From Arachis hypogaea (taxonomy: Eukaryota > Streptophyta > Magnoliopsida > Fabales > Fabaceae), in assembly GCF_003086295.3 (NCBI RefSeq), contig NC_092053.1, positions 117,200,445 to 117,264,444 of the forward strand: DNA of 64,000 nt, given 5' to 3'. A program made the translations under genes and the position numbers. Positions 1 through 64,000 of the stretch are shown piece after piece; within the stretch, counting starts at the first letter, position 1; each line of letters begins with the position of its first letter. The notes beneath the pieces were generated by a model. The model searched no databases and was not told the DNA's origin. It saw nothing but the letters and a program-made list of their open reading frames with translations.

Positions 1-3000
1 AGTCACTTGGGGAACCATTTCAATAACCGTGGGTCGTAAATCAGTCCTCCCCAGAATAAGTTCACCATCATCAGCTGGTATGGCAGGGCTCGTTATACGC
101 TCGTGTTGTTCACTATAGTGTGTTTGACGGGCCTCAGACTCAGATTCGTCGCTTGTTTTAAATAAGTCTCTTGGGACAGTTTCCATAACATAATGTTTGT
201 TATGTTCATATGGATCTTGCACATAAAAACACTGATGTGCTTGAGATGCTAGTATAAAAAGTTCATTCTGGAAGCATTTCTTATGGAAGTGAACAAATGT
301 AAGACCATACTTATCTCTCCCAGCATCGTACCACTCACACCGAAATAAGACAACCTTAAAACGCCCAAAATAGTCTAACTCTACTATCTCAAACAACCTG
401 CCATAATAAGCTACATTGTCTTGGATTGGATTTTGATCCTTAGCACTTGCAAAGCTTGAAGTTAAAGTAGTTAATGTGACACCACTGTTTTGTGTTTTCC
501 TCCTTGCCTCACGCTCCACCATGTGAAACCTGTATCCATTAATTACATATCCAGAAAATATTCTTGCCACAGAGCTTGGACCTCGAGATAATTCTTTTAG
601 CCAAGAAGGCACATTGGATCCCTCGCACGAGTTTCAAACCACTGCGCGAACGTTTTGTTGTGAACTTTTGCTTTTCTCTATTTCGTTCCCCGCTGATTGT
701 TAACCTCTACCTCATGCTCTCTATAATTAATAATAGTTAGGTTTGATCTAAAAAATATGGGTGAACTTGACCGGAATAAAGAAAAAGTTTAATTAAGTTA
801 CCTAACATAATCTGCGACTTCTTCACAATTGTGTAATACATACACATGGGCTTGAGCAATTGCTATGTCATCTAGATTAATTGGTTCTCCATTTTCCACG
901 CCTAACGAACGACCCTTGTTAGAAAACAACTTTGATGGCACAACTTCATCTTCGTTAGGATCATCATCATTCCGAGGTCGCTTATTAAGTTTTGTTTGCA
1001 CACCTCCATGCAAGTATCTTGAGCAAAAAGTTAAGCACCCCTCAGCCAGATATGCCTCTGCAATAGAACCTTCAGGCCGACTTCTGTTGCGAACATATGA
1101 CTTTAATGTACACATGTACCTTTCCGGAGGATACATCCAACAAAACTGCACCGTACCTCCCAATCTCACCTCATTTGCTAAATGAATGGGAAGATGAACC
1201 ATTATGTCAAAAAAACTAGGGGGAAAGATCCTCTCAAGGTGGCATAACATTTCCACAAACTCTAACTCCAGTAGATCTATCTCTTCCAGTGTGATGAACT
1301 TCTTGCACAAGCGACGAAAAAAGGAACTTAGTCGAATCAACGGAATGGCCACATGATCAGGAAGGATGCTTTTAATCGGTATTGGTAGTAAATAGTGAAG
1401 CATAAAGTGAGCATCGTGGGTCTTATACCCAGAAACTTTTCTTTCTCCTAGATTTACACAGCGTGATATATTCGAAGCACTACCACCAGGTAGCTTTGTT
1501 GTCTTCAAAACACCACAAAAAACTAACTTCTCTGCAGCAGTCATAGAAAAGCATACCTTTGCCAACTTTTTTCTCTTGCCATTATTCACCTCCTTTGGTT
1601 GAAGATTTTTCCAGATACCCAAATCTTTTAAGTCATATCGAGCATTCAAATGGTCCTTTGTCTTGCCTGGGATATCCAAGAGAGTTCCAATTACACTGTC
1701 AAGTATATTCTTCTCTATGTGCATGACATCTAAGTTGTGACGCAGTGGGTTCTTGTGCCAGTAAGGAAATTCAAAGAAAATTTATCTTTTTTCTAATTCC
1801 ATGGGAAACTATTTGATGTACTTTGCTTCTTTCCAAAGACATTCTCAACATTTTGTAGCATCTCAAAAATTTCAGCTCCTTCTATAACAGGTGGAGGGGG
1901 TCTTAATTCCTACTTCCCATTAAAAAACCTTGTATTGGTTCTCCATGGATGATCCATGGGTAAAAAGATACGATGGTCCATATAAACTGTCTTCCGACTA
2001 TGTTTTAGTTGTAAGCTACATGTATTTTTGTTGCAACAAGGACAATCCAATTTTTTCTTTGTACTCCACCCAGACAACATAGCATAAGCAGGAAAATCGT
2101 TGATTGTCCACAAAAGAGCTGCCCGCATTTGAAAGGTCTCATTCTTTGACGCATCATAAGTTTCGACCCCTATTTCCCACAACAACTTCAAGTCTTCTAT
2201 CAATGGTTGTAGATACACATCAATGTCTTTACCAGGTGATTGTGGCCTAGGAATAAGCAAAGAAAGCATACAATATTCGGGTTTTATGCACATCCACGGA
2301 GGCAAGTTGTATACCATCAGCATCACGGGCCACGTGCTCCATGAAATGTTCATGCTACGAAATGGATTGAACCCATCACTTGACAAGCCTAGTCTAATAT
2401 TGCGAGATTCTTTTGCAAATTCTTCATCCATTTCATCAAGGTTCTTCCATGCCAAGCCATCAGCAGGATGCTTTAACGTCCCATCTTTTACGCGCTCCTC
2501 ATCATGCTACCTCAGACTAGCTGCCGTCTTTGAGCACATAAATAATCTCTGAAGTCTTGGAATTATAGAAAAGTATCTCAGAGTATTTGCAGGAATAGGA
2601 CGACCTTTCTTGTCAGGTTGGTTCTCGCTATTATCACGAGAATTTTCAGTATATCGAGAAGTTCCACACACACTACATTGTTTTTCATCCTTTAGTTCTT
2701 TTCTATACAGGAGGCAATCATTAGGACAAGCATCAATTTTTTTATAATCCAGACCTAAATCTCTTATCATAGCCTTTGTCTTATGGAAAGATGAAGGTAT
2801 GTTAATGTCAGGCATTGCCTCTTTCAATAGCTCAAGAAGTGAAGTGAAGGAGGCATTGCTCCAACCGTGCAAACACTTTAACAAGTACAGACAGATGGTA
2901 AAAGATAATGTAGAAAATTTCTTGCAACCCGGGTATAACTCTTGACTTGTCCCATCTATTAAATTATAAAACTTTTTAGCCTCTTCATTTTGACCTACAG

Positions 3001-3343
3001 TAACACTCTCAGCATGAGATACATCTCCAAATGCATCATTAAGCAGTCTTTCGATGTCATCGCGTGCACCTTCTTCATCATCCGTGTCATCATCAACCGC
3101 CATCGGGATTGCCCATTCGCCATGATTAATCCATGTTCTATATCCCTTAACAAATCCGTCGGCTACTAAATGGTCAAATACCAGATCTCTTCTATACCAA
3201 TTAATGTTACAACACCTCTTACAAGGACATTGAATTTGTCGTCCGTCCGGTTCTCCCTCGGAGTATGCAAAGTCTAAAAAACTAATAACACCATTGATAT
3301 ACTCTTTACTATAACTCGGTAGATCCATCCAATCCTTTGGCAT
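1..3343 (-). pseudogene. TNP2/TNPD-type CACTA transposase, decayed and partial
   Basis: Read leftward from ATG 3343, the pieces follow the plant CACTA transposase order. First is a transposase-associated domain (residues about 1-80, WMDLPSYSKEYINGV and a CPCKRC cysteine cluster). Next is the Transposase_21 region (2507 to about 2900, then 1910-2455, with LDCPCC). A DUF4218 block follows (798-1724, beginning MHIEKNILDSVIGTLL), then a DUF4216 block (about 1-660, including VVLFRCEWYD). TAG stops near 2505 and 1910 keep the reading frame, and their positions suggest lost Trp and Gln codons. A stop and frameshift lie between 1725 and 1800. A likely intron begins at GTAACTTAA just left of 800, and another frameshift occurs near 620. 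The protein would act in the nucleus on CACTA ends. The copy looks dead. Confidence 0.85.
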
Positions 3344-6300
3344 ATCACAAAACCTAATCGATAATTATTAAATTTTTTAGGAGGAAAATTTATAAGGGGT
3401 CGCAAAGTGAAGATAACAAGAATAGAGGAGGAAGGGTGTTATTCGCTATAAAGGGAATGGGCAATGAAAAGGACTTTCAAAGCCTTGTAATTAGGTTGGG
3501 AAATAGTTTCTAGTCTTAGAAGTAATTCTCTAGAAACCCATTGAGGTAAAACAAATAAAGAGAAACATAGAATTTATAGTACAAATATAATAAGTTAAAT
3601 TCCAACTTCAAAACTAACAAATCAAAAGAATTAAAGTATGCATTGTACCTTGCCATGACACAATCAGCGTTTTGACAAAATCTGCTTGGAAGACCTTAAA
3701 CAAAAACTTTCGCCTTCAATCTTAACCACGAATAACTGTAAAAATTACAGACAAAAAAAAATGGAATTGACATATGCAACCATTTAACCACGAATTTAGC
3801 ACAATCATCATTTATCAAGAATTAAATTGATATAATCGAACAGATTTGGGACCCAGCAGCAGCTACAACAATTAAATCATTCAACAGATAACGGAAAAAC
3901 TACAAAATTTTAAGTGTATAAATATGGCTATTAACTAGAACTTCGTTTATCACATATTGAATTTGTGAATAAAGGAAAACAGATGAAAAAGGGCATTGGG
4001 CTATATGAAGAAAGTGATAACCACAATAATGGAAATATATGTGTGTGTGTGTGTGTCTGTACTCTGTATAATTTTCTTATCCAATAGTAGGTTTTGTAAA
4101 AAATTACTTCAATAAAAGGTTATTCAACAATCAACAGTGTAACATCCATTTAAGCCTACACCTCAAAGAATAACAGGGAATAAGAAACATACTGTCAAGC
4201 TAGCAGACTCTGTATTCTCAAACTCTACCAACCGCTTAGTGAAAGTTGCTTCACATATATGGACGATTCTTAGCTATGTTCAAAATAGCAAATCAAACAA
4301 AAAATTACATCAGTAGAAAATTAGTAAAGCTCAAGTAAGAACCACTGAAATTTAGAACTATCATAGAAAATGAGGAAGAAAAATCCATAGGCAAGTGTAT
4401 AACTAGTCTAAGCATAAGAATCTAGCCATTTGTTTTTGCTAAACTAAAGTGATCAATGTTATCAAAAATTAAAAATGCTTAGGTGATAATGAAAATCCAA
4501 AGAACAAAATTATGAATCTGAATCATAGCACCACTGGTTTGTATACATGAAGCCATCCAGCATTCAAGTTTTTTTTGGAAAAATAAATAAAAATAAAAAG
4601 CACATTAATCACTTAACGGAAAGGAAAAAAATGCTAGTTCCAAAGAAATTAAGAAAAAATCAACCAATCCAAAGTAACTCATTGAAACAAAAAAGTCTAA
4701 TGCAAATGAAAGAAGTGCTCTAATAAGAACCATTAGCCAACAATATTCCATAACTTCATTGTGGATGAAACATTATAAAATTTAATAAAACACATATACA
4801 GAGAGAAGAGAAAGAAGGTACAACTAAACAGCAACTAAAACATCAAAGCTTAAAAAACAATTTTAACTACGATAAATAAGTGATCAAATAAATAAGCAAC
4901 TTCAAAAGTCAAGTATAAAATCGTTTAGCCACCCTACACATTATAAATGCCCAAAAAAAAAAAAACTCCGCACTGCTACAGTACAAGATCTTGAATAAAA
5001 GCAGAAATATTATTGGAGGAAAGAGAGTGAATCAGAGAAGTACAAGAACAGTGTGACCTGACTTCTGAGGAAAAGAAATCCTCTTCAAATAAAGAGTAGA
5101 GGAAATTGGGAAGAAAGAACAACCAAGAAAGCCTCAAGGAAAATAAAATGAAAACAAAATTGAAAGACCCTTTCCGTGACATAAAATTAAAAATTAATCA
5201 CAAGGTAGAAAATGAAAACTTACAATGTCTGACTTAGAGCAAGTTTATTGAGACGGGTGTGCTTACTCAAATACACATAAGAAGGGAAACTTTAAATTAT
5301 GTATGCAACCACAATAATGGAGCTGAGAAATGACAAGTTACCTGGCTCACTGAGCAAATGCTGCGTTTCCTGTTGAGATCAAAGATCCAGAGAGAGAGTG
5401 ATAAAAACAATCTAAAGCTCATAGCAGCCACCAAATTTTGCTCCTGAAAAGGTAACACAATTTCGGACGAAGAAAATTATTAATCCTCAACATGCATTTG
5501 GATTCAGTCTCAATGAATAAGCTAATGAAAAAACCAACCATGAACAAAAGGAGAAATGATACATATTGATATTCCTAGATATTGTAGTATAAAAATACCT
5601 AAAAACAATCAAATTTCAGTAAACTAAGTTGGCAAAGTATTCGCCTTGGTGGTGCTAAGACGCCTCAATTATGAGGTTAACTTGTAAATTACTGAAAAGC
5701 CCTCAGTTCAAACTTTATCAATTTACAATTTGATGGATGGTCAGTTTTACTTATAATTTGTTAACATTTTCATTAAACCAATTTGAGACAAAGCTAGCTA
5801 GTTCTTAATTTAATCATTTCATCATTTTTCTTTGAAATAGCTCTCAATATCTCTCTCCGGGGAGTGCAACCCCTTCTCTTTGTTTGACATTCCTTAATAA
5901 AATATTGAACCAAAACAGATTCTTTCTCTATTCCTGTTTAGCAGAGACAATAGGCTCCTTAAAAACTAGCTCAGTCTTGTTTCATACACCTAAAATTGAG
6001 ACTTTCAACTTCTTAACTGAAGATTGCAGGTAAGTTTCTAGTGATCTCTTGTCATTATCAATACTACCTTGGCTTCCTTCTCAACTTTTGAAATACCCTT
6101 CTGAACAGAGCTATCATAGCTCACATAAGATCCAGGGAAAAAAGATGGGGAGGGGGAGTTTTCCCACAAAAAATCAGTTCTATAACACAGTAATGCCTTT
6201 AGACATGGAGATCAAGTAAAAGGAACAAACTTTAAAATGAAACAGAAAAACACACAAAAAAGATAAAAATGAAAAACTTATAAGAGAATGTAAGATAGGT

Positions 6301-6600
6301 CAAAAGCCAAGTTTTCTAGAAGAAACGGAAGCTGAAAACAGAGAAACGGAAGCTGAAAACAGAGAAATAGAAGCCAACTTATTCATTGAGAAAATTATTA
6401 ACGCTGCATTTGGATTCAGTCTCACAAACAAAAATACAGAGAAAATAGACAAGCTATATATTAAATCACAGTTCACAAACCCTAAAATACCACACATCTT
6501 CATCAACAACAGCATGCATGTTATCAAATTACAGTTCACAAACCCATATTTCACAGATTAAAATTCCCAAATTAAAACCCCTAAAATCGGAACCCTAAGC
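3344..6600. other. non-coding 5' region of the CACTA element
   Basis: About 3.2 kb of AT-rich sequence lies between the transposase start and the GA-rich leader. I see no convincing coding exon; the few ORFs are short and low in complexity. A short TG run is at about 4039-4056. In this class the stretch usually holds the 5' leader or introns, or exons of a second gene (TNPA), but I cannot identify any. Confidence 0.5.
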
Positions 6601-6857
6601 CTCTGAAATTTCAGAACCAAATAGAAATCACTACATACCTATTCAATGATATGAGCACAGAGAAGATGATGATGAGAAGCACGGAGATGACGATGGTGAG
6701 AGCGGCAGCAGCGATGATGGTGAGGGCAGCGCAGCGACGATCAGTGCAAGATGGCGAAGAGGAGCGACGGTCAGTGGTGCAGCAATGTGGAGAGTGGTGA
6801 GTGCGGGCGAGTGGTGAGTAGGGGGCGACAACGGTCACTGGCGAGATTGAGAGGATT

Positions 6858-6945
6858 TCTTCTTGTAGTGAGAGGGTCAATGGAGAGAGTGAGAGGGTCA
6901 ATGGCGAGAGCGACGGTGAGAGGGTCAATGGCGAGAGTGAAGAGA
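6858..6945 (+). repeat. GA-rich minisatellite with GTGAGAGGGTCAATGG units
   Basis: The motif GTGAGAGGGTCAATGG occurs several times with small changes, spaced by GAGAGAG or GCGAGAG. It sits inside a GC-richer stretch (about 6650-7080) that probably forms the transcribed 5' leader of the CACTA gene. ORFs read on either strand here are low-complexity artefacts. Confidence 0.65.
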
Positions 6946-7159
6946 GTGAGTGGGGGGCGACGATCGATGGTGAGCTTTGGAGGCAGAGTGAAGAGGGTCA
7001 ATGGATGCTGAGTGAGCTTTCGAGGGTTTACGAAAGGGGATGAAGGTGGGTGCTTTGGAGGTGATCAGTGAGATTTGGAGGGAATGACAAAAATTTTACT
7101 AAGTGTGACTTTGCTTTCAGGGAAAAGAGGAAAAAAATTCACTAAGTGTCAAATTTTTT

Positions 7160-7458
7160 GCTCTAGACACATTAGGCATCACTTTTAAAACGCACCCAAA
7201 ACTTAATAAATAGGCTACTCTCTAAAAGCGTCCCCTTTGATACAAAAAGTGAACCTATAGATATCAACCTACGGCTACGCTTTATAAGTGATTTCTAAAA
7301 TACCTAAGGCTACACTTTTTAAATGATGCCAAAATTGTGTATCTTTTTCTCATATAAAAAGGTAACACGGAGAAAAGCGTAGCCTATTCATAGAATAGGC
7401 TACGCTTTTCAAATGTAGCTTAAAAAAATGTGGCTGAATGGGTATTTTTCTTGTAGTG
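7160..7458. repeat. CACTA subterminal repeats with a perfect 18-bp inverted repeat
   Basis: Variants of TAGGCTACGCTTTT recur in both orientations through this segment. At 7372-7410 an 18-bp arm (GAAAAGCGTAGCCTATTC), a 3-nt spacer and its exact complement form a hairpin. Subterminal repeats of this sort are where CACTA accessory proteins bind, so this is the probable binding region of the element's 5' end. Confidence 0.75.
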
Positions 7459-7692
7459 ATATGTACATATAACAAGGATAATATATCTAAGAGTCTTGAA
7501 AGAAAAGGGGTACGACGAAAATAAAATCGAAGATACAACACTTACGAAAAACAGAATGATAAAAAACTTATACAGAAAACCAAAAGACAGATATATAAAA
7601 GTAGAATTCCAAAAAAAAGTTATATAATCAAAAGAAAGTTATACAAGCAAGGCCTTATTTTCTTTCAACACTCCTAAATATATTATTCTTGT

Positions 7693-7777
7693 TATATATA
7701 CATATATATTTTTATTTTTAGAGGTTGTAGCGCTTCGTCACCTCTATTTTATATTCTAGATATAAAATTTTGTGTAA
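7693..7777 (-). repeat. right arm of a foldback/MITE element (unit A copy)
   Basis: TTTTAGAGGTTGTAGCGC and the following bases are the inverted complement of 53609-53686 and match the right arm 53913-54000 in unit B. The left arm in unit A was interrupted by the CACTA insertion at 7458. Confidence 0.7.
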
Positions 7778-8297
7778 TAAAGTATTACAAATATTTGTTT
7801 ATATTCAACGTATCGTTAGATAATAAATATTAATTTAATGTTTATACTTTAATTAAAAAACATAAAAATAGTAATTTTAGGCTATTTTGATTATTTTATT
7901 TTTGGCTCCCAAATATTTCTATAATGTGATATATGTCATGCATGCACTTCTTGTTTGGAAAACAATTTCATACTTTTTATATGGTTATACGTGTAGTTTA
8001 ATTAAGGTCTAGCTAGATTCGGTAAAGCTTTTTCGAAATCTTTTAAAATGCACAAGCTTCTTAATTTGTGGTTAGTAGACAAAAAAAAAAAAAAAAAATC
8101 ATGCGCTTGTAATTATTGTTTTTGAAAGTTAAGAGTAGTTCTTTAGGAAGTACTTAAGGGCATGCTTTAATTTTCAAGATTAACATACATTTATTAAATT
8201 TTTTGCCCTTAATTTTCAAAATTAACATATATTTATTAAATTAAAAAGTTTAATAAATATCCAAATTTATATTTTTATTTATAGTTATTATGGTCTT

Positions 8298-8734
8298 TGT
8301 ACGGTAGCTCGGGTATCGGACGGTTCGGGGAGGTTGTAGAGTTGGAAAGGTGCGGTTTCATCTGGTTTAAGGATGTGGGAGTGAGGTTGGAGCAGCCGAC
8401 TTCACGAGCTCTTCGTGTGGAGAGGGGGTGCCACCTGCAAAGACACTCCGACGCTCTAGTCAGACAGGTATGCAGGTGAGAAAGGGATAAGATGATGTGT
8501 GTGACGTACCTTGGGCGAGGGGTAGGACCCTCCCCTTATATACCGTGTCAGAAAAGTGGGCCCATAGGAGAAGGCCTATTTCCAGGAAGTTTCCTTCTCC
8601 CCAGCTGTTATGCAACTGGCAAGGAGGGTGCGTGGTCGGGTCGCCAGACGGGCGGGTACGGTGACTTGCCCAACCGGGTCGGTAGGTCTTCGGGCCGGGT
8701 CGGTCTTCACGCCTAGCTGGGCTGGACCGTAACA
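8298..8734 (-). repeat. 3' LTR of the Tat-like element
   Basis: On the plus strand it starts TGTACGGTAGC and ends GGACCGTAACA, with TG...CA termini. It matches 37034-37470 across its length. TSD GTCTT precedes it at 8293-8297. Confidence 0.93.
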
Positions 8735-8745
8735 ATGCCCCCAAT
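8735..8745 (-). promoter_or_regulatory. polypurine tract of the Tat-like element
   Basis: Read on the minus strand this is ATTGGGGGCAT, a purine-rich run directly before the 3' LTR. It is where plus-strand DNA synthesis would be primed. Confidence 0.75.
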
Positions 8746-9413
8746 GCACCAGCAATGGTCGTGAGTGCCGTTGGTGGCGTGCTATGTTTTCTCTCGTGTG
8801 TTGTCGCCAGGTCGGCCGCTCGTGGAGAGGACATGCCTCTTGCGCGCGTGTCTGTTTGTTGTGGGGATAACTTTTCGTTGCCTCGTTCTTCGTGTCAAGC
8901 ATTTAATACTTATAATGGGTTATTTCAAAATCCTGCCTGCAAAGACTGTTTTGCCCTTGCCCTTCGCACTTCTTGAGTTAGTTTTCTAATCCCCCGTCAG
9001 TTTTCGTTTTTCATTTCCACATCATTTCCTTGCTTATTCTATTTCCATCTTCTTCGTCTTCAAATTCCCTACTGTAACTTTGCATTCCTACGCCTTCGTA
9101 CTTCCTTTTGAATCCCTACAATTGTCCTGGTAAGCATTCATCCCTCGCTCTTTGCTTCATGTTTATTTTATCTTCATTGTCTATGCTCCTGTACGCATGT
9201 TGCTCTTCTGATTTGACTTGCATGTTGGATGACAATAGTGTTAGGTAGGTGCATTAGGGGGTTACCATTCCAAGGTATTAGTTTTTAGGCTTTCACTTAG
9301 GATTTGCTTCGGCCATGCTTGGTTGCAGTTATTGAATAGGCTAAATGTAGTTTCTGGACTTTTTTCGAACTCCCGACCTTGTAGACTAACTGAGTGGTGC
9401 CCCCACTGTAGGT

Positions 9414-11266
9414 ATGGCCCCACGTCACGTCACACGAGGTTCTGCCTCAAGCGCGGCTTACGACCGGTATGCCTGGGTGACTTTCGATGTAAAGGATTCC
9501 CCAAACCAAATGGGTGAAGAGGAGCTAACCGAGTTCCGCCAAGCCGAGTACTTGTGCGGCGGGACTGATGAGGAATCTAATTATGATGTTTTTGTGCCCG
9601 CCCCTCACGAACGGATATACGAACTCAACCCCCACTCCCCCCGAGTTGCCGATTGGATCTGGTTCTACAAGGCAATATTTACCTAATTGGGGGTTCGCCT
9701 TCCTTTTTCTTCTTTCCAAATGGTGCTCCTTAACCGGTGTTCCGTGGCGCCGTCGCAGTTGCATCTGAATAGTTGGTCTTCCATCCGCTGTTTTGAGATG
9801 GTGTGTGAATATTTAGAGCTGCCGGTGTCTGTCAACATTTTTCTTTATCTATTTAACCTTACGAATCCTTCCAAAGAAGGGAAAGCGAAGAAAGGGTTCA
9901 TGTCCTTCCGATCTGCCTAGGGTCGGAGGATTTTTGGCTTGTTTGAGGACTCTTACCACGGGTTCAAGGACAAGTACTTCAAGGTGCGGCCAGTCAAAGG
10001 TCGCCATCCCTTCTGGCTGTCGTTGGAGGGGCAACGCCTCATCCTGACATATTGGAGTTTTGGGGCGGGGTCGAATACCTTTATCAAACAAACATACAAA
10101 GGAATGTCCTCTGTGGACAAAAAGATTGCCGATGTGTTGTTGGCTGTTTTTGGAAAAAACCATGTGAACCCCCATCTCCTTATGGGTAATCGGGAGGTCG
10201 CTAGAAATTATATTTGTAAGTAGCTTTAACTTGCATTTCTTGCGCTACTATTGCTTTGATTTGTTATGCCGATTTCACGACTAACCTGTTTCACTGTTTT
10301 GCTGTAGTGGGAATGTCTGCCGAAGTGACAGGCCTTGAGAATTTATATAATACCTTTCTGGCTGGCGACAGCGATGAGGAAATGGCTGACGAGAAATAGG
10401 AGGTTCCACCTGAAAATAATGAGAAACAGGTGGTGTCCCCTCCCCATGATGCCGAGATGTCGGACCAAAATGCTGATGAGGCGCATGCCTCTCCCGTTTA
10501 TGGTGAGGCGGTTGGTCCTGGCGAGGGCTCGACATCCAACCCTCAATTCGAGGAGGATAATGTGAAGATTATCCACAACCCAAAGAGGAGGAAGTCTTCC
10601 TTCAGCCCTGAAGGAGCCCTCACTGTGATGTAGAGAAACTTTGATGCCGGGAACTTTATAGACTCCCAGTTGTTTCCTGGCACGGAGGAATATTTCCATG
10701 GCTCGGATCTCCCTGGGCAAGCGAGGTGGATGTACCATTCTCTTCTCCATGGTGCTACCATAGCCTGGAAGGCCAAGTTTGAGCTGTTTGGAATGCAGTC
10801 GGTGCAGAGGAGGCTCGAGTCCTCTATTAAGGCCAACAATCAATTTAAGGTGCAAGTTGAGACACTTCGGGAGCAACTGTCCAAAGCGAAGGAGAAGCTC
10901 AAAGCTGCAGAGGAGAAGGCCACTGTTGCTGAGGAGAAATTGAACATTTCTGATGCAGCCGTTTCCCAGCTAACCGAGTGGGAGCTGACTTTGGAGAGCC
11001 AGCTTAATGCTGCGCAGGGTCGGGTGGCTGCTTTGGAGAAAGAACGTGACGAGGCTATCTCGTCGGCTAAGACTGCTCAAGACAAAGCTGAAGAGTTTAA
11101 GAAGAAGTACAAAGAGACTGTGAAATAGGAAAAGAGCGCCATACTGATGACTGAAGAGGTCCTTAAAGCCCAGGTTAAGATCGTGGCCCCTGACTTCAAC
11201 ACGTCGGCAATCGGGGTCTTTAAAACCATCAAGGACGGCAAGATTGTCGATATGCCGAAGAAGTGA
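9414..11266 (+). pseudogene. antisense extra ORF (aORF) of the Tat-like element, spliced, with in-frame stops
   Basis: Two exons, 9414-10215 and 10308-11266, are joined by a 92-bp intron (GTAAGT...CTGTAG) and give 587 codons in one frame. The first exon carries a globular region with spaced Trp/Phe residues that resembles the domain Pfam calls putative gypsy type transposon. The second exon is acidic, then has a long coiled coil rich in Lys, Glu and Ala (10810-11125). Five stops interrupt the frame (9684 TAA, then TAG at 9918, 10397, 10631 and 11126), all explainable as CAR to TAR. A likely 5'UTR intron spans 9130-9411 (GTAAGC...CTGTAG), ending three bases before the ATG. Antisense extra ORFs between pol and the 3' LTR are known in Tat elements; their function is not known to me. 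Confidence 0.8.
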
Positions 11267-11808
11267 TCTCTGAACTCTTGTATAAATTTTGTAATTTTTT
11301 GTTTTTGTAGATCTTGTCGTGTAGTTTGATGAACTTTGTTGTTGTGCATGTTGGATCTTGCAACTTGAACTGCTTTAGTAGTCGCTTGGTCGGCTTATGA
11401 TCACAGTTTTTCCCCGCTTACTCGGTAGTGTATTTTCGTTCTATTTTATTACCGTTTTGTTGGTATTGGCTTGTCTCTTGCGTTTGTTTACCATTGTGTT
11501 GGTAATTTGACGAAGCCAAGTCGTGGCTTCATTATTGTTGCAGCCGTTTGTTATGGCATTAACTTAGTGGGTTTCCAGGGTGATCAGTCCCAGGGTACCG
11601 TGTCATTGCCTCGTTTAGCGTGTATCATAAGAAATTTGTTGTCGTGGGATGTATAAATGGGAAAAAGTAAATTTAGCAAGTGAACATTAATCGGCAATTG
11701 AACAAGTCTATTGCAATGATAAGTATTTAACATAAGTAAATTATTTGATGATAAAGCGAAATCCGGGTCTTACTGAGCTGGTCAGGTCACCTATTTGGCA
11801 TGTTTGGA
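11267..11808. other. spacer between antisense ORF and pol 3' end
   Basis: The coding strands converge here: the antisense ORF ends at 11266 and pol ends at 11809 on the opposite strand. I see no further gene. T-rich runs after 11280 could serve as the 3' end of the plus-strand transcript. Confidence 0.5.
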
Positions 11809-12708
11809 CTAAGAATAAAATCTTCTTAAGTTACCCGCGTTTCACGTTCTCGGGACTTTCTTGCTGTCGAGTCTTTCCAATTTGTAGGCGCCCTTACCAA
11901 TCACCTCTTTGACCCTGTAAGGGCCTTCCCAGTTAGCCGTAAGCTTACCTTCCCCCTGAGTCGGCATCCCGATGTCGTTGTGCCGTAGGACCAGGTCATT
12001 TTGTTTGAATTCTCTCCTGAGTACTTTGGCATTGTAGCGCAGGGTCATTCTTTGCTACAGCGCTGCTTCCGACAAATGGGCCATCTCTCTCACCTCGTCT
12101 ACTAGGTCTTTATCTACCGCTTCCTCTACTCCTCCCAGAAGCAATCGCGGGCTCAGATCGCTGACCTCTATGGGTATCATAGCATCCACCCCGTATGTCA
12201 GGCGGAATTGGGTTTCCCCTGTGGACGATTGCTGGGTTGTGCGGTAGGACCAGAGGACGGTGGCGAGTTTATCAGCCCATGCTCCCTTTTTCTTATCAAG
12301 CCGCTTTTTGAGGCCTAGTAAGATGACCTTATTCGCGGCCTCAACTTGGCCGTTTGTCTGGGGGTGTTCCACAGACGAGAAATTTTGCTTTATGCCCAAA
12401 CCGGCGAGGAACTCTACGAACTTCTTATCAGTGAACTGCGTCCTGTTATCAGAGATAACGACCTCAGGGATGCCGAATCAAGTTACCACTTGTCTCCACA
12501 TGAACTTCCGACAATTGGATGAGGATATGCTGGCTAGTGGCTCAGCCTCTATCCACTTGGTATAGTAGTCGATAGCAACTATAAGGTACTTGACCTGCCC
12601 TGGACCGACCGAGAAGGGTCCCAGGAGGTCGACTCCCCAATGTGAGAAAGGTTGGAAAGACGTCAATAGGCTTAGCTCAGTTGCCGGCACCCTGTGGAAA
12701 TTGGTGTT
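11809..12708 (-). pseudogene. pol 3' part: integrase core and C-terminal region
   Basis: The integrase core shows HWGVDLLGPF, DYYTKWIEA, ISDN and EHPQTNGQVEAANK, with the two Asp and the Glu expected of a retroviral-type DDE integrase. It is followed by a chromodomain-like end (GPYRVKEVIGKGAYKLE). The frame is continuous apart from TGA at 12478, TAG at 12055 and TGA at 11842, each one transition from Arg, Gln and Trp codons. The reading frame finally closes at 11809. The right edge at 12708 is where the younger element inserted, and the protein resumes at 22712. Confidence 0.9.
12704..12708 (+). other. target-site duplication GTGTT, left copy
   Basis: The same five bases recur at 22712-22716, exactly flanking the nested element. 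Removing one copy and the element restores pol continuity. Confidence 0.95.
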
Positions 12709-14454
12709 TGATGAGCGGATAATTTATACGCTTTTTGGCATTGTTTTTAGTATGTTTTTAGTAGGATCTAGTTACTTTTAGGGATGTTTTCATTAGTTTT
12801 TATGTTAAATTCACATTTCTGGACTTTACTCTGAGTTTGTGTTTTTTTCTGTGATTTCAGGTATTTTCTGGCTGAAATTGAGGGACTTGAGCAGAAATCA
12901 GATTCAGAGGTTGAAAAAGAACTGCTGATGCTGTTGGATTCTGACCTCCCTGCACTCAAAGTGGATTTTCTGGAGCTACAGAACTCAAAATGGTGCGCTT
13001 CCAATTGCGTTGGAAAGTAGACATCCAGGGCTTTCCAGCAATATATAATAGTCCATACTTTGGCCAAGAATTGATGACGTAAACTGGCGTTCAACGCCAG
13101 CCTTCTGCCCAAATCTGGCGTCCAGCGCCAGATAAGGATCCAAAACCAGAGTTGAACGCCCAAACTGGCACAGAAACTGGCGTTCAACTCCACAAATGGC
13201 CTCTGCACGTGTAACACTCAAGCCCAAGCCCAAGCACACACCAAGTGGGCCCCAAAAGTGGATTTATGCATCAATTACTTACTCATGTAAACCCTAGTGA
13301 CTAGTTTATTATAAATAGGACCTCTTACTATTGTATTAGGCATCCTGGATCGTATTTTGATCCTGTGATCTCGTTTAGGGGGCTGGCCATCTCGGCCATG
13401 CCTGAACCTTCACTTATGTATTTTCATACGGTAGAGTTTCTACACTCCATAGATTAAGGTGTGGAGCTCTGCTGTTCCTCAAAGATTAATGCAAAGTACT
13501 ACTGTTTTCTATTCAATTCTTCTTATTTCGCTTCTAAGATATCCATTCGCACCCAAGAACGTGATGAAGGTGATGATTATGTGTGACGCTCATCATCCTT
13601 CTCCCTTATGAACGCGTGCCTGACAAACACTTCTGTTCTACACGAAATAAGCTAGAATGAGTATCTCTTAGATCTCCTAACCAGAATCTTCGTGGCGTAA
13701 GCTAGAATGATGGCGGCATTCAAGAGAATCCGGAAAGTCTAAACCTTGTCTGTGGTATTCCGAGTAGGATTCAATGATTGAATGACTGTGACGAGCTCCT
13801 AACTCGCGATTGCAGGGCGTTAGTGACATACGCAAAAGGATAGTAAATCCTATTCCAGCATGATCGAGAACCGACAGATGAATAGCCGTGCCGTGACAGG
13901 GTGCGTGAGCATATTATTCACTGAGAGGATAAGATGAAGCCATTGACAAGGGTGATGCCTCCAGACGATTAGCCGTGCCGTGACAGGGCATTGGATCATT
14001 TTCCCGAGAGATGACCGAAAGTAGCCATTGACAGTGGTGATGTATCACAGAAAGCCAGCCATGGAAAGGAGTAAGACTGACTGGATAAAGATAGCAGGAA
14101 AGCAGAGGTTCAGAGGAACGAAAAGCATCTCCATTCGCTTATCTGAAAATCCTACCAATGAATTACATAAGTATCTCTATCCCTCTTTTATTAATTAATA
14201 TTCGAAAACATCATTATCACTTTATATCTGCCTGACTGAGATTTACAAGGTGACCATAGCTTGCTTCATACCAACAATCTCCGTGGGATTCGACCCTTAC
14301 TCACGTAAGGTATTACTTGGACGACCCAGTGCACTTGCTGGTTAGTTGTACGGAGTTGTGTCCACACATAGAGCCACAATGAAGATTCAATACAATTATA
14401 TATTGTTAATCTCACACAAGTACAAAGAACAGGACAACACAATTTCGTGCACCA
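12709..14454 (+). repeat. 5' LTR of the FIDEL/Feral-like element
   Basis: Starts TGATGAGCGGATAATTTATA and ends TTCGTGCACCA. It includes palindromes CTGGCGTTCAACGCCAG at 13084-13100 and CTGGCGTCCAGCGCCAG at 13115-13131. TTATAAATAG at about 13309-13318 is a likely TATA box. Confidence 0.93.
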
Positions 14455-14460
14455 AGTTTT

Positions 14461-14477
14461 TGGCGCCGTTGCCGGGG
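14461..14477 (+). promoter_or_regulatory. primer binding site (tRNA-Asp type)
   Basis: TGGCGCCGTTGCCGGGG lies six bases after the 5' LTR. It complements the 3' end I recall for plant tRNA-Asp including CCA, the usual primer of this group. Confidence 0.8.
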
Positions 14478-14519
14478 ATTGTTTGAGTTTGGACAACTGA
14501 CGGTTCATCTTGTTGCTCA

Positions 14520-16494
14520 GATTAGGTAATTTTATTTTTATTTTATTTTCAAAAATTTTTCAAAAAAAAATATTTCTAAAATTTTCTCATCTGTTTTCGA
14601 AAAAAAAATAAAAATGTTTTCAAAAATAAATTATTCTATGGCTTCAAAATTTTTAAGAATGAATTCTAGTGTTTCATGAAATATGTTGAATCATATCTGG
14701 CTGTAAAGCCATACCCAAACTACTTTGGGATTGGTATTCAACTAATCACTCCAGCCCATGTAATTATATGTTGCAGCCTGGCTGGCTGTAAAGCCATGTC
14801 TAAATTCATTTGGACTGAGGCTTGCAATTGGTTATCAAGAGCAAGCTAGTTGGAGCTAATCCACCTGCTACTGTTCCTGATCTACCCGCTGTTGATCCAC
14901 GATCACCTGCTGAAGCTTGGTTGGCCATTGGCCATGTCTAGTGTTTTGGACTGAAGCTTTCATTGAAAGCTTGGCTGGCTAGTGAGCCATGTCTAATTCC
15001 TGGACTGAAGCTTTAGACTAACATGGCAAGATTCCTGGAATTCATATTAAAAATTTTGGAATCCTTATTTTTCCTTTTTATTTTCGAAAAATATAAAATA
15101 AAAATCCAAAAAAATTAGAAAATCATAAAAATCAAAAATATTTTCTGTTTCTTGTTTGAGTCTTGAGTCACGTTATAAGTTTGGTGTCACTTGCATATGC
15201 ATCTTGCATTTTTCGAAAATTTCATGCATTCATAGTGTTCTTCATGATCTTCAAGTTGTTCTTGGTAAGTCTTCTTGTTTGATCTTGATGATTTTTTGTT
15301 TTGTGTCTTTTCATGTTTATCATATGCATTCTTGAAATTCTTAGTGTTTAAGCATTAAAGAATTCTAAGTTTGGTGTCTTGCATGTTTTCTTTGCATTAA
15401 AAAAATTTTTCAAAAATATGTTCTTGATGTTCATCATGATCTTCATAGTGTTCTTGGTGTTCATCTTGACATTCATAGCATTCTTGCATGCATTCATTGT
15501 TTTGATCTAAAAATTTCATGCATTGCATAATTTTCATGTTTTTCATAAAAATTTCAAAAATCAAAAAAATATCTTTCCCTTTTTCTCTCATCAAATTCGA
15601 AAATTTGAGTTGACTTTTTCAAAAAATTTTAAAATCAAAGTTGTTTCTTATGAGTCAAATCAAATTTTCAATTTGAAAATCTTATCTTTTTCAAAAATCA
15701 AATCTTTTTCAAAATTATTAGTTATTTTCGAAAATTCCAAAAAAAATATTTTTCAAAAATCTTTTTCTTATTTTTATCACAAATTTTCGAAAATAACATA
15801 ATCAATTAATGTTTTGATTCAAAAAATTTGAAGTTTGTTACTTGCTTGTTAAGAAAGATTCAAATTTTAAGTTCTAGAATCATATCTTGTGATTTCTTAT
15901 GAATCAAGTCATTAATTGAGATTTTAAAAATCAAATCTTTTTCAAAACTAATCCTATCATATCTTTTCAAAATATCTTCTTATCTTATCTTTTTCAAAAA
16001 TATCTTTTCAAAATATCTTTTCTAACTTCCTAACTTCTTATCTTTTCAAAAATTTGTTTCAACTAACTAACTAACTTTTTGTTTGTTTCTTAACTTTTTC
16101 AAAACCACCTAACTAACTCTCTCTCTCTCAATTTTCGAAAATATCTTCCATCTTTTTCAAAAATTTCTTTTTAATTAACTAATTATTTTTATTTTTTATT
16201 TTTGAATTCAAAAATTTTCGAAAAATACTAACTAATTTTCAAAAAACCAATTTTCCAAAATCACTAACTCTTTTTCAAAATAATTTTCGAAAATTATTCC
16301 TCCCCCATCTCATTCTATTTATTCATTCATGTCCTAACATCTCATCTCACATTCCAATCCTCACAGTTGTGTTTCTTCCTTTACATCACATCCTCTATCT
16401 CCCCCTCTTCTTCTACTTACAAAGGGATCCCTATACTGTGGTATAAAGGATCTCTATTATTATTATCATTTTTCTGGCCATTCTTCCTTGTCAT
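14520..16494. other. A/T-rich leader of the FIDEL/Feral-like element
   Basis: About 2 kb between primer site and gag. It is dominated by runs such as TTTTTCAAAAATC and TTTTCGAAAAT and has AAGTTTGGTGT at 15177 and 15367. Short repeats of a GCTGGCTGTAAAGCCAT type occur at 14697-14800 and again, shorter, near 14973. No coding region is recognisable. Confidence 0.6.
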
Positions 16495-18822
16495 ATGAGC
16501 AGGAGCAAGGATAAGAACATTCTTGTGGAAGCAGATCCAGAACCTGAAAGAACTCTGAAGAGAAAATTGAGAGAAGCTAAAATACAACAATCCAGAGATA
16601 ACCTTTCAGAAATTTTCGAACAGGCAGAGGAGATGGCAGGCGAAAATAATAATAATGAAAGGAGGATGCTTGGTGACTTTACTGCACTTAATTCCAATTT
16701 ACATGGAAGAAGCATCTCCATTCCTGCCATTGGAGCAAACAACTTTGAGCTGAAACCTTAATTAGTTTCTCTGATGCAGCAGAACTGCAAGTTTCATGGA
16801 CTTCCATCTGAAGATCCTTTTCAGTTCTTAACTGAATTCTTGCAGATATGTGATACTGTTAAGACTAATGGAATAGATCCTGAAGTCTACAGGCTCATGC
16901 TTTTCCCCTTTGCTGTAAGAGACAGAGCTAGATTATGGTTGGATTCTCAACCCAAAGACAGCCTGAACTCTTGGGATAAGCTGGTCACGGCTTTCTTAGC
17001 CAAGTACTTTCCTCCTCAAAAGCTGAGCAAGCTTAGAGATGATGTTCAAACCTTCAGACAGAAAGAAGGTGAATCTCTCTATGAAGCTTGGGAAAGATAC
17101 AAACAGTTGACCAAAAAGTGTCCTTCTGACATGCTTTCAGAATGGACCATCCTGGATATATTCTATGATGGTTTATCTGAGCTATCAAAGATGTCACTGG
17201 ACACTTCTGCAGGTGGATCCATTCACCTAAAGAAAACGCCTGCAGAAGCTCAAGAACTCATTGACATGGTTGCTAATAACCAGTTCATGTACACTTCTGA
17301 AAGGAATCCTGTGAGTAATGGGACACCTATGAAGAAGGGAGTTCTTGAAGTTGATACTCTGAATGCCATATTGGCTCAGAATAAAATATTGACTCAGCAA
17401 GTCAATATGATCTCTCAGAGTCTGAATGGAATGCAAGCTGCATCCAACAGTACTCAAGAGGCATCTTCTGAAGAAGAAGCCTATGATCCTGAGAACCCTG
17501 CAATAGCAGAGGTAAATTACTTAGGTGAACCTTATGGAAACACCTATAACTCAACATGGAGAAATCATTCAAATTTCTCATGGAAGGATCAAAAGCCTCA
17601 ACAAGGCTTTAATAATGGTGGAAGAAACAGGTTTAGCAATAGCAAGCCTTTTCCATCATCAACTCAGCAACAGACAGAGAACTCTGAACAAAATGCTTCT
17701 AATTTAGCAAATCTAGTCTCTGATCTATCTAAGGCCACTGTAAGTTTCATGAATGAAACAAGGTCTTCCATTAGAAATTTGGAAGCACAAGTGGGCCAGT
17801 TGAGTAAAAGGATCACTGAAATCCCTCCTAGTACTCTCCCAAGCAATACAGAAGAGAACCCAAAAGGAGAGTGCAAGGCCATTGACATAAGTGCCATGGC
17901 CGAACCTATGAGGAGAGGAGAGGACGTGAATCCCAAGGAGGAAGACCTCCTGGGACGTCCAGTGATCAATAAGGAGCTTCCCTCTGGGGAATCAAAGGAC
18001 TCTGAGGCTCATCTAGAGACCATAGAGATTCCATTGAACCTCCTTATGCCCTTCATGAGCTCTGATGAGTATTCCTCTTCTGAAGAGAATGAGGATGTCA
18101 CTGAAGAGCAAACTGCCAAGTTTCTTGGTGCAATCATGAAGCTGAATGCCAAATTATTTGGCATTGATGCTTGGGAAGTTGAACCTCCCTTGTTCATCAA
18201 TGAACTAAGTGATCTGGATCAACTGACATTGCCTCAGAAGAGACAGGATCCTGGAAAGTTCATAATACCTTGTACCATAGGCACCATGATCTTTAAGGCT
18301 CTGTGTGACCTTGGTTCAGGAATAAACCTCATGCCCCTCTCTGTAATAGAGAAACTGGGAATCTATGGGGTGCAAGCTGCTAAAATCTCACTGGAGATGG
18401 CAGACAGCTCAAGAAGACAGGCTTATGGACAAGTAGAAGATGTATTAGTAAAGGTTGAGGGCCTTTACATACCTACTGATTTCATAGTCCTGGATACTGG
18501 AAAGGAAGAGGATGAATCCATCATCCTAGGAAGACCTTTCCTGGCCACAGCAAGAGCTGTGATTGATGTTGACAGAGGTGAAATAGTCCTTCAATGGAAT
18601 GAGAACTCCCTTGTATTCAAAACTCAAGGGTCTCCCTCTGCAACCATGGAGAGGAAGCAGAAAAAGCTTCTCTCCAAGCAGAGTCAACCAGAGCCCCCAC
18701 AGTCAAACTCTAAGTTTGGTGTTGGGAGGCCACAACCAAACTCTAAGTTTGGTGTTGAACTCCCATATCCAAACTCTAAGTTTGGTGTTGGAGAGTCTCA
18801 ACAAAGCTCTGCACATCTGTGA
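16495..18822 (+). pseudogene. gag-protease ORF of the FIDEL/Feral-like element, one in-frame stop
   Basis: ATG 16495 opens a frame that is stopped once by TAA (16759-16761, one transition from CAA) and then runs to 18822. The second part is 682 codons. A retrotransposon gag domain covers its residues about 20-130 (FHGLPSEDPFQFLTEFLQIC, and a YEAWERYKQL stretch). A hydrophilic linker rich in Asn, Ser and Gln follows. A pepsin-type aspartic protease sits at about residues 490-620, with CDLGSGINLMP as active-site loop (Asp-Leu-Gly in place of Asp-Thr/Ser-Gly, common in this group) and IILGRPFLATA. The tail is made of three repeats of a PNSKFGV unit encoded by the AAGTTTGGTGT repeat. No RT follows. 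Confidence 0.88.
18712..18788 (+). repeat. three tandem copies of the AAGTTTGGTGT motif at the end of gag-protease
   Basis: Copies lie at 18712, 18745 and 18778, an exact 33-bp period, so the protein reads an 11-residue repeat. Further copies of the 11-mer lie at 15177, 15367, 19499 and 20955, giving seven in the element. The last directly precedes the 3' LTR. Confidence 0.9.
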
Positions 18823-19025
18823 GGCTCCATGAGAGCCCACTGTCAAGCTATTGACATTAAAGAAGCGCTTGTTGGGAGGCAACCCAATGTTTATCTAATT
18901 CTTATTTTTATTGTTTTTCATATTTTCTTAGGTTCATGATCATGTGGAGTCACAAAATAAATATAAAAATTGAAAACGGAATCAAAAACAGCAGAAGAAA
19001 AATCACACCCTGGAGGAGCATCTGT

Positions 19026-19165
19026 CTGGCGTTCAAACGCCAGAACAGAGCATAGTTCTGGCAGTGAACGCCCAGAATGGGGGCATCCTGGCGTTCAACG
19101 CCAGAAAAGACAGCAAAGGGGCGTTGAACGCCCAAAATAGGCACCAACCTGGCGCTGAACGCCCA
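19026..19165 (+). repeat. array of palindromes related to those in the LTR
   Basis: CTGGCGTTCAAACGCCAG (19026-19043), CTGGCGTTCAACGCCAG (19088-19104), GGGCGTTGAACGCCC (19119-19133) and an imperfect copy near 19149-19166 follow one another every 30 to 60 bases. The second is identical to the LTR palindrome. Confidence 0.9.
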
Positions 19166-19474
19166 GAGTTGTGTGCAAGGGCATTTTACATGCCTAAATT
19201 GGTGCAGGGATGTAAATGCCTTGACACCTCAGGATCTGTGGACCCCACAGGATCATCTCAGGATCTGTGGACCCCACAGTATCCCCACCTACCTCATCAT
19301 CTCTCTTCCCATTCATGATCATCCCTTCTACTTTCCATTTACCACTCACATCCATACACCCACTACCTTCAAAATTCAAGATCTCTCTCTCACCCAATCC
19401 CACCCATATGGCCGAATACACATTCCCATCCATCTCCTCCATATATCCTTCTTATTCTTCTTTTCTTTCTTCTT

Positions 19475-19509
19475 TTGCTCGAGGGCGAGCAACATTCTAA
19501 GTTTGGTGT
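19475..19509 (+). other. hairpin plus AAGTTTGGTGT module, internal copy
   Basis: TTGCTCG, loop AGGG and CGAGCAA form a perfect 7-bp stem (19475-19492). Six bases later comes AAGTTTGGTGT (19499-19509). The same layout recurs at 20931, 27251 and 28664. Confidence 0.85.
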
Positions 19510-19612
19510 GGTAAAAGCATAGCTTTTTTGTTTTTTTTCCATAACCATTGATGGCACCTAAGGCCAGAGAAACCTCTAGAAAGAGGAAAGGGAAGACAAA
19601 AGCTTCCATCAA

Positions 19613-19659
19613 GGGTCTATAACTCAGTGGTAGAACATTTGACTGCAAATCAAGAGATC
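19613..19659 (+). other. tRNA-Cys-like 5' segment
   Basis: The stretch starting GGGTCTATAACTCAGTGG and containing TTTGACTGCAAATCAAGAG matches the acceptor, D-arm and anticodon-arm half of plant tRNA-Cys(GCA) as I remember it, with about five C/T or G/A changes over 47 bases. The T-arm half is not recognisable, so this is not a working tRNA gene. It lies just after a short ORF start (ATG 19551). Confidence 0.6.
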
Positions 19660-19881
19660 CCTGAGATACCTCAGGGGATACATTTTCTTCCACACAATTA
19701 TTGGAAGCAACTAAGGGTGGAACATCAAGAGCACTCCATCATCCTTCATGAAATCAAAGAAGATCTAAAAGCAATGAAGGAGGAGCAGCAAAGACAAGGA
19801 AGAGACATAGAAGAGCTCAAGGACATCACTAAGGTGGATTCATTCCTTGTTCTTATTTTCTCTGTTTTTCGTTTTCTATGA

Positions 19882-20930
19882 TATGTGCTTATCTATGTTT
19901 GTGCCTCCATTACATGATCATTAGTAGTTAGTAACTTTGTCTTAAAGATATGAATGTCCTATGAATCCATCACCTCTCTTAAATGAAAAATGTTTTAATT
20001 CAAAAGAACAAGAATTACATGAGTTTCGAATTTATCCTTGAACTTAGTTTAATTATATTGATGTGGTGACAATGCTTCTTGTTTTCTGAATGTATGCTTG
20101 AACAGTGCATATGTCTTTTTAAAGTTGTTGTTTAAGAATGTTAAATATGTTGGCTCTTGAAAGAATGATGACTAGGAGACATGTTATTTGATAATCTGAA
20201 AAATCATAAAAATGATTCTTGAAGCAAGAAAAAGCAGCAAAGAGCAAAGCTTGCAGAAAAAAAAAAGAGAAAAAAAAGGGGGCGAAAAAAAAAATAGAAA
20301 AAAAAATAGAAAGAAAAAGAAAAAGCAAGCAGAAAAAGCCAATAACCCTTAAAACCAAAAGGCAAGGGCAAATAAAAAGGATCCCAAGGCTTTGAGCATC
20401 AGTGGATAGGAGGGCCTAAAGGAATAAAATCCTGGTCTAAGCGGCTAAACCAAGCTGTCCCTAACCATGTGCTTGTGGCGTGTAGGTGTCAAGTGAAAAC
20501 TTGAGACTGAGTGGTTAAAGTCAAGGTCCAAAGCAAAAGAAGAGTGTGCTTAAGAACCCTGGACACCTCTAAATTGGGGACTTTAGCAAAGCTGAGTCAC
20601 AATCTGAAAAGGTTCACCCAATTATGTGTCTGTGGCATTTATGTATCCGGTAGTAATACTGGAAAACAAAGTGCTTAGCGCCACGGCCAAGACTCATAAA
20701 ATAGCTGTGTTCAAGAATCATCATACTGAACTAGGAGAATCAATAACACTATCTGAACTCTGAGTTCCTATAGATGCCAATCATTCTGAACCTCAATGGA
20801 TAAAGTGAGATGCCAAAACTATTCAAGAGGCAAAAAGCTATAAGTCCCGCTCATATGATTGAAACTATGTTTCATTGATAGTTTGGAATTTATAGTATAT
20901 TCTCTTCTTTTTATCCTATTTGATTTTCAG
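19882..20930 (+). other. non-coding 3' region of the FIDEL/Feral-like element
   Basis: About 1 kb with no gene. A purine-rich block of A and G runs is at 20224-20345. Several phrases such as GTGCTTGTGGCGTGTAGG and ATGTGTCTGTGGC look like diverged repeats of one unit. Confidence 0.55.
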
Positions 20931-20967
20931 TTGCTTGGGGACAAGCAACAATTTAAGTTTGGTGTTG
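20931..20967 (+). promoter_or_regulatory. hairpin plus AAGTTTGGTGT module next to the 3' LTR
   Basis: TTGCTTG, loop GGGA and CAAGCAA (20931-20948), six bases, then AAGTTTGGTGT (20955-20965), two bases before the 3' LTR. By position the last part is the region where plus-strand synthesis would be primed. Confidence 0.85.
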
Positions 20968-22711
20968 TGATGAGCGGATAATTTATACGCTTTTTGGCAT
21001 TGTTTTTAGTATGTTTTTAGTAGGATCTAGTTACTTTTAGGGATGTTTTCATTAGTTTTTATGTTAAATTCACATTTCTGGACTTTACTATGAGTTTGTG
21101 TGTTTTTCTGTGATTTCAGGTATTTTCTGGCTGAAATTGAGGGACTTGAGCAGAAATCAGATTCAGAGGTTGAAAAAAGACTGCTGATGCTGTTGGATTC
21201 TGACCTCCCTGCACTCAAAGTGGATTTTCTGGAGCTACAGAACTCAAAATGGAGCGCTTCCAATTGCGTTGGAAAGTAGACATCCAGGCTTTCCAGCAAT
21301 ATATAATAGTCCATACTTTGGCCAAGAATTGACGACGTAAACTGGCGTTCAACGCCAGCCTTCTGCCCAAATCTGGCGTCCAGCGCCAGATAAGGATCCA
21401 AAACCAGAGTTGAACGCCCAAACTGGCACAGAAACTGGCGTTCAACTCCACAAATGGCCTCTACACGTGTAACACTCAAGCCCAAGCCCAAGCACACACC
21501 AAGTGGGCCCCAGAAGTGGATTTATGCATCAATTACTTACTCATGTAAACCCTAGTGACTAGTTTATTATAAATAGGACCTCTTACTATTGTATTAGGCA
21601 TCCTGGATCGTATTTTGATCCTGTGATCTTGTTTAGGGGCTGGCCATCTCGGCCATGCCTGAACCTTCACTTATGTATTTTCATACGGTAGAGTTTCTAC
21701 ACTCCATAGATTAAGGTGTGGAGCTCTGCTGTTCCTCAAAGATTAATGCAAAGTACTACTGTTTTCTATTCAATTCTTCTTATTTCGCTTCTAAGATATC
21801 CATTCGCACCCAAGAACGTGATGAAGGTGATGATTATGTGTGACGCTCATCATCCTTCTCCCTTATGAACGTGTGCCTGACAAACACTTATGTTCTACAC
21901 GAAATAAGCTAGAATGAGTATCTCTTAGATCTCCTAACCAGAATCTTCGTGGCGTAAGCTAGAATGATGGCGGCATTCAAGAGAATCCGGAAAGTCTAAA
22001 CCTTGTCTGTGGTATTCCGAGTAGGATTCAATGATTGAATGACTGTGACGAGCTCCTAACTCGCGATTGCAGGGCGTTAGTGACATACGCAAAAGGATAG
22101 TAAATCCTATTCCAGCATGATCGAGAACCGACAGATGAATAGCCGTGCCGTGACAGGGTGCGTGAGCATATTATTCACTGAGAGGATAAGATGAAGCCAT
22201 TGACAAGGGTGATGCGTCCAGACGATTAGCCATGCCGTGACAGGGCATTGGATCATTTTCCCGAGAGATGACCGAAAGTAGCCATTGACAGTGGTGATGT
22301 ATCACAGAAAGCCAACCATGGAAAGGAGTAAGACTGACTGGATGAAGATAGCAGGAAAGCAGAGGTTCAGAGGAACGAAAAGCATCTCCATTCGCTTATC
22401 TGAAAATCCTACCAATGAATTACATAAGTATCTCTATCCCTCTTTTATTAATTAATATTCGAAAACATCATTATCACTTTATATCTGCCTGACTGAGATT
22501 TACAAGGTGACCATAGCTTGCTTCATACCAACAATCTCCGTGGGATTCGACCCTTACTCACGTAAGGTATTACTTGGACGACCCAGTGCACTTGCTGGTT
22601 AGTTGTACGGAGTTGTGTCCACACATAGAGCCACAATGAGGATTCAATACAATTATATATTGTTAATCTCACACAAGTACAAAGAACTGGACAACACAAT
22701 TTCGTGCACCA
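20968..22711 (+). repeat. 3' LTR of the FIDEL/Feral-like element
   Basis: Near-identical to 12709-14454, with the same palindromes at 21342-21358 and 21373-21389. It is followed by TSD GTGTT (22712-22716). Confidence 0.93.
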
Positions 22712-23610
22712 GTGTTCTCTTGGCACTTGACGCATTTTCTTACGAATTCTCTGGAGACCTTCATCATCAATGGCCAGTAATACCCTGCTCTAATGAGCTT
22801 TCTTGCTAAAGCTTTGCCCCCGATGTGGTGACCACAGCACCCCTCGTGGACCTCTCTAAGCACATAGTCTGTTTGATCGGGATGCAGGCATTTCAATAAA
22901 GGTTGGCTGATCCCTTTTTTAAACAACTGGCCCTGTATGATTGCATACTTGGCCGCTTCCCGCCTTATCGTTTTGGCCAGCTTGTCGTCGCTGGGGAGCC
23001 TCGCCTTCTCCAGAAAATCAACGATCGGGTCCATCCAAGAGGGTTCTGATTGAGTCAGTTGCAAGACCACAGCTGGTTCCTTAACTAAACCCTGAATGAG
23101 AGACTGGTTACCTGCCCCTGGTTTTGTGCTTGCTAGCTTGGACAGGAGGTCTACCCGTGTGTTCTTTTCTCTTGAAACGTGTTGGATCGTGACCTCCTCG
23201 AATTGTTTGCTCAACTCTTTGACCTTCTCCAGATACTTCTGTAACAGTGGATCTCTGGCTTGGTAGGTCCCATTGACCTGAGAGGTAACGACCTGCGAGT
23301 CACTGCATACCTCTATCCTTGTGGCCCCGACCTCCCTAGCCAGGATTAAGCCGCCCAGAAGGGCCTCGTACTCCGATTGGTTGTTTGACACCGGAAACTC
23401 GAACTTGATCAATTGTTCATATATGACCTCGGCTGGGCTTTCCAAGATGATTCCGGCTCCTCCGAACGTTTGGATGGAAGCCCCGTCTACGTGGAGCTTC
23501 CATCGTATGCTCGTCGCCTCGGTTGGGTCTCCCGTTACTTCTTCCAAGAAATCGGCCATGGCCTGCGCTTTAATCGCATGCCTGGGTTCATATTGCAAGT
23601 CATACTAGGA
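22712..23610 (-). pseudogene. pol: RNase H and integrase zinc-binding region
   Basis: Read leftward, an RNase H domain (KLHVDGAS, NNQSEYEALLGGL, CSDSQVV) is followed by an integrase H2C2 finger (H-HHIGGK region and CVKCQ). The frame is open over this stretch and is cut at 22712 by the nested element; pol resumes at 12708. The RNase H Asp and Glu residues are visible. Confidence 0.9.
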
Positions 23611-25277
23611 TAGCTCGATATCCTAAGTCATCATTCTTCCCGCTAAGTCGGGTTTCTGGAGTACTTGGCGGATTCCCTGGTCGGTCCTCACGACCACTTG
23701 ATGACCCTAGAAGTATTGTCGTAATCTACGGGAAGAGGTCAGGAGCGCAAGTGCCAACTTCTCTAATTTGCTGTATCTCAATTTTGCCCCTTGCAGTGCT
23801 TTGCTCACAAAGTAAATTGGCTGTTGGATCTTTCCTTCTTCTCGCACTAACACTGCTGCCATCGCTTCATCCATTATAGCCAAGTACAGGTATAGCGGTT
23901 CTCCGACCTTGGGCTTCCCGAGAACAGGTGGTGTTGCAAGGATCTCTTTGAAATGCTTGAATGCTTCTTCACACGCCGGGGTCCATTCAAATGCTATCCC
24001 CTTTTCATCAGGTTAAAGAATGGTAGCGCCCCAGTAGCCGACGCTCCAAGGAACCGTGATAGCGCGGTGAGCCTCCCTGTCAACCTTTGGACGTCTTTAA
24101 TGTATCCCGGGCTCTTTATCTGGAGTATTACTTCACATTTTTCTGGATTGGCCTCTACCCCTCTTTGGGTTATCATAAATCCCAAGAACTTTTTTGCTTC
24201 CATGGCGAAGGCACATTTAAGTGGGTTGAGCCTCATGCCGTGTTGTCGGAGGGAGGCGAATACGTTTTCCAGATCACCTATGAGGTCATCAGGTCGGGTG
24301 GTCTTTACTAAGATATCGTCTACGTATACTTCCACCGTTTTGCCTATGAGGTCGCTGAATATCTTATTCATCAACCTTTGGTAGGTGGCCCCTGCATTCT
24401 TCAGCCTGAACGGCATTACCTTGTAGCAATATGTCCCCCCCGGCGTTATGAACGCTGTCATCTCCTCGTCTGGCCGGTGCATCAGTATCTGATTGTAGCC
24501 AAAATAAGTATCCATGAAGCTCAGATACCTATATCCCGCCGGCACGTCGATGAGCGCATCTATATTGGGGAGGGGGTAGGAGTCTTTGGGACATGCTTTG
24601 TTAAGATCGGAGTAATCTACGTACATCCTCCATTTCCCATTGTGCTTTCTAACCAGAACTACATTCGACAGCCAAGTCGAGTAGTCGAGTTCCCGGATAA
24701 ATCCCACTTCGAGAAGGCTGGCCGTCTGCCTGGCCACCTCCTCTGCACTTTCTTGTGACATTTTCCTTCTCCTCTGAGTGACCGTCTTGGCCCTCGCGTT
24801 GACGGCCAAGCGATGCAACATAACCTGGGGGTCTATCCCCGACATGTCGGCTGGTGACCAGGCAAACAGGTCGCCGTTAGCCCTGATCATTTCCATTAAA
24901 GGTTTCTTCAGGTCGTGTGGGAGATTCCTGTTCACGAAAGTGAACTTTTCCTCTGTGTCGCCAACCCTGAACCTTTCTAAGTTCCCTTCCGGTTCGGGTC
25001 TGGGTTTGTCATCGACTCTAGCGTCCAGGTCGGCGAGGAATACTCCCGATGCTTCTTTAGATTTCTTCCTTAAGGAAAGACTGGCATTGTCGCAAGCGAC
25101 TACCGTTTCCAAGTCCCCCTTTATGGATCCAACGGATCCGTCGTTAGCGATGAACTTCATTACCAGCATCTTTGTACTGATCACTGCCCCAAGATCGTTG
25201 ATAGTCTTTCTTCCTAGGATGACGTTGTAGGCCGTGGAGTCTCGCAGAACCACGAACTCAGCCATTACCGATCTCCT
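23611..25277 (-). pseudogene. pol: reverse transcriptase and start of RNase H-like tether
   Basis: The open part 23994-25265 shows RT motifs in order: KWRMYVDYSDLNKACPKDSY, LSFMDTYFGYNQI, a GLK-like step changed to RLKNAGATYQRLMNKIF, and the catalytic block VYVDDILVK. A 1-bp frame change near 24010 and TAG stops near 23714 and 23627 disrupt the link to RNase H. The N-terminal side carries the last part of the protease (AYNVILGRKTIN). The right edge at 25277 is the junction with the second nested element. Confidence 0.9.
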
Positions 25278-26505
25278 TGATAAACCACTATTTTATGGTT
25301 TATCTTGTGCTCAATTGAGTGGATTTTATCAATCTTTCATACACTTGTTCATACAAAATGCATGTTTTACATTCTCCTTCCTGATTTTGTGCTATGATTG
25401 AAAACATGCTTCTTTGGACTTATATTTGCTAATATTAATCCTCTCTTATTACTATTCGATGCCTTGATATGTGTGTTAAGTGATTTTAGAGATTACAGGA
25501 CAGGAATGACTCAGAGGATGGAAAGGAAGCATGCAAAAGTGGAAGGAATACAAGAAGTTAAAGAAATTGCTAAGCTGTCCAGCCTGACATCTTCGCACTC
25601 AAACAGTCATAACTTGAGCTACAGAGGTCCAAATGAGATGGTTCTAGTTGCATTGGAAAGATAACATCTGAGGCTTCGCAACTATATATAATTTTCCATA
25701 GCTTCCCCGAAGCCAGATGACGCAAACGCGTGGACGACGCTTCCGCGTCACTTTCCCGCGACCTGTACGTACCAGAATACGCTGGGGGAAATTTTTGGGC
25801 TGTTTTTGACCCAGTTTTTGGCCCAGAAAACACAGATTAGAGGCCATAAAGTCGGAGAATGCATCCATTCATAAGAGGTCTTCGATTATTCACTTTTCAT
25901 AATTTAGATGTAGTTTTTAGAGAGAGATGTTCTCTCCTCTCTCTTAGGTTTTAGGATTAGGATTCCTCTTAAAGGATTTATGATTTCAACTTCCTCTCAG
26001 GTTCAATATTCCTTTTACTTTATATCTCTCTTCTACTTTCAGATACTTTAATGCTTTTGTTTGTTGATTACATATGTTGCCAAATTGGCTTACGAACCAT
26101 TCATGTTAGGAATTTCTTTATTTAATATAAATCGAGGTATTTCAGAATTATGATTACTTTCCTTTATTTATATAAATAATTTAGATTTTTCCTTTTGGCT
26201 TTGGTTCATTAATTGGTGACTCTTGAGTTGTCAAACTCATCGTGATTGCTAATTATTATCTTTGCTGATTGATTTAAATTCTTATAACTCTAGTCTTTCC
26301 TTAGGAGTTGGCTAGGACTTTAGGTGTTAAATTGATTTATCCACTTGACTTTCCTTTGCTTTAGTAAAGGTTAACTAAGTTGGATTAAAACTCAATTCTC
26401 ATCACCATCGATAAGGATAACTAGGATAGAACTTCCAAATTTTCATACCTTGCCAAGAGTTTTATTAGTTATTAATTTATTAATTTCTGTAATTTATTTC
26501 CCTTG
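25278..26505 (+). repeat. LTR 1 of the non-coding LTR element, 3'-truncated
   Basis: It matches LTR 2 from TGATAAACC to about ATTTATTTCCCTTG (26490-26505) and then diverges into interior sequence. LTR 2 goes on for roughly 220 more bases. LTR 1 also lacks about 55 bp around 25730 relative to LTR 2. Confidence 0.85.
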
Positions 26506-27131
26506 CCAATCATGCGAACGCGTGAACCACGCGTCTGCGTCGCATGTGCCGCACAACTTATCCAAATCAGCACCAATTATCTTATCTTTTCTTTTCTAAT
26601 CCTAATTTTTTCTATCTTTTCTTCTTTCTTCTTTCTTTCTTACTTCATCTTTTTAACTTCTCATCCCTCTTTACTTCCATTCTATTTTATTTAGTTTATT
26701 TACATACTTTCATCCATTGCATTTTAACCTTGGGTATATTTTTATTTTCTTTTCTAAAATTATTATTTTTTCATTGGTGTTAAAATTTTTCTCATTCAAC
26801 TGTTACATCTTTTTGAATTATTCTGGTGCTTCATGACTTGTTTTATTCTAATTGGGTATTATTATTCATAAGTCAATGCTAATTTTTATAATACTGATAT
26901 TCCTTTTGCATTGATACGCACTTACACTATTTTGCATTACCCACACCCTCTTCCCCATTGTTGCAATTCTTGCACTATTGATATGTCGTATGCTTCTACT
27001 GTTTTCTCACTGCATGTTGTAGCTACCATGTAATTGAAACCTTTATTATTTGGCATTACCAACCCATATTTTATTTATTTTTCTTATCTTTATTTCTGGG
27101 TTACTTTTCTCCCTTTTCCTCTTCTTTCAGG

Positions 27132-27248
27132 ATGGCCACCGAGGAAGGGAAAAGGAAGAACTTCTATATGGAGAGACAGACAAGTCAATCTGCACAATCT
27201 ATAGAGAAAGGCATCAGTGGGAGCAGCCCGTCCACTTGTACATCTTAG
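27132..27248 (+). CDS. 38-codon ORF in the non-coding LTR element
   Basis: ATG 27132 follows a TTTCAG that looks like a splice acceptor. The product is hydrophilic (begins MATEEGKRKNFY, Ser-rich end) and resembles no family I know. It ends at 27248, two bases before a hairpin. It may be the stump of a gag start. Low confidence that it is translated. Confidence 0.3.
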   Translation: MATEEGKRKNFYMERQTSQSAQSIEKGISGSSPSTCTS

Positions 27249-27250
27249 CA

Positions 27251-27288
27251 TGCACCGAGGACGGTGCAATCTTTAAGTGTGGGGAGGT
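27251..27288 (+). other. hairpin plus AAGTGTGGGGAGGT module, internal copy
   Basis: TGCACCG, loop AGGA and CGGTGCA (27251-27268), six bases, then AAGTGTGGGGAGGT (27275-27288). The 17-mer from 27272 is identical to the one before LTR 2 at 28685. It is followed by CGATACC, reminiscent of the LTR start TGATAAACC. Confidence 0.85.
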
Positions 27289-27352
27289 CGATACCGATCT
27301 CCATGGGTTAGTTATTCTCTTCTCAACACCAATGTCTTATTTTCTTCATTAG

Positions 27353-28663
27353 TTCATTGTTGCATTGCATAATAGATTGCATGTGTAGTTGATTGTTTGC
27401 ATTTAAATACTACTTAGTTGAAAAATAATAAGTTTCTTTCTAGGACCCTATTTTTGAAAAAAAAATTCACTAATTTAAATAAAAAATTAAAATTTTCTAT
27501 GTGTTAAATTTGTTTGAAGTTGTATGTGGAACATGGTTTTTGAGCCAAAGAACACACAACCTGTGAGATTTTGAGATTAATTACATGGTTACATTAGTTA
27601 ACCATAAATATTTTATTCTTGTGTGTTTTCTTCTCTATAATTGCAATCTTTACCTTGTTCCACTCTATATGTCCATTATTTAGTGTATTTACATGCTTGC
27701 ATACGATTGAGGCCATTACTTGTTTTAGCGCACTTCTCCCAAATAAACCCCCTCTATTCCATAACCACATTACTAGCCTTAAGCAGAAAAACAAAATAAA
27801 AATCCCAAGTTAAATCCTTGGTTAGCTTAAGATAGATATTGTGTATAATTTAAGTATGGAGAATTTTATGGGAATATGAGATGATAGAAAAAAAAAGGGA
27901 ATTAAATTGAATAAGTTATTTGAAAATTTGGGAAGCATGCTCATGTGAAATCAAAATAATTAAATTAGCATGTGCATTAAAAAAAATATTAAGTAATTAA
28001 ATAAGGGGATACAAAAAAAAGAAAAAAGAAAAATAATATTACCCCAAATGCAAAATAAAAAGAATCAATGCACATGGGACAAAATTCAAAAATAAGTTTG
28101 ATACATGAGCATGTAATACAAAAGTGGGAAAATTTTGGGTAGCTAGGTAAAGCATTTTAAATTATATAAAGTATGTATATGTTAGGTGAGATCTTAGACT
28201 AATCAAGAATTCACTTTGTTAGCTCACTTAGCCTTATATATATATATATATATACCTTTACCTCAGCCCCATTACAACCCTGAAAAGACCTCATGATGTT
28301 TGCATTGGTATACTAAATATTTGTTGATTGGTTAGATGAAGAACAAGGTTGAGAAAGCATGACTAGGGAAGAGTAGAGTGATTGACCCTAGACACTTGAG
28401 AGTTAGAGTGATATACACTACCAGTGAGGTTCAATGCTTGATTCTATGTTCCCTGCTTTCATGGGCTGTCTTCTTACAAGTTTACTTGTCTTTTATTGTA
28501 TAATTTGAATTAGTGAAATCTGATTTATGTTTGTCTTGAAGAGCTTATTTACTTTTAACCAAGTAGATAGAAACATCTTTGCATGTAGTTGCATTCATAT
28601 AGATAGGTTGCATTTCATACATTCTACCACTCCTCTTCACTCCCTTATAGCTTCTCTTGAGCT
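27353..28663. other. non-coding interior of the LTR element
   Basis: AT-rich sequence without coding potential. A short TA run is at about 28237-28254. Only the module at 28664 stands out. Confidence 0.55.
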
Positions 28664-28701
28664 TAGCATGAGGACATGCTATTGTTTAAGTGTGGGGAGG
28701 T
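28664..28701 (+). promoter_or_regulatory. hairpin plus polypurine tract next to LTR 2
   Basis: TAGCATG, loop AGGA and CATGCTA (28664-28681), six bases, then AAGTGTGGGGAGGT (28688-28701), directly against LTR 2. The purine run fits a polypurine tract. Confidence 0.85.
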
Positions 28702-29887
28702 TGATAAACCACTATTTTATGGTTTATCTTGTGCTCAATTGAGTGGATTTTATCAATCTTTCACACACTTGTTCATACAAAATGCATGTTTTACATTCTC
28801 CTTCCTGATTTTGTGCTATGATTGAAAATATGCTTTTTTGGACTTATATTTGCTAATATTAATCCTCTCTTATTACTATTTGATGCCTTGATATGTGTGT
28901 TAAGTGATTTTAGAGATTACAGGACAGGAATGACTCAGAGGATGGAAAGGAAGCATGCAAAAGTGGAAGGAATACAAGAAGTTGAAGAAATTGCTAAGCT
29001 GTCCAGCCTGACCTCTTCACACTCAAACGGTCATAACTTGAGCTACAGAGGTCCAAATGAGATGGTTCTAGTTGCGTTGGAAATATAACATCCGGGGCTT
29101 CGCAACGATATATAATTTGCCATAGCTGCCCCGAAGCCAGATGACGCAAACATGTGGATCACGCGGACGCATGACCTGGCAGAAACGCAATCCACGCAAA
29201 CGCGTGGACGACGCTTCCGCGTCACTTTCCCGCGACCTGTACGTACCAGAATACGCTGGGGGCAATTTCTGGGCTGTTTTTGACCCAGTTTTCGGCCCAG
29301 AAAACACAGATTAGAGGCCATAAAGTGGGGGAATGCATCCATTCATAAGAGGTCTTCGATTATTCACTTTTCATAATTTAGATGTAGTTTTTAGAGAGAG
29401 AGGTTCTCTCCTCTCTCTTAGGTTTTAGGATTAGGATTCCTCTTAAAAGATTTAGGATTTCAACTTCCTCTCAGGTTCAATATTCCTTTTACTTTATATC
29501 TCTCTTCTGCTTTCAGATACTTTAATGCTTTTGTTTGTTGATTACTTATGTTGCCAAATTGGCTTACGAACCATTCATGTTAGAATTTTCTTTATTTAAT
29601 ATAAATCGAGGTATTTCAGAATTATGATTACTTTTCTTTATTTATATAAATAATTTAGATTTTTCCCTTTTAGTTTTGGTTGATTAATTGGTGACTCTTG
29701 AGTTGTCAAACTCATCCACTACAAAAAAAAAGAGTTTAAAATGGCATTTATATTACGGCAGTTTTGAAAAACCGCCGTAATATTCAAACATTATGGCATT
29801 TTTTGTGGCTGCCATAATTAACTTGTATTTGGTGGCGGTTCTGGTAATTCTGGCGGTTTTGAACCGCCATTATCACGTAGGTATAAA

Positions 29888-30358
29888 ATGCAAAAATTTG
29901 CAATCCCTAATTCCAGAACCCTTAACACTACGCATACGGTGGCCTCTCCCTTCTCTCTTTCGTCTATGTTGCTTCGTCCACTACGCTTTCACACTTCAGC
30001 ATCGCTGCCTCCAACGAAACTGAAGGTTCCAAGCCACACACGCGCTTTCTTCCCCATAGTCGCTTCCTCACGTCATGGAACCACGTTTTGCCGACGTTGT
30101 TTCTCCATAGTCGCTGCCCCTGGCCTGTGCGATGACCTCCGATCCTCTTTCTCTCCGACGACAATCTTCTCCAATGATATCTCATCCAGCGACGACCTCC
30201 TTCGGCGACATCTCTTTCAGCCGCGATCTCCTTCGGTGACGTCTCCTTCAGCTTCCTCTCCTTGTCGTCCTAACTATATGTCTTCTCCGCGAAAATCTTT
30301 AACGCCTCCCTTTCGTTCTGGATATGGCAGGTTAGCTTCCTACTTTTTTACATTCTAG
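29888..30358 (+). CDS. unidentified GC-richer ORF in the CACTA element, probably captured DNA
   Basis: A 156-codon ORF with a Ser, Pro and Arg-rich composition and no domain I recognise. Its N-terminal half, with many Ser and Thr and few acidic residues, resembles an organelle transit peptide. The composition contrasts with the AT-rich surroundings. It could be the first exon of a captured gene (GTTAGC near 30330 could be a donor). Translation is unproven. Confidence 0.3.
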   Translation: MQKFAIPNSRTLNTTHTVASPFSLSSMLLRPLRFHTSASLPPTKLKVPSHTRAFFPIVASSRHGTTFCRRCFSIVAAPGLCDDLRSSFSPTTIFSNDISSSDDLLRRHLFQPRSPSVTSPSASSPCRPNYMSSPRKSLTPPFRSGYGRLASYFFTF

Positions 30359-31022
30359 GGTTCAAAAGTGCAAATTATTTCTCTGCTTTTTGCTTCTGTG
30401 AAATTGGATATGCTGATAAGGAATTGAAATTGGAATTAATTAATTCCTATCATAGATAAATTTGTAATAAGTTACATCTTTGAATTCTCCTTTATCCAGT
30501 TATTTTGGAATTAAAGATATCTAAGGATACTGAATGTAAGGATACTGAATGAACATTTTCTAAATTTAGGAGATTCAATGAAATTGAAAAGAAAGAAAGG
30601 ATGAATTACAGCATGAGAGTTAGTAATGGAATGAAGAAGTTGCAGCTTCTCGTGCAGTAGTGCTGCTCTCTTTTGCTAGTGTGTTAGTTCAGTATGTAGC
30701 AATTGTCTGGTTTCTATGTTGAGAATAGACTCAAGGAAGAGGTATAGAGCATCTGCTGAAATTTGATACGTCTCTGTTGTTAGATTTAGTCATAGTTTGT
30801 ACACATAATGGCAGTATAGAAGCAAAATAGTTTTGTTCCTCTGTGCTATCTGTTGAAATATTTTTAGTATTTAGGGAACCAAATTTTATATGCCAGATTT
30901 TGTGCTTATGTGACAGGTTTTAATTACTGGCCTAGTTTTGACTGCGCAGTACTTGTGATGTTTATTGCTTCGTGTAACAATAAAGTTACTTTATTCTCTG
31001 AATATATAAATAATTAAGCTGG

Positions 31023-31200
31023 CAGCCGCAACATCATTTAGCTCAATTAGATTTTGGAATTCTAAAGTTAGAATTTGAGTTTGACATGTTGACTTGATTT
31101 GGATAGCCGCAGCATCGTTTAGCTCAATTAGATTTTGAAATTTTAAAGTTAGAATTTGAGTTTGACATGTTGACTTGATTTGGACAGCCGCAACATCATT
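31023..31200 (+). repeat. tandem duplication of about 81 bp
   Basis: Two copies of a unit beginning AGCCGCARCATCRTTTAGCT and ending GACTTGATTTGGA lie at 31023 and 31104. A third partial copy starts at 31185. Confidence 0.8.
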
Positions 31201-32264
31201 CTATCATATGTGCTACTGTGCTGTGAAATTCTCCGATGGCATTCTCCTACGTCGGGAATTTCGTCCATCGAGCTACTGTGCTGTGAGATTCTCTTTCGGC
31301 AGACTCACGAGGTAGGTTCTCCCTCTTTTCCTTTGTTCTCTTGGTTTGCACTTGATCTGTGATTTGATTTTGCTGAATTCAAATGCTCATATGTGATTAT
31401 TGCATCTGAAACTTGATCTACTCCTTTTTTATTTTATGGTTTTGATTTTCATTCTTTAATCCTCTTCAAGGTTGGAATTAATTTTGTTTGTAGCCCCATT
31501 CTTGTGTTCCATTGTTGAATTTCAGTAATTGGTGGTGTATATTTAGTGTATATTTCACTAGGTCTCGCAGCTGGTCATATGTCGAAAGACCCGGTCTTCT
31601 CCTACTAGGTGCCTTGTTGATTGCTCAGCTGGTAAGCATAAACCTCTTATTCCTCTTTCAGCATATGAAATTTTGTTTTCAAAATTATTATAACACCCAA
31701 AAATTGTATATCTCAAGTCTCTATGTTCATGGAAATAACTTGATATACAACTCTAAATTGAAATGCTAATTAAGTAGTATGTTTCATCATTAGAACATGC
31801 ATATCTATTATCTCATTGTTTCCATCTTAAACAGTAGTTTGTTATTCTTTATTAAACAAGTTTTAAGACCACTTTTGCAGTTTCTAATGCTTCACTGTTA
31901 TAATTATGCAGCTATCTCTAGTGAAATTCCCTCCAATCAACCATCCAAAATACTTGTAACAACTATTTTCAATTAGTGGTTCAATGATTGCAGTGATGAT
32001 ATCAAAAGATGCTGCTCTCATGCTTTGAACAAACTTCAGGATCATTATGGTTGGAAGGTGCTGCATGTAAATTTTGTTTTGGAAAAATAGCTTTTAACCC
32101 CTTTCTTTCTTTGTTGAATTTCTAATTGCAATATAATTGAACTGCAATTTGTTCACAATTTTCATGTAGTTCCTTTATCTATGGCTTAGTTAATTAGTAT
32201 CACAAATAAAATAAAATGAATACCCCCTATACATCTCTCTTGTTCATTGGTATTGGTTACTACA

Positions 32265-32312
<48 letters not shown>
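32265..32312 (+). repeat. (TTA)n microsatellite
   Basis: An uninterrupted run of about 15 ATT/TTA units within the CACTA interior. Confidence 0.95.
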
Positions 32313-32315
<3 letters not shown>

Positions 32316-32890
32316 GATACTTAGCTTCAGTTGCGGCTTTTACTTGTGAACATGCCTTTGATGTCTCTAGTCTCTAGTAATGATAATAATGATATAATAA
32401 TAAATAGAGCGTATATAGTAAAAGTTAAATCAGATATTAAAAAATGAAATAGCATGTCTGCAGGAATGTGGTAACTATGTGAGAGAGTTAGTATGTGTGT
32501 GAAAGAGAAGGGAAATGATGTTCTATTTGATTTGGCTTTACAAGAGTCCTTATAGAGTGGAAGATTGAAATAACTACTTATATGTTATGGCTTTCAAAAC
32601 CATGGCCAATTATTTTGTGGTTGCAAGGGAGGACCTGTAATAACTGATAACTACTTATACGTTATTGTGTTAAATTGAAATATTTATGAATAGTAAGATA
32701 TAATTGTTAAAATATTTTAATTGGAATTGGACTAGTGCTGCTTATGAGGTGTGCATGAAAAGTACACTACTAAATATTTGGCCATTGCTCCGGGTTGGAA
32801 TGCATGGCAGTTAAAGTTGTGTTTTATTTTATTTACTAATTTTTTAGTTGCTTTTCTAGGAATTCATATGTAATAATCTTTTCTCTTGCA

Positions 32891-33740
32891 GACCAATCCA
32901 TTTGATTTATTTGAGACTTTTTTGGGCTAAGTATGGGTGGCTTTTGTCGTGGCATGGATTCTACTGGATTTGGAACATGTCGAAGTACTGTTACTAAGGG
33001 TCAAGACATCCAGTAAGTTATGCAGCATTTAGTTGGGTATTTCTTGTGCCCATGTTAGTCAGTTCAATAATTTTTATACTTAGCTTCATAAGGTAAATGT
33101 TATCCGTGTTTAAAAGTTTGATTCAAATGTCAACAGGTATGATTTCTCCTTGACATTTTCTGAGGCAATTTTCGAAATAGAGAAAGAATTTGACCTTTCT
33201 CATTTGGAAACATGTGAAGTCTGTAGTGGTACTGGAGCAAAGATTGGCTCTAAAATGAAAATATGTTCAACTTGTGATGGGAGGGGTCAGGTGATGAGGA
33301 CTGAACAAACACCTTTTGGATTGTTCTCATAGGTAATTTGTTATATGTCTGAGGGGAGATGATATCATTTTTTTCTTGATTTGTATGCCCTGCTACCTGA
33401 TATGAAGTAAAAAAAAATAAAAAAACCTTAATAATGTGTTGTATGATTGATGCATTGACCTATGTCTTCCAAAGAAGTTTCTACATTGATTTGGCATGTG
33501 CATTTTCTCTTGAGTTATTGATACCTGCCTCATTTTTACCTTTGAGAATAATTAGTTATGTTCTTATCAATTGCTTATATTAATTTGTTAGTTATTCTTT
33601 ATTCTTATGCAGGTTTTCTTACATGATGTGTACATGAAAATATATTTCTAATCCCATTTTTTAGTATTAGGTTTCAGTTTGCTCGACCTATGGAGGTGAT
33701 GGTGAAATCATATCTGAATACAGGGTGCAACAGTGAGGAA
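32891..33740 (+). pseudogene. captured fragment of a chloroplast-type DnaJ (HSP40) gene
   Basis: Three exons with introns are visible. The first, 32891-33012 (FDLFETF then a 1-bp frame change, then MDSTGFGT), matches the Gly/Phe linker. The second, 33137 to about 33332, has the zinc-finger motifs CEVCSGTG and CSTCDGRG and ends at a TAG where a Gln codon would be expected. The third, from 33671, has CSTYGGDG with the second Cys lost. Introns are 33013-33136 (GTAAGT...ACAG) and about 33333-33670. The J domain and substrate-binding C-terminus are absent. Because introns are kept, genomic DNA and not a cDNA was captured. The order matches plastid DnaJ proteins as I recall them. Confidence 0.8.
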
Positions 33741-34189
33741 TGCAGGGCCATACATAGAGAGACTGAAGTTGAATCAAGAAAGAGAGAAATTGGCAAGTAA
33801 GGTTATGGAAAAAATGTCTGAAATAATTATCTAATCTATTGTCATTCTACAACTCAATGGGCCAAATTTGCAATGAAGTTTTGAAAATTAAGATTCCCAG
33901 GCTTGAAATTGTCAATGAAAATGAGTGTGTACCCATGATTTTGTTGACCATGGTTGGTGTAAATGTATTAAGTTAGGTGTGTACTTTTAAATGTAAATTA
34001 GGTGACGTGCTCTTTATTTTTTTGGTTGGGTTTTGATGTGTAGAGAAAATTAAATGATGAGAACCAATGTATAATATTTAGATAAATTTGGAATAAAAAA
34101 AGTAATCAAAATAGAGTTTATTTTCTATATTTTGTTTATGGATTATGATTTTTTTATTGTGAAATTTTAATAAAAAATTATTTATTTAA

Positions 34190-34664
34190 CGTGGTAAAAA
34201 TGACGGTAAAAACTATCTTTTTAAACGATAAAAAAATATTTCGGTGAAAAAGGGTAGTTTGTAATTGTCATTTTAATCCTACAAAAATGGCGGTGAGGGT
34301 AAAAATGGCGGTTCAAAAATGCCATTTTAACCAATCAAAACAACACTATTAGGGTAAAAATGGCAGTTTGAACTGCCGTTTTAACTCTGGAAATAATGGC
34401 GGTTTGAACCGCCGTTTTAACCCATTTAAAAATCGCGCGTTTTAACCAATCAGAAAGTGTCATTTTATTACCGCCGTTTTAACCTATCCAAAAACCGCCG
34501 TTTTAACCAAGGTAATTGTGGCGGTTTTCTGAAAACCGCCGTAATAACCAGAATGGCGCCCAGAATAACGGCGTTTCTTGGAGGCGCCATTTTTGGTAAT
34601 AATGGCGGTTCTAACCGCCGTAATTTCCAAAAATAACCGCCATTTTAACCTTTTTTTTGTAGTG
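34190..34664. repeat. subterminal repeat array and right TIR of the Pack-CACTA element
   Basis: Over twenty variants of TGGCGGTT and AACCGCCGTTTTAACC in both orientations fill the last 480 bp, ending in TTTTTTTTGTAGTG. The left end (29735-29875) has fewer copies. Confidence 0.9.
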
Positions 34665-35117
34665 GTCGTGATTGATAATTGTTATCTTTGCTGATTGATT
34701 TAAATTCCTATAACTCTAGTCTTTCCTTAGGAGTTGGCTAGGACTTTAGGTGTTAAATTGATTTATCCACTTGACTTTTCTTTACTTTAGTAAAGGTTAA
34801 CTAAGTGGGATTAAAACTCAATTCTCATCACCATCGATAAGGATAACTAGGATAGGACTTCCAAATTTTTATACCTTGCTAAGAGTTTTATTAGTTATTA
34901 ATTTATTAATTCCTGCAATTTATTTCCCTTGTTCAAACCTTTTCAAACCCAAAAAAATATTGTTTTCTATAACCAATAACAGATCATACCTCCCTGCAAT
35001 TCCTTGAGAAGACGACCCAAGGTTTGAATACTTCGGTTTATAAATTTTATTGGGTTTGTTACTTGTGACAACCAAACTTTTGTACGAAAGGATTCTCTGT
35101 TGGTTTAGAAACTATAC

Positions 35118-35564
35118 TTACAACACGATTAATTCTATAAATTTCTTTACTGGTAGGGAGATTATCCCGTTGGGCTTGATGAAGTGGTCGCCCAAACTTA
35201 CTACACCGTGCTGGTGAGTCCTTAAGTCGGCATCCCGGAGACCCAAGGCGTCGAACACATTACGGAACATGATATTCGAGTCGGCCCCGGTGTCTACGAG
35301 GATCCGCTTGATAAGGCCGGTTCCCACTCTGGCCGTGATGACCATGGGAGGGTTTTCCGCGACCTCATCGAACCACTGGTCCTCCTGACTGAACGAGATG
35401 GGCGGAACCTTTTTGGAGCTTCGCACGGAAGAGGAGGAGATCGCCAGGACTTTGGCGTCCTTCTTGTGTGCTGACCTCGACCTTGGAGCCGCGTCTATTG
35501 CTGTTACCACGTTTACTATGGTAAAGTCGTGCTCGTTGTCCTCTGGCTCCTGACATCGCTTCAC
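35118..35564 (-). pseudogene. aspartic protease region of the Tat-like element
   Basis: An open frame holds VDTGADSNIMFRNVF, a retropepsin active-site loop with the catalytic Asp, followed by a GLRDADL segment. It is cut by the nested LTR element near 35150; the last residues of the open frame come from that element, and the host protein resumes at 25277. Upstream, between 35565 and 35860, the gag-protease link is recognisable but in shifted frames. Confidence 0.85.
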
Positions 35565-35860
35565 TGCGCGGGTCTTTTCCTCTCCCTCGCGGTCGCGATC
35601 TCGTCTCCTTGGCTCCCTGATGAGGTGGGAGAATTCAGCCAGCTTTCTGTCCCAGATCGCTTGTTCTAGCGCGTCCTTCAGGTTGAAACAGTCATGTGTC
35701 TTGTGTCCATAGCCCTTATGATAATCACAATAGAGGCCCTTGTTCCTCCCTGTTCTGTCCTTGAGAGGTCGGGGCTTTGATAGAATTCATTTCTCAGCTA
35801 TCTGCTGATAAACTTCTACGATGGGAACGGTGAGGGGGTGTAGTTGGTGAATTTTCTGAC

Positions 35861-37006
35861 TCAGAGAAACGGCCTGGATGTCTTGCTCGGCCCGCCGTCT
35901 CTGGCGTGCTCCTTCGGCCTTTCCCCGCAACCATGCTGCCAGGGTTGGTTGTAGGCGGGCTGCCGTTTGTTGGCTGCCACAACTTGACTGACTTCTTCAT
36001 CGTTGATATATTCCCTGGCCACGCTTTGGATCTCTTGCATCGTCCATAAGGGTTTCGTGGTGAGGTGCTTCCTGAAATCCTCATTCAGGAGTCCATTCGT
36101 CAGACATAAACTGGCCACCGAATTAGTTAGCCCGTCGATCTCCAAACATTCATCGTTGAACCGGTCTAAGTATTTTCTGGTCGGCTCGCCAGGCCTTTGT
36201 GTCACCCCGAGTAAGTTGATTGGGTGTTTTGCCTTCGCGGTTTGGGTAGTGAATTGGGCCAAGAAAGCGCGGCTAATGTCCGAAAAACTAGCGACGGAGC
36301 CTTGTGGGAGGCTGTTAAACCACCGTATTGCAGGTCCTGCCAGGGTAACCGGGAAGGCGCGACACCTTACTTCATCGCCTACTCCCTCCAAGTTCATTCT
36401 GGCCTCGAAGGCCGTAAGATGCTCCTGGGGGTCTTGGGTTCCGTCGTACCTCATGTCCGTCGGCTTATCAAAGTGCTTTGGTAGCCGGACCTCGAGGATG
36501 GAACGATGAAACGGGGTTGCGCCCATTATCACGGGTCGCCGCATTCTCCTCGGCCTTTCTCCGCCGTCTTCCCGCTCACGCCCTGTGGCGCATCTCCTTT
36601 CAGGCCGAGTGTATGTCACGAGATCACGACGTCTTCTTGGGCGTTCCTGTTCCTCCCAAGCGCTTTCAGATTCAGATCGTGGGCTAGGCATGCGCCGGGA
36701 GTGACTTTTTTGAGGAGTTCTTCCGCGCGCCTCGGTAGACCGGGAAGGGCTTGGCTCGGGAGTTCTTTGATGATGTTCCTGATCTGCCAGCTGGCGTTCT
36801 AGGTTCTGTATCCTATGACGTAATTCCTGCATTATTCTGGATCTATTGCTGCCTGTTCCCCCAAATGGGCGTCTCTCTTGGGATCGTGAAGACGGCTCGG
36901 GTCGTCGTGGAGGGGACCTTGTGTGCTCCCAGGAGGAGGCCACGGAGGCTGCCCCTCTGGGCTCTACCCCGCGGCCAAGTTCTCTAGGACCCCGTATGAC
37001 GTCCAT
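35861..37006 (-). pseudogene. gag of the Tat-like element
   Basis: The 381-codon open frame starts 27 bases into the region after the primer site. It has a long Arg/Ser/Pro/Glu-rich N-terminal part (to about residue 150) and then a retrotransposon gag domain (residues about 165-290, FDKPTDMRYDGTQDPQEHL and WFNSLPQGSVASF). The frame is lost after residue 381, before the zinc-knuckle region, so the polyprotein is broken. Gag forms the particle that packages element RNA. Confidence 0.88.
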
Positions 37007-37015
37007 TTAGGCAAT

Positions 37016-37033
37016 CCCCATAGATGGCGCCAA
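37016..37033 (-). promoter_or_regulatory. primer binding site of the Tat-like element
   Basis: Read on the minus strand directly after the 5' LTR: TTGGCGCCATCTATGGGG. The TGGCGCC start is typical; the exact tRNA is uncertain. Confidence 0.6.
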
Positions 37034-37470
37034 TGTACGGTAGCTCGGGTACCGGACGGTTCGGGGAGATTGCAGAGTTGGAAAGGTGGGGTTTCGCCTG
37101 GTTCAAGGATGTGGGAGTGAGGCTGGAGCAGCCGACTTCACGAGCTCTTCGTGTGGAGGGGGGTGCCACCTGCAAAGACACTCCGACGCTCTAGTCAGAC
37201 AGGTGTGCAGGTGAGAAAGGGATAAGATGATGTGTGTGACGTACCTTGGGGGAGGGGTAGGACCCTCCCCTTATATACCTTGTTAGAAAAGTGGGCCCCA
37301 TAGGAGAAGGCCTCTTTTCAGGAAGTTTTCTTCTCCCCATCTGTTATGCAGCTGGCAAGGAAGGTGCATGGCCGGGTCGCCAGACGGGCGGGTACGGTGA
37401 CTCACCCAATCGGGTCGGTAGGTCTTTGGGCCGGGTCGGTCTTCACACCTAGCTGGGCTGGGCCGTAACA
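37034..37470 (-). repeat. 5' LTR of the Tat-like element
   Basis: 437 bp, pairing with 8298-8734, with TSD GTCTT at 37471-37475. TATATA near 37272-37277 (CTTATATACC) is a candidate TATA segment on either strand. Confidence 0.93.
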
Positions 37471-37837
37471 GTCTTTTTAAATTTAAAATTTATTTTAACA
37501 ACTATAATTGTCGTTGTTTGTACTGATGAAAAATCATTTTTCGTTTCATATAAACAAATACTAGTATTACAATTTTTAAAAATTTATATTTTAAAAGTCA
37601 AATTTAATAAACTATTTTAATTTTGAAAAAGAAAAAAGTTTAGAAGTATGATTAATTTGCTCATTTTCAGTAAAAATAAAAAAGAAACTTGAAAGTATGT
37701 AAAAAATATTTTCAAAAAGTCACATGAAATTGAAAACAATGTTTTTGTGTTTTAATTAGTATTTTTAGATATTTAGGTTTAAATTTTTTGGAAACATTTT
37801 GGGTTGAAAGTACAGTATTTTGCATTATACCACAAAG

Positions 37838-38567
37838 CATTGTTGTAAAAATCGGATCGGATTGGTCGGTTCAATCGAAAAACTAGTGAACCAGATTTTA
37901 TACTGGTTCGGTCTGGTGTTTAGACCGTACAAAGAATCAAACTAGTACGAACCGGTCCGACCGAACTGCTTGAGAGTGAAAATATTTTCAAAATGCTTAA
38001 GGTAGGGTTTGAACCCTTGCCCTCAAGGAAACAAAAGAAGTCTACAACCACAAGGCCACTATGTTTCTCATTAAAAATTATGCAAATTATAATACATATA
38101 GATATTTTTCATCAAATAATTTATTTTTATTTAATTTATTTTAATTTTAATTATAAACTTATTCATTCTTAAATTAATTATATTTTTATTTAACAATAAT
38201 TATAAACTCACTTATTTTTTTATAATTATATAACATTATAATAGATATAAACTAATTAATAAATTATTAAAATTTAAAAATAATAGTTATTTTAATATAA
38301 AAACAAAATAAAAATATTTATGATAGTGTAAAAATAATAAAATATTTATTGTTCATATTCCATATTGTTTTAAAATAACTTGATATTTTTAAAATGTTAG
38401 TAAAAATATGTATTTTAAATTTTAATTTTAAACTTTTGACTTTTTTTATTTTTTATTTACATAGGACCGGATTATCCGGTTCAACCAGTAACCCATCAAT
38501 TAAACCAGTGATCCAGTGACCCAGTAACCTGACCAGTTCGATTACCGATTCTGTTCTGATAACTATG
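37838..38567. mobile_element. hAT-like MITE, 730 bp
   Basis: Flanked by the 8-bp TSD CCACAAAG (37830-37837 and 38568-38575). The unoccupied site is in unit B near 54700. Ends CATTGTTGTAAAAATCGG and the complement of its right end (CATAGTTATCAGAACAG) are imperfect inverted repeats. No coding capacity. Confidence 0.88.
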
Positions 38568-38862
38568 CCACAAAGAACTAACGGTTTTTTCCCACAATGC
38601 GATACTTTATTTAGTGGGTTTTAAACAAGGTGCGTGTAATTGATGAGAGTTCAATTCCATCCACTTTCATTTTGAGGGTTTTTTTTAATTTTTAATTATT
38701 TTGTATTGTTACCTCTTTATTTTTAAAATAAAATTTAAAATTAATAATTTATCATTATACACATGATAAAATTTATGACAGGAATAAATTCTTGCAATCT
38801 AAATAATTTATAATAAAATCTTTGAAATTAGAAAAAATTAAATAGGAAAAATACAAGACATG

Positions 38863-38870
<8 letters not shown>

Positions 38871-38956
<86 letters not shown>
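38871..38956. repeat. (AT)43 microsatellite
   Basis: 86 bp of uninterrupted AT. The aligned site in unit B (about 61871-61886) reads CTAACTATATTACATT, with only a couple of AT units. Confidence 0.97.
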
Positions 38957-38958
<2 letters not shown>

Positions 38959-39760
38959 CATTTGTTTGTTTATTCTTTTGGTGATTAGTAGTAATTTTGT
39001 TCTTGTTTAAATTATCTTTTTTCTATTGCAAAATTTTAAATTTTTTTTTATTTGTCTATGTCCCAACATCACTGGATATAAATAACAATTTTTAATGACA
39101 ATTTTTCTTAAATCATGTGCTTTGATTTGAATTCAAGCAATCAAACTAATAACATAATACAATTATTTGTAGCAGATTAACTAAATTACGAAACTAAAAT
39201 ATATTCATAAATTTTATAATTTTATTAAAAATATAATTATGTTATTTCTAGTTTTAAAATTGAAATTTTTTTGAAAATGACTAAAACAAGCATATTTTCA
39301 CTATTTTTTCTATTTGAAAACAAAACATGTTTCAACAAACTAATCACGTTTCAATAAAAGTAAAAAATATTTTCACGAACTAATTAATCGCTTAATTTTA
39401 TGTCCTAATTGTTTACCGATTGTTGAGAAAATACCATTAGCTAGGTAAAACTATTTATAATTTAATTTAAAAGCTTGCGACAATAAATAAATATCCAATT
39501 ATTTTTATTACACAACATAACACATAACGCAATCAACGAGAATCATTCCATACACATATTCAAGTTTAAAACATTGTGAAAATTCAGTTGCAGTCAATTT
39601 CACATGAAGTTGATAGTTAAGAATCGTTAAATGATTTGATTAATTTGATTCAATTTTTATTTAACGACTCTCATTTATCAACTTTACATGAAGTTGACTG
39701 CACCTGTATCTTCACACTGATTATTTAGATCATAACAAGCAATTAACTTGATAATCACCG

Positions 39761-41770
39761 TTATGCCTTGAGAAGATAAGCATCAATTTCTTTAGTGCAC
39801 TTGTCAACATACTCCATGTAGCCATATGGAGCTTCAACATCATTATTGATCTTCTCATATTCAACAGTCCAGGTAACTGAAGTAGTGCTATTATTACTAT
39901 TGTCACTCACTTGAAAAGCTAGCTTAAAAACCTTATAGTTTTTACTGATATCTCCATCAAAGAGGTTGAATATCATCAAATATTTATGCTCATCAATGAT
40001 GTCAATCGTCTCATTACATGTAACCACCTTGCCATCTGTTATTATAATCAATATCAACGAACAGAAGAAGGAGGATGAAAGGAAAAGAGAATATATGTAT
40101 ATATTAATTAAATTGAAGGAGATATACAAGATCGAAAACTAATTTAAAAATTAAGTTGTTTAAACACATTTTTTATATTTATAAAATGTTTTGCATTCAC
40201 TTTTTTAATATCATTATTATTAAAAATTAATAAAAAATTTACTTCAATAAATAAACAACAAATACATCAAAAGATTAAATTTTATATTTTTTATATATTT
40301 CTTTTAATTAATAACATTAACATGTGTTTTTAGTGCGTTTGCTTAATCAACATAAAAAAAGAGTTCAGAAATCACTATAGTTCTTAGAGTTCAATTTCAA
40401 AGAGCACTATAATAAAATTGAGATGAGAAATTAAATTGATGAAAGTCATGAATTGAAAAGATCACTCTAAAAATTAAAGGTATGTATAGATCAGATTCAA
40501 TCCGTATATCCATGGTATTTATCAGAATCTGATTCAAAAATTGTGAATATTAATCTAATCTAAACACTAATATAATCAGATTGCAGTTTCAAGTAGGTAT
40601 TTGTATATCTGTAGATCCACAATAGATAAATAAATATTTTTTTTATATTTTATTTAAACTAATATTTATCATATATATTGTAATTTTTATTTTTGTTATT
40701 TAAAAAATATGTTTAATAATATTTTAGGAGTAGATATGTTTAAAAGAATGGAAAAAAATATTTTCTTTTGATATTTTTAATAAAAATAAATTTTTAAAAA
40801 TATTTTTATGTTTTGCGGATCGAATATATTCGATATCCGATCCACAAATGTGTAGATTGGATTTGATCCAAGTTTAAAAACGCAAATATTGGATCCGATC
40901 TGATAATTTTAGCTAGTGCGAATCGAATTGAAATTTTAATCCTATCTAATCGAATGATCAGATCTGCGTTCACCCTATTGAAAATTTAATAAACCTATTT
41001 GACTCCATATAAGATTATTTTAAAATTTAATCATGTATGCTTTTAAAAATTTAAATCATTTTAGAATACACGTACCATGATATTATTCTAAATAAGATTA
41101 GGACAAACACACAGGCATATTTTATTCGATATTTATTTTTAGTAATCAGATAATTATTTTGATTTGAGAAACTATGATTGTCTATTTTAAAATAGTGCAA
41201 TGATTTTTTTGTGTTTTTTGTTTCTCCTCCCAAAGGATTTAAACTCCACAACTTTAAACAAGGAAAGAGTTTCTTACCACTTGATGACCAACGTAGTGTT
41301 TGTCAAATAATAACACCTAGATCTAATTTATTAAAAGATCTGAAAATATATTTGAAACTTGGTCAATTACTTTTAAAATATTAAATTTATATTAAATAAG
41401 AAAATCAATGAATTATTTCTCAAAAAGAAATAGTACATAAATTTGTTGAACTTGACTATGCGAGTGCTAATTAATAGAGGTAAAATTTAATTAATTGTAA
41501 CAATTACTTCCATTATTGAGTAGTTTCGAAAATTAAAGTTAAGTAAAGACTAAAATCAATTATAGAAGCTTAAGATTTACCTATGATATAAGTCCAGTGT
41601 TTAACTGAACCACCAACACTATCCCAGTCATTACCGACTTGGAGTTTCGCCGCATGGATTCTTTCACAAATATTTTGAAGATGGTGGAGTTGCCTTGCCA
41701 TGAGGTTGAAGAACTTTGCAGCAGGTGAACGGATCACAGTTTCAAAGCTAAGCTTACCAGTAAGTGCCAT
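39761..41770 (-). CDS. MLP-like (Bet v 1 superfamily) protein, copy A
   Basis: Exon 1 is 41581-41770 and exon 2 is 39761-40035, with a 1,545-bp intron (GTAAAT...AACAG). Together they give 465 nt, or 154 residues plus stop, the usual length for major latex protein-like members of the Bet v 1 fold. The start MALTGKLSFETVIRSPA, the VKHWTYI-I-DGKV region across the junction and the end YMEYVDKCTKEIDAYLLKA fit the family, and the intron is at the family's usual place. These small cytosolic proteins have a hydrophobic ligand cavity and are linked to defence and stress; the ligand here is unknown. A TATA-like CTATATAAG lies at 41849-41857, about 80 bp before the ATG. The coding sequence is intact. 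Confidence 0.93.
40323..41305. other. extra intron segment of MLP gene A
   Basis: About 980 bp absent from the same intron in copy B. It is bordered by AATAACA on both sides, so it is either an insertion in A or a deletion in B through short homology. It includes segments with GATCAGATTC-type inverted similarity but no gene. Confidence 0.7.
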
Positions 41771-41909
41771 CTCTTAGAGAAACTAAAGAAACACTACTAG
41801 ATGATGATGATTTCGAATGATGGGGAGAAACATTCAGCCATGTAGGACCTTATATAGAAAACAAGCTACCTCCTATGACAATATTGTCAACCATCTTCCT
41901 TATTTAACT

Positions 41910-42388
41910 GCTACCAAGCACGGTTACTTCGCTGAGTTGTCGTGTCTACGTGTCCGACGAATTTTGGAGACGACACTTATCGACACTCGTTCGACACGCG
42001 TGTTTGCTGTGTCCAACCGTATCTTAATAAAAAGAAAAATTCTTCTTCGGATATGCTTGGACACACCTAAATACCATCACGTGTCAGCGTGTCCAGTTTT
42101 ATTTTTAACATATATTCTTGAAATAAATTTAGATATAATATATATTATTATTTATTAAAATAAAAAATATTTTAAATACTTGATATAATTAAAATAAAAA
42201 ATTAAAAATAAATAAAAAAATAATTTATATTTTATATCAATAAAATATCAAAATATTATTGAGATTTATCTAAAATTACTTTATATTTTATATATATGCG
42301 TGTCCCCGTGTCTTATAAGATTTTAAAATTCGCGTGTCGGCATATTCCGTGTCGTGTGATGTCCCGTATCAATGTCTGCACATCATAG
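41910..42388. mobile_element. MITE-like insertion, 479 bp
   Basis: Absent from unit B, where TTCCTTATTTAACTAAGAT is continuous (about 63808). TTTAACT flanks both sides (41903-41909 and 42389-42395), with an eighth base mismatched. The ends GCTACCAAGCACGG and complement of CTGCACATCATAGT are loosely inverted. Many GTGTC/GACAC motifs lie near both ends. Probably hAT-like; the superfamily is uncertain. Confidence 0.75.
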
Positions 42389-43389
42389 TTTAACTAAGAT
42401 ATTAGATCATGAATCCATCTCTCTCAAGGAAGAATTACTTTATAAAATATATTTATCTACATTTCCCCGTACATTAAACCATTTAAAACATTTAAAATAA
42501 TCTAAGCAATTTTTAGTCCTAGTAAAAACACGTGATATTCTGGCAAGGATACTCTTCTGTGCTATAGGTTGGCTCCATTCTATTCTTGAGAGCTTTTGAA
42601 ATTTTTGGCTTAGAAGTGCAGTATCCTCGTAAACTTGAACTCAAACATAGTACCTACAAAAAGGACTCTGACACTCGATTCAGTAAAATATCTTAAATAG
42701 CGAGTATAATATCGTTTGTTGCGTTGGCCAATCTTTCGTCTCCTTATTGTCAGCTTCCCCTCGAATTTATAGCCGTTATAGTTAAATTATTCGTCGGTCC
42801 GTTAGTCGTAGCCGACTAAGTGCGAGATTTTGGGGGAGAAGTTTGTTATGATAAGGAATTAATTAATTTGAATTTATTTGACCTACCGAGATATAACCCG
42901 GTTTCACCGATGTATTAAGGATACAGCACATAGCCCCAAGCTTGACTTGCCAAATTTACGCTTTAGCAAGTTGAGCTTTTGTCGTATAGTTATACCTCAG
43001 TTATCGACGAATATGTTAGCCCCCAAACTCAACGCACGTTGCTATTTTTCAAGCTAGGGTTTTAAAACAAATTAAATATTGAAAATAATAACGATAATAT
43101 TAATTGAAAATTGGTAATTAATAATGATTGTACCTTGTAAACCGGACTATAATAACTTCGTATTTGTCCCTTAAATGAGATTTGGACCGTTATTTTCATC
43201 ATGGTATGTGAATAGTTACATTTTGAATTACCCACTAAGTTAGTAGATAGTATTCATACTTTATTACCGTTTTCATCTTAGAAAGAGACACGAACTCTTG
43301 ACCTTGGTCTTTTTGCTTAAGTTCACAAAAGAGACAAGACTTCAAAAGGTTAGGTCTTTTGTCTTTCTTTGTATTTTTTGTTTTTTACA

Positions 43390-45035
43390 ATGGCTAGGGA
43401 AAAAGAAAAGGAAAAAGTGGTGGAGGTCAAACGTGAAAATCCTCGTCACTGGGTGCATGTTGATGTTAAAACTCGTTCTTTTGCCTATTGTGATAACGAC
43501 TCATTGCTAGAGCTTAGGGCTCTGAAACTGATCAAAGAGGGTTCGGCTATTGGCATCGAACTTCTCCCTTGTGGTAGTGAGGAGAGGGTTTGTGAGAGGA
43601 AGGGCGGGTTGGGCTTATTTCTATATGTATACCCCCGTTTTACAAAACTTTACTTGAAATGCCTTTTTTTAGTGCAAAGTTTTGACGCAACTAAATTGTG
43701 CTCCTTCGCAGTTACACCCAAACTCTTGGGCTTTTCTCTGAGCTTCTGAATGTTTGATGGCTTTTCTGAAATTTCCTGCGTCGTTAAATATTTTTTTCTT
43801 TATTTTAATCTAAGGGGGTGCGAAAAGGTTAGTTCGTGGTTTTACCTTAGCAGCTTCCCCGGTCATTCCATCTTCTTATTATATAAATCTTTTAAAATTT
43901 TCAAGTCTATGTTTGTGAAAGTTCAGTCGCTAGAGATTGAATACCCTTTCCTTTTAGATGGTGAGTTGATAGAGAGGTTTCCCTTGTATTGGTGTCCGGA
44001 GCCCATACAAATTCTTGAGGCCGTGGAGAGGAATGAGGAAGAAGACAAATTCTTGAAGGCTTATATAGGTATTGTATTTTTGTTGTTCTTTGCTGGTTGG
44101 TTGCTAATTGTTAACGTAACACTTCATTTGTTTTGTAGGTGGTAGAGTGCCTAATTCGTCCACTTCTCGTCTGCAATCTTTTCTAAAAATGAAAAGTGAA
44201 AAAGTTGGTAACGGCTCGGGGGTAGGGAATGAAGGTGGTGGGGATGCCTCTCATTCCGGTGCCCGACCTCATCCTTCTCCCAAGAGAAAAAGAGTCGAGT
44301 CCGAGAAGTCACTGGAAGTGCTTTCCGAGGAAAATAAAGGTGATAGGTCGGTATTTGAGAAGCAGAGGAAGCTTCATGGGTTTATAGAGGGAGTGAACCC
44401 TAAATCCCTTTGGAGTGATCAATATCCCGTCTTCGAACTTGCTGATAGGGTTTCTCAGTATCTTGGGGATATGTGACTAACTCGTCGTACGGGTATGGAA
44501 GGAATGGAAAAGTTTATCCAGGTTAGTATATCTTTGTTGTTATTTGGGTGTTGTCACCTGTATGTATGCTTTATATTTTCTTTTATTTTTTCCGTAGATT
44601 GTGGCCTCGTGTTTACTATGCGTTGGCCATGCTACCGAACTACTAGGTGCGGAGCAAGGTACTGTTGGTGAGAAGGTTGTGAATTTGGAGCGATCAATGA
44701 AAGAAAAAGAGAGCGTCATCATTGATGTGACTTCTAAGATGAAGGACATAGAGGAAGAAGTCGGCAGGCTTCAAGATCAAATCCGTCTTCTCCAAAATGA
44801 AATTAAGAAAAATGACAAGTCCAAAGGTCAGATGACCTCTTGTATTCACGAGCTGGAGAATGAAGTTTTAGAAATGTTTTCTACCGGCTTCGACCGAGTT
44901 GTAAGCCATATTGCTATGTTTGCGCCTGAATATGATGTTGGGAGGCTCGACGTTACAAAAATTGTGGTGGATGGGGAACTTGTTGAAGATGAGGCGGGTG
45001 AGGAGCATGATGAGAATGCTCCTCTCCCCTCTTGA
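43390..45035 (+). pseudogene. antisense extra ORF of the second Tat-like element, spliced
   Basis: Exons 43390-44068, 44139-44521 and 44598-45035 are joined by GT-AG introns of 70 and 76 bp and add up to 500 codons in frame. Two in-frame TGA codons (43747 and 44474) interrupt it. The order matches the ORF at 9414: a globular region (LFKSFK-like FLLYKSFKIFKSMFVKVQ), a Ser/Gly-rich linker with PKRKRVES as a possible nuclear signal, a coiled coil (about 44660-44880) and an acidic tail. The first intron falls at the matching place in both genes. The function is unknown. Confidence 0.75.
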
Positions 45036-45424
45036 AAAAGATTAATAATTTGAGAATTTGTGTTTTGGAATATTTGGTTTGATTACCAATTTGGTATCGG
45101 TGAATTTTTGTGAACTGCTATCCGATGTATAATGTTGGTTTGAACTTGGAATGTTTATTGTTTCATGTTGTTTTGAGATGTTGTTTCTAACTTTTTGACC
45201 TTGTGTTAGTTTGAATGAAATGACTTAGTAGATAGAACAATATAGCAAATAGAGAAAAAAGAATGCACTTCATTTGTTATATGGAAAAGACCTTTCAATT
45301 TTGTAAGGTGTAGAGTGGTCGGCCTCGTTATAACTTGTCCGAGTAAAACCCTCTTTAGGAAAAAATCCCGTGATCAGGAAAAAGAGTACATGCCCACTTC
45401 AATTTATTTACAATGAAAAATTAA

Positions 45425-48400
45425 CTATAATAAAATTTCAGTGATGAAATTTTCCAAGTGTTGGGTAAGGTCGTCCCATCTAATGTTTCGAGGCAGAAAG
45501 CCCGCTTTTCGATGACTTTGGAGACTCAGAAAGGCCCCTCCCAGGTTGTTGCTAATTTTCCATGTCCTGCAAGTTTTCGAACTTCTTCTATTTGTCTCAG
45601 CACCAGATCTCCTTGTTGTAGTGCCCTTTGTCATACTGTTTTGTTATATTTCTTTTGCATAGCTAATTACATGGACTTCTGTCAAATTTTGGCCAGGCAT
45701 CGTTCTTCATTTATTGTGTCGAGTTTGGATGATCTCACTTTCATATTGGCATCTTCATCAAAGTGCTCGGACCAAGTTGAGCCTTGACCGACTTCTATTG
45801 GGATCATAGAGTCCGTGCCGTATACTAACTGGAACAAGGTTTCATTGGTTGTGGATTGTGGTGTTGTGTTGTAGCTCCATACTATTTCTGGTATTAGCTC
45901 AGTCCAGCGTCCCTTAGCATCTGTTAATTTTTTTTTTCTTTAAGGCCTGCAAGCTGATCTTGTTAGCTGCCTCTGCGAGCCCGTTACTTTGTGGGTGCTC
46001 CACAGAGGAGAAATGATGCTTAATGTGGAGGTCTGTTAAAAATGATGCAATTTCCTTATCAATGAACTGCCGACCATTATCAGAAAAACGTCTCTAGGAA
46101 AACTATATCTACATGCGATTGATTTCCAAATAAAAGTGCGTACCTTGTCCGGGGTTATTTTTGCAAGTGGCTGTACTTCTATCCACTTAGTAAAATAATC
46201 AATTGCTACTAATAGAAATTCTACCTGTCCTAGCAATTATGGGAATGGTCCGAGAATATCCATCCCCCATTTGTAAAAAATCCAGCTAATATCTGAAGTA
46301 TGTAGTAGTTCTACCGGACTATAAATGAGTGGTACACATTTCTGGCATGCGTCACATTTCTGCACTTTGTTCATGCAATCTTTGCGCAAGGTCGGCCAAT
46401 AGTATCATACTCGTAAAATTTTCATGGCCAAGCTCCTACCTCCAGTGTGGTGGCCACAAATGCCATCATGAACCTCGGTTATGGTGGCTTCGACTTTTGA
46501 TTGTCTGAGGCACTTCAGTAATGGTCGAGAGAAACCCCATTTATACAGGTCATCTCCCATGATAGTGTAATAGCTTGCTTTGTATCTAAATGACCTCGGT
46601 TGTTCATTGTATGGTGTTTTCCAATTCTTAAATAGTGAATGTATGGACTTCACCAATCTTCTTCCTGTGATACACTTAAAACAGACTTGATATCTAAACT
46701 CAGTTTTGTTAGTGTGAGATGTGACATTATATCTGTTGATTCGGGAAGTAGCTAATTTAGATAAAATATCAGCCCTACAGTTTTACTCTCTAGGTATATG
46801 ATTTTTCAAAATTTTGGAAATATTGTATAATATCTTTTGCAGAATTTAAATACTTTTCTAAGAGCTGATCTCATACCTGAAAATGACTAGTTACCTATTG
46901 CACCACAAGGAGAGAGTCGCAGTATACTTTTAGGTTTTTGACTTCGAATTTCCTTGCTAATCTTAGTCCGGCTAGTAATCCTTCATATTTGGCCTGATTA
47001 TTGGTCATTTGAAAAAGGAATTTTATTGATTGCTCGGCATGCACTCCAATATTTTCTTTTAGTAAGATTTCGGCTCCGCATCCATTTTTGTTTGATGCAC
47101 CGTCTACATATAACTCCCATTTTCAACAGTGGTGAATTCTGAAATAAAATTGGTCAGTGCTTGCGATTTGGGGGATCTTCGTGATTGATAGCAGATATCA
47201 AATTCTGAAAGTTCTATTGACCACTTTGTGAGTCGTCCTACTAGATCTAGTGTTGCCAATATTTGACATAATGGCTGACCAGTCCAAACTATTATCTGGT
47301 GTGCTTCGAAATAGTGCTGCAAATGCTGAGCTGTAATGATTAAGCCGAATGCTACCTCGTTTTGGCATTCTACAGGACTTTGCTCACAAAATATACTGGA
47401 TGTTATTTTTTTCTGTTTCTGTTACAAGCATAGAACTGACAGTGTTAGGAAAAATTGAAAGTTATAAGTAAAGAGCCTTATCTTGCTGTGGTTGGAGAGT
47501 ATAGGTGGTGAATCGAGAAGGTTTTTGAAATCGGTAAAATCTTTTTCACATTCATTTGTCTAAACAAGCTTCTCGCCTTTCCTGAGGGTGTCAAAGAAAT
47601 GATATGATTTGGTGGCCACCGCGGGCAAGAAGCGTGACAGGGCCGCCAGGCGACCCGTGAGTTGTTGTACCTCCTTGATCGACCGAGGTGACTGTCTCTG
47701 TATTATAGCCTGACATTTGTCTGAGTTGGCTTCTATTCCCCTGTGTGTCAACAAAACTTCGAGAAACTTGCCTCCGTGCACTCCGAATGTACACTTTTTC
47801 AGGTTTAGTCTCATGTTATATTTTCGAAGTTGTTGGAATACCTCGTTAAGGTCGGTTTTATGTTATTCTTCTGAGCTTGATTTGACCACCATGTCATCAA
47901 TATATATTTCAATGTTTTGGCCAATATAGTCCTTGAAGACCTTGTCCATCAATCGCTAGTAAGTAGCCCTTGCATTTTTCAGCCCAAAAGTCATGACTTT
48001 ATAACAAAAATTACCTTGATCGGTTATGAATGCTATTTTCTCCTCATCGCTGTGATGCATTAGTATTTGATTGTAGTCAGAATAGGCATCCATGAAACTA
48101 AGCACTTGAAACCTCGAAGTATCATCTACTAATCTATCAATGTTCGGGAGTGGATAGGAATCTTTCGGGCATGCTTTGTTCAAGTCTGAAAAATCTACAC
48201 ACATACACCATTTTCCCAAGCTCTTCTAAACTATTACCACATTTGCTAGCCATGATAAAAATCTAAATTATCGGATGAAGCCTGCATCGAGCAATTTCTG
48301 TGTTTTCGTTATTTCTGCGTCTCTTCTTTCTGTGCTCTAATTCCTCTTCTTTTGTTGTATGGGTCGGACATTGAGATTGACTGCTAGCTTGTGGCATATA

Positions 48401-49250
48401 AAGTTCGGATCAATTCCTAGCATGTCAGTTGGTGTCCATGCAAAAATGTCGGAATTGGATTTCAATATTTCGATGAGGTGTTGTTTTGTTCCTGTAGAGA
48501 AAACAAAACCGATGTTAGTAAATTGGTCAGTTTCTCCTAATTGTACCTTTTCTATGTTGCCTGTTTGAGAGGGTCGACTGCTATTATTTCGGGGGTCCAT
48601 CTCGGCCAGAGTTGGTTTGCTCTCCGCACTGTAGACAGATTGGACTCTTGGGATGATCTCCTTTGGAATGGTCTTTAAGCCTACATTGTAGCATTGTTAA
48701 GCTTCCATGTGATCGGCATACACTAGTTCTACTATATTGTCCTAGACAGGAAACTTTACACAAAGGTGAACAGTAGAAATGAGAATTAAGAGTTGGGCGT
48801 CCCAAAATGATATTATAGGAACTAGCATAATCAACCACTAAAAATTGGATATCCAGGATTTTTGAGTTCGGAAACTCCCCTAGTATTGTTCTTAACCATA
48901 CATAACCTGATATGGGTACCCTTTCTCCGGAGAATCCTATCAATTCTTGTGTTAAGGGTTGTAGGGCCTTGTCCTTGAGTTGTATCTTTTTGAAAGTGGA
49001 GTAGAACAACACGTCGGCACTGTTTCTGGGATCAAGTAGGACCTTTTTGACTGTCTGTTCTCCTATGTGCATTGAAATTACCACTGGATCGTCCAAGTTC
49101 GGATTCTACGACTTGAGATCAAACGCATTGAAGGTGATTTGTTTTGTTGGAGGTAAAGTGTGTGTGTTTTTGGCAAGATCCGTCCATTGTTATCATGGCT
49201 CGGTAACTTCTCTTTCTGGCCATATTGGTTGCTCCTCATCTTGCAATGCC
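45425..49250 (-). pseudogene. pol remnant of the second Tat-like element
   Basis: Pieces in order from the right are a protease-like segment (48584-49096, where LLDPRNSADVLF replaces the usual Asp-Gly-Ser/Ala loop), RT (47956-48219: CVDFSDLNKACPKDSYPLP, then near 47890 an IYIDD-type block), RNase H (47104-47322), an integrase finger (46405-46656) and an integrase core (46036-46236: LVAIDYFTKWIEVQPLA). Stops and frameshifts are frequent, so this is a long-dead copy. Confidence 0.85.
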
Positions 49251-49352
49251 TCCTGAAATGTAATTTATTACTCCCTTCAAAGTAGGAGATTCAACCACTC
49301 CAGGCCAAGCTCCTTTGTCTTTGTGATCTGAACTATGGCTTGGCCTGTCAGT

Positions 49353-50249
49353 GTGATGAGAAAGAATTTTTGTCCGGTCTAGAATTCCTCAATAAAAAGA
49401 ATCTCTTCATTACAAGCATAATCTAGACCAACAATAGATTATCCATCAAAGTTTAGTTTTTGTTGTCACAAGTTCAATCCAATAAAAATAATCGAGAGTA
49501 TTACTCCCATGTCGTTCTCCCTAGGAATCGCAATCGAATGCTCAATTATTGGTTATGAGATTCACTGGGGTAGGTTGATAAAAAGGCAAGAAATTTAATG
49601 GCAAGAAATTTAAATGACAAGAAAGTAAATCAAACAACTAAAGATAACAATTACTAAAGATGCATTCATGGCAAGGATTGAGAATAAATATTTTTTTATC
49701 CTAGTCATTAATGATAACACAATAATTACCGAGAGCTAAGCTTATTACGTTATCTTCACATCGGAAGAAGATCCATTTGGCCTATTAATCCCAATCCATA
49801 AGTAGTGTCAATGGGAACAAGATTAACTAAAAACTCTAGATCACCAATCCAAATTGGGTATTAATGACTCAAGATTGCCTAATCTCTCTTTCCAAGCCAA
49901 GAATGCAAAAAAATCTACTCTAAAACTAAGCCAAGTATTTTATCAAATACTTGGTGTGCATAAAAAGAAAAGCATATTAAATTACAATAATAATAAAATC
50001 TAAAGCTACCAAATGCAAGAAAATAATAACAACAACTCAATTAAGCAACAAGGAAACACAAAACATCAAATTGCATTAAGTGAAATTAAAAAGAGGGTTT
50101 ATAAACTAAAAATGACAAAAATGAGAAATTAATAAGACAATTAAGACAATAGAGCATGGAAATATAAATGAAACTATACTAAAACAAGAATTAAAGGGTG
50201 AAATTAAAGAGAAACTTAAACTAAGAACCCTAATTCTAGAGAGAAGAGG
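49353..50249 (-). repeat. LTR-like remnant, truncated
   Basis: No coding capacity. Read on the minus strand it resembles the 3' portion of legume gypsy LTRs: an RNA-like AT-rich body, a segment GAACGACATGGGAGTAATAC, and an end ...TTCTTTCTCATCA at 49353 against element sequence. The other end is lost at the CACTA terminus at 50250. Confidence 0.5.
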
Positions 50250-51540
50250 CACTACAAGAATATGACCAATTAGCTACCACAAAAAGAGTCGTAAAATCAT
50301 CGCTAATCTGACGCAAAATATAATTTGTGATGGATTAGCTACCGCCTAGCAACTAATGCTTTCCTCACTAATTGCAAGTCGCAGATTAGTGAGGCAAAGA
50401 CAAGAGTCGCTAATTCATTGGAAAGTTTTTTAGCTACCAAATAGATAGTCGCAAATTCATCACTAAAGTAAAAGCTAATTCCATAGAAAAAATAGACTAA
50501 ACGGTAATCGCTAACTAGCGACAAACTCTACTGCGACAGAGTCATCGCTAAATGCAAGCTAACTTCGTAGACGAAATAGAATGCTTAGTTGACGCTAATT
50601 AGCGAAAAATTTTTCCGAACCTAACTCGTCGCGAGTTGTCCGCTAATATGATCGCAAATCTGTCACATTTTGTACCAAATCTATAGTTAATCTTCGAAAA
50701 TCGTTAATCAAATTTGTAGGATTGTTTTCGCTAAACCAAAGATATTCGAAATGAGAAAGTAAAGTTATGAAATAGTCGCTAATTTGCTAGGAAATAATAT
50801 GTAGTCAATTAGTTGCAATACTATCGCAAAATGTCATCGCAAATTCCATAGAAAAAATAGACTAAAAGATTAGGGGTGAGCACGGGTAGCGAGTACCCGA
50901 TTACCCGTCCGAATCCGAACCGAACCAATTAAATTGGTTTTGGAACCAACGGGTAATCGGATCCAACCCGAACCAAACCGATGATCTTTGTTAGTGATTG
51001 GTTCGGGTATCGGTTTTAGGGGTACGGAACCCGAACCAACCCGCGAATCTGATCATATATTAATTAAATAAAAAAATAAAAAATATATATGACTTTTTCA
51101 TTAGACAAAAATTTTTCACTATTAATATGTTTGAATTTTAATGAGTTTAGTTTTTAATGTATTTGATATTTAATATGTTTGGATTATTTCTATTGATGTT
51201 ACATGTTTATTGTACTTATTAAATTTTTAAGATAAAAATTTAGTTTTTTTTTTATGAATTTCAAAGTCATTGAGTACCCAATTACCCGAACTGAATCAAT
51301 CCGTTTTTAATCGGTTTGGTTTGGTTCGAGTATATATATAAAAAAATATAAATCTAAACCAAACCAAACCAATTATATTTTAATCGGTTCAATTCTAATT
51401 TTATCATAAACCTAAACTAAACCAAATTGTGTTCACCCCTATAAAAGATAGTCACTAATTAGCAACAAACTCTACCGTAGCAGAATCAATGCTTAGTTGA
51501 CGCTATAATATAATGCTCGTAGATTTTTTCCCCATATAAA
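50250..51540. mobile_element. CACTA terminus and subterminal repeats, truncated element
   Basis: CACTACAAGAA starts at 50250. Repeats of CGCTAATTAGCGAC and TCGCAAATT types run to about 51540, interrupted by a MITE at 50871-51441. I find no matching TTCTTGTAGTG end to the right, so the element is truncated or the other end has decayed. Confidence 0.65.
50871..51441. mobile_element. hAT-like MITE, 571 bp
   Basis: TSD TAAAAGAT at 50863-50870 and 51442-51449. Ends TAGGGGTGAGCAC and GTGTTCACCCCTA are inverted repeats. The interior contains ACCCGAACC-type repeats in both orientations and no gene. Confidence 0.92.
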
Positions 51541-53598
51541 AGATTGTCTTATTTTCCTTTAATTGCTGTCCATTTTTAACTATCGTTCGGTTAAATCCTT
51601 CCTTACCCATTTAAGCCACGGCAAAAGGCTAGACCAATTGTAAATCTACAACTAAAGGCAATGTTTATTTCCTCCCTTTTTCAACGGTTATAAATGCTTG
51701 TCATGAATGAAATATTCTATATTGTGCTTGTCATCAATCAATAAATAATTTTATATTGGCAAATTTTGGTAATTTTGGTAATTTCACACTTCAAACCCCT
51801 TTTAATTTGCGTCGGTTCCAATTTCTTGCAAATTGCATCGCATTTACATAGTTTTTTATTGGCAATTTGGCATTGCCATCTATGGTAGTTTTCATTTGAG
51901 AAGCTACTAACAAATTAAGAACATGTATAGGAAATTATTTTTTAATTAGTTAATATTGATTAATTTTTTTAATTTTAAAAATTCTCTTTTTTCAAAATTT
52001 AAAATTTAAAATCCAAAAATAATTAAAATTTGTCTTATTAAATATTCATTAATTCTAACATTTATTAATTGTTATTAGAATAAATGAATACTAAATAAAA
52101 TAAGTTTAATTTTTTTTTTGTTTCTCTAACATGCAATAGTGCTAAGTAACCAAAAAATATTAACAAATAATCAATCAAATCTTTATTGAGGTCACAGATG
52201 AGCTTATATTTAATTTGTTATGTTTTTAAACCTAAATTCACAATAGGCGCGTGTAACATCTATGATTAAAGAAATAATAAATAAACGGTTATTTTTAGAT
52301 TTATGGCAATTATTATGCTTGTCATCAATCAAATATTCTATATTTTTTCTTACTCACACCATTACCCAATCTCATATCCAAAATCATTTGAAAAGAGGAG
52401 GTTTCTAGAGTGTGTGGAACAATTTGAAAGGAGGCCTTTGGCGTAATTATTGCACAAAAAGGTCGAGTAAAACTCCAAGGCAGAGAGAGGGCTTCAGCCA
52501 CTTTGAGAACAGATTTAATTTATTATTATTTGTCTTTATTTTTGTAGATAATTGTTTTAGGTACTGTGGAATTTAATTACACCAAAATATTAATTTATTT
52601 ATGGATGTTAATGTGTTATATAATTGGATGTTAATAATAAGACGTTTGGATGTTATGGTGCATTATATTGTTTTATGTTGGAATTGAGAAATTTGGATGT
52701 TAAAAATGATAAATTTTAAATGTTATACTATATTATATTTATATTTTTTTATGTGAAGATCCTATGATATTAGATATTAATTACCTTAATGTTATAGCTA
52801 GGTATCTTTTTTTCTTTAAAAATTAATTAATATAATTACTTAATTTTATAAAAAAAGTTGGTGGCTAATGCATTCTATTCTATATATATAATAGAAGTTA
52901 TGAATGGGATAATATGTGACACATAAGCAAGACCTAGCCAAATTTAGAGAAGTTGAAGTGATAGGATTTGGTTGTTTTGGATGTTATTATTCATGTTTTT
53001 TTGGATGTTAAATCTTAAATTTTCAGATGTTATATTTTCACATAAATTTTTTTGTGATCTAAAAATGATGAAATTATAATATTTGAATGTTATTTATTTT
53101 ACTCATGTAAAGTTATGTACTTAAAATATGAATATATGAATGGTCAATTTTTTATTTTTTTTTTTAAATATAGATGTTAATATTTTTTAATATATTGTGT
53201 TAATATATAACATCTTTAAATGCAGAAGAATTAAAAATGAAATAAAATACACATTATATAATAAAAAATGAATGTTAAAAAAATGAAAAAAGACAGTATA
53301 TAAATGATTATGTATTATATTTTAGAAATAATTATTATTTTTAAATTTAAAAAAATCGATGATTTATAATCTATTTGAACTATAATCTAAAATTTGTTAT
53401 AATAAAATCTTGGCCGGTCAAAGATAATAACAACTAAAATAAGATTGATATAAAATAAAAAAAAGAAACATATAATTTAGAATAAGAAAAAATCAGAATT
53501 ATTTTTAAATTAATTCAAAATTAATTACTTATTATGAATAAAAAAGAAAGAAAAATATTTAAATTTAAAGAAAAGATTAGGCGCATATGAGTATTGTA
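51541..53598. other. AT-rich unassigned sequence with TTGGATGTTA repeats
   Basis: No gene found. Between about 52600 and 53200 the phrase TTGGATGTTA and variants occur many times at irregular spacing, suggesting an old AT-rich repeat or degenerate element. Confidence 0.5.
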
Positions 53599-53608
53599 AC
53601 ACCCTGTC

Positions 53609-54000
53609 ACACAAAACTTTACACTTAGAATATAAAACAGAAGTGGCGAGGCGCTACGACCCCTAAAAATAAAAATATTTATGTATATATAACAAGAATA
53701 ATATATCTAAGAGCCTTAAAAGAAAAGGGGTACGACGAAAACAAAATCCAGAGTACAATACTTACTAGAAACAGAAGAATAAAAAACTTATACAAAAAAC
53801 CAAGAGACAGATATATGAAAGTAGAATTCTAAAAAAAAGTTATATAATCAAAAGAAAGTTATACTGACAAGGCCTTATTTTCTTTCAAAACTCTTTTATT
53901 TATATATATATATATACTTTTAGAGGTTATAGCGTCTCACCACCTTTGTTTTTTAACGCCTCACCACCTCTGTTTTATATTTTAAATGTAAAATTATGTG
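53609..54000. mobile_element. foldback/MITE-like element in unit B
   Basis: A left arm of about 78 bp (53609-53686) and a right arm (53913-54000) are inverted complements, each including the GGCGAGGCGCTACGAC / GTAGCGC theme. The right arm has a partial internal duplication (AACGCCTCACCACC) not in unit A. No TSD was confidently read. Confidence 0.65.
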
Positions 54001-54929
54001 TAATAAAGTATTTCTATAATGTAATATATATGTCATGCATGCACTTCTTGTTTGGAAAACAATTTCATACTTTTTATATGGTTATACGTGTAGTTTAATT
54101 AAGGTCTAGCTAGATTCGGTAAAACTTTTTCGAAATCTTTTAAAATGCACAAGCTTCTTAATTTGTGGTTAGCAGACAAAAAAGAAAATCATGCGCTTGT
54201 AATTATTGTTTTTGAAAGTTAAGAGTAGTTCTTTAGGAAGTACTTAAGGGCATGCTTTAATTTTCAAAATTAACATATATTTATTAAATTAAAAAGTTTA
54301 ATAAATATCCAAATTTATATTTTTATTTATAGTTATTATGGTCTTTTTAAATTTAAAAATTATTTTAACAAATATAATTGTCATTGTTTGTACTGATGAA
54401 AAATCATTTTTAGTTTCATATAAACAAACACTATTAATGCTATCGCTTTTAAAAAATTATATTTTAAAAATCAACTTTAATAAATTATTTCAATTTTGAA
54501 AAAGAAAAAAGTTTAGAGTATGATTAATTTGCTCATTTTCAGTAAAAATAAAAAAGAAACTTGAAAGTATGTAAAAAATATTTTCAAAAACTCACATGAA
54601 ATTGAAAACAATGTTTTTGTGTTTTAATTAGTATTTTTAGATATTTAAGTTTAAATTTTTTGAAAACATTTTGGGTTGAAAGTACAGTATTTTGCATTAT
54701 ACCACAAAGAACTAACGTTTTTTCTCCACAATGCGATACTTTATTTAGTGGGTTTTAACTTTTAAACAAGGTGCGCGTGTAATTGATGAGAGTTCAATTC
54801 CATCCACTTTCATTTTGAGTTTTTTTTTTTTAGGGTAAAAAACTATAATAAACCAATGCCAGGCCTAAATTACGTAAATAAGCCAAAACCAAAATCGTTT
54901 CAGTAATGAGCCAAACCACATATTTATAT

Positions 54930-55173
54930 AATTCGAAACAATACAGTTCAAATTACATAGAGAAGCTGGTTAAAGTAAATCAAACAAGGTTGGTTCGATT
55001 TATCAATGCTAGTAATTCGAACCAAGCTGGTTCGAATTATAGAGAGAGAAGGTTGCATCATATAATTCGACCCAGGCTGGTTCGAATTATAGAGAGAGAA
55101 TATGCATCAAGTAATTCGAACCAAGCTGATTCGAATTACACAATCCCTAATTCGAACTAGGCTGGTTCGATTT
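54930..55173. repeat. left subterminal palindrome array of the MULE
   Basis: About six copies of a 26-bp unit, AATTCGAACC-ARGYTG-GTTCGAATTA in pattern, follow each other every 30-45 bp. The array ends about 20 bp before the TATA box of the transposase gene. Confidence 0.9.
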
Positions 55174-55189
55174 AGTGGTAGACAGAGCA

Positions 55190-55200
55190 GTATATATAAG
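55190..55200 (+). promoter_or_regulatory. TATA box of the MULE transposase gene
   Basis: GTATATATAAG, about 40 bp before ATG 55238, directly after the palindrome array. Confidence 0.75.
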
Positions 55201-55237
55201 GTTGTAAACGTGAGTTGCTCTCATTAGAGGGTGTAAG

Positions 55238-57828
55238 ATGACTAGTGAGGAGAGTTTTGTTGTTTTGGTTCACCACAGAGGATCCATTAAGAGGAAAACT
55301 CGTTCCGGTGTGAAGTTCACAGATAAGGATCCTTTCTGTATTGTCGTGAACCCAACGACGAGCTATGATGACCTTGTTAGATCTGTGCTGATGAAACTTG
55401 GTCTGGAAGGTGCGAAGCGGGTTAAGAAGTTTTTCTATTGCATTCCAATCACGGTCTTGCAGGATACCGTGAAGTATGATTGTTTCACGATTGGTAGTGA
55501 TGAGGACCTGCAAGTCATGTTTCTTTGTCGGAGGCAGTTTCCGGAGGTGAGGACACCTGAATTGTTGGCAAAGCTGGTTGATGTGGTATCCAGTTCAGGG
55601 GGTTCGAACCGGAATACCACCACTGTAGCCACGGCAGCCGGTTCCAGTTCCAGGCCTGCCGTTGCTTCTTCGTTCGTCCCTGTGTACGAGCCAGCAGTCC
55701 AACCTGTCGCCTCCCCGTCTTTTGCTGTTGATCTCAATGACGGAGTAGGCGACGTGGCAGGATCATTTGATATTTTGCCGAACGCTTTACAGGGCGTTCT
55801 ACCGGTTAGCATCGGAGACGGATTGTTGGGTGATGTAGAGGAGGACGACGTCGAGCCGGATATGATTGAGGATGACAGCGGCGACGAAGTTGGAGCGACT
55901 GAGCCTGCATTGGCGGTCGGTGGTTCTAGTTCTAGCACACAGCAGTATCCACCACATTTTTCTTCTTTGGACCTGGATGCCATGAGGCAGAAGGGTGTTT
56001 CAGGGCACTCTATTGGATTCGGAGCTAGAGATGCGGAAGGGACTGCTGGTCTGACAGAGTTCCAGGTTGGTCAGCAATTTCAGGATAAAGATGAGGCCCT
56101 GTTAAGCGTGAAGACTTATAGCATCCGGCGAGGGGTACAGTACAAGGTAGTGGAGTCTGATCATCGCCGTTATGTGGGCAAGTGTTCTGAGTTTGGGAAT
56201 GGGTGCACATGGTTGATTCGACTGAGTCTCCGGCAGCGCAAGGGCATTTGGGAGGTCAAACGGTACAATGGACCTCACACTTGTCTTGCGACCTCCATCT
56301 CGAGTGACCACATGAGCTTGGATTATCATGTGATTTCGGCGTTCATTATGCCAATGGTTAGGGCTGATGCATCCGTCAGCATCAAGGTGCTCCTAAATGC
56401 CACGGCAGCACACTTTGGATTTAGGCCGACTTACAGGAGGGTCTGGATGGCGAAGCAGAAGGCTATTGCCCTCATATACGGTGACTGGGATGAGTCATAC
56501 AACGAGCTCCCCAGGTGGGTGTTGGGAGTCCAGTTGACGATGCCCGGTACTGTTGCAATCCTACAGACGAGCCCCGTTCGAGTTGGTGGACAAGTAGACG
56601 AGTCTCAAGCTTTTTTCCACAGACTTTTCTGGACGTTTCCACCGCTCATCGAGGCATTTCGTCATTGCAAGCCGCTAGTTAGCATTGACGGCACCCATCT
56701 GTATGGGAAGTACGGGGGTACTTTGCTCATCGCAATTGCACAGGACGGGAACTCCAACATTCTACCTGTTGCATTCGCACTAGTAGAGGGTGAGAATGCA
56801 GAGTCTTGGTCATTCTTTCTCTCCCACCTTCGACAGCACGTGACGTCGCAGCCAGGTCTGTTGGTTATATCGGACAGGCATAACGGCATCAAGGCTGCGC
56901 TTGAGGCTCCTGACGGAGGTTGGTTATCTCCATCTGCATACCGTGCATTCTGCATTCGACACGTAGCGGCTAATTTTGCCCTTACCTTCAAGGGCAAAGA
57001 CGCACGAAGGCTTCTAGTGAATGCGGAATATTCCAAGACCGAGGTTGAGTTTGATTACTAGTTTGATATTCTTCGGTCTGAAGATCCGGCGATGTGTGAG
57101 TGGGCGAACCGGATTGATTATTCCTTGTGGACTCAGCATCGTGATGAGGGACGGAGATTCGGTCACATGATGACTAATATCTCCGAGTGTGTGAACTCAA
57201 TTCTGAAGGGTGTCAGAACCTCCCTGTATGCTCTCTGGTGAAGGCAACATATAGAAGGCTTGCGGAACTCTTTGTTCGCAAGGGGAGAGAGGCTGAAGCC
57301 CATATGGGGACCGGACAACAATCCAGTCAGCACTTGGTGAAGTGTATTGAGGCCAACTTGAAGACGGCCAGGTGCTTCACGGTGACTTTGTATGACCGGG
57401 ATAACTCCGAGTTCACCGTAGCAGAGACCACTCCGACGGGATCTTTCTCATTGGGTAGCTACAGAGTATCGCTTGCCTCTCAGACATGTGATTGCGGGTA
57501 CTTCCAGGCACTTCATTTCCTGTGTCAGCACGCACTTGCATGTTGTGCCTACTCACGGGTGACCTGGACCTCTTATGTTCACGGCGTCTATCGGATTAGT
57601 ACGGTATTCAGTGTGTATCGGATTGGATTCACACCTCCGATCCCGGAGGGTTTCTGGGCACCATACGACGGGCCCACTGTGATATCGGACCCTAACAAGA
57701 GGCGTGCGAGAGAGGGTCGTCCAAGGTCCACTAGGATACGGACGAATATGGATGAGGCGGATCCGAACCGACCAAAGAGGTGTGGCCTATGTCGCCAACC
57801 CAGGCACACACGCCGGAGTTGCCCATAG
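55238..57828 (+). pseudogene. mudrA-type MULE transposase with one stop and one frameshift
   Basis: An N-terminal PB1-like region (residues 1-115) precedes an acidic Ser/Thr-rich linker. Then come a MuDR DNA-binding domain (about 270-345, with Cys and His spacing in CSEFGNGCTW and HTC), and the DDE transposase core with SIDGTHLYGKYGG (Asp484), ISDRHNGIK (Asp546) and ISECVNS (Glu650). A SWIM finger (CDCGYF...CQH, nt 57487-57535) and a C-terminal CCHC knuckle (CGLCRQPRHTRRSC) follow. The full span equals 864 codons if one lost base is allowed. TAG at 57059-57061 and a 1-bp loss near 57213 break the frame. The protein would cut and join MULE ends in the nucleus. Confidence 0.92.
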
Positions 57829-58207
57829 CTAGCTGGATCGTCTCACATAGGGGGCCATTAGTAGCCATGTTCTTAGTCTTGGAATTTTTTTTTAAGTTTC
57901 GCGTTTCGATGTTTTATTTAAGCACTCATGTAACTTGTTGAGCTTTGTGTGTTGTATTGTGCATGCTGTGCGTTAACTAATGAATATGTTATGTTTCGTT
58001 TTGAGTCTTTCAACAAGTCTGGTGAATGCAATTTTTAATAAGTAAATCAAAATATTACATTGTGGCGTACTACAAATGAATCTGATATTCAATGATATAA
58101 CCTCTAAACATCCGTTTTCAAAGTACAACAACATGGCCAAACAACAAAAGTGAAATTGGCTAAGAAAACAACAAAAGTAAACATGGCCAACATACATGAA
58201 ACATGAA
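57829..58207. other. 3' intergenic region between the convergent MULE genes
   Basis: About 380 bp, AT-rich, no ORF of note. It contains the transcript ends of both genes; AATAA-like signals occur on both strands. Confidence 0.6.
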
Positions 58208-61200
58208 TCATCTAAACAGATGCGAGCCCGTAAAGCAATGACGGGGTACACGTGTCCTCTGACCTCTGCGGATAAGCGGCTCCTCGTCCTCGATCTCATC
58301 CTCCTCCTCATCCGGGGCAGGCTGTGCAGGTGGCGTAGAATGGATGGGTGCCACAGACGGCCCGGCAACTGAATGTGATGCAGTAGTGTAGGCGGAGGGT
58401 GGGGTACCTCCCAAACCAAAATGGTCGGCAACAGATGTCGTAGGAGGCTCGTTCAGATCGACATCTAAAGGTGGCTGCGTGCCAGAGGTCTGACCACGTC
58501 TCCGGGCCGACATGTCCTCCTACATGATGGTGGTAATCTCCTCTAAAAACTGCTGACCCCCGAAGTCTGCATCAAGCGTATCTGAGGCAAGGAAGTCTGA
58601 CCACTGTGATCCCGGAATAACCCATGGGGTACCCTCCTGCTGAGGCTGGTCATAGGCGGGTACACCAACGAAGTAATCTCCAAGAGGCCCCGACCCGAGT
58701 CGAGCGTCACCAGGGTCAGCCCCGTCACCCATACATGACCCATACCACTCACCTCCATGTCTGCCATCGTGGGTACTAACACCAGCAACTGCCACTGCCC
58801 CTGCACCATCCCCGCCCACGGGCCCATGCTGATCATCGTCATCGTCGTCGTCGTCACAACCAGGGTGCTCCGCCGCACCACGCCCTCTCCGTCTCCCTCG
58901 CTAGCCTCGTCGTCTGGCTCCAGCGGGACCTGCATCGTCATCATCGTCCATAGCATGCTCAAGCCATCTCCAGTCATGCCCGCTCCGTCGTGTCCCCACA
59001 CGAGCTCTCCTCTCAACCCGCCGTCTGTCCGGCACATCCTCAGGACGATCCATGTCAGGAACTCGCCCAGCACCCCGCTGTGAGGCCTCAACTGGAATAG
59101 GAACGGCTCTCGGATCCCCCAAGTGCATATCCGGAGACAAGAACGTCTTTCCATGCTGACTCCACCACTCGAGGAACTCATGCGATGGTCCAGGGTCGGC
59201 AACAACATCGAACCTCAGCACGGTCTCCGCACGGTCATCCCAATATAGATGCCACTTCTGCAAATGGTACGGAAACCATCGATCACCGCCTCTGCCGTCC
59301 TTCGACATCAGAAAGTCGATGTTCAGGGCGGGATTCGGACGGGGCTGCACCCCTCCGAACTGCGGAAGAACCCTATCAATCTGATGCCACTCTATGACAG
59401 CAAAGTAGATCAGGGACGTCACAGACCGCCACAACGCCATATGCCGAGGCTCCAAAGCCTCTGGATGCACAACCTGAAGTACGTCAGGGCTGCTGTACGG
59501 CATCCAGATAAACTGCACGGAGAACTCCCCAATGTCAGGGCAACTCATGGACTCAACTCATAAAGTGTGGTTAAATAGAGAAACTTATTAAGTAGCGTAC
59601 TAACCTCCCTGTCCTGTAACTGGTCTATCCTCTGCCTCCACATCTGCACTCTAGGACCCTTCTCGCTACCGGAAGGGTTGTACCCGGACCACCTGCATCA
59701 TAAACATGTGTTACGGCTACTTAAATGTGTGGTTAGGGTATGTAATACATTATTAATAAACACGGAGTTATATATATTAAATTGAAATAAAGAAGGGTTA
59801 GTATACTACCTCGAGGCCAATGGCCAGCTGAACGTCTCATACCGTCCAGGCCTAAACCGAGGAAATTGCCAGAAGATCCATGACTGAAGTAGCTGAAGTG
59901 GTCCCGCTAGCTTGACAACATGTCTGTTCGCCACTCGGCACATGCACCGGTACAACCATGCCAGTGCTGCAGAATCCCAGCTGTAGGTACCCATCTCCTC
60001 CAGCCTAGCTACGTACGGAAGCCATCTGATGTGAATGCGGTTGCCGGACTTGTCCGCAAACAGCTGCGTGCCCAACAACATCATGATGTATGCACGGGCA
60101 TATCGGCGCACAGTCTCGTCATCGGCTCCCTCAGGGCACTCACCAAAAGTCTCCTGAAACCAGCTGCAGTTCACTGCGTACTTCTGAACCTGGCTAGGAG
60201 GAGGTATCACTCCAAGCAACTCCTGGAACCACTCCCAGGGTGGACGCCCACCCTGGATGTATATATGGAACTCTGATAGGCAGCCGCTCACGTAACGCCC
60301 GTCCACTGGCAAACCCAACTGGTATGCCACGTCCTGGAGTGTGATCGTGCACTCTCCGAACGGCATATGAAACGTGTGCGTTTCCGGACGCCATCGCTCG
60401 ACGAATGCACTAACAAGGGCCTCGTCTAACCGGAACCATCTATCGTTCAGCCTTGCAAGATGGTATAGACCGGCCATCTGCAAGTACGGAACGTATCTGT
60501 CATCCAGTCGCATGCCCTGCTGCCGCCGCATGCTCCTGATGCATCGCTGAGGCTGCGCATGAAATGCACCGCATTGTTAGAACCAGGTTAATAACAAACG
60601 ACAGACATAACCAACACGATAAATCATCAACAAAACATTATACTAAATAAAACCGCATAAAAATACATGAACAACAACCACATGCAAAACAAACCCATAG
60701 ACCGCACAACTAAACTGGTAACGTAAAACAACTTAAGTAGAACCACTAACATAAAACAGCTTAACTAAGACCATTAACATAAAACAGCTAGCATAAAACA
60801 ACTAACACAAACCAATAACATAAAATAACTAACAGAAACCACTTACATAAAACAACTAACATAAACCACCAACATAAGAAACCAACATAAACCACTAACT
60901 TAAAAGTGCTAACATAAAACAACTATAGCATAACATAAACCACTAACATAAACCACTAACATAAACCACCAACATAAACCACTAACATAAACCCCTAACA
61001 TAAACCACCAACATAAACCACTAACATAAACCACTAACATAAACCACCTAAATAAACCACCAAGTAAACCACCAACTAACCTGCATGCAAAACCACTAAG
61101 TCACATATACCGCTACCACGAAGTTTTTTCTGTACTAACCTCCTCGTTGATGACCCCGGCTATATGAGCAACTCCGTCCAAGCGATGTAACCGTGCCGGA

Positions 61201-61211
61201 TCGTCCCCCAT
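58208..61211 (-). pseudogene. plant mobile domain (PMD/MAIN-like) gene in the MULE, two in-frame stops
   Basis: Four exons fit: 61140-61211, 59810-60552, 59605-59692 and 58208-59551. Their sum, 2,247 nt, is 749 codons in frame with GT-AG borders; the third intron is only 53 bp and is the least certain. Exon 1 encodes MGDDPARLHRLDGVAHIAG. The mobile domain spans exons 1-4 (residues about 1-400), with RWRPETHTFHMPFGECTITL and LPVDGRYVSG as hallmarks. The C-terminal part is rich in Arg, Asp and Gly and has PLDVDLNEPP, matching the DLNxxP form of the EAR repressor motif. TAG codons at 58901 and 58520 interrupt exon 4. PMD proteins occur in host genes of the MAIN family and in transposons; their molecular role in transposition is not known to me. 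Confidence 0.9.
60690..61075 (-). repeat. AACATAAACCACT tandem repeat in PMD intron 1
   Basis: About 25 imperfect copies of CTAACATAAACCA-type 12-13-mers make up most of the 587-bp first intron. Confidence 0.9.
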
Positions 61212-61322
61212 CAGCAGAGTATTCCGTTCAGGTCTTCGTCGTATGGAATCTGGGTCGTTTTCTCTGGGATTTGGTGGGGTAGGGGAAGGGAAGAATAGTT
61301 CGAATGAGGATGATTCGAACTC

Positions 61323-61330
61323 CTTATATA
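61323..61330 (-). promoter_or_regulatory. TATA box of the PMD gene
   Basis: TATATAAG on the minus strand, about 110 bp before ATG 61211 and beside the right palindrome array, mirroring the transposase promoter. Confidence 0.7.
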
Positions 61331-61344
61331 GCCGAATCACTAGT

Positions 61345-61586
61345 AATTCGAACCAGCTCGGTTCGAATTATTAAGGAGCCACGAGAAGGGTAATTCGAAC
61401 CAGGTTGGTTCGAATTACATGGTTTGCTAGAGTATGCATAATTCGAACTAGCCTTGTTCGAATTATGTGGAGCTTGAGTTCGAACCACCTTGGTTCGAAT
61501 TACGTTCAACTTTTTCTTCTCCTAATTCGAACTAGGTTGGTTCGAATTACTAAGGAATGTAGTTCGAACCAGGCTGGTTCGAATTA
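61345..61586. repeat. right subterminal palindrome array of the MULE
   Basis: Six copies of the same unit as at the left end (for example AATTCGAACCAGCTCGGTTC at 61345), about 30-45 bp apart. Both halves of each unit are inverted complements around a variable centre. Confidence 0.9.
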
Positions 61587-61686
61587 CATAAAAATAGGCC
61601 TTGGCTCATTGCTGAAACGATTTTGCTTTTGGCTTATTTACGTAATGCGAAACTACCCTTAGCTTATTACGGTTTTTTACCCTTTT

Positions 61687-62759
61687 TTTTAGTTTATTAT
61701 TATTTTGTATTATTGTTACCTCTTTATTTTTAAAATAAAATTTAAAATTAATAATTTATCATTATACACATGATAAAATTTATGAAAGGAATAAATTCTT
61801 GCAATCTAAATAATTTATAATAAAATTTTTTAAATTAGAAAAAATTAAACAGAAAAAATACAAGAAATGAACTAACTATATTACATTTGTTTGTTTATTC
61901 TTTTGGTGATTAGTAGTAATTTTGTTCTTGTTTAAATTATCTTTTTTCTATTGCAAAATTCTATTTTTTTTTTTAATTTGTCTACATCCCAATATCACTG
62001 GATATAAATAACAATTTTTAATGACAATTTTTCTTAAATCATTTGCTTTGATTTGAATTCATGCAATCAAACTAATAACATAATACAATTATTTGTAGCA
62101 GATTAACTAAATTATGAAACTAAAATATATTCATACATTCTATAATTTTATTAAAAATATAATTATGTTATTTCTAGTTTTAAAATTGATTTTTCTTTTT
62201 TTTGAAAATGACTAAAATCAAGCATATTTTCAATATTTTTTCTATTTGAAAACAAAACATGTTTCAACAAACTAATCACGTTTCAATAAAAGTAAAAAAT
62301 ATTTTCACGAACTAATTAATCCCTTAATTTTATGTCCTAATTGTTTACCGATTGTTGAGCAAATACCATTAGCTAGGTAAAACTATTTATAATTTAATTT
62401 AAAAGCTTGCGACAACAAATAAATATCCAATTATTTTTATTACACATAACACATAACGCAATCAACGAGAATCATCCACTATCGATGACATACACATATT
62501 CAAGTTTAAAACATAGTGAAAATTCAGTTACAGTCAATTTTATATGAAGTTAATAGTTAAGAACCGTTAAATAATTTGATTGATTTGACTTAATTTTTAT
62601 CTAATGGCTCTCATTTATCAACTTCATATAAAATTTACTGCACCTGTATTTTCATATTAAGACATTCAAAGGAAGGACAATTGAACAAACATTGGAAACA
62701 TCCTTATTCTTCACACTGATTATTTAGATCATAACAAGCAATTAACTTGATAATCACCC
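61687..62759. other. 3' flank of MLP gene B
   Basis: AT-rich DNA aligned with 38690-39760 in unit A. No gene. It lacks the long AT run. Confidence 0.7.
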
Positions 62760-63677
62760 TTATGCCTTGAGAAGATAAGCATCAATTTCTTTAGTGGACT
62801 TGTCAAGATACTCCATGTAGCCATATGGAGCTTCAACATCATTGTTGATCTTCTCATATTCAACACTCCAGGTAACTAAAGTGCCGCTATTATTACTATT
62901 GTCACTCACTTGAAAAGCTAGCTTAAAAACCTTATAGTTTTTACTGATATCTCCATCAAAGAGGTTGTATATCACCAAATATTTCTGCTCATCAATGATG
63001 TCAATCGTCTCATTACATGTAACCACCTTGCCATCTGTTATTATAATCAACATCAACGAACAGAAGAAAGAGGATGAAAGAAAAAATGTTTAAAATGTTT
63101 TGCATTCACTTTTTTAATGTCATTATTATTAAAAATTAATAAAAATTTTACTTCAATAAATAAATAACAAATACATTAAAAAATTAAATTTTATATTTTT
63201 TTATATATTTCTGTTAATTAATAACACCTAGAACTAATTTATTAAAAGATCTGAAAAAATGTTTGAAACTTGGTTAATTAGTTTTAAAATTTTAAATTTA
63301 TATTAAATAAGAAAATTAATGAATTATTTCTCAAAAAGAAATAGTACATAAATTTGTTGAACTTGACTATGCGAGTGCTGATTAATAGAGGTAAAATTTA
63401 ATTGTAACAATTACTTCCATTATTGAGTAGTTTCGAAAATTAAAGTTAAGTAAAGACTAAAATCAATTATAGAAGCTTAAGATTTACCTATGATATAAGT
63501 CCAGTGTTTAACTGAACCACCAACACTATCCCAGTCATTACCGACTTGGAGTTTCGCCGCATGGATTCTTTCACAAATATTTTGAAGATGGTGGAGTTGC
63601 CTTGCCATGAGGTTGAAGAACTTTGCAGCAGGTGAACGGATCACAGTTTCAAAGCTAAGCTTACCAGTAAGTGCCAT
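62760..63677 (-). CDS. MLP-like (Bet v 1 superfamily) protein, copy B
   Basis: Exon 1 is 63488-63677 and exon 2 is 62760-63034, with a 453-bp intron, giving 154 residues plus stop. Exon 1 encodes the same 63 residues as copy A. Exon 2 differs at a handful of residues (for example EQKY/EHKY, LVIYN/LMIFN, YLDKSTKE/YVDKCTKE), so the copies have diverged slightly but both look functional. A TATA-like CTATATAAG is at 63756-63764, in the same place as in copy A. The role is as for copy A. Confidence 0.93.
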
Positions 63678-64000
63678 CTCTTAGAGAAACTAAAGAAACA
63701 CTACTAGATGATGATGATTTCGAATGATGGGGAGAAACATTCAGCCATGTAGGACCTTATATAGAAAACAAGCTACCTACTATGTACAATATTGTCAACC
63801 ATCTTCCTTATTTAACTAAGATATTAGATACTGAATCCATTTCTTCAAGGAAGAACCGAAGAATTACTTTATAAAATATATTTATCTACATTTCCCCTTA
63901 CATTAAACCATTTAAAACATTTTAAACATTTTAATAAGGCAGGTAAACTATGTTTGCTCAATTCGATAGTGACTGCGATTCTTACTTACTGCATGCAAGT

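Follow-up and report, generated by a model that had tools for sequence, protein, structure and literature searches.

In this work we describe a module made of a short purine-looped hairpin and a downstream polypurine tract (PPT), which occurs twice in each of two LTR elements within a stretch of 64,000 nucleotides of the Arachis hypogaea genome (hereafter the window). We lean towards reading the four sites, from their sequence and position, as hairpin-tagged PPTs of Athila-lineage LTR retrotransposons, in which the 3' copy would provide the plus-strand primer and the internal copy a second plus-strand origin, with pausing of reverse transcriptase (RT) as the mode of action. The module itself, the pairing kept across different stems, the positions, the duplication and the distance to the LTR are direct observations.

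Results

All features given below lie on the plus strand. The preliminary description had placed four perfect 7-bp stems at 19475, 20931, 27251 and 28664, with the loops AGGG, GGGA, AGGA and AGGA, respectively, and 6 nt between each hairpin and AAGTKTGGKG; it had put the AAG 13 nt (element 1) or 14 nt (element 2) upstream of the 3' LTR, and the two module copies 1,456 nt (element 1) or 1,413 nt (element 2) apart. All of this was recovered exactly, the motif being AAGTTTGGTG or AAGTGTGGGG and the TG of the 3' LTR lying at 20968 and 28702. In element 1, the internal hairpin TTGCTCG-AGGG-CGAGCAA (19475..19492, mean stem probability 0.82-0.95) is followed after 6 nt by the tract AAGTTTGGTGT (19499..19509), and the 3' hairpin TTGCTTG-GGGA-CAAGCAA (20931..20948, mean stem probability 0.96-1.0) by the PPT AAGTTTGGTGTTG (20955..20967), which adjoins the 3' LTR at 20968. 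In element 2, the internal hairpin TGCACCG-AGGA-CGGTGCA (27251..27268, mean stem probability 0.98) precedes the tract AAGTGTGGGGAGGT (27275..27288), and the 3' hairpin TAGCATG-AGGA-CATGCTA (28664..28681) precedes the PPT AAGTGTGGGGAGGT (28688..28701), which adjoins the LTR TG at 28702. The mean stem probability of this last hairpin falls from 0.94 to 0.33 when the flanks are lengthened from 60 to 200 nt, and with 200-nt flanks a large part of each tract is predicted to be paired. When each piece of 56-66 nt was shuffled as a whole for comparison, the fold z-scores were unremarkable in element 1 (-0.37 at 19475, -1.62 at 20931) and better in element 2 (-2.64 at 27251, -2.80 at 28664). No Rfam family reached its cut-off at any module; a MIR5298 match overlapping 19475 scored 19 bits against a cut-off of 70.

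Element 1 is delimited by a 5' LTR (TGATGAGC...GTGCACCA, 12711..14454, from self-BLAST and flanks) and a 3' LTR (20968..22711) that are 99.0% identical (self-BLAST aligns 12701-14454 with 20959-22711 at 98.9%), with a 5-bp target duplication, GTGTT, on either flank. Its primer binding site TGGCGCCGTTGCCGGGGA (14461..14478) starts 6 nt past the LTR and is presumably the complement of the 3' end of plant tRNA-Asp. This tRNA is used by Diaspora and Calypso, where the binding site begins 5 bp after the LTR according to PMC1142308. Element 1 is not coding-free, as had been thought: it carries an intact gag-protease ORF of 686 amino acids (16762..18822; Pfam Retrotrans_gag, 2.8e-20; Asp_protease, 1.6e-4, under its curated cut-off), whose homologues are in many cases from Arachis and in some cases gag-RT proteins. 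An env-like ORF remnant (19551..19830) consists of a start, recognized by reading from its likeness to P0126, and a C-terminal part in another frame, and between the two parts lies a tRNA-like stretch (19613-19686; 17.1 bits, under cut-off). Longer homologues of this remnant match PF20167, under its cut-off.

Three characters point to Athila for these elements. The gag domain and the putative tRNA-Asp site a few bp (6 nt) after the LTR were found in element 1 only, and the env-like ORF, which in this lineage lies between pol and the 3' LTR, is represented by the element 1 remnant and by homology between the modules in nine sampled stretches of the genome. We take the gag homologues to be Athila, an assignment that leans also on the primer binding site and the env-like ORF. 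Both window elements are without RT; among the sampled relatives, the RT of L116, L117, L119, L121 and L128 shares 62-67% identity with P0116 and 30-35% with the Tat-type RT of the window, and that of L123 and L130 shares 45-47% with P0116. The one Tat-type element examined, on the minus strand of the window, has only a stem of 4 bp, differently spaced, ahead of its PPT.

Element 2 looks like a deletion copy, because its 5' LTR is cut short at the 3' side and no primer binding site is left. This LTR (25277..26505, with TG at 25278) is taken to reach 26505 from the match of 26240-26505 to 34666-34931. The first part of the 3' LTR (28702..29716) is interrupted by a CACTA-like insertion, after which the LTR resumes near 34666. 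No env-like homology was found in element 2.

The preliminary description had proposed a control on shuffled sequence. When the window was dinucleotide-shuffled 200 times, the strict descriptor gave 0 matches on either strand. Under a looser rule the hairpin was present at 4/12 AAGTKTGG motifs of the window, versus 10/1,132 in shuffles. A model built from the four sites gave 29 matches with E<0.001 in the 20 sampled stretches of 10 kb, 200 kb that had not been used to build it. In 200 kb from bacteria no match passed this threshold, and the best E-value was 0.0027. A sequence-only model gave 28 matches below 0.001 at nearly identical sites, so the structure is not needed for detection.

The pairing was examined at 63 tract sites of the same genome, chosen by the tract and downstream letters only, with registers 12-14 tried. 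At least six of the seven standard pairs are present in 60 of them (31/31, 10/10, 10/10 and 9/12 by class), with six distinct perfect stems, and the loop is RGGR in 59/63. Among the 29 unique hairpins, 89% of cells are paired versus 59% after shuffling, the covariation is 0.741 versus 0.223 (shuffled maximum 0.319, by a statistic without tree correction), and both-sided cells number 57 versus 19 (shuffled maximum 28). These counts support the proposal of a structure that is linked to the PPT and preserved by paired changes, the independent stem changes being few because the copies are related. In the family of the element 2 3' site, stem diversity is 0.05-0.08 per site versus 0.35 and 0.17 in the spacer halves. 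The spacer is not strictly fixed at 6 nt, as first described, since it measures 5, 6 or 7 nt in the genome, mostly 6.

In the 20 ten-kb stretches the hairpin was defined as at least six Watson-Crick pairs at an allowed distance of 10-16 nt. It was found at 20/54 tract cores, every one at 13 or 14 nt (one, an ORF copy, is chance-like), versus a background of 155/20,000 random positions; four bands farther upstream held 0 sites and the mirrored downstream band 2/54. Hairpins so defined are lacking at 4/13 3'-type sites of these stretches; by the standard-pair count of the 63-site survey, they are lacking at 3/12 internal type-2 sites. One family's tract and LTR start, AAGTKTGGKGNNGTTGATAA, occurs 14,504 times in the genome, and all 28 junctions of this kind that were fetched carry the hairpin. 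From the foot of the 7-bp stem to the LTR there are 19 or 20 nt in 9/9 sites of the ten-kb stretches, where the range was left wide; in 41 sites of the 63-site survey the distance is 18, 19 or 20 nt (1, 15 and 25 sites), a narrow spread that is partly built in, as the class patterns and registers permit only about 17-21 nt.

Nine of the 20 stretches show the internal module first, then env-like homology and then the 3' module, in some cases with pol homology upstream, and in sampled relatives the internal module has pol homology before it and the env-like ORF after it. The duplication is therefore not peculiar to pol-less elements, as had been supposed, since relatives with pol homology carry both modules. 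The interval between the two modules is not of fixed length, as it ranges from about 1.2 to 3.7 kb in the sampled stretches, and in one stretch (L127) env-like homology and a 3' module were found but no internal module. Athila4 and Calypso were reported earlier to have an extra PPT (Wright and Voytas, 2002, via PMC2829016). The internal module, present also in relatives with pol homology and placed before env-like homology, thus corresponds to it.

The tract 11-mer AAGTTTGGTGT has seven exact copies in element 1, overlooked in the preliminary description, and five are without the module hairpin. Two of these five are in the leader, one without hairpin (15177..15187) and one without the module hairpin (15367..15377), and three are in-frame tandem copies with a 33-nt period, encoding the peptide SKFGV (18712..18788); the homologues P0002, P0003 and P0009 likewise have three KFGV motifs. 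Hairpins that use the 11-mer as one arm were seen at 13/54 copies versus 302/10,800 with shuffled flanks, many of them homologous ORF copies.

Discussion

The module is most likely an RNA structure that helps to define plus-strand primers. Priming by the tract, folding of the hairpin in the RNA and an action through pausing are our inferences. The 3' copy would mark the primer from which plus-strand synthesis begins at the edge of the LTR, and the internal copy, located after pol (or gag) and before the env-like ORF, would serve as a second plus-strand origin like the lentiviral central PPT (cPPT). RT moving along the genomic RNA would traverse U3, the tract and the short spacer, and would then pause at the hairpin foot. 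During this pause its RNase H site would sit at the tract/U3 edge, about 18-20 nt back, and the pause may help to cut the primer 3' end at the correct place. The polymerase and RNase H active sites of HIV RT are 18-20 bp apart (PMC7831940), and the foot-LTR distance of 18-20 nt is near this figure, which makes an RT "ruler" possible, with HIV RT as a yardstick from which the distance in plant Ty3/gypsy RT may differ. In the most far-reaching form of the model, which we consider less likely than not, the stall and a cut 18-20 nt behind it would set the point where a weakly purine primer ends on its 3' side, and the internal unit would be a second origin, a plant counterpart of the lentiviral cPPT. 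According to PMC5371799, Ty3 RT has its RNase H in the second subunit, and Ty3 is not known to have a central PPT. In the HIV group, cPPT and PPT have a conserved RNA structure in common, for which pausing-driven RNase H cleavage was suggested by PMC4439019. That paper adds that the HIV structure, a helix at the 3' side of the tract, would not explain why the cut falls precisely at the 3' end, and calls PPT function as a plus-strand primer mechanistically unknown even for HIV.

Packaging signals usually lie in the leader, and retroviral packaging stems have purine tetraloops. The hairpins might accordingly be packaging or Gag-binding signals, with purine loops bound by nucleocapsid, the 11-mer in the recognition set and the PPTs beside them by descent. 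The RGGR loops, and the 11-mer in the leader of element 1 and also of L116 and L119, fit this idea; however, the hairpin is absent from the leader copies and stands at a tight 13-14 nt from the tract where 10-16 was allowed, a spacing that packaging does not need, and we regard this reading as rather unlikely. Loop-loop kissing was set aside, as the loops by reading are not self-complementary. We give somewhat less credit to the idea that the internal module is a relic, left inside the element when the addition of an env-like region separated an old PPT from the LTR, with only the 3' copy at work. The internal copy does precede env-like homology in all nine stretches that have the three parts, and stems are decayed at 3/12 internal type-2 sites, but 16/22 internal sites have all seven standard pairs and stems of their own (TGCACCG, AGCATCG, TTGCTCG), where decay would be expected of a relic. 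Control of env expression, by splicing or at the translation start, is very improbable: the env-like start of element 1 is, by reading, 52 nt past the internal tract, but the same module also adjoins the 3' LTR, and the env homology detected in L119 (C-terminal) starts 668 nt past the module. Chance or composition can be dismissed, although the descriptor was framed after the fact on the four sites, by the pairing at 60/63 sites chosen on other grounds and by the 0/86 chance tract matches (0/73 and 0/13 in two sets of prokaryotic and viral matches with inner loop and tract) that exceed two consecutive stem pairs past the closing pair. The pattern matches outside the genome of the window served as negative control; no relative outside that genome was confirmed in viral contigs (by pattern and protein), genome contigs (69 stretches, all prokaryotic), or plasmids and phages (by protein).

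To our knowledge, Ty1 PPT2 has no hairpin tag. Like the internal copy of a hairpin-tagged PPT proposed here, it is an internal plus-strand origin (PMC2829016), unlike it located in pol. In lentiviruses as in the peanut elements the PPT occurs twice, internally and at the LTR, with an RNA structure common to both (PMC4439019), but the HIV helix takes in the 3' end of the tract whereas the peanut hairpin is separate, 5-7 nt upstream. In Sireviruses (Ty1/copia) the tract likewise recurs in identical form several times within an element, and an inverted repeat lies precisely beside the terminal PPT (PMC2829016). Their tract sequence differs, and their octamer AGGGGGAG, which stands 10 bp upstream of the LTR, was not found at the 3' PPTs of the window elements, AAGTTTGGTGTTG and AAGTGTGGGGAGGT. 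Moreover, one Sirevirus repeat arm is inside the LTR and the upstream PPTs lack the repeat, according to the same source, whereas both arms of the peanut hairpin are upstream of the tract, at the internal PPT too, so that it is distinct from the PPT-spanning repeat. A further likeness is with Athila4 and Calypso, env-bearing elements of the Athila lineage with a second PPT in the linker, here likewise before the env-like ORF, but no hairpin is mentioned for them in the available text of PMC2829016. An extra PPT was thus already known in the lineage; a hairpin adjacent to the PPT of plant gypsy elements was not found described in the open-licence papers searched, and sequences printed in papers gave nothing on retrotransposon ends.

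The near-constant distance from hairpin to LTR, and the presence of two tract sites per element, provide a natural covariation data set and lend themselves to a simple series of in vitro templates. The module also helps annotators to orient Athila-type elements and to locate their 3' ends.

Conservation of the hairpin module

The preliminary description had placed four modules in the window, each with a perfect 7-bp stem, a 4-nt purine loop, a short spacer and the tract AAGTKTGG, at 19475 and 20931 (internal and 3' modules of element 1) and at 27251 and 28664 (those of element 2), and a sequence check found all four as described. When both strands were scanned for 4-nt-loop hairpins with a perfect 7-bp stem and either a purine loop or AAGTKTGG at most 42 nt downstream, these four modules and one unrelated site were returned. 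The strict layout had no occurrence in 200 dinucleotide shuffles of the window, both strands included, and a hairpin stood at the tail motif at 4 of 12 places in the window (4-nt loops) versus 10 of 1,132 in shuffles under a looser rule (loops of 3–6 nt, spacers of 0–20 nt).

All genome data come from a single genome, that of peanut, in which the window lies at C18:117200445–117264444. The element-2-type tract followed by an LTR start has 14,504 matches in the 2.56-Gb genome, versus one for the reversed control. We scored 28 of about 100 listed junctions (8 loci that came with the count and 20 picked by hand): all 28 have at least six of seven standard pairs and 26 at least six Watson–Crick pairs, taking the best of registers 11–15, versus 14 of 1,288 upstream control windows scored identically; the registers actually used were 12 and 13 only. 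When sites, the window's four included, were sorted into four classes by tract and downstream letters (best of registers 12–14), at least six standard pairs were found at 31/31 3' sites of type 2 (the tract class of element 2), 10/10 3' sites of type 1 (that of element 1), 10/10 internal type 1 sites and 9/12 internal type 2 sites. Of these 63 sites, 59 have AGGA, GGGA or AGGG as their loop (AGAA and GGTA once each, two others), and the loop lies 13 nt from the tract in 50, 12 nt in 7 and 14 nt in 6.

Twenty 10-kb stretches, taken mid-chromosome at round coordinates (200 kb), gave a hairpin of at least six Watson–Crick pairs at 20 of 54 tract cores; distances of 10–16 nt were allowed, and 13 nt was found in 16 and 14 nt in 4. 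The same hairpin occurred at 155 of 20,000 random positions, in none of four bands farther upstream and twice in a mirrored downstream band. One of the 20 hairpin-bearing cores, an ORF repeat in stretch L124, looks like chance. Among cores preceding an LTR-like start, the hairpin is present at 9/13 and absent at 4/13; the remaining cores are mostly copies of the 11-mer in leaders or ORFs, together with modules that have decayed.

Paired change in the stems

In the four aligned window sites 100% of cells are paired, both sides have changed in five of seven pairs, and the covariation score is 0.952 versus 0.279 shuffled. Six distinct perfect stems were found (TAGCATG, AAGCATG, TTGCTTG, TTGCTCG, TGCACCG and AGCATCG). 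When decayed hairpins are retained, the 29 unique ones have 89% of their cells paired versus 59% shuffled (maximum 65.5%) and 57 both-sided cells versus 19 (maximum 28), in a test that picks the register for pairing, uses related copies and is not tree-corrected. Members of the element-2 3' family (22 copies, register 13) differ pairwise, on average per site, by 0.076 and 0.051 in the two stem arms, by 0.023 in the loop, and by 0.352 and 0.170 in the spacer halves.

Searched against the sampled stretches (200 kb), a covariance model built from the four window sites gave 29 matches with E < 0.001 and a further one at 0.001. It gave none below 0.001 (best 0.0027) in 200 kb of bacterial sequence, taken from 26 of 69 loci that had been selected for containing GAGGAC and the tract. 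Since a sequence-only model picks out nearly the same sites, 28 of them with E < 0.001 and the top ones 16–22 bits lower, structure raises the score and is dispensable for detection.

A possible ruler for RNase H

The foot of the 7-bp stem lies 19 or 20 nt from the LTR at 9/9 stretch sites, for which a wide range was permitted, and 20 nt (25 sites), 19 nt (15) or 18 nt (1) from it at 41 class-defined sites, whose patterns and registers permitted about 17–21. A passage in PMC7831940 puts the polymerase and RNase H sites of HIV RT 18–20 bp apart, and passages in PMC4439019 describe RNA structure able to induce pausing and polymerisation-dependent cleavage, and a conserved structure common to the cPPT and PPT (polypurine tract) of the HIV group. 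If RT, having just copied the tract, met the hairpin, its RNase H would sit at the tract/U3 edge. The distance thus suggests that the hairpin may position RNase H there, given an HIV RT value that may not be that of a plant RT. We found no prior report of this hairpin in the open-licence papers searched, which is weak evidence of absence.

Three window sites have a high predicted stem probability, and that of 28664 depends on context (0.94 when the flanks are 60 nt, 0.33 when they are 200 nt); the other 87 perfect 7-bp hairpins on the same strand have a median of 0.00, but a far lower G+C. Fold energies of short pieces against shuffles give z values, by position, of -0.37, -1.62, -2.64 and -2.80.

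Repetition of the tract and order of the modules

Element 1 carries seven exact sense copies of the 11-mer AAGTTTGGTGT (15177–20965): the leader has two, the end of the gag-pro ORF has three, all in frame (peptide SKFGV), and the modules have one each; the rest of the window has no exact copy. The 10-mers of this 11-mer are the most repeated of the internal region, simple sequence being filtered. The seven-copy arrangement recurs in stretch L124 and in part in L129, and leader copies in L116 and L119, both with pol homology. Of the 120 gag homologues listed, eight (P0001–3, 5, 6, 9, 12 and 16) have KFGV close to the C-terminus and one more, P0076, has it elsewhere. The 11-mer itself forms one arm of a 6–8-bp hairpin at 13 of 54 copies versus 302 of 10,800 shuffled, for instance in L117:4379–4613 and at 18704–18788 of the window.

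In 9 of the 20 stretches (L119, L121, L123, L124, L126, L129, L130, L133 and L134) the internal module comes first in sense direction, env-like homology next and the 3' module last. In L127 a 3' module and env-like homology are present without an internal module; L120, L125, L128 and L131 have two modules each, env homology being undetected. In L116, L119, L123 and L128 the internal module has RT–integrase homology on its 5' side.

The elements of the window

Element 1 (12711–22711) has LTRs 99.0% identical, a 5-bp target duplication, an intact gag-protease ORF and a PBS of tRNA-Asp type; no RT was found within it. An Rfam snoR71 match (17029–17136, minus strand, 44 bits, cut-off 40) is antisense to its gag ORF. 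An env-like ORF, whose longer homologues match Pfam Transposase_32 under the family cut-off, starts 3' of the internal module (by reading, resembling the homologue P0126); its C-terminal part is in a different frame, separated from the start by a tRNA-like stretch. This stretch (19613–19686, 17.1 bits, under the Rfam cut-off), amid the two ORF parts, looks like tRNA-Cys, and a peptide similar to its own is present in homologues P0122, P0126 and P0160, so that a template jump to a tRNA may have given rise to a subfamily.

Element 2 has LTR parts 96.8% identical, a truncated 5' LTR, no PBS and no ORF of 150 codons. Its 3' LTR is interrupted, by reading, by a CACTA-like insertion (29717–34665, ends CACTACAAAAAA), which holds two copies of an 81-bp repeat (31024–31185). 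Its internal module retains CTTAGCATG (27244–27252; counterpart in the 3' module at 28662–28670), which contains the 5' arm of the 3' module and, in the internal module, overlaps the start of a different hairpin, so that from the sequence it looks as if one hairpin had replaced another.

Both elements are nested inside a minus-strand element (8298–37470) that, from its domains, we take to be of Tat type, with LTR pieces at 37034–37470 and 8298–8734, a PPT at 8744, gag (37006–35864), RT (25292–23997), RVT_3/H2C2 (23604–22672) and, by reading, an integrase-like part below 12710.

Within Ty1/copia, multiple PPTs are termed unique to Sireviruses in a passage of PMC2829016. Because most Arabidopsis Athila elements are reported to be without pol and some to retain intact gag and env ORFs (PMC2410132), and because the linkers of Athila4 and Calypso are reported to have one extra PPT (PMC2829016), a build like that of element 1 is ordinary for the Athila lineage.
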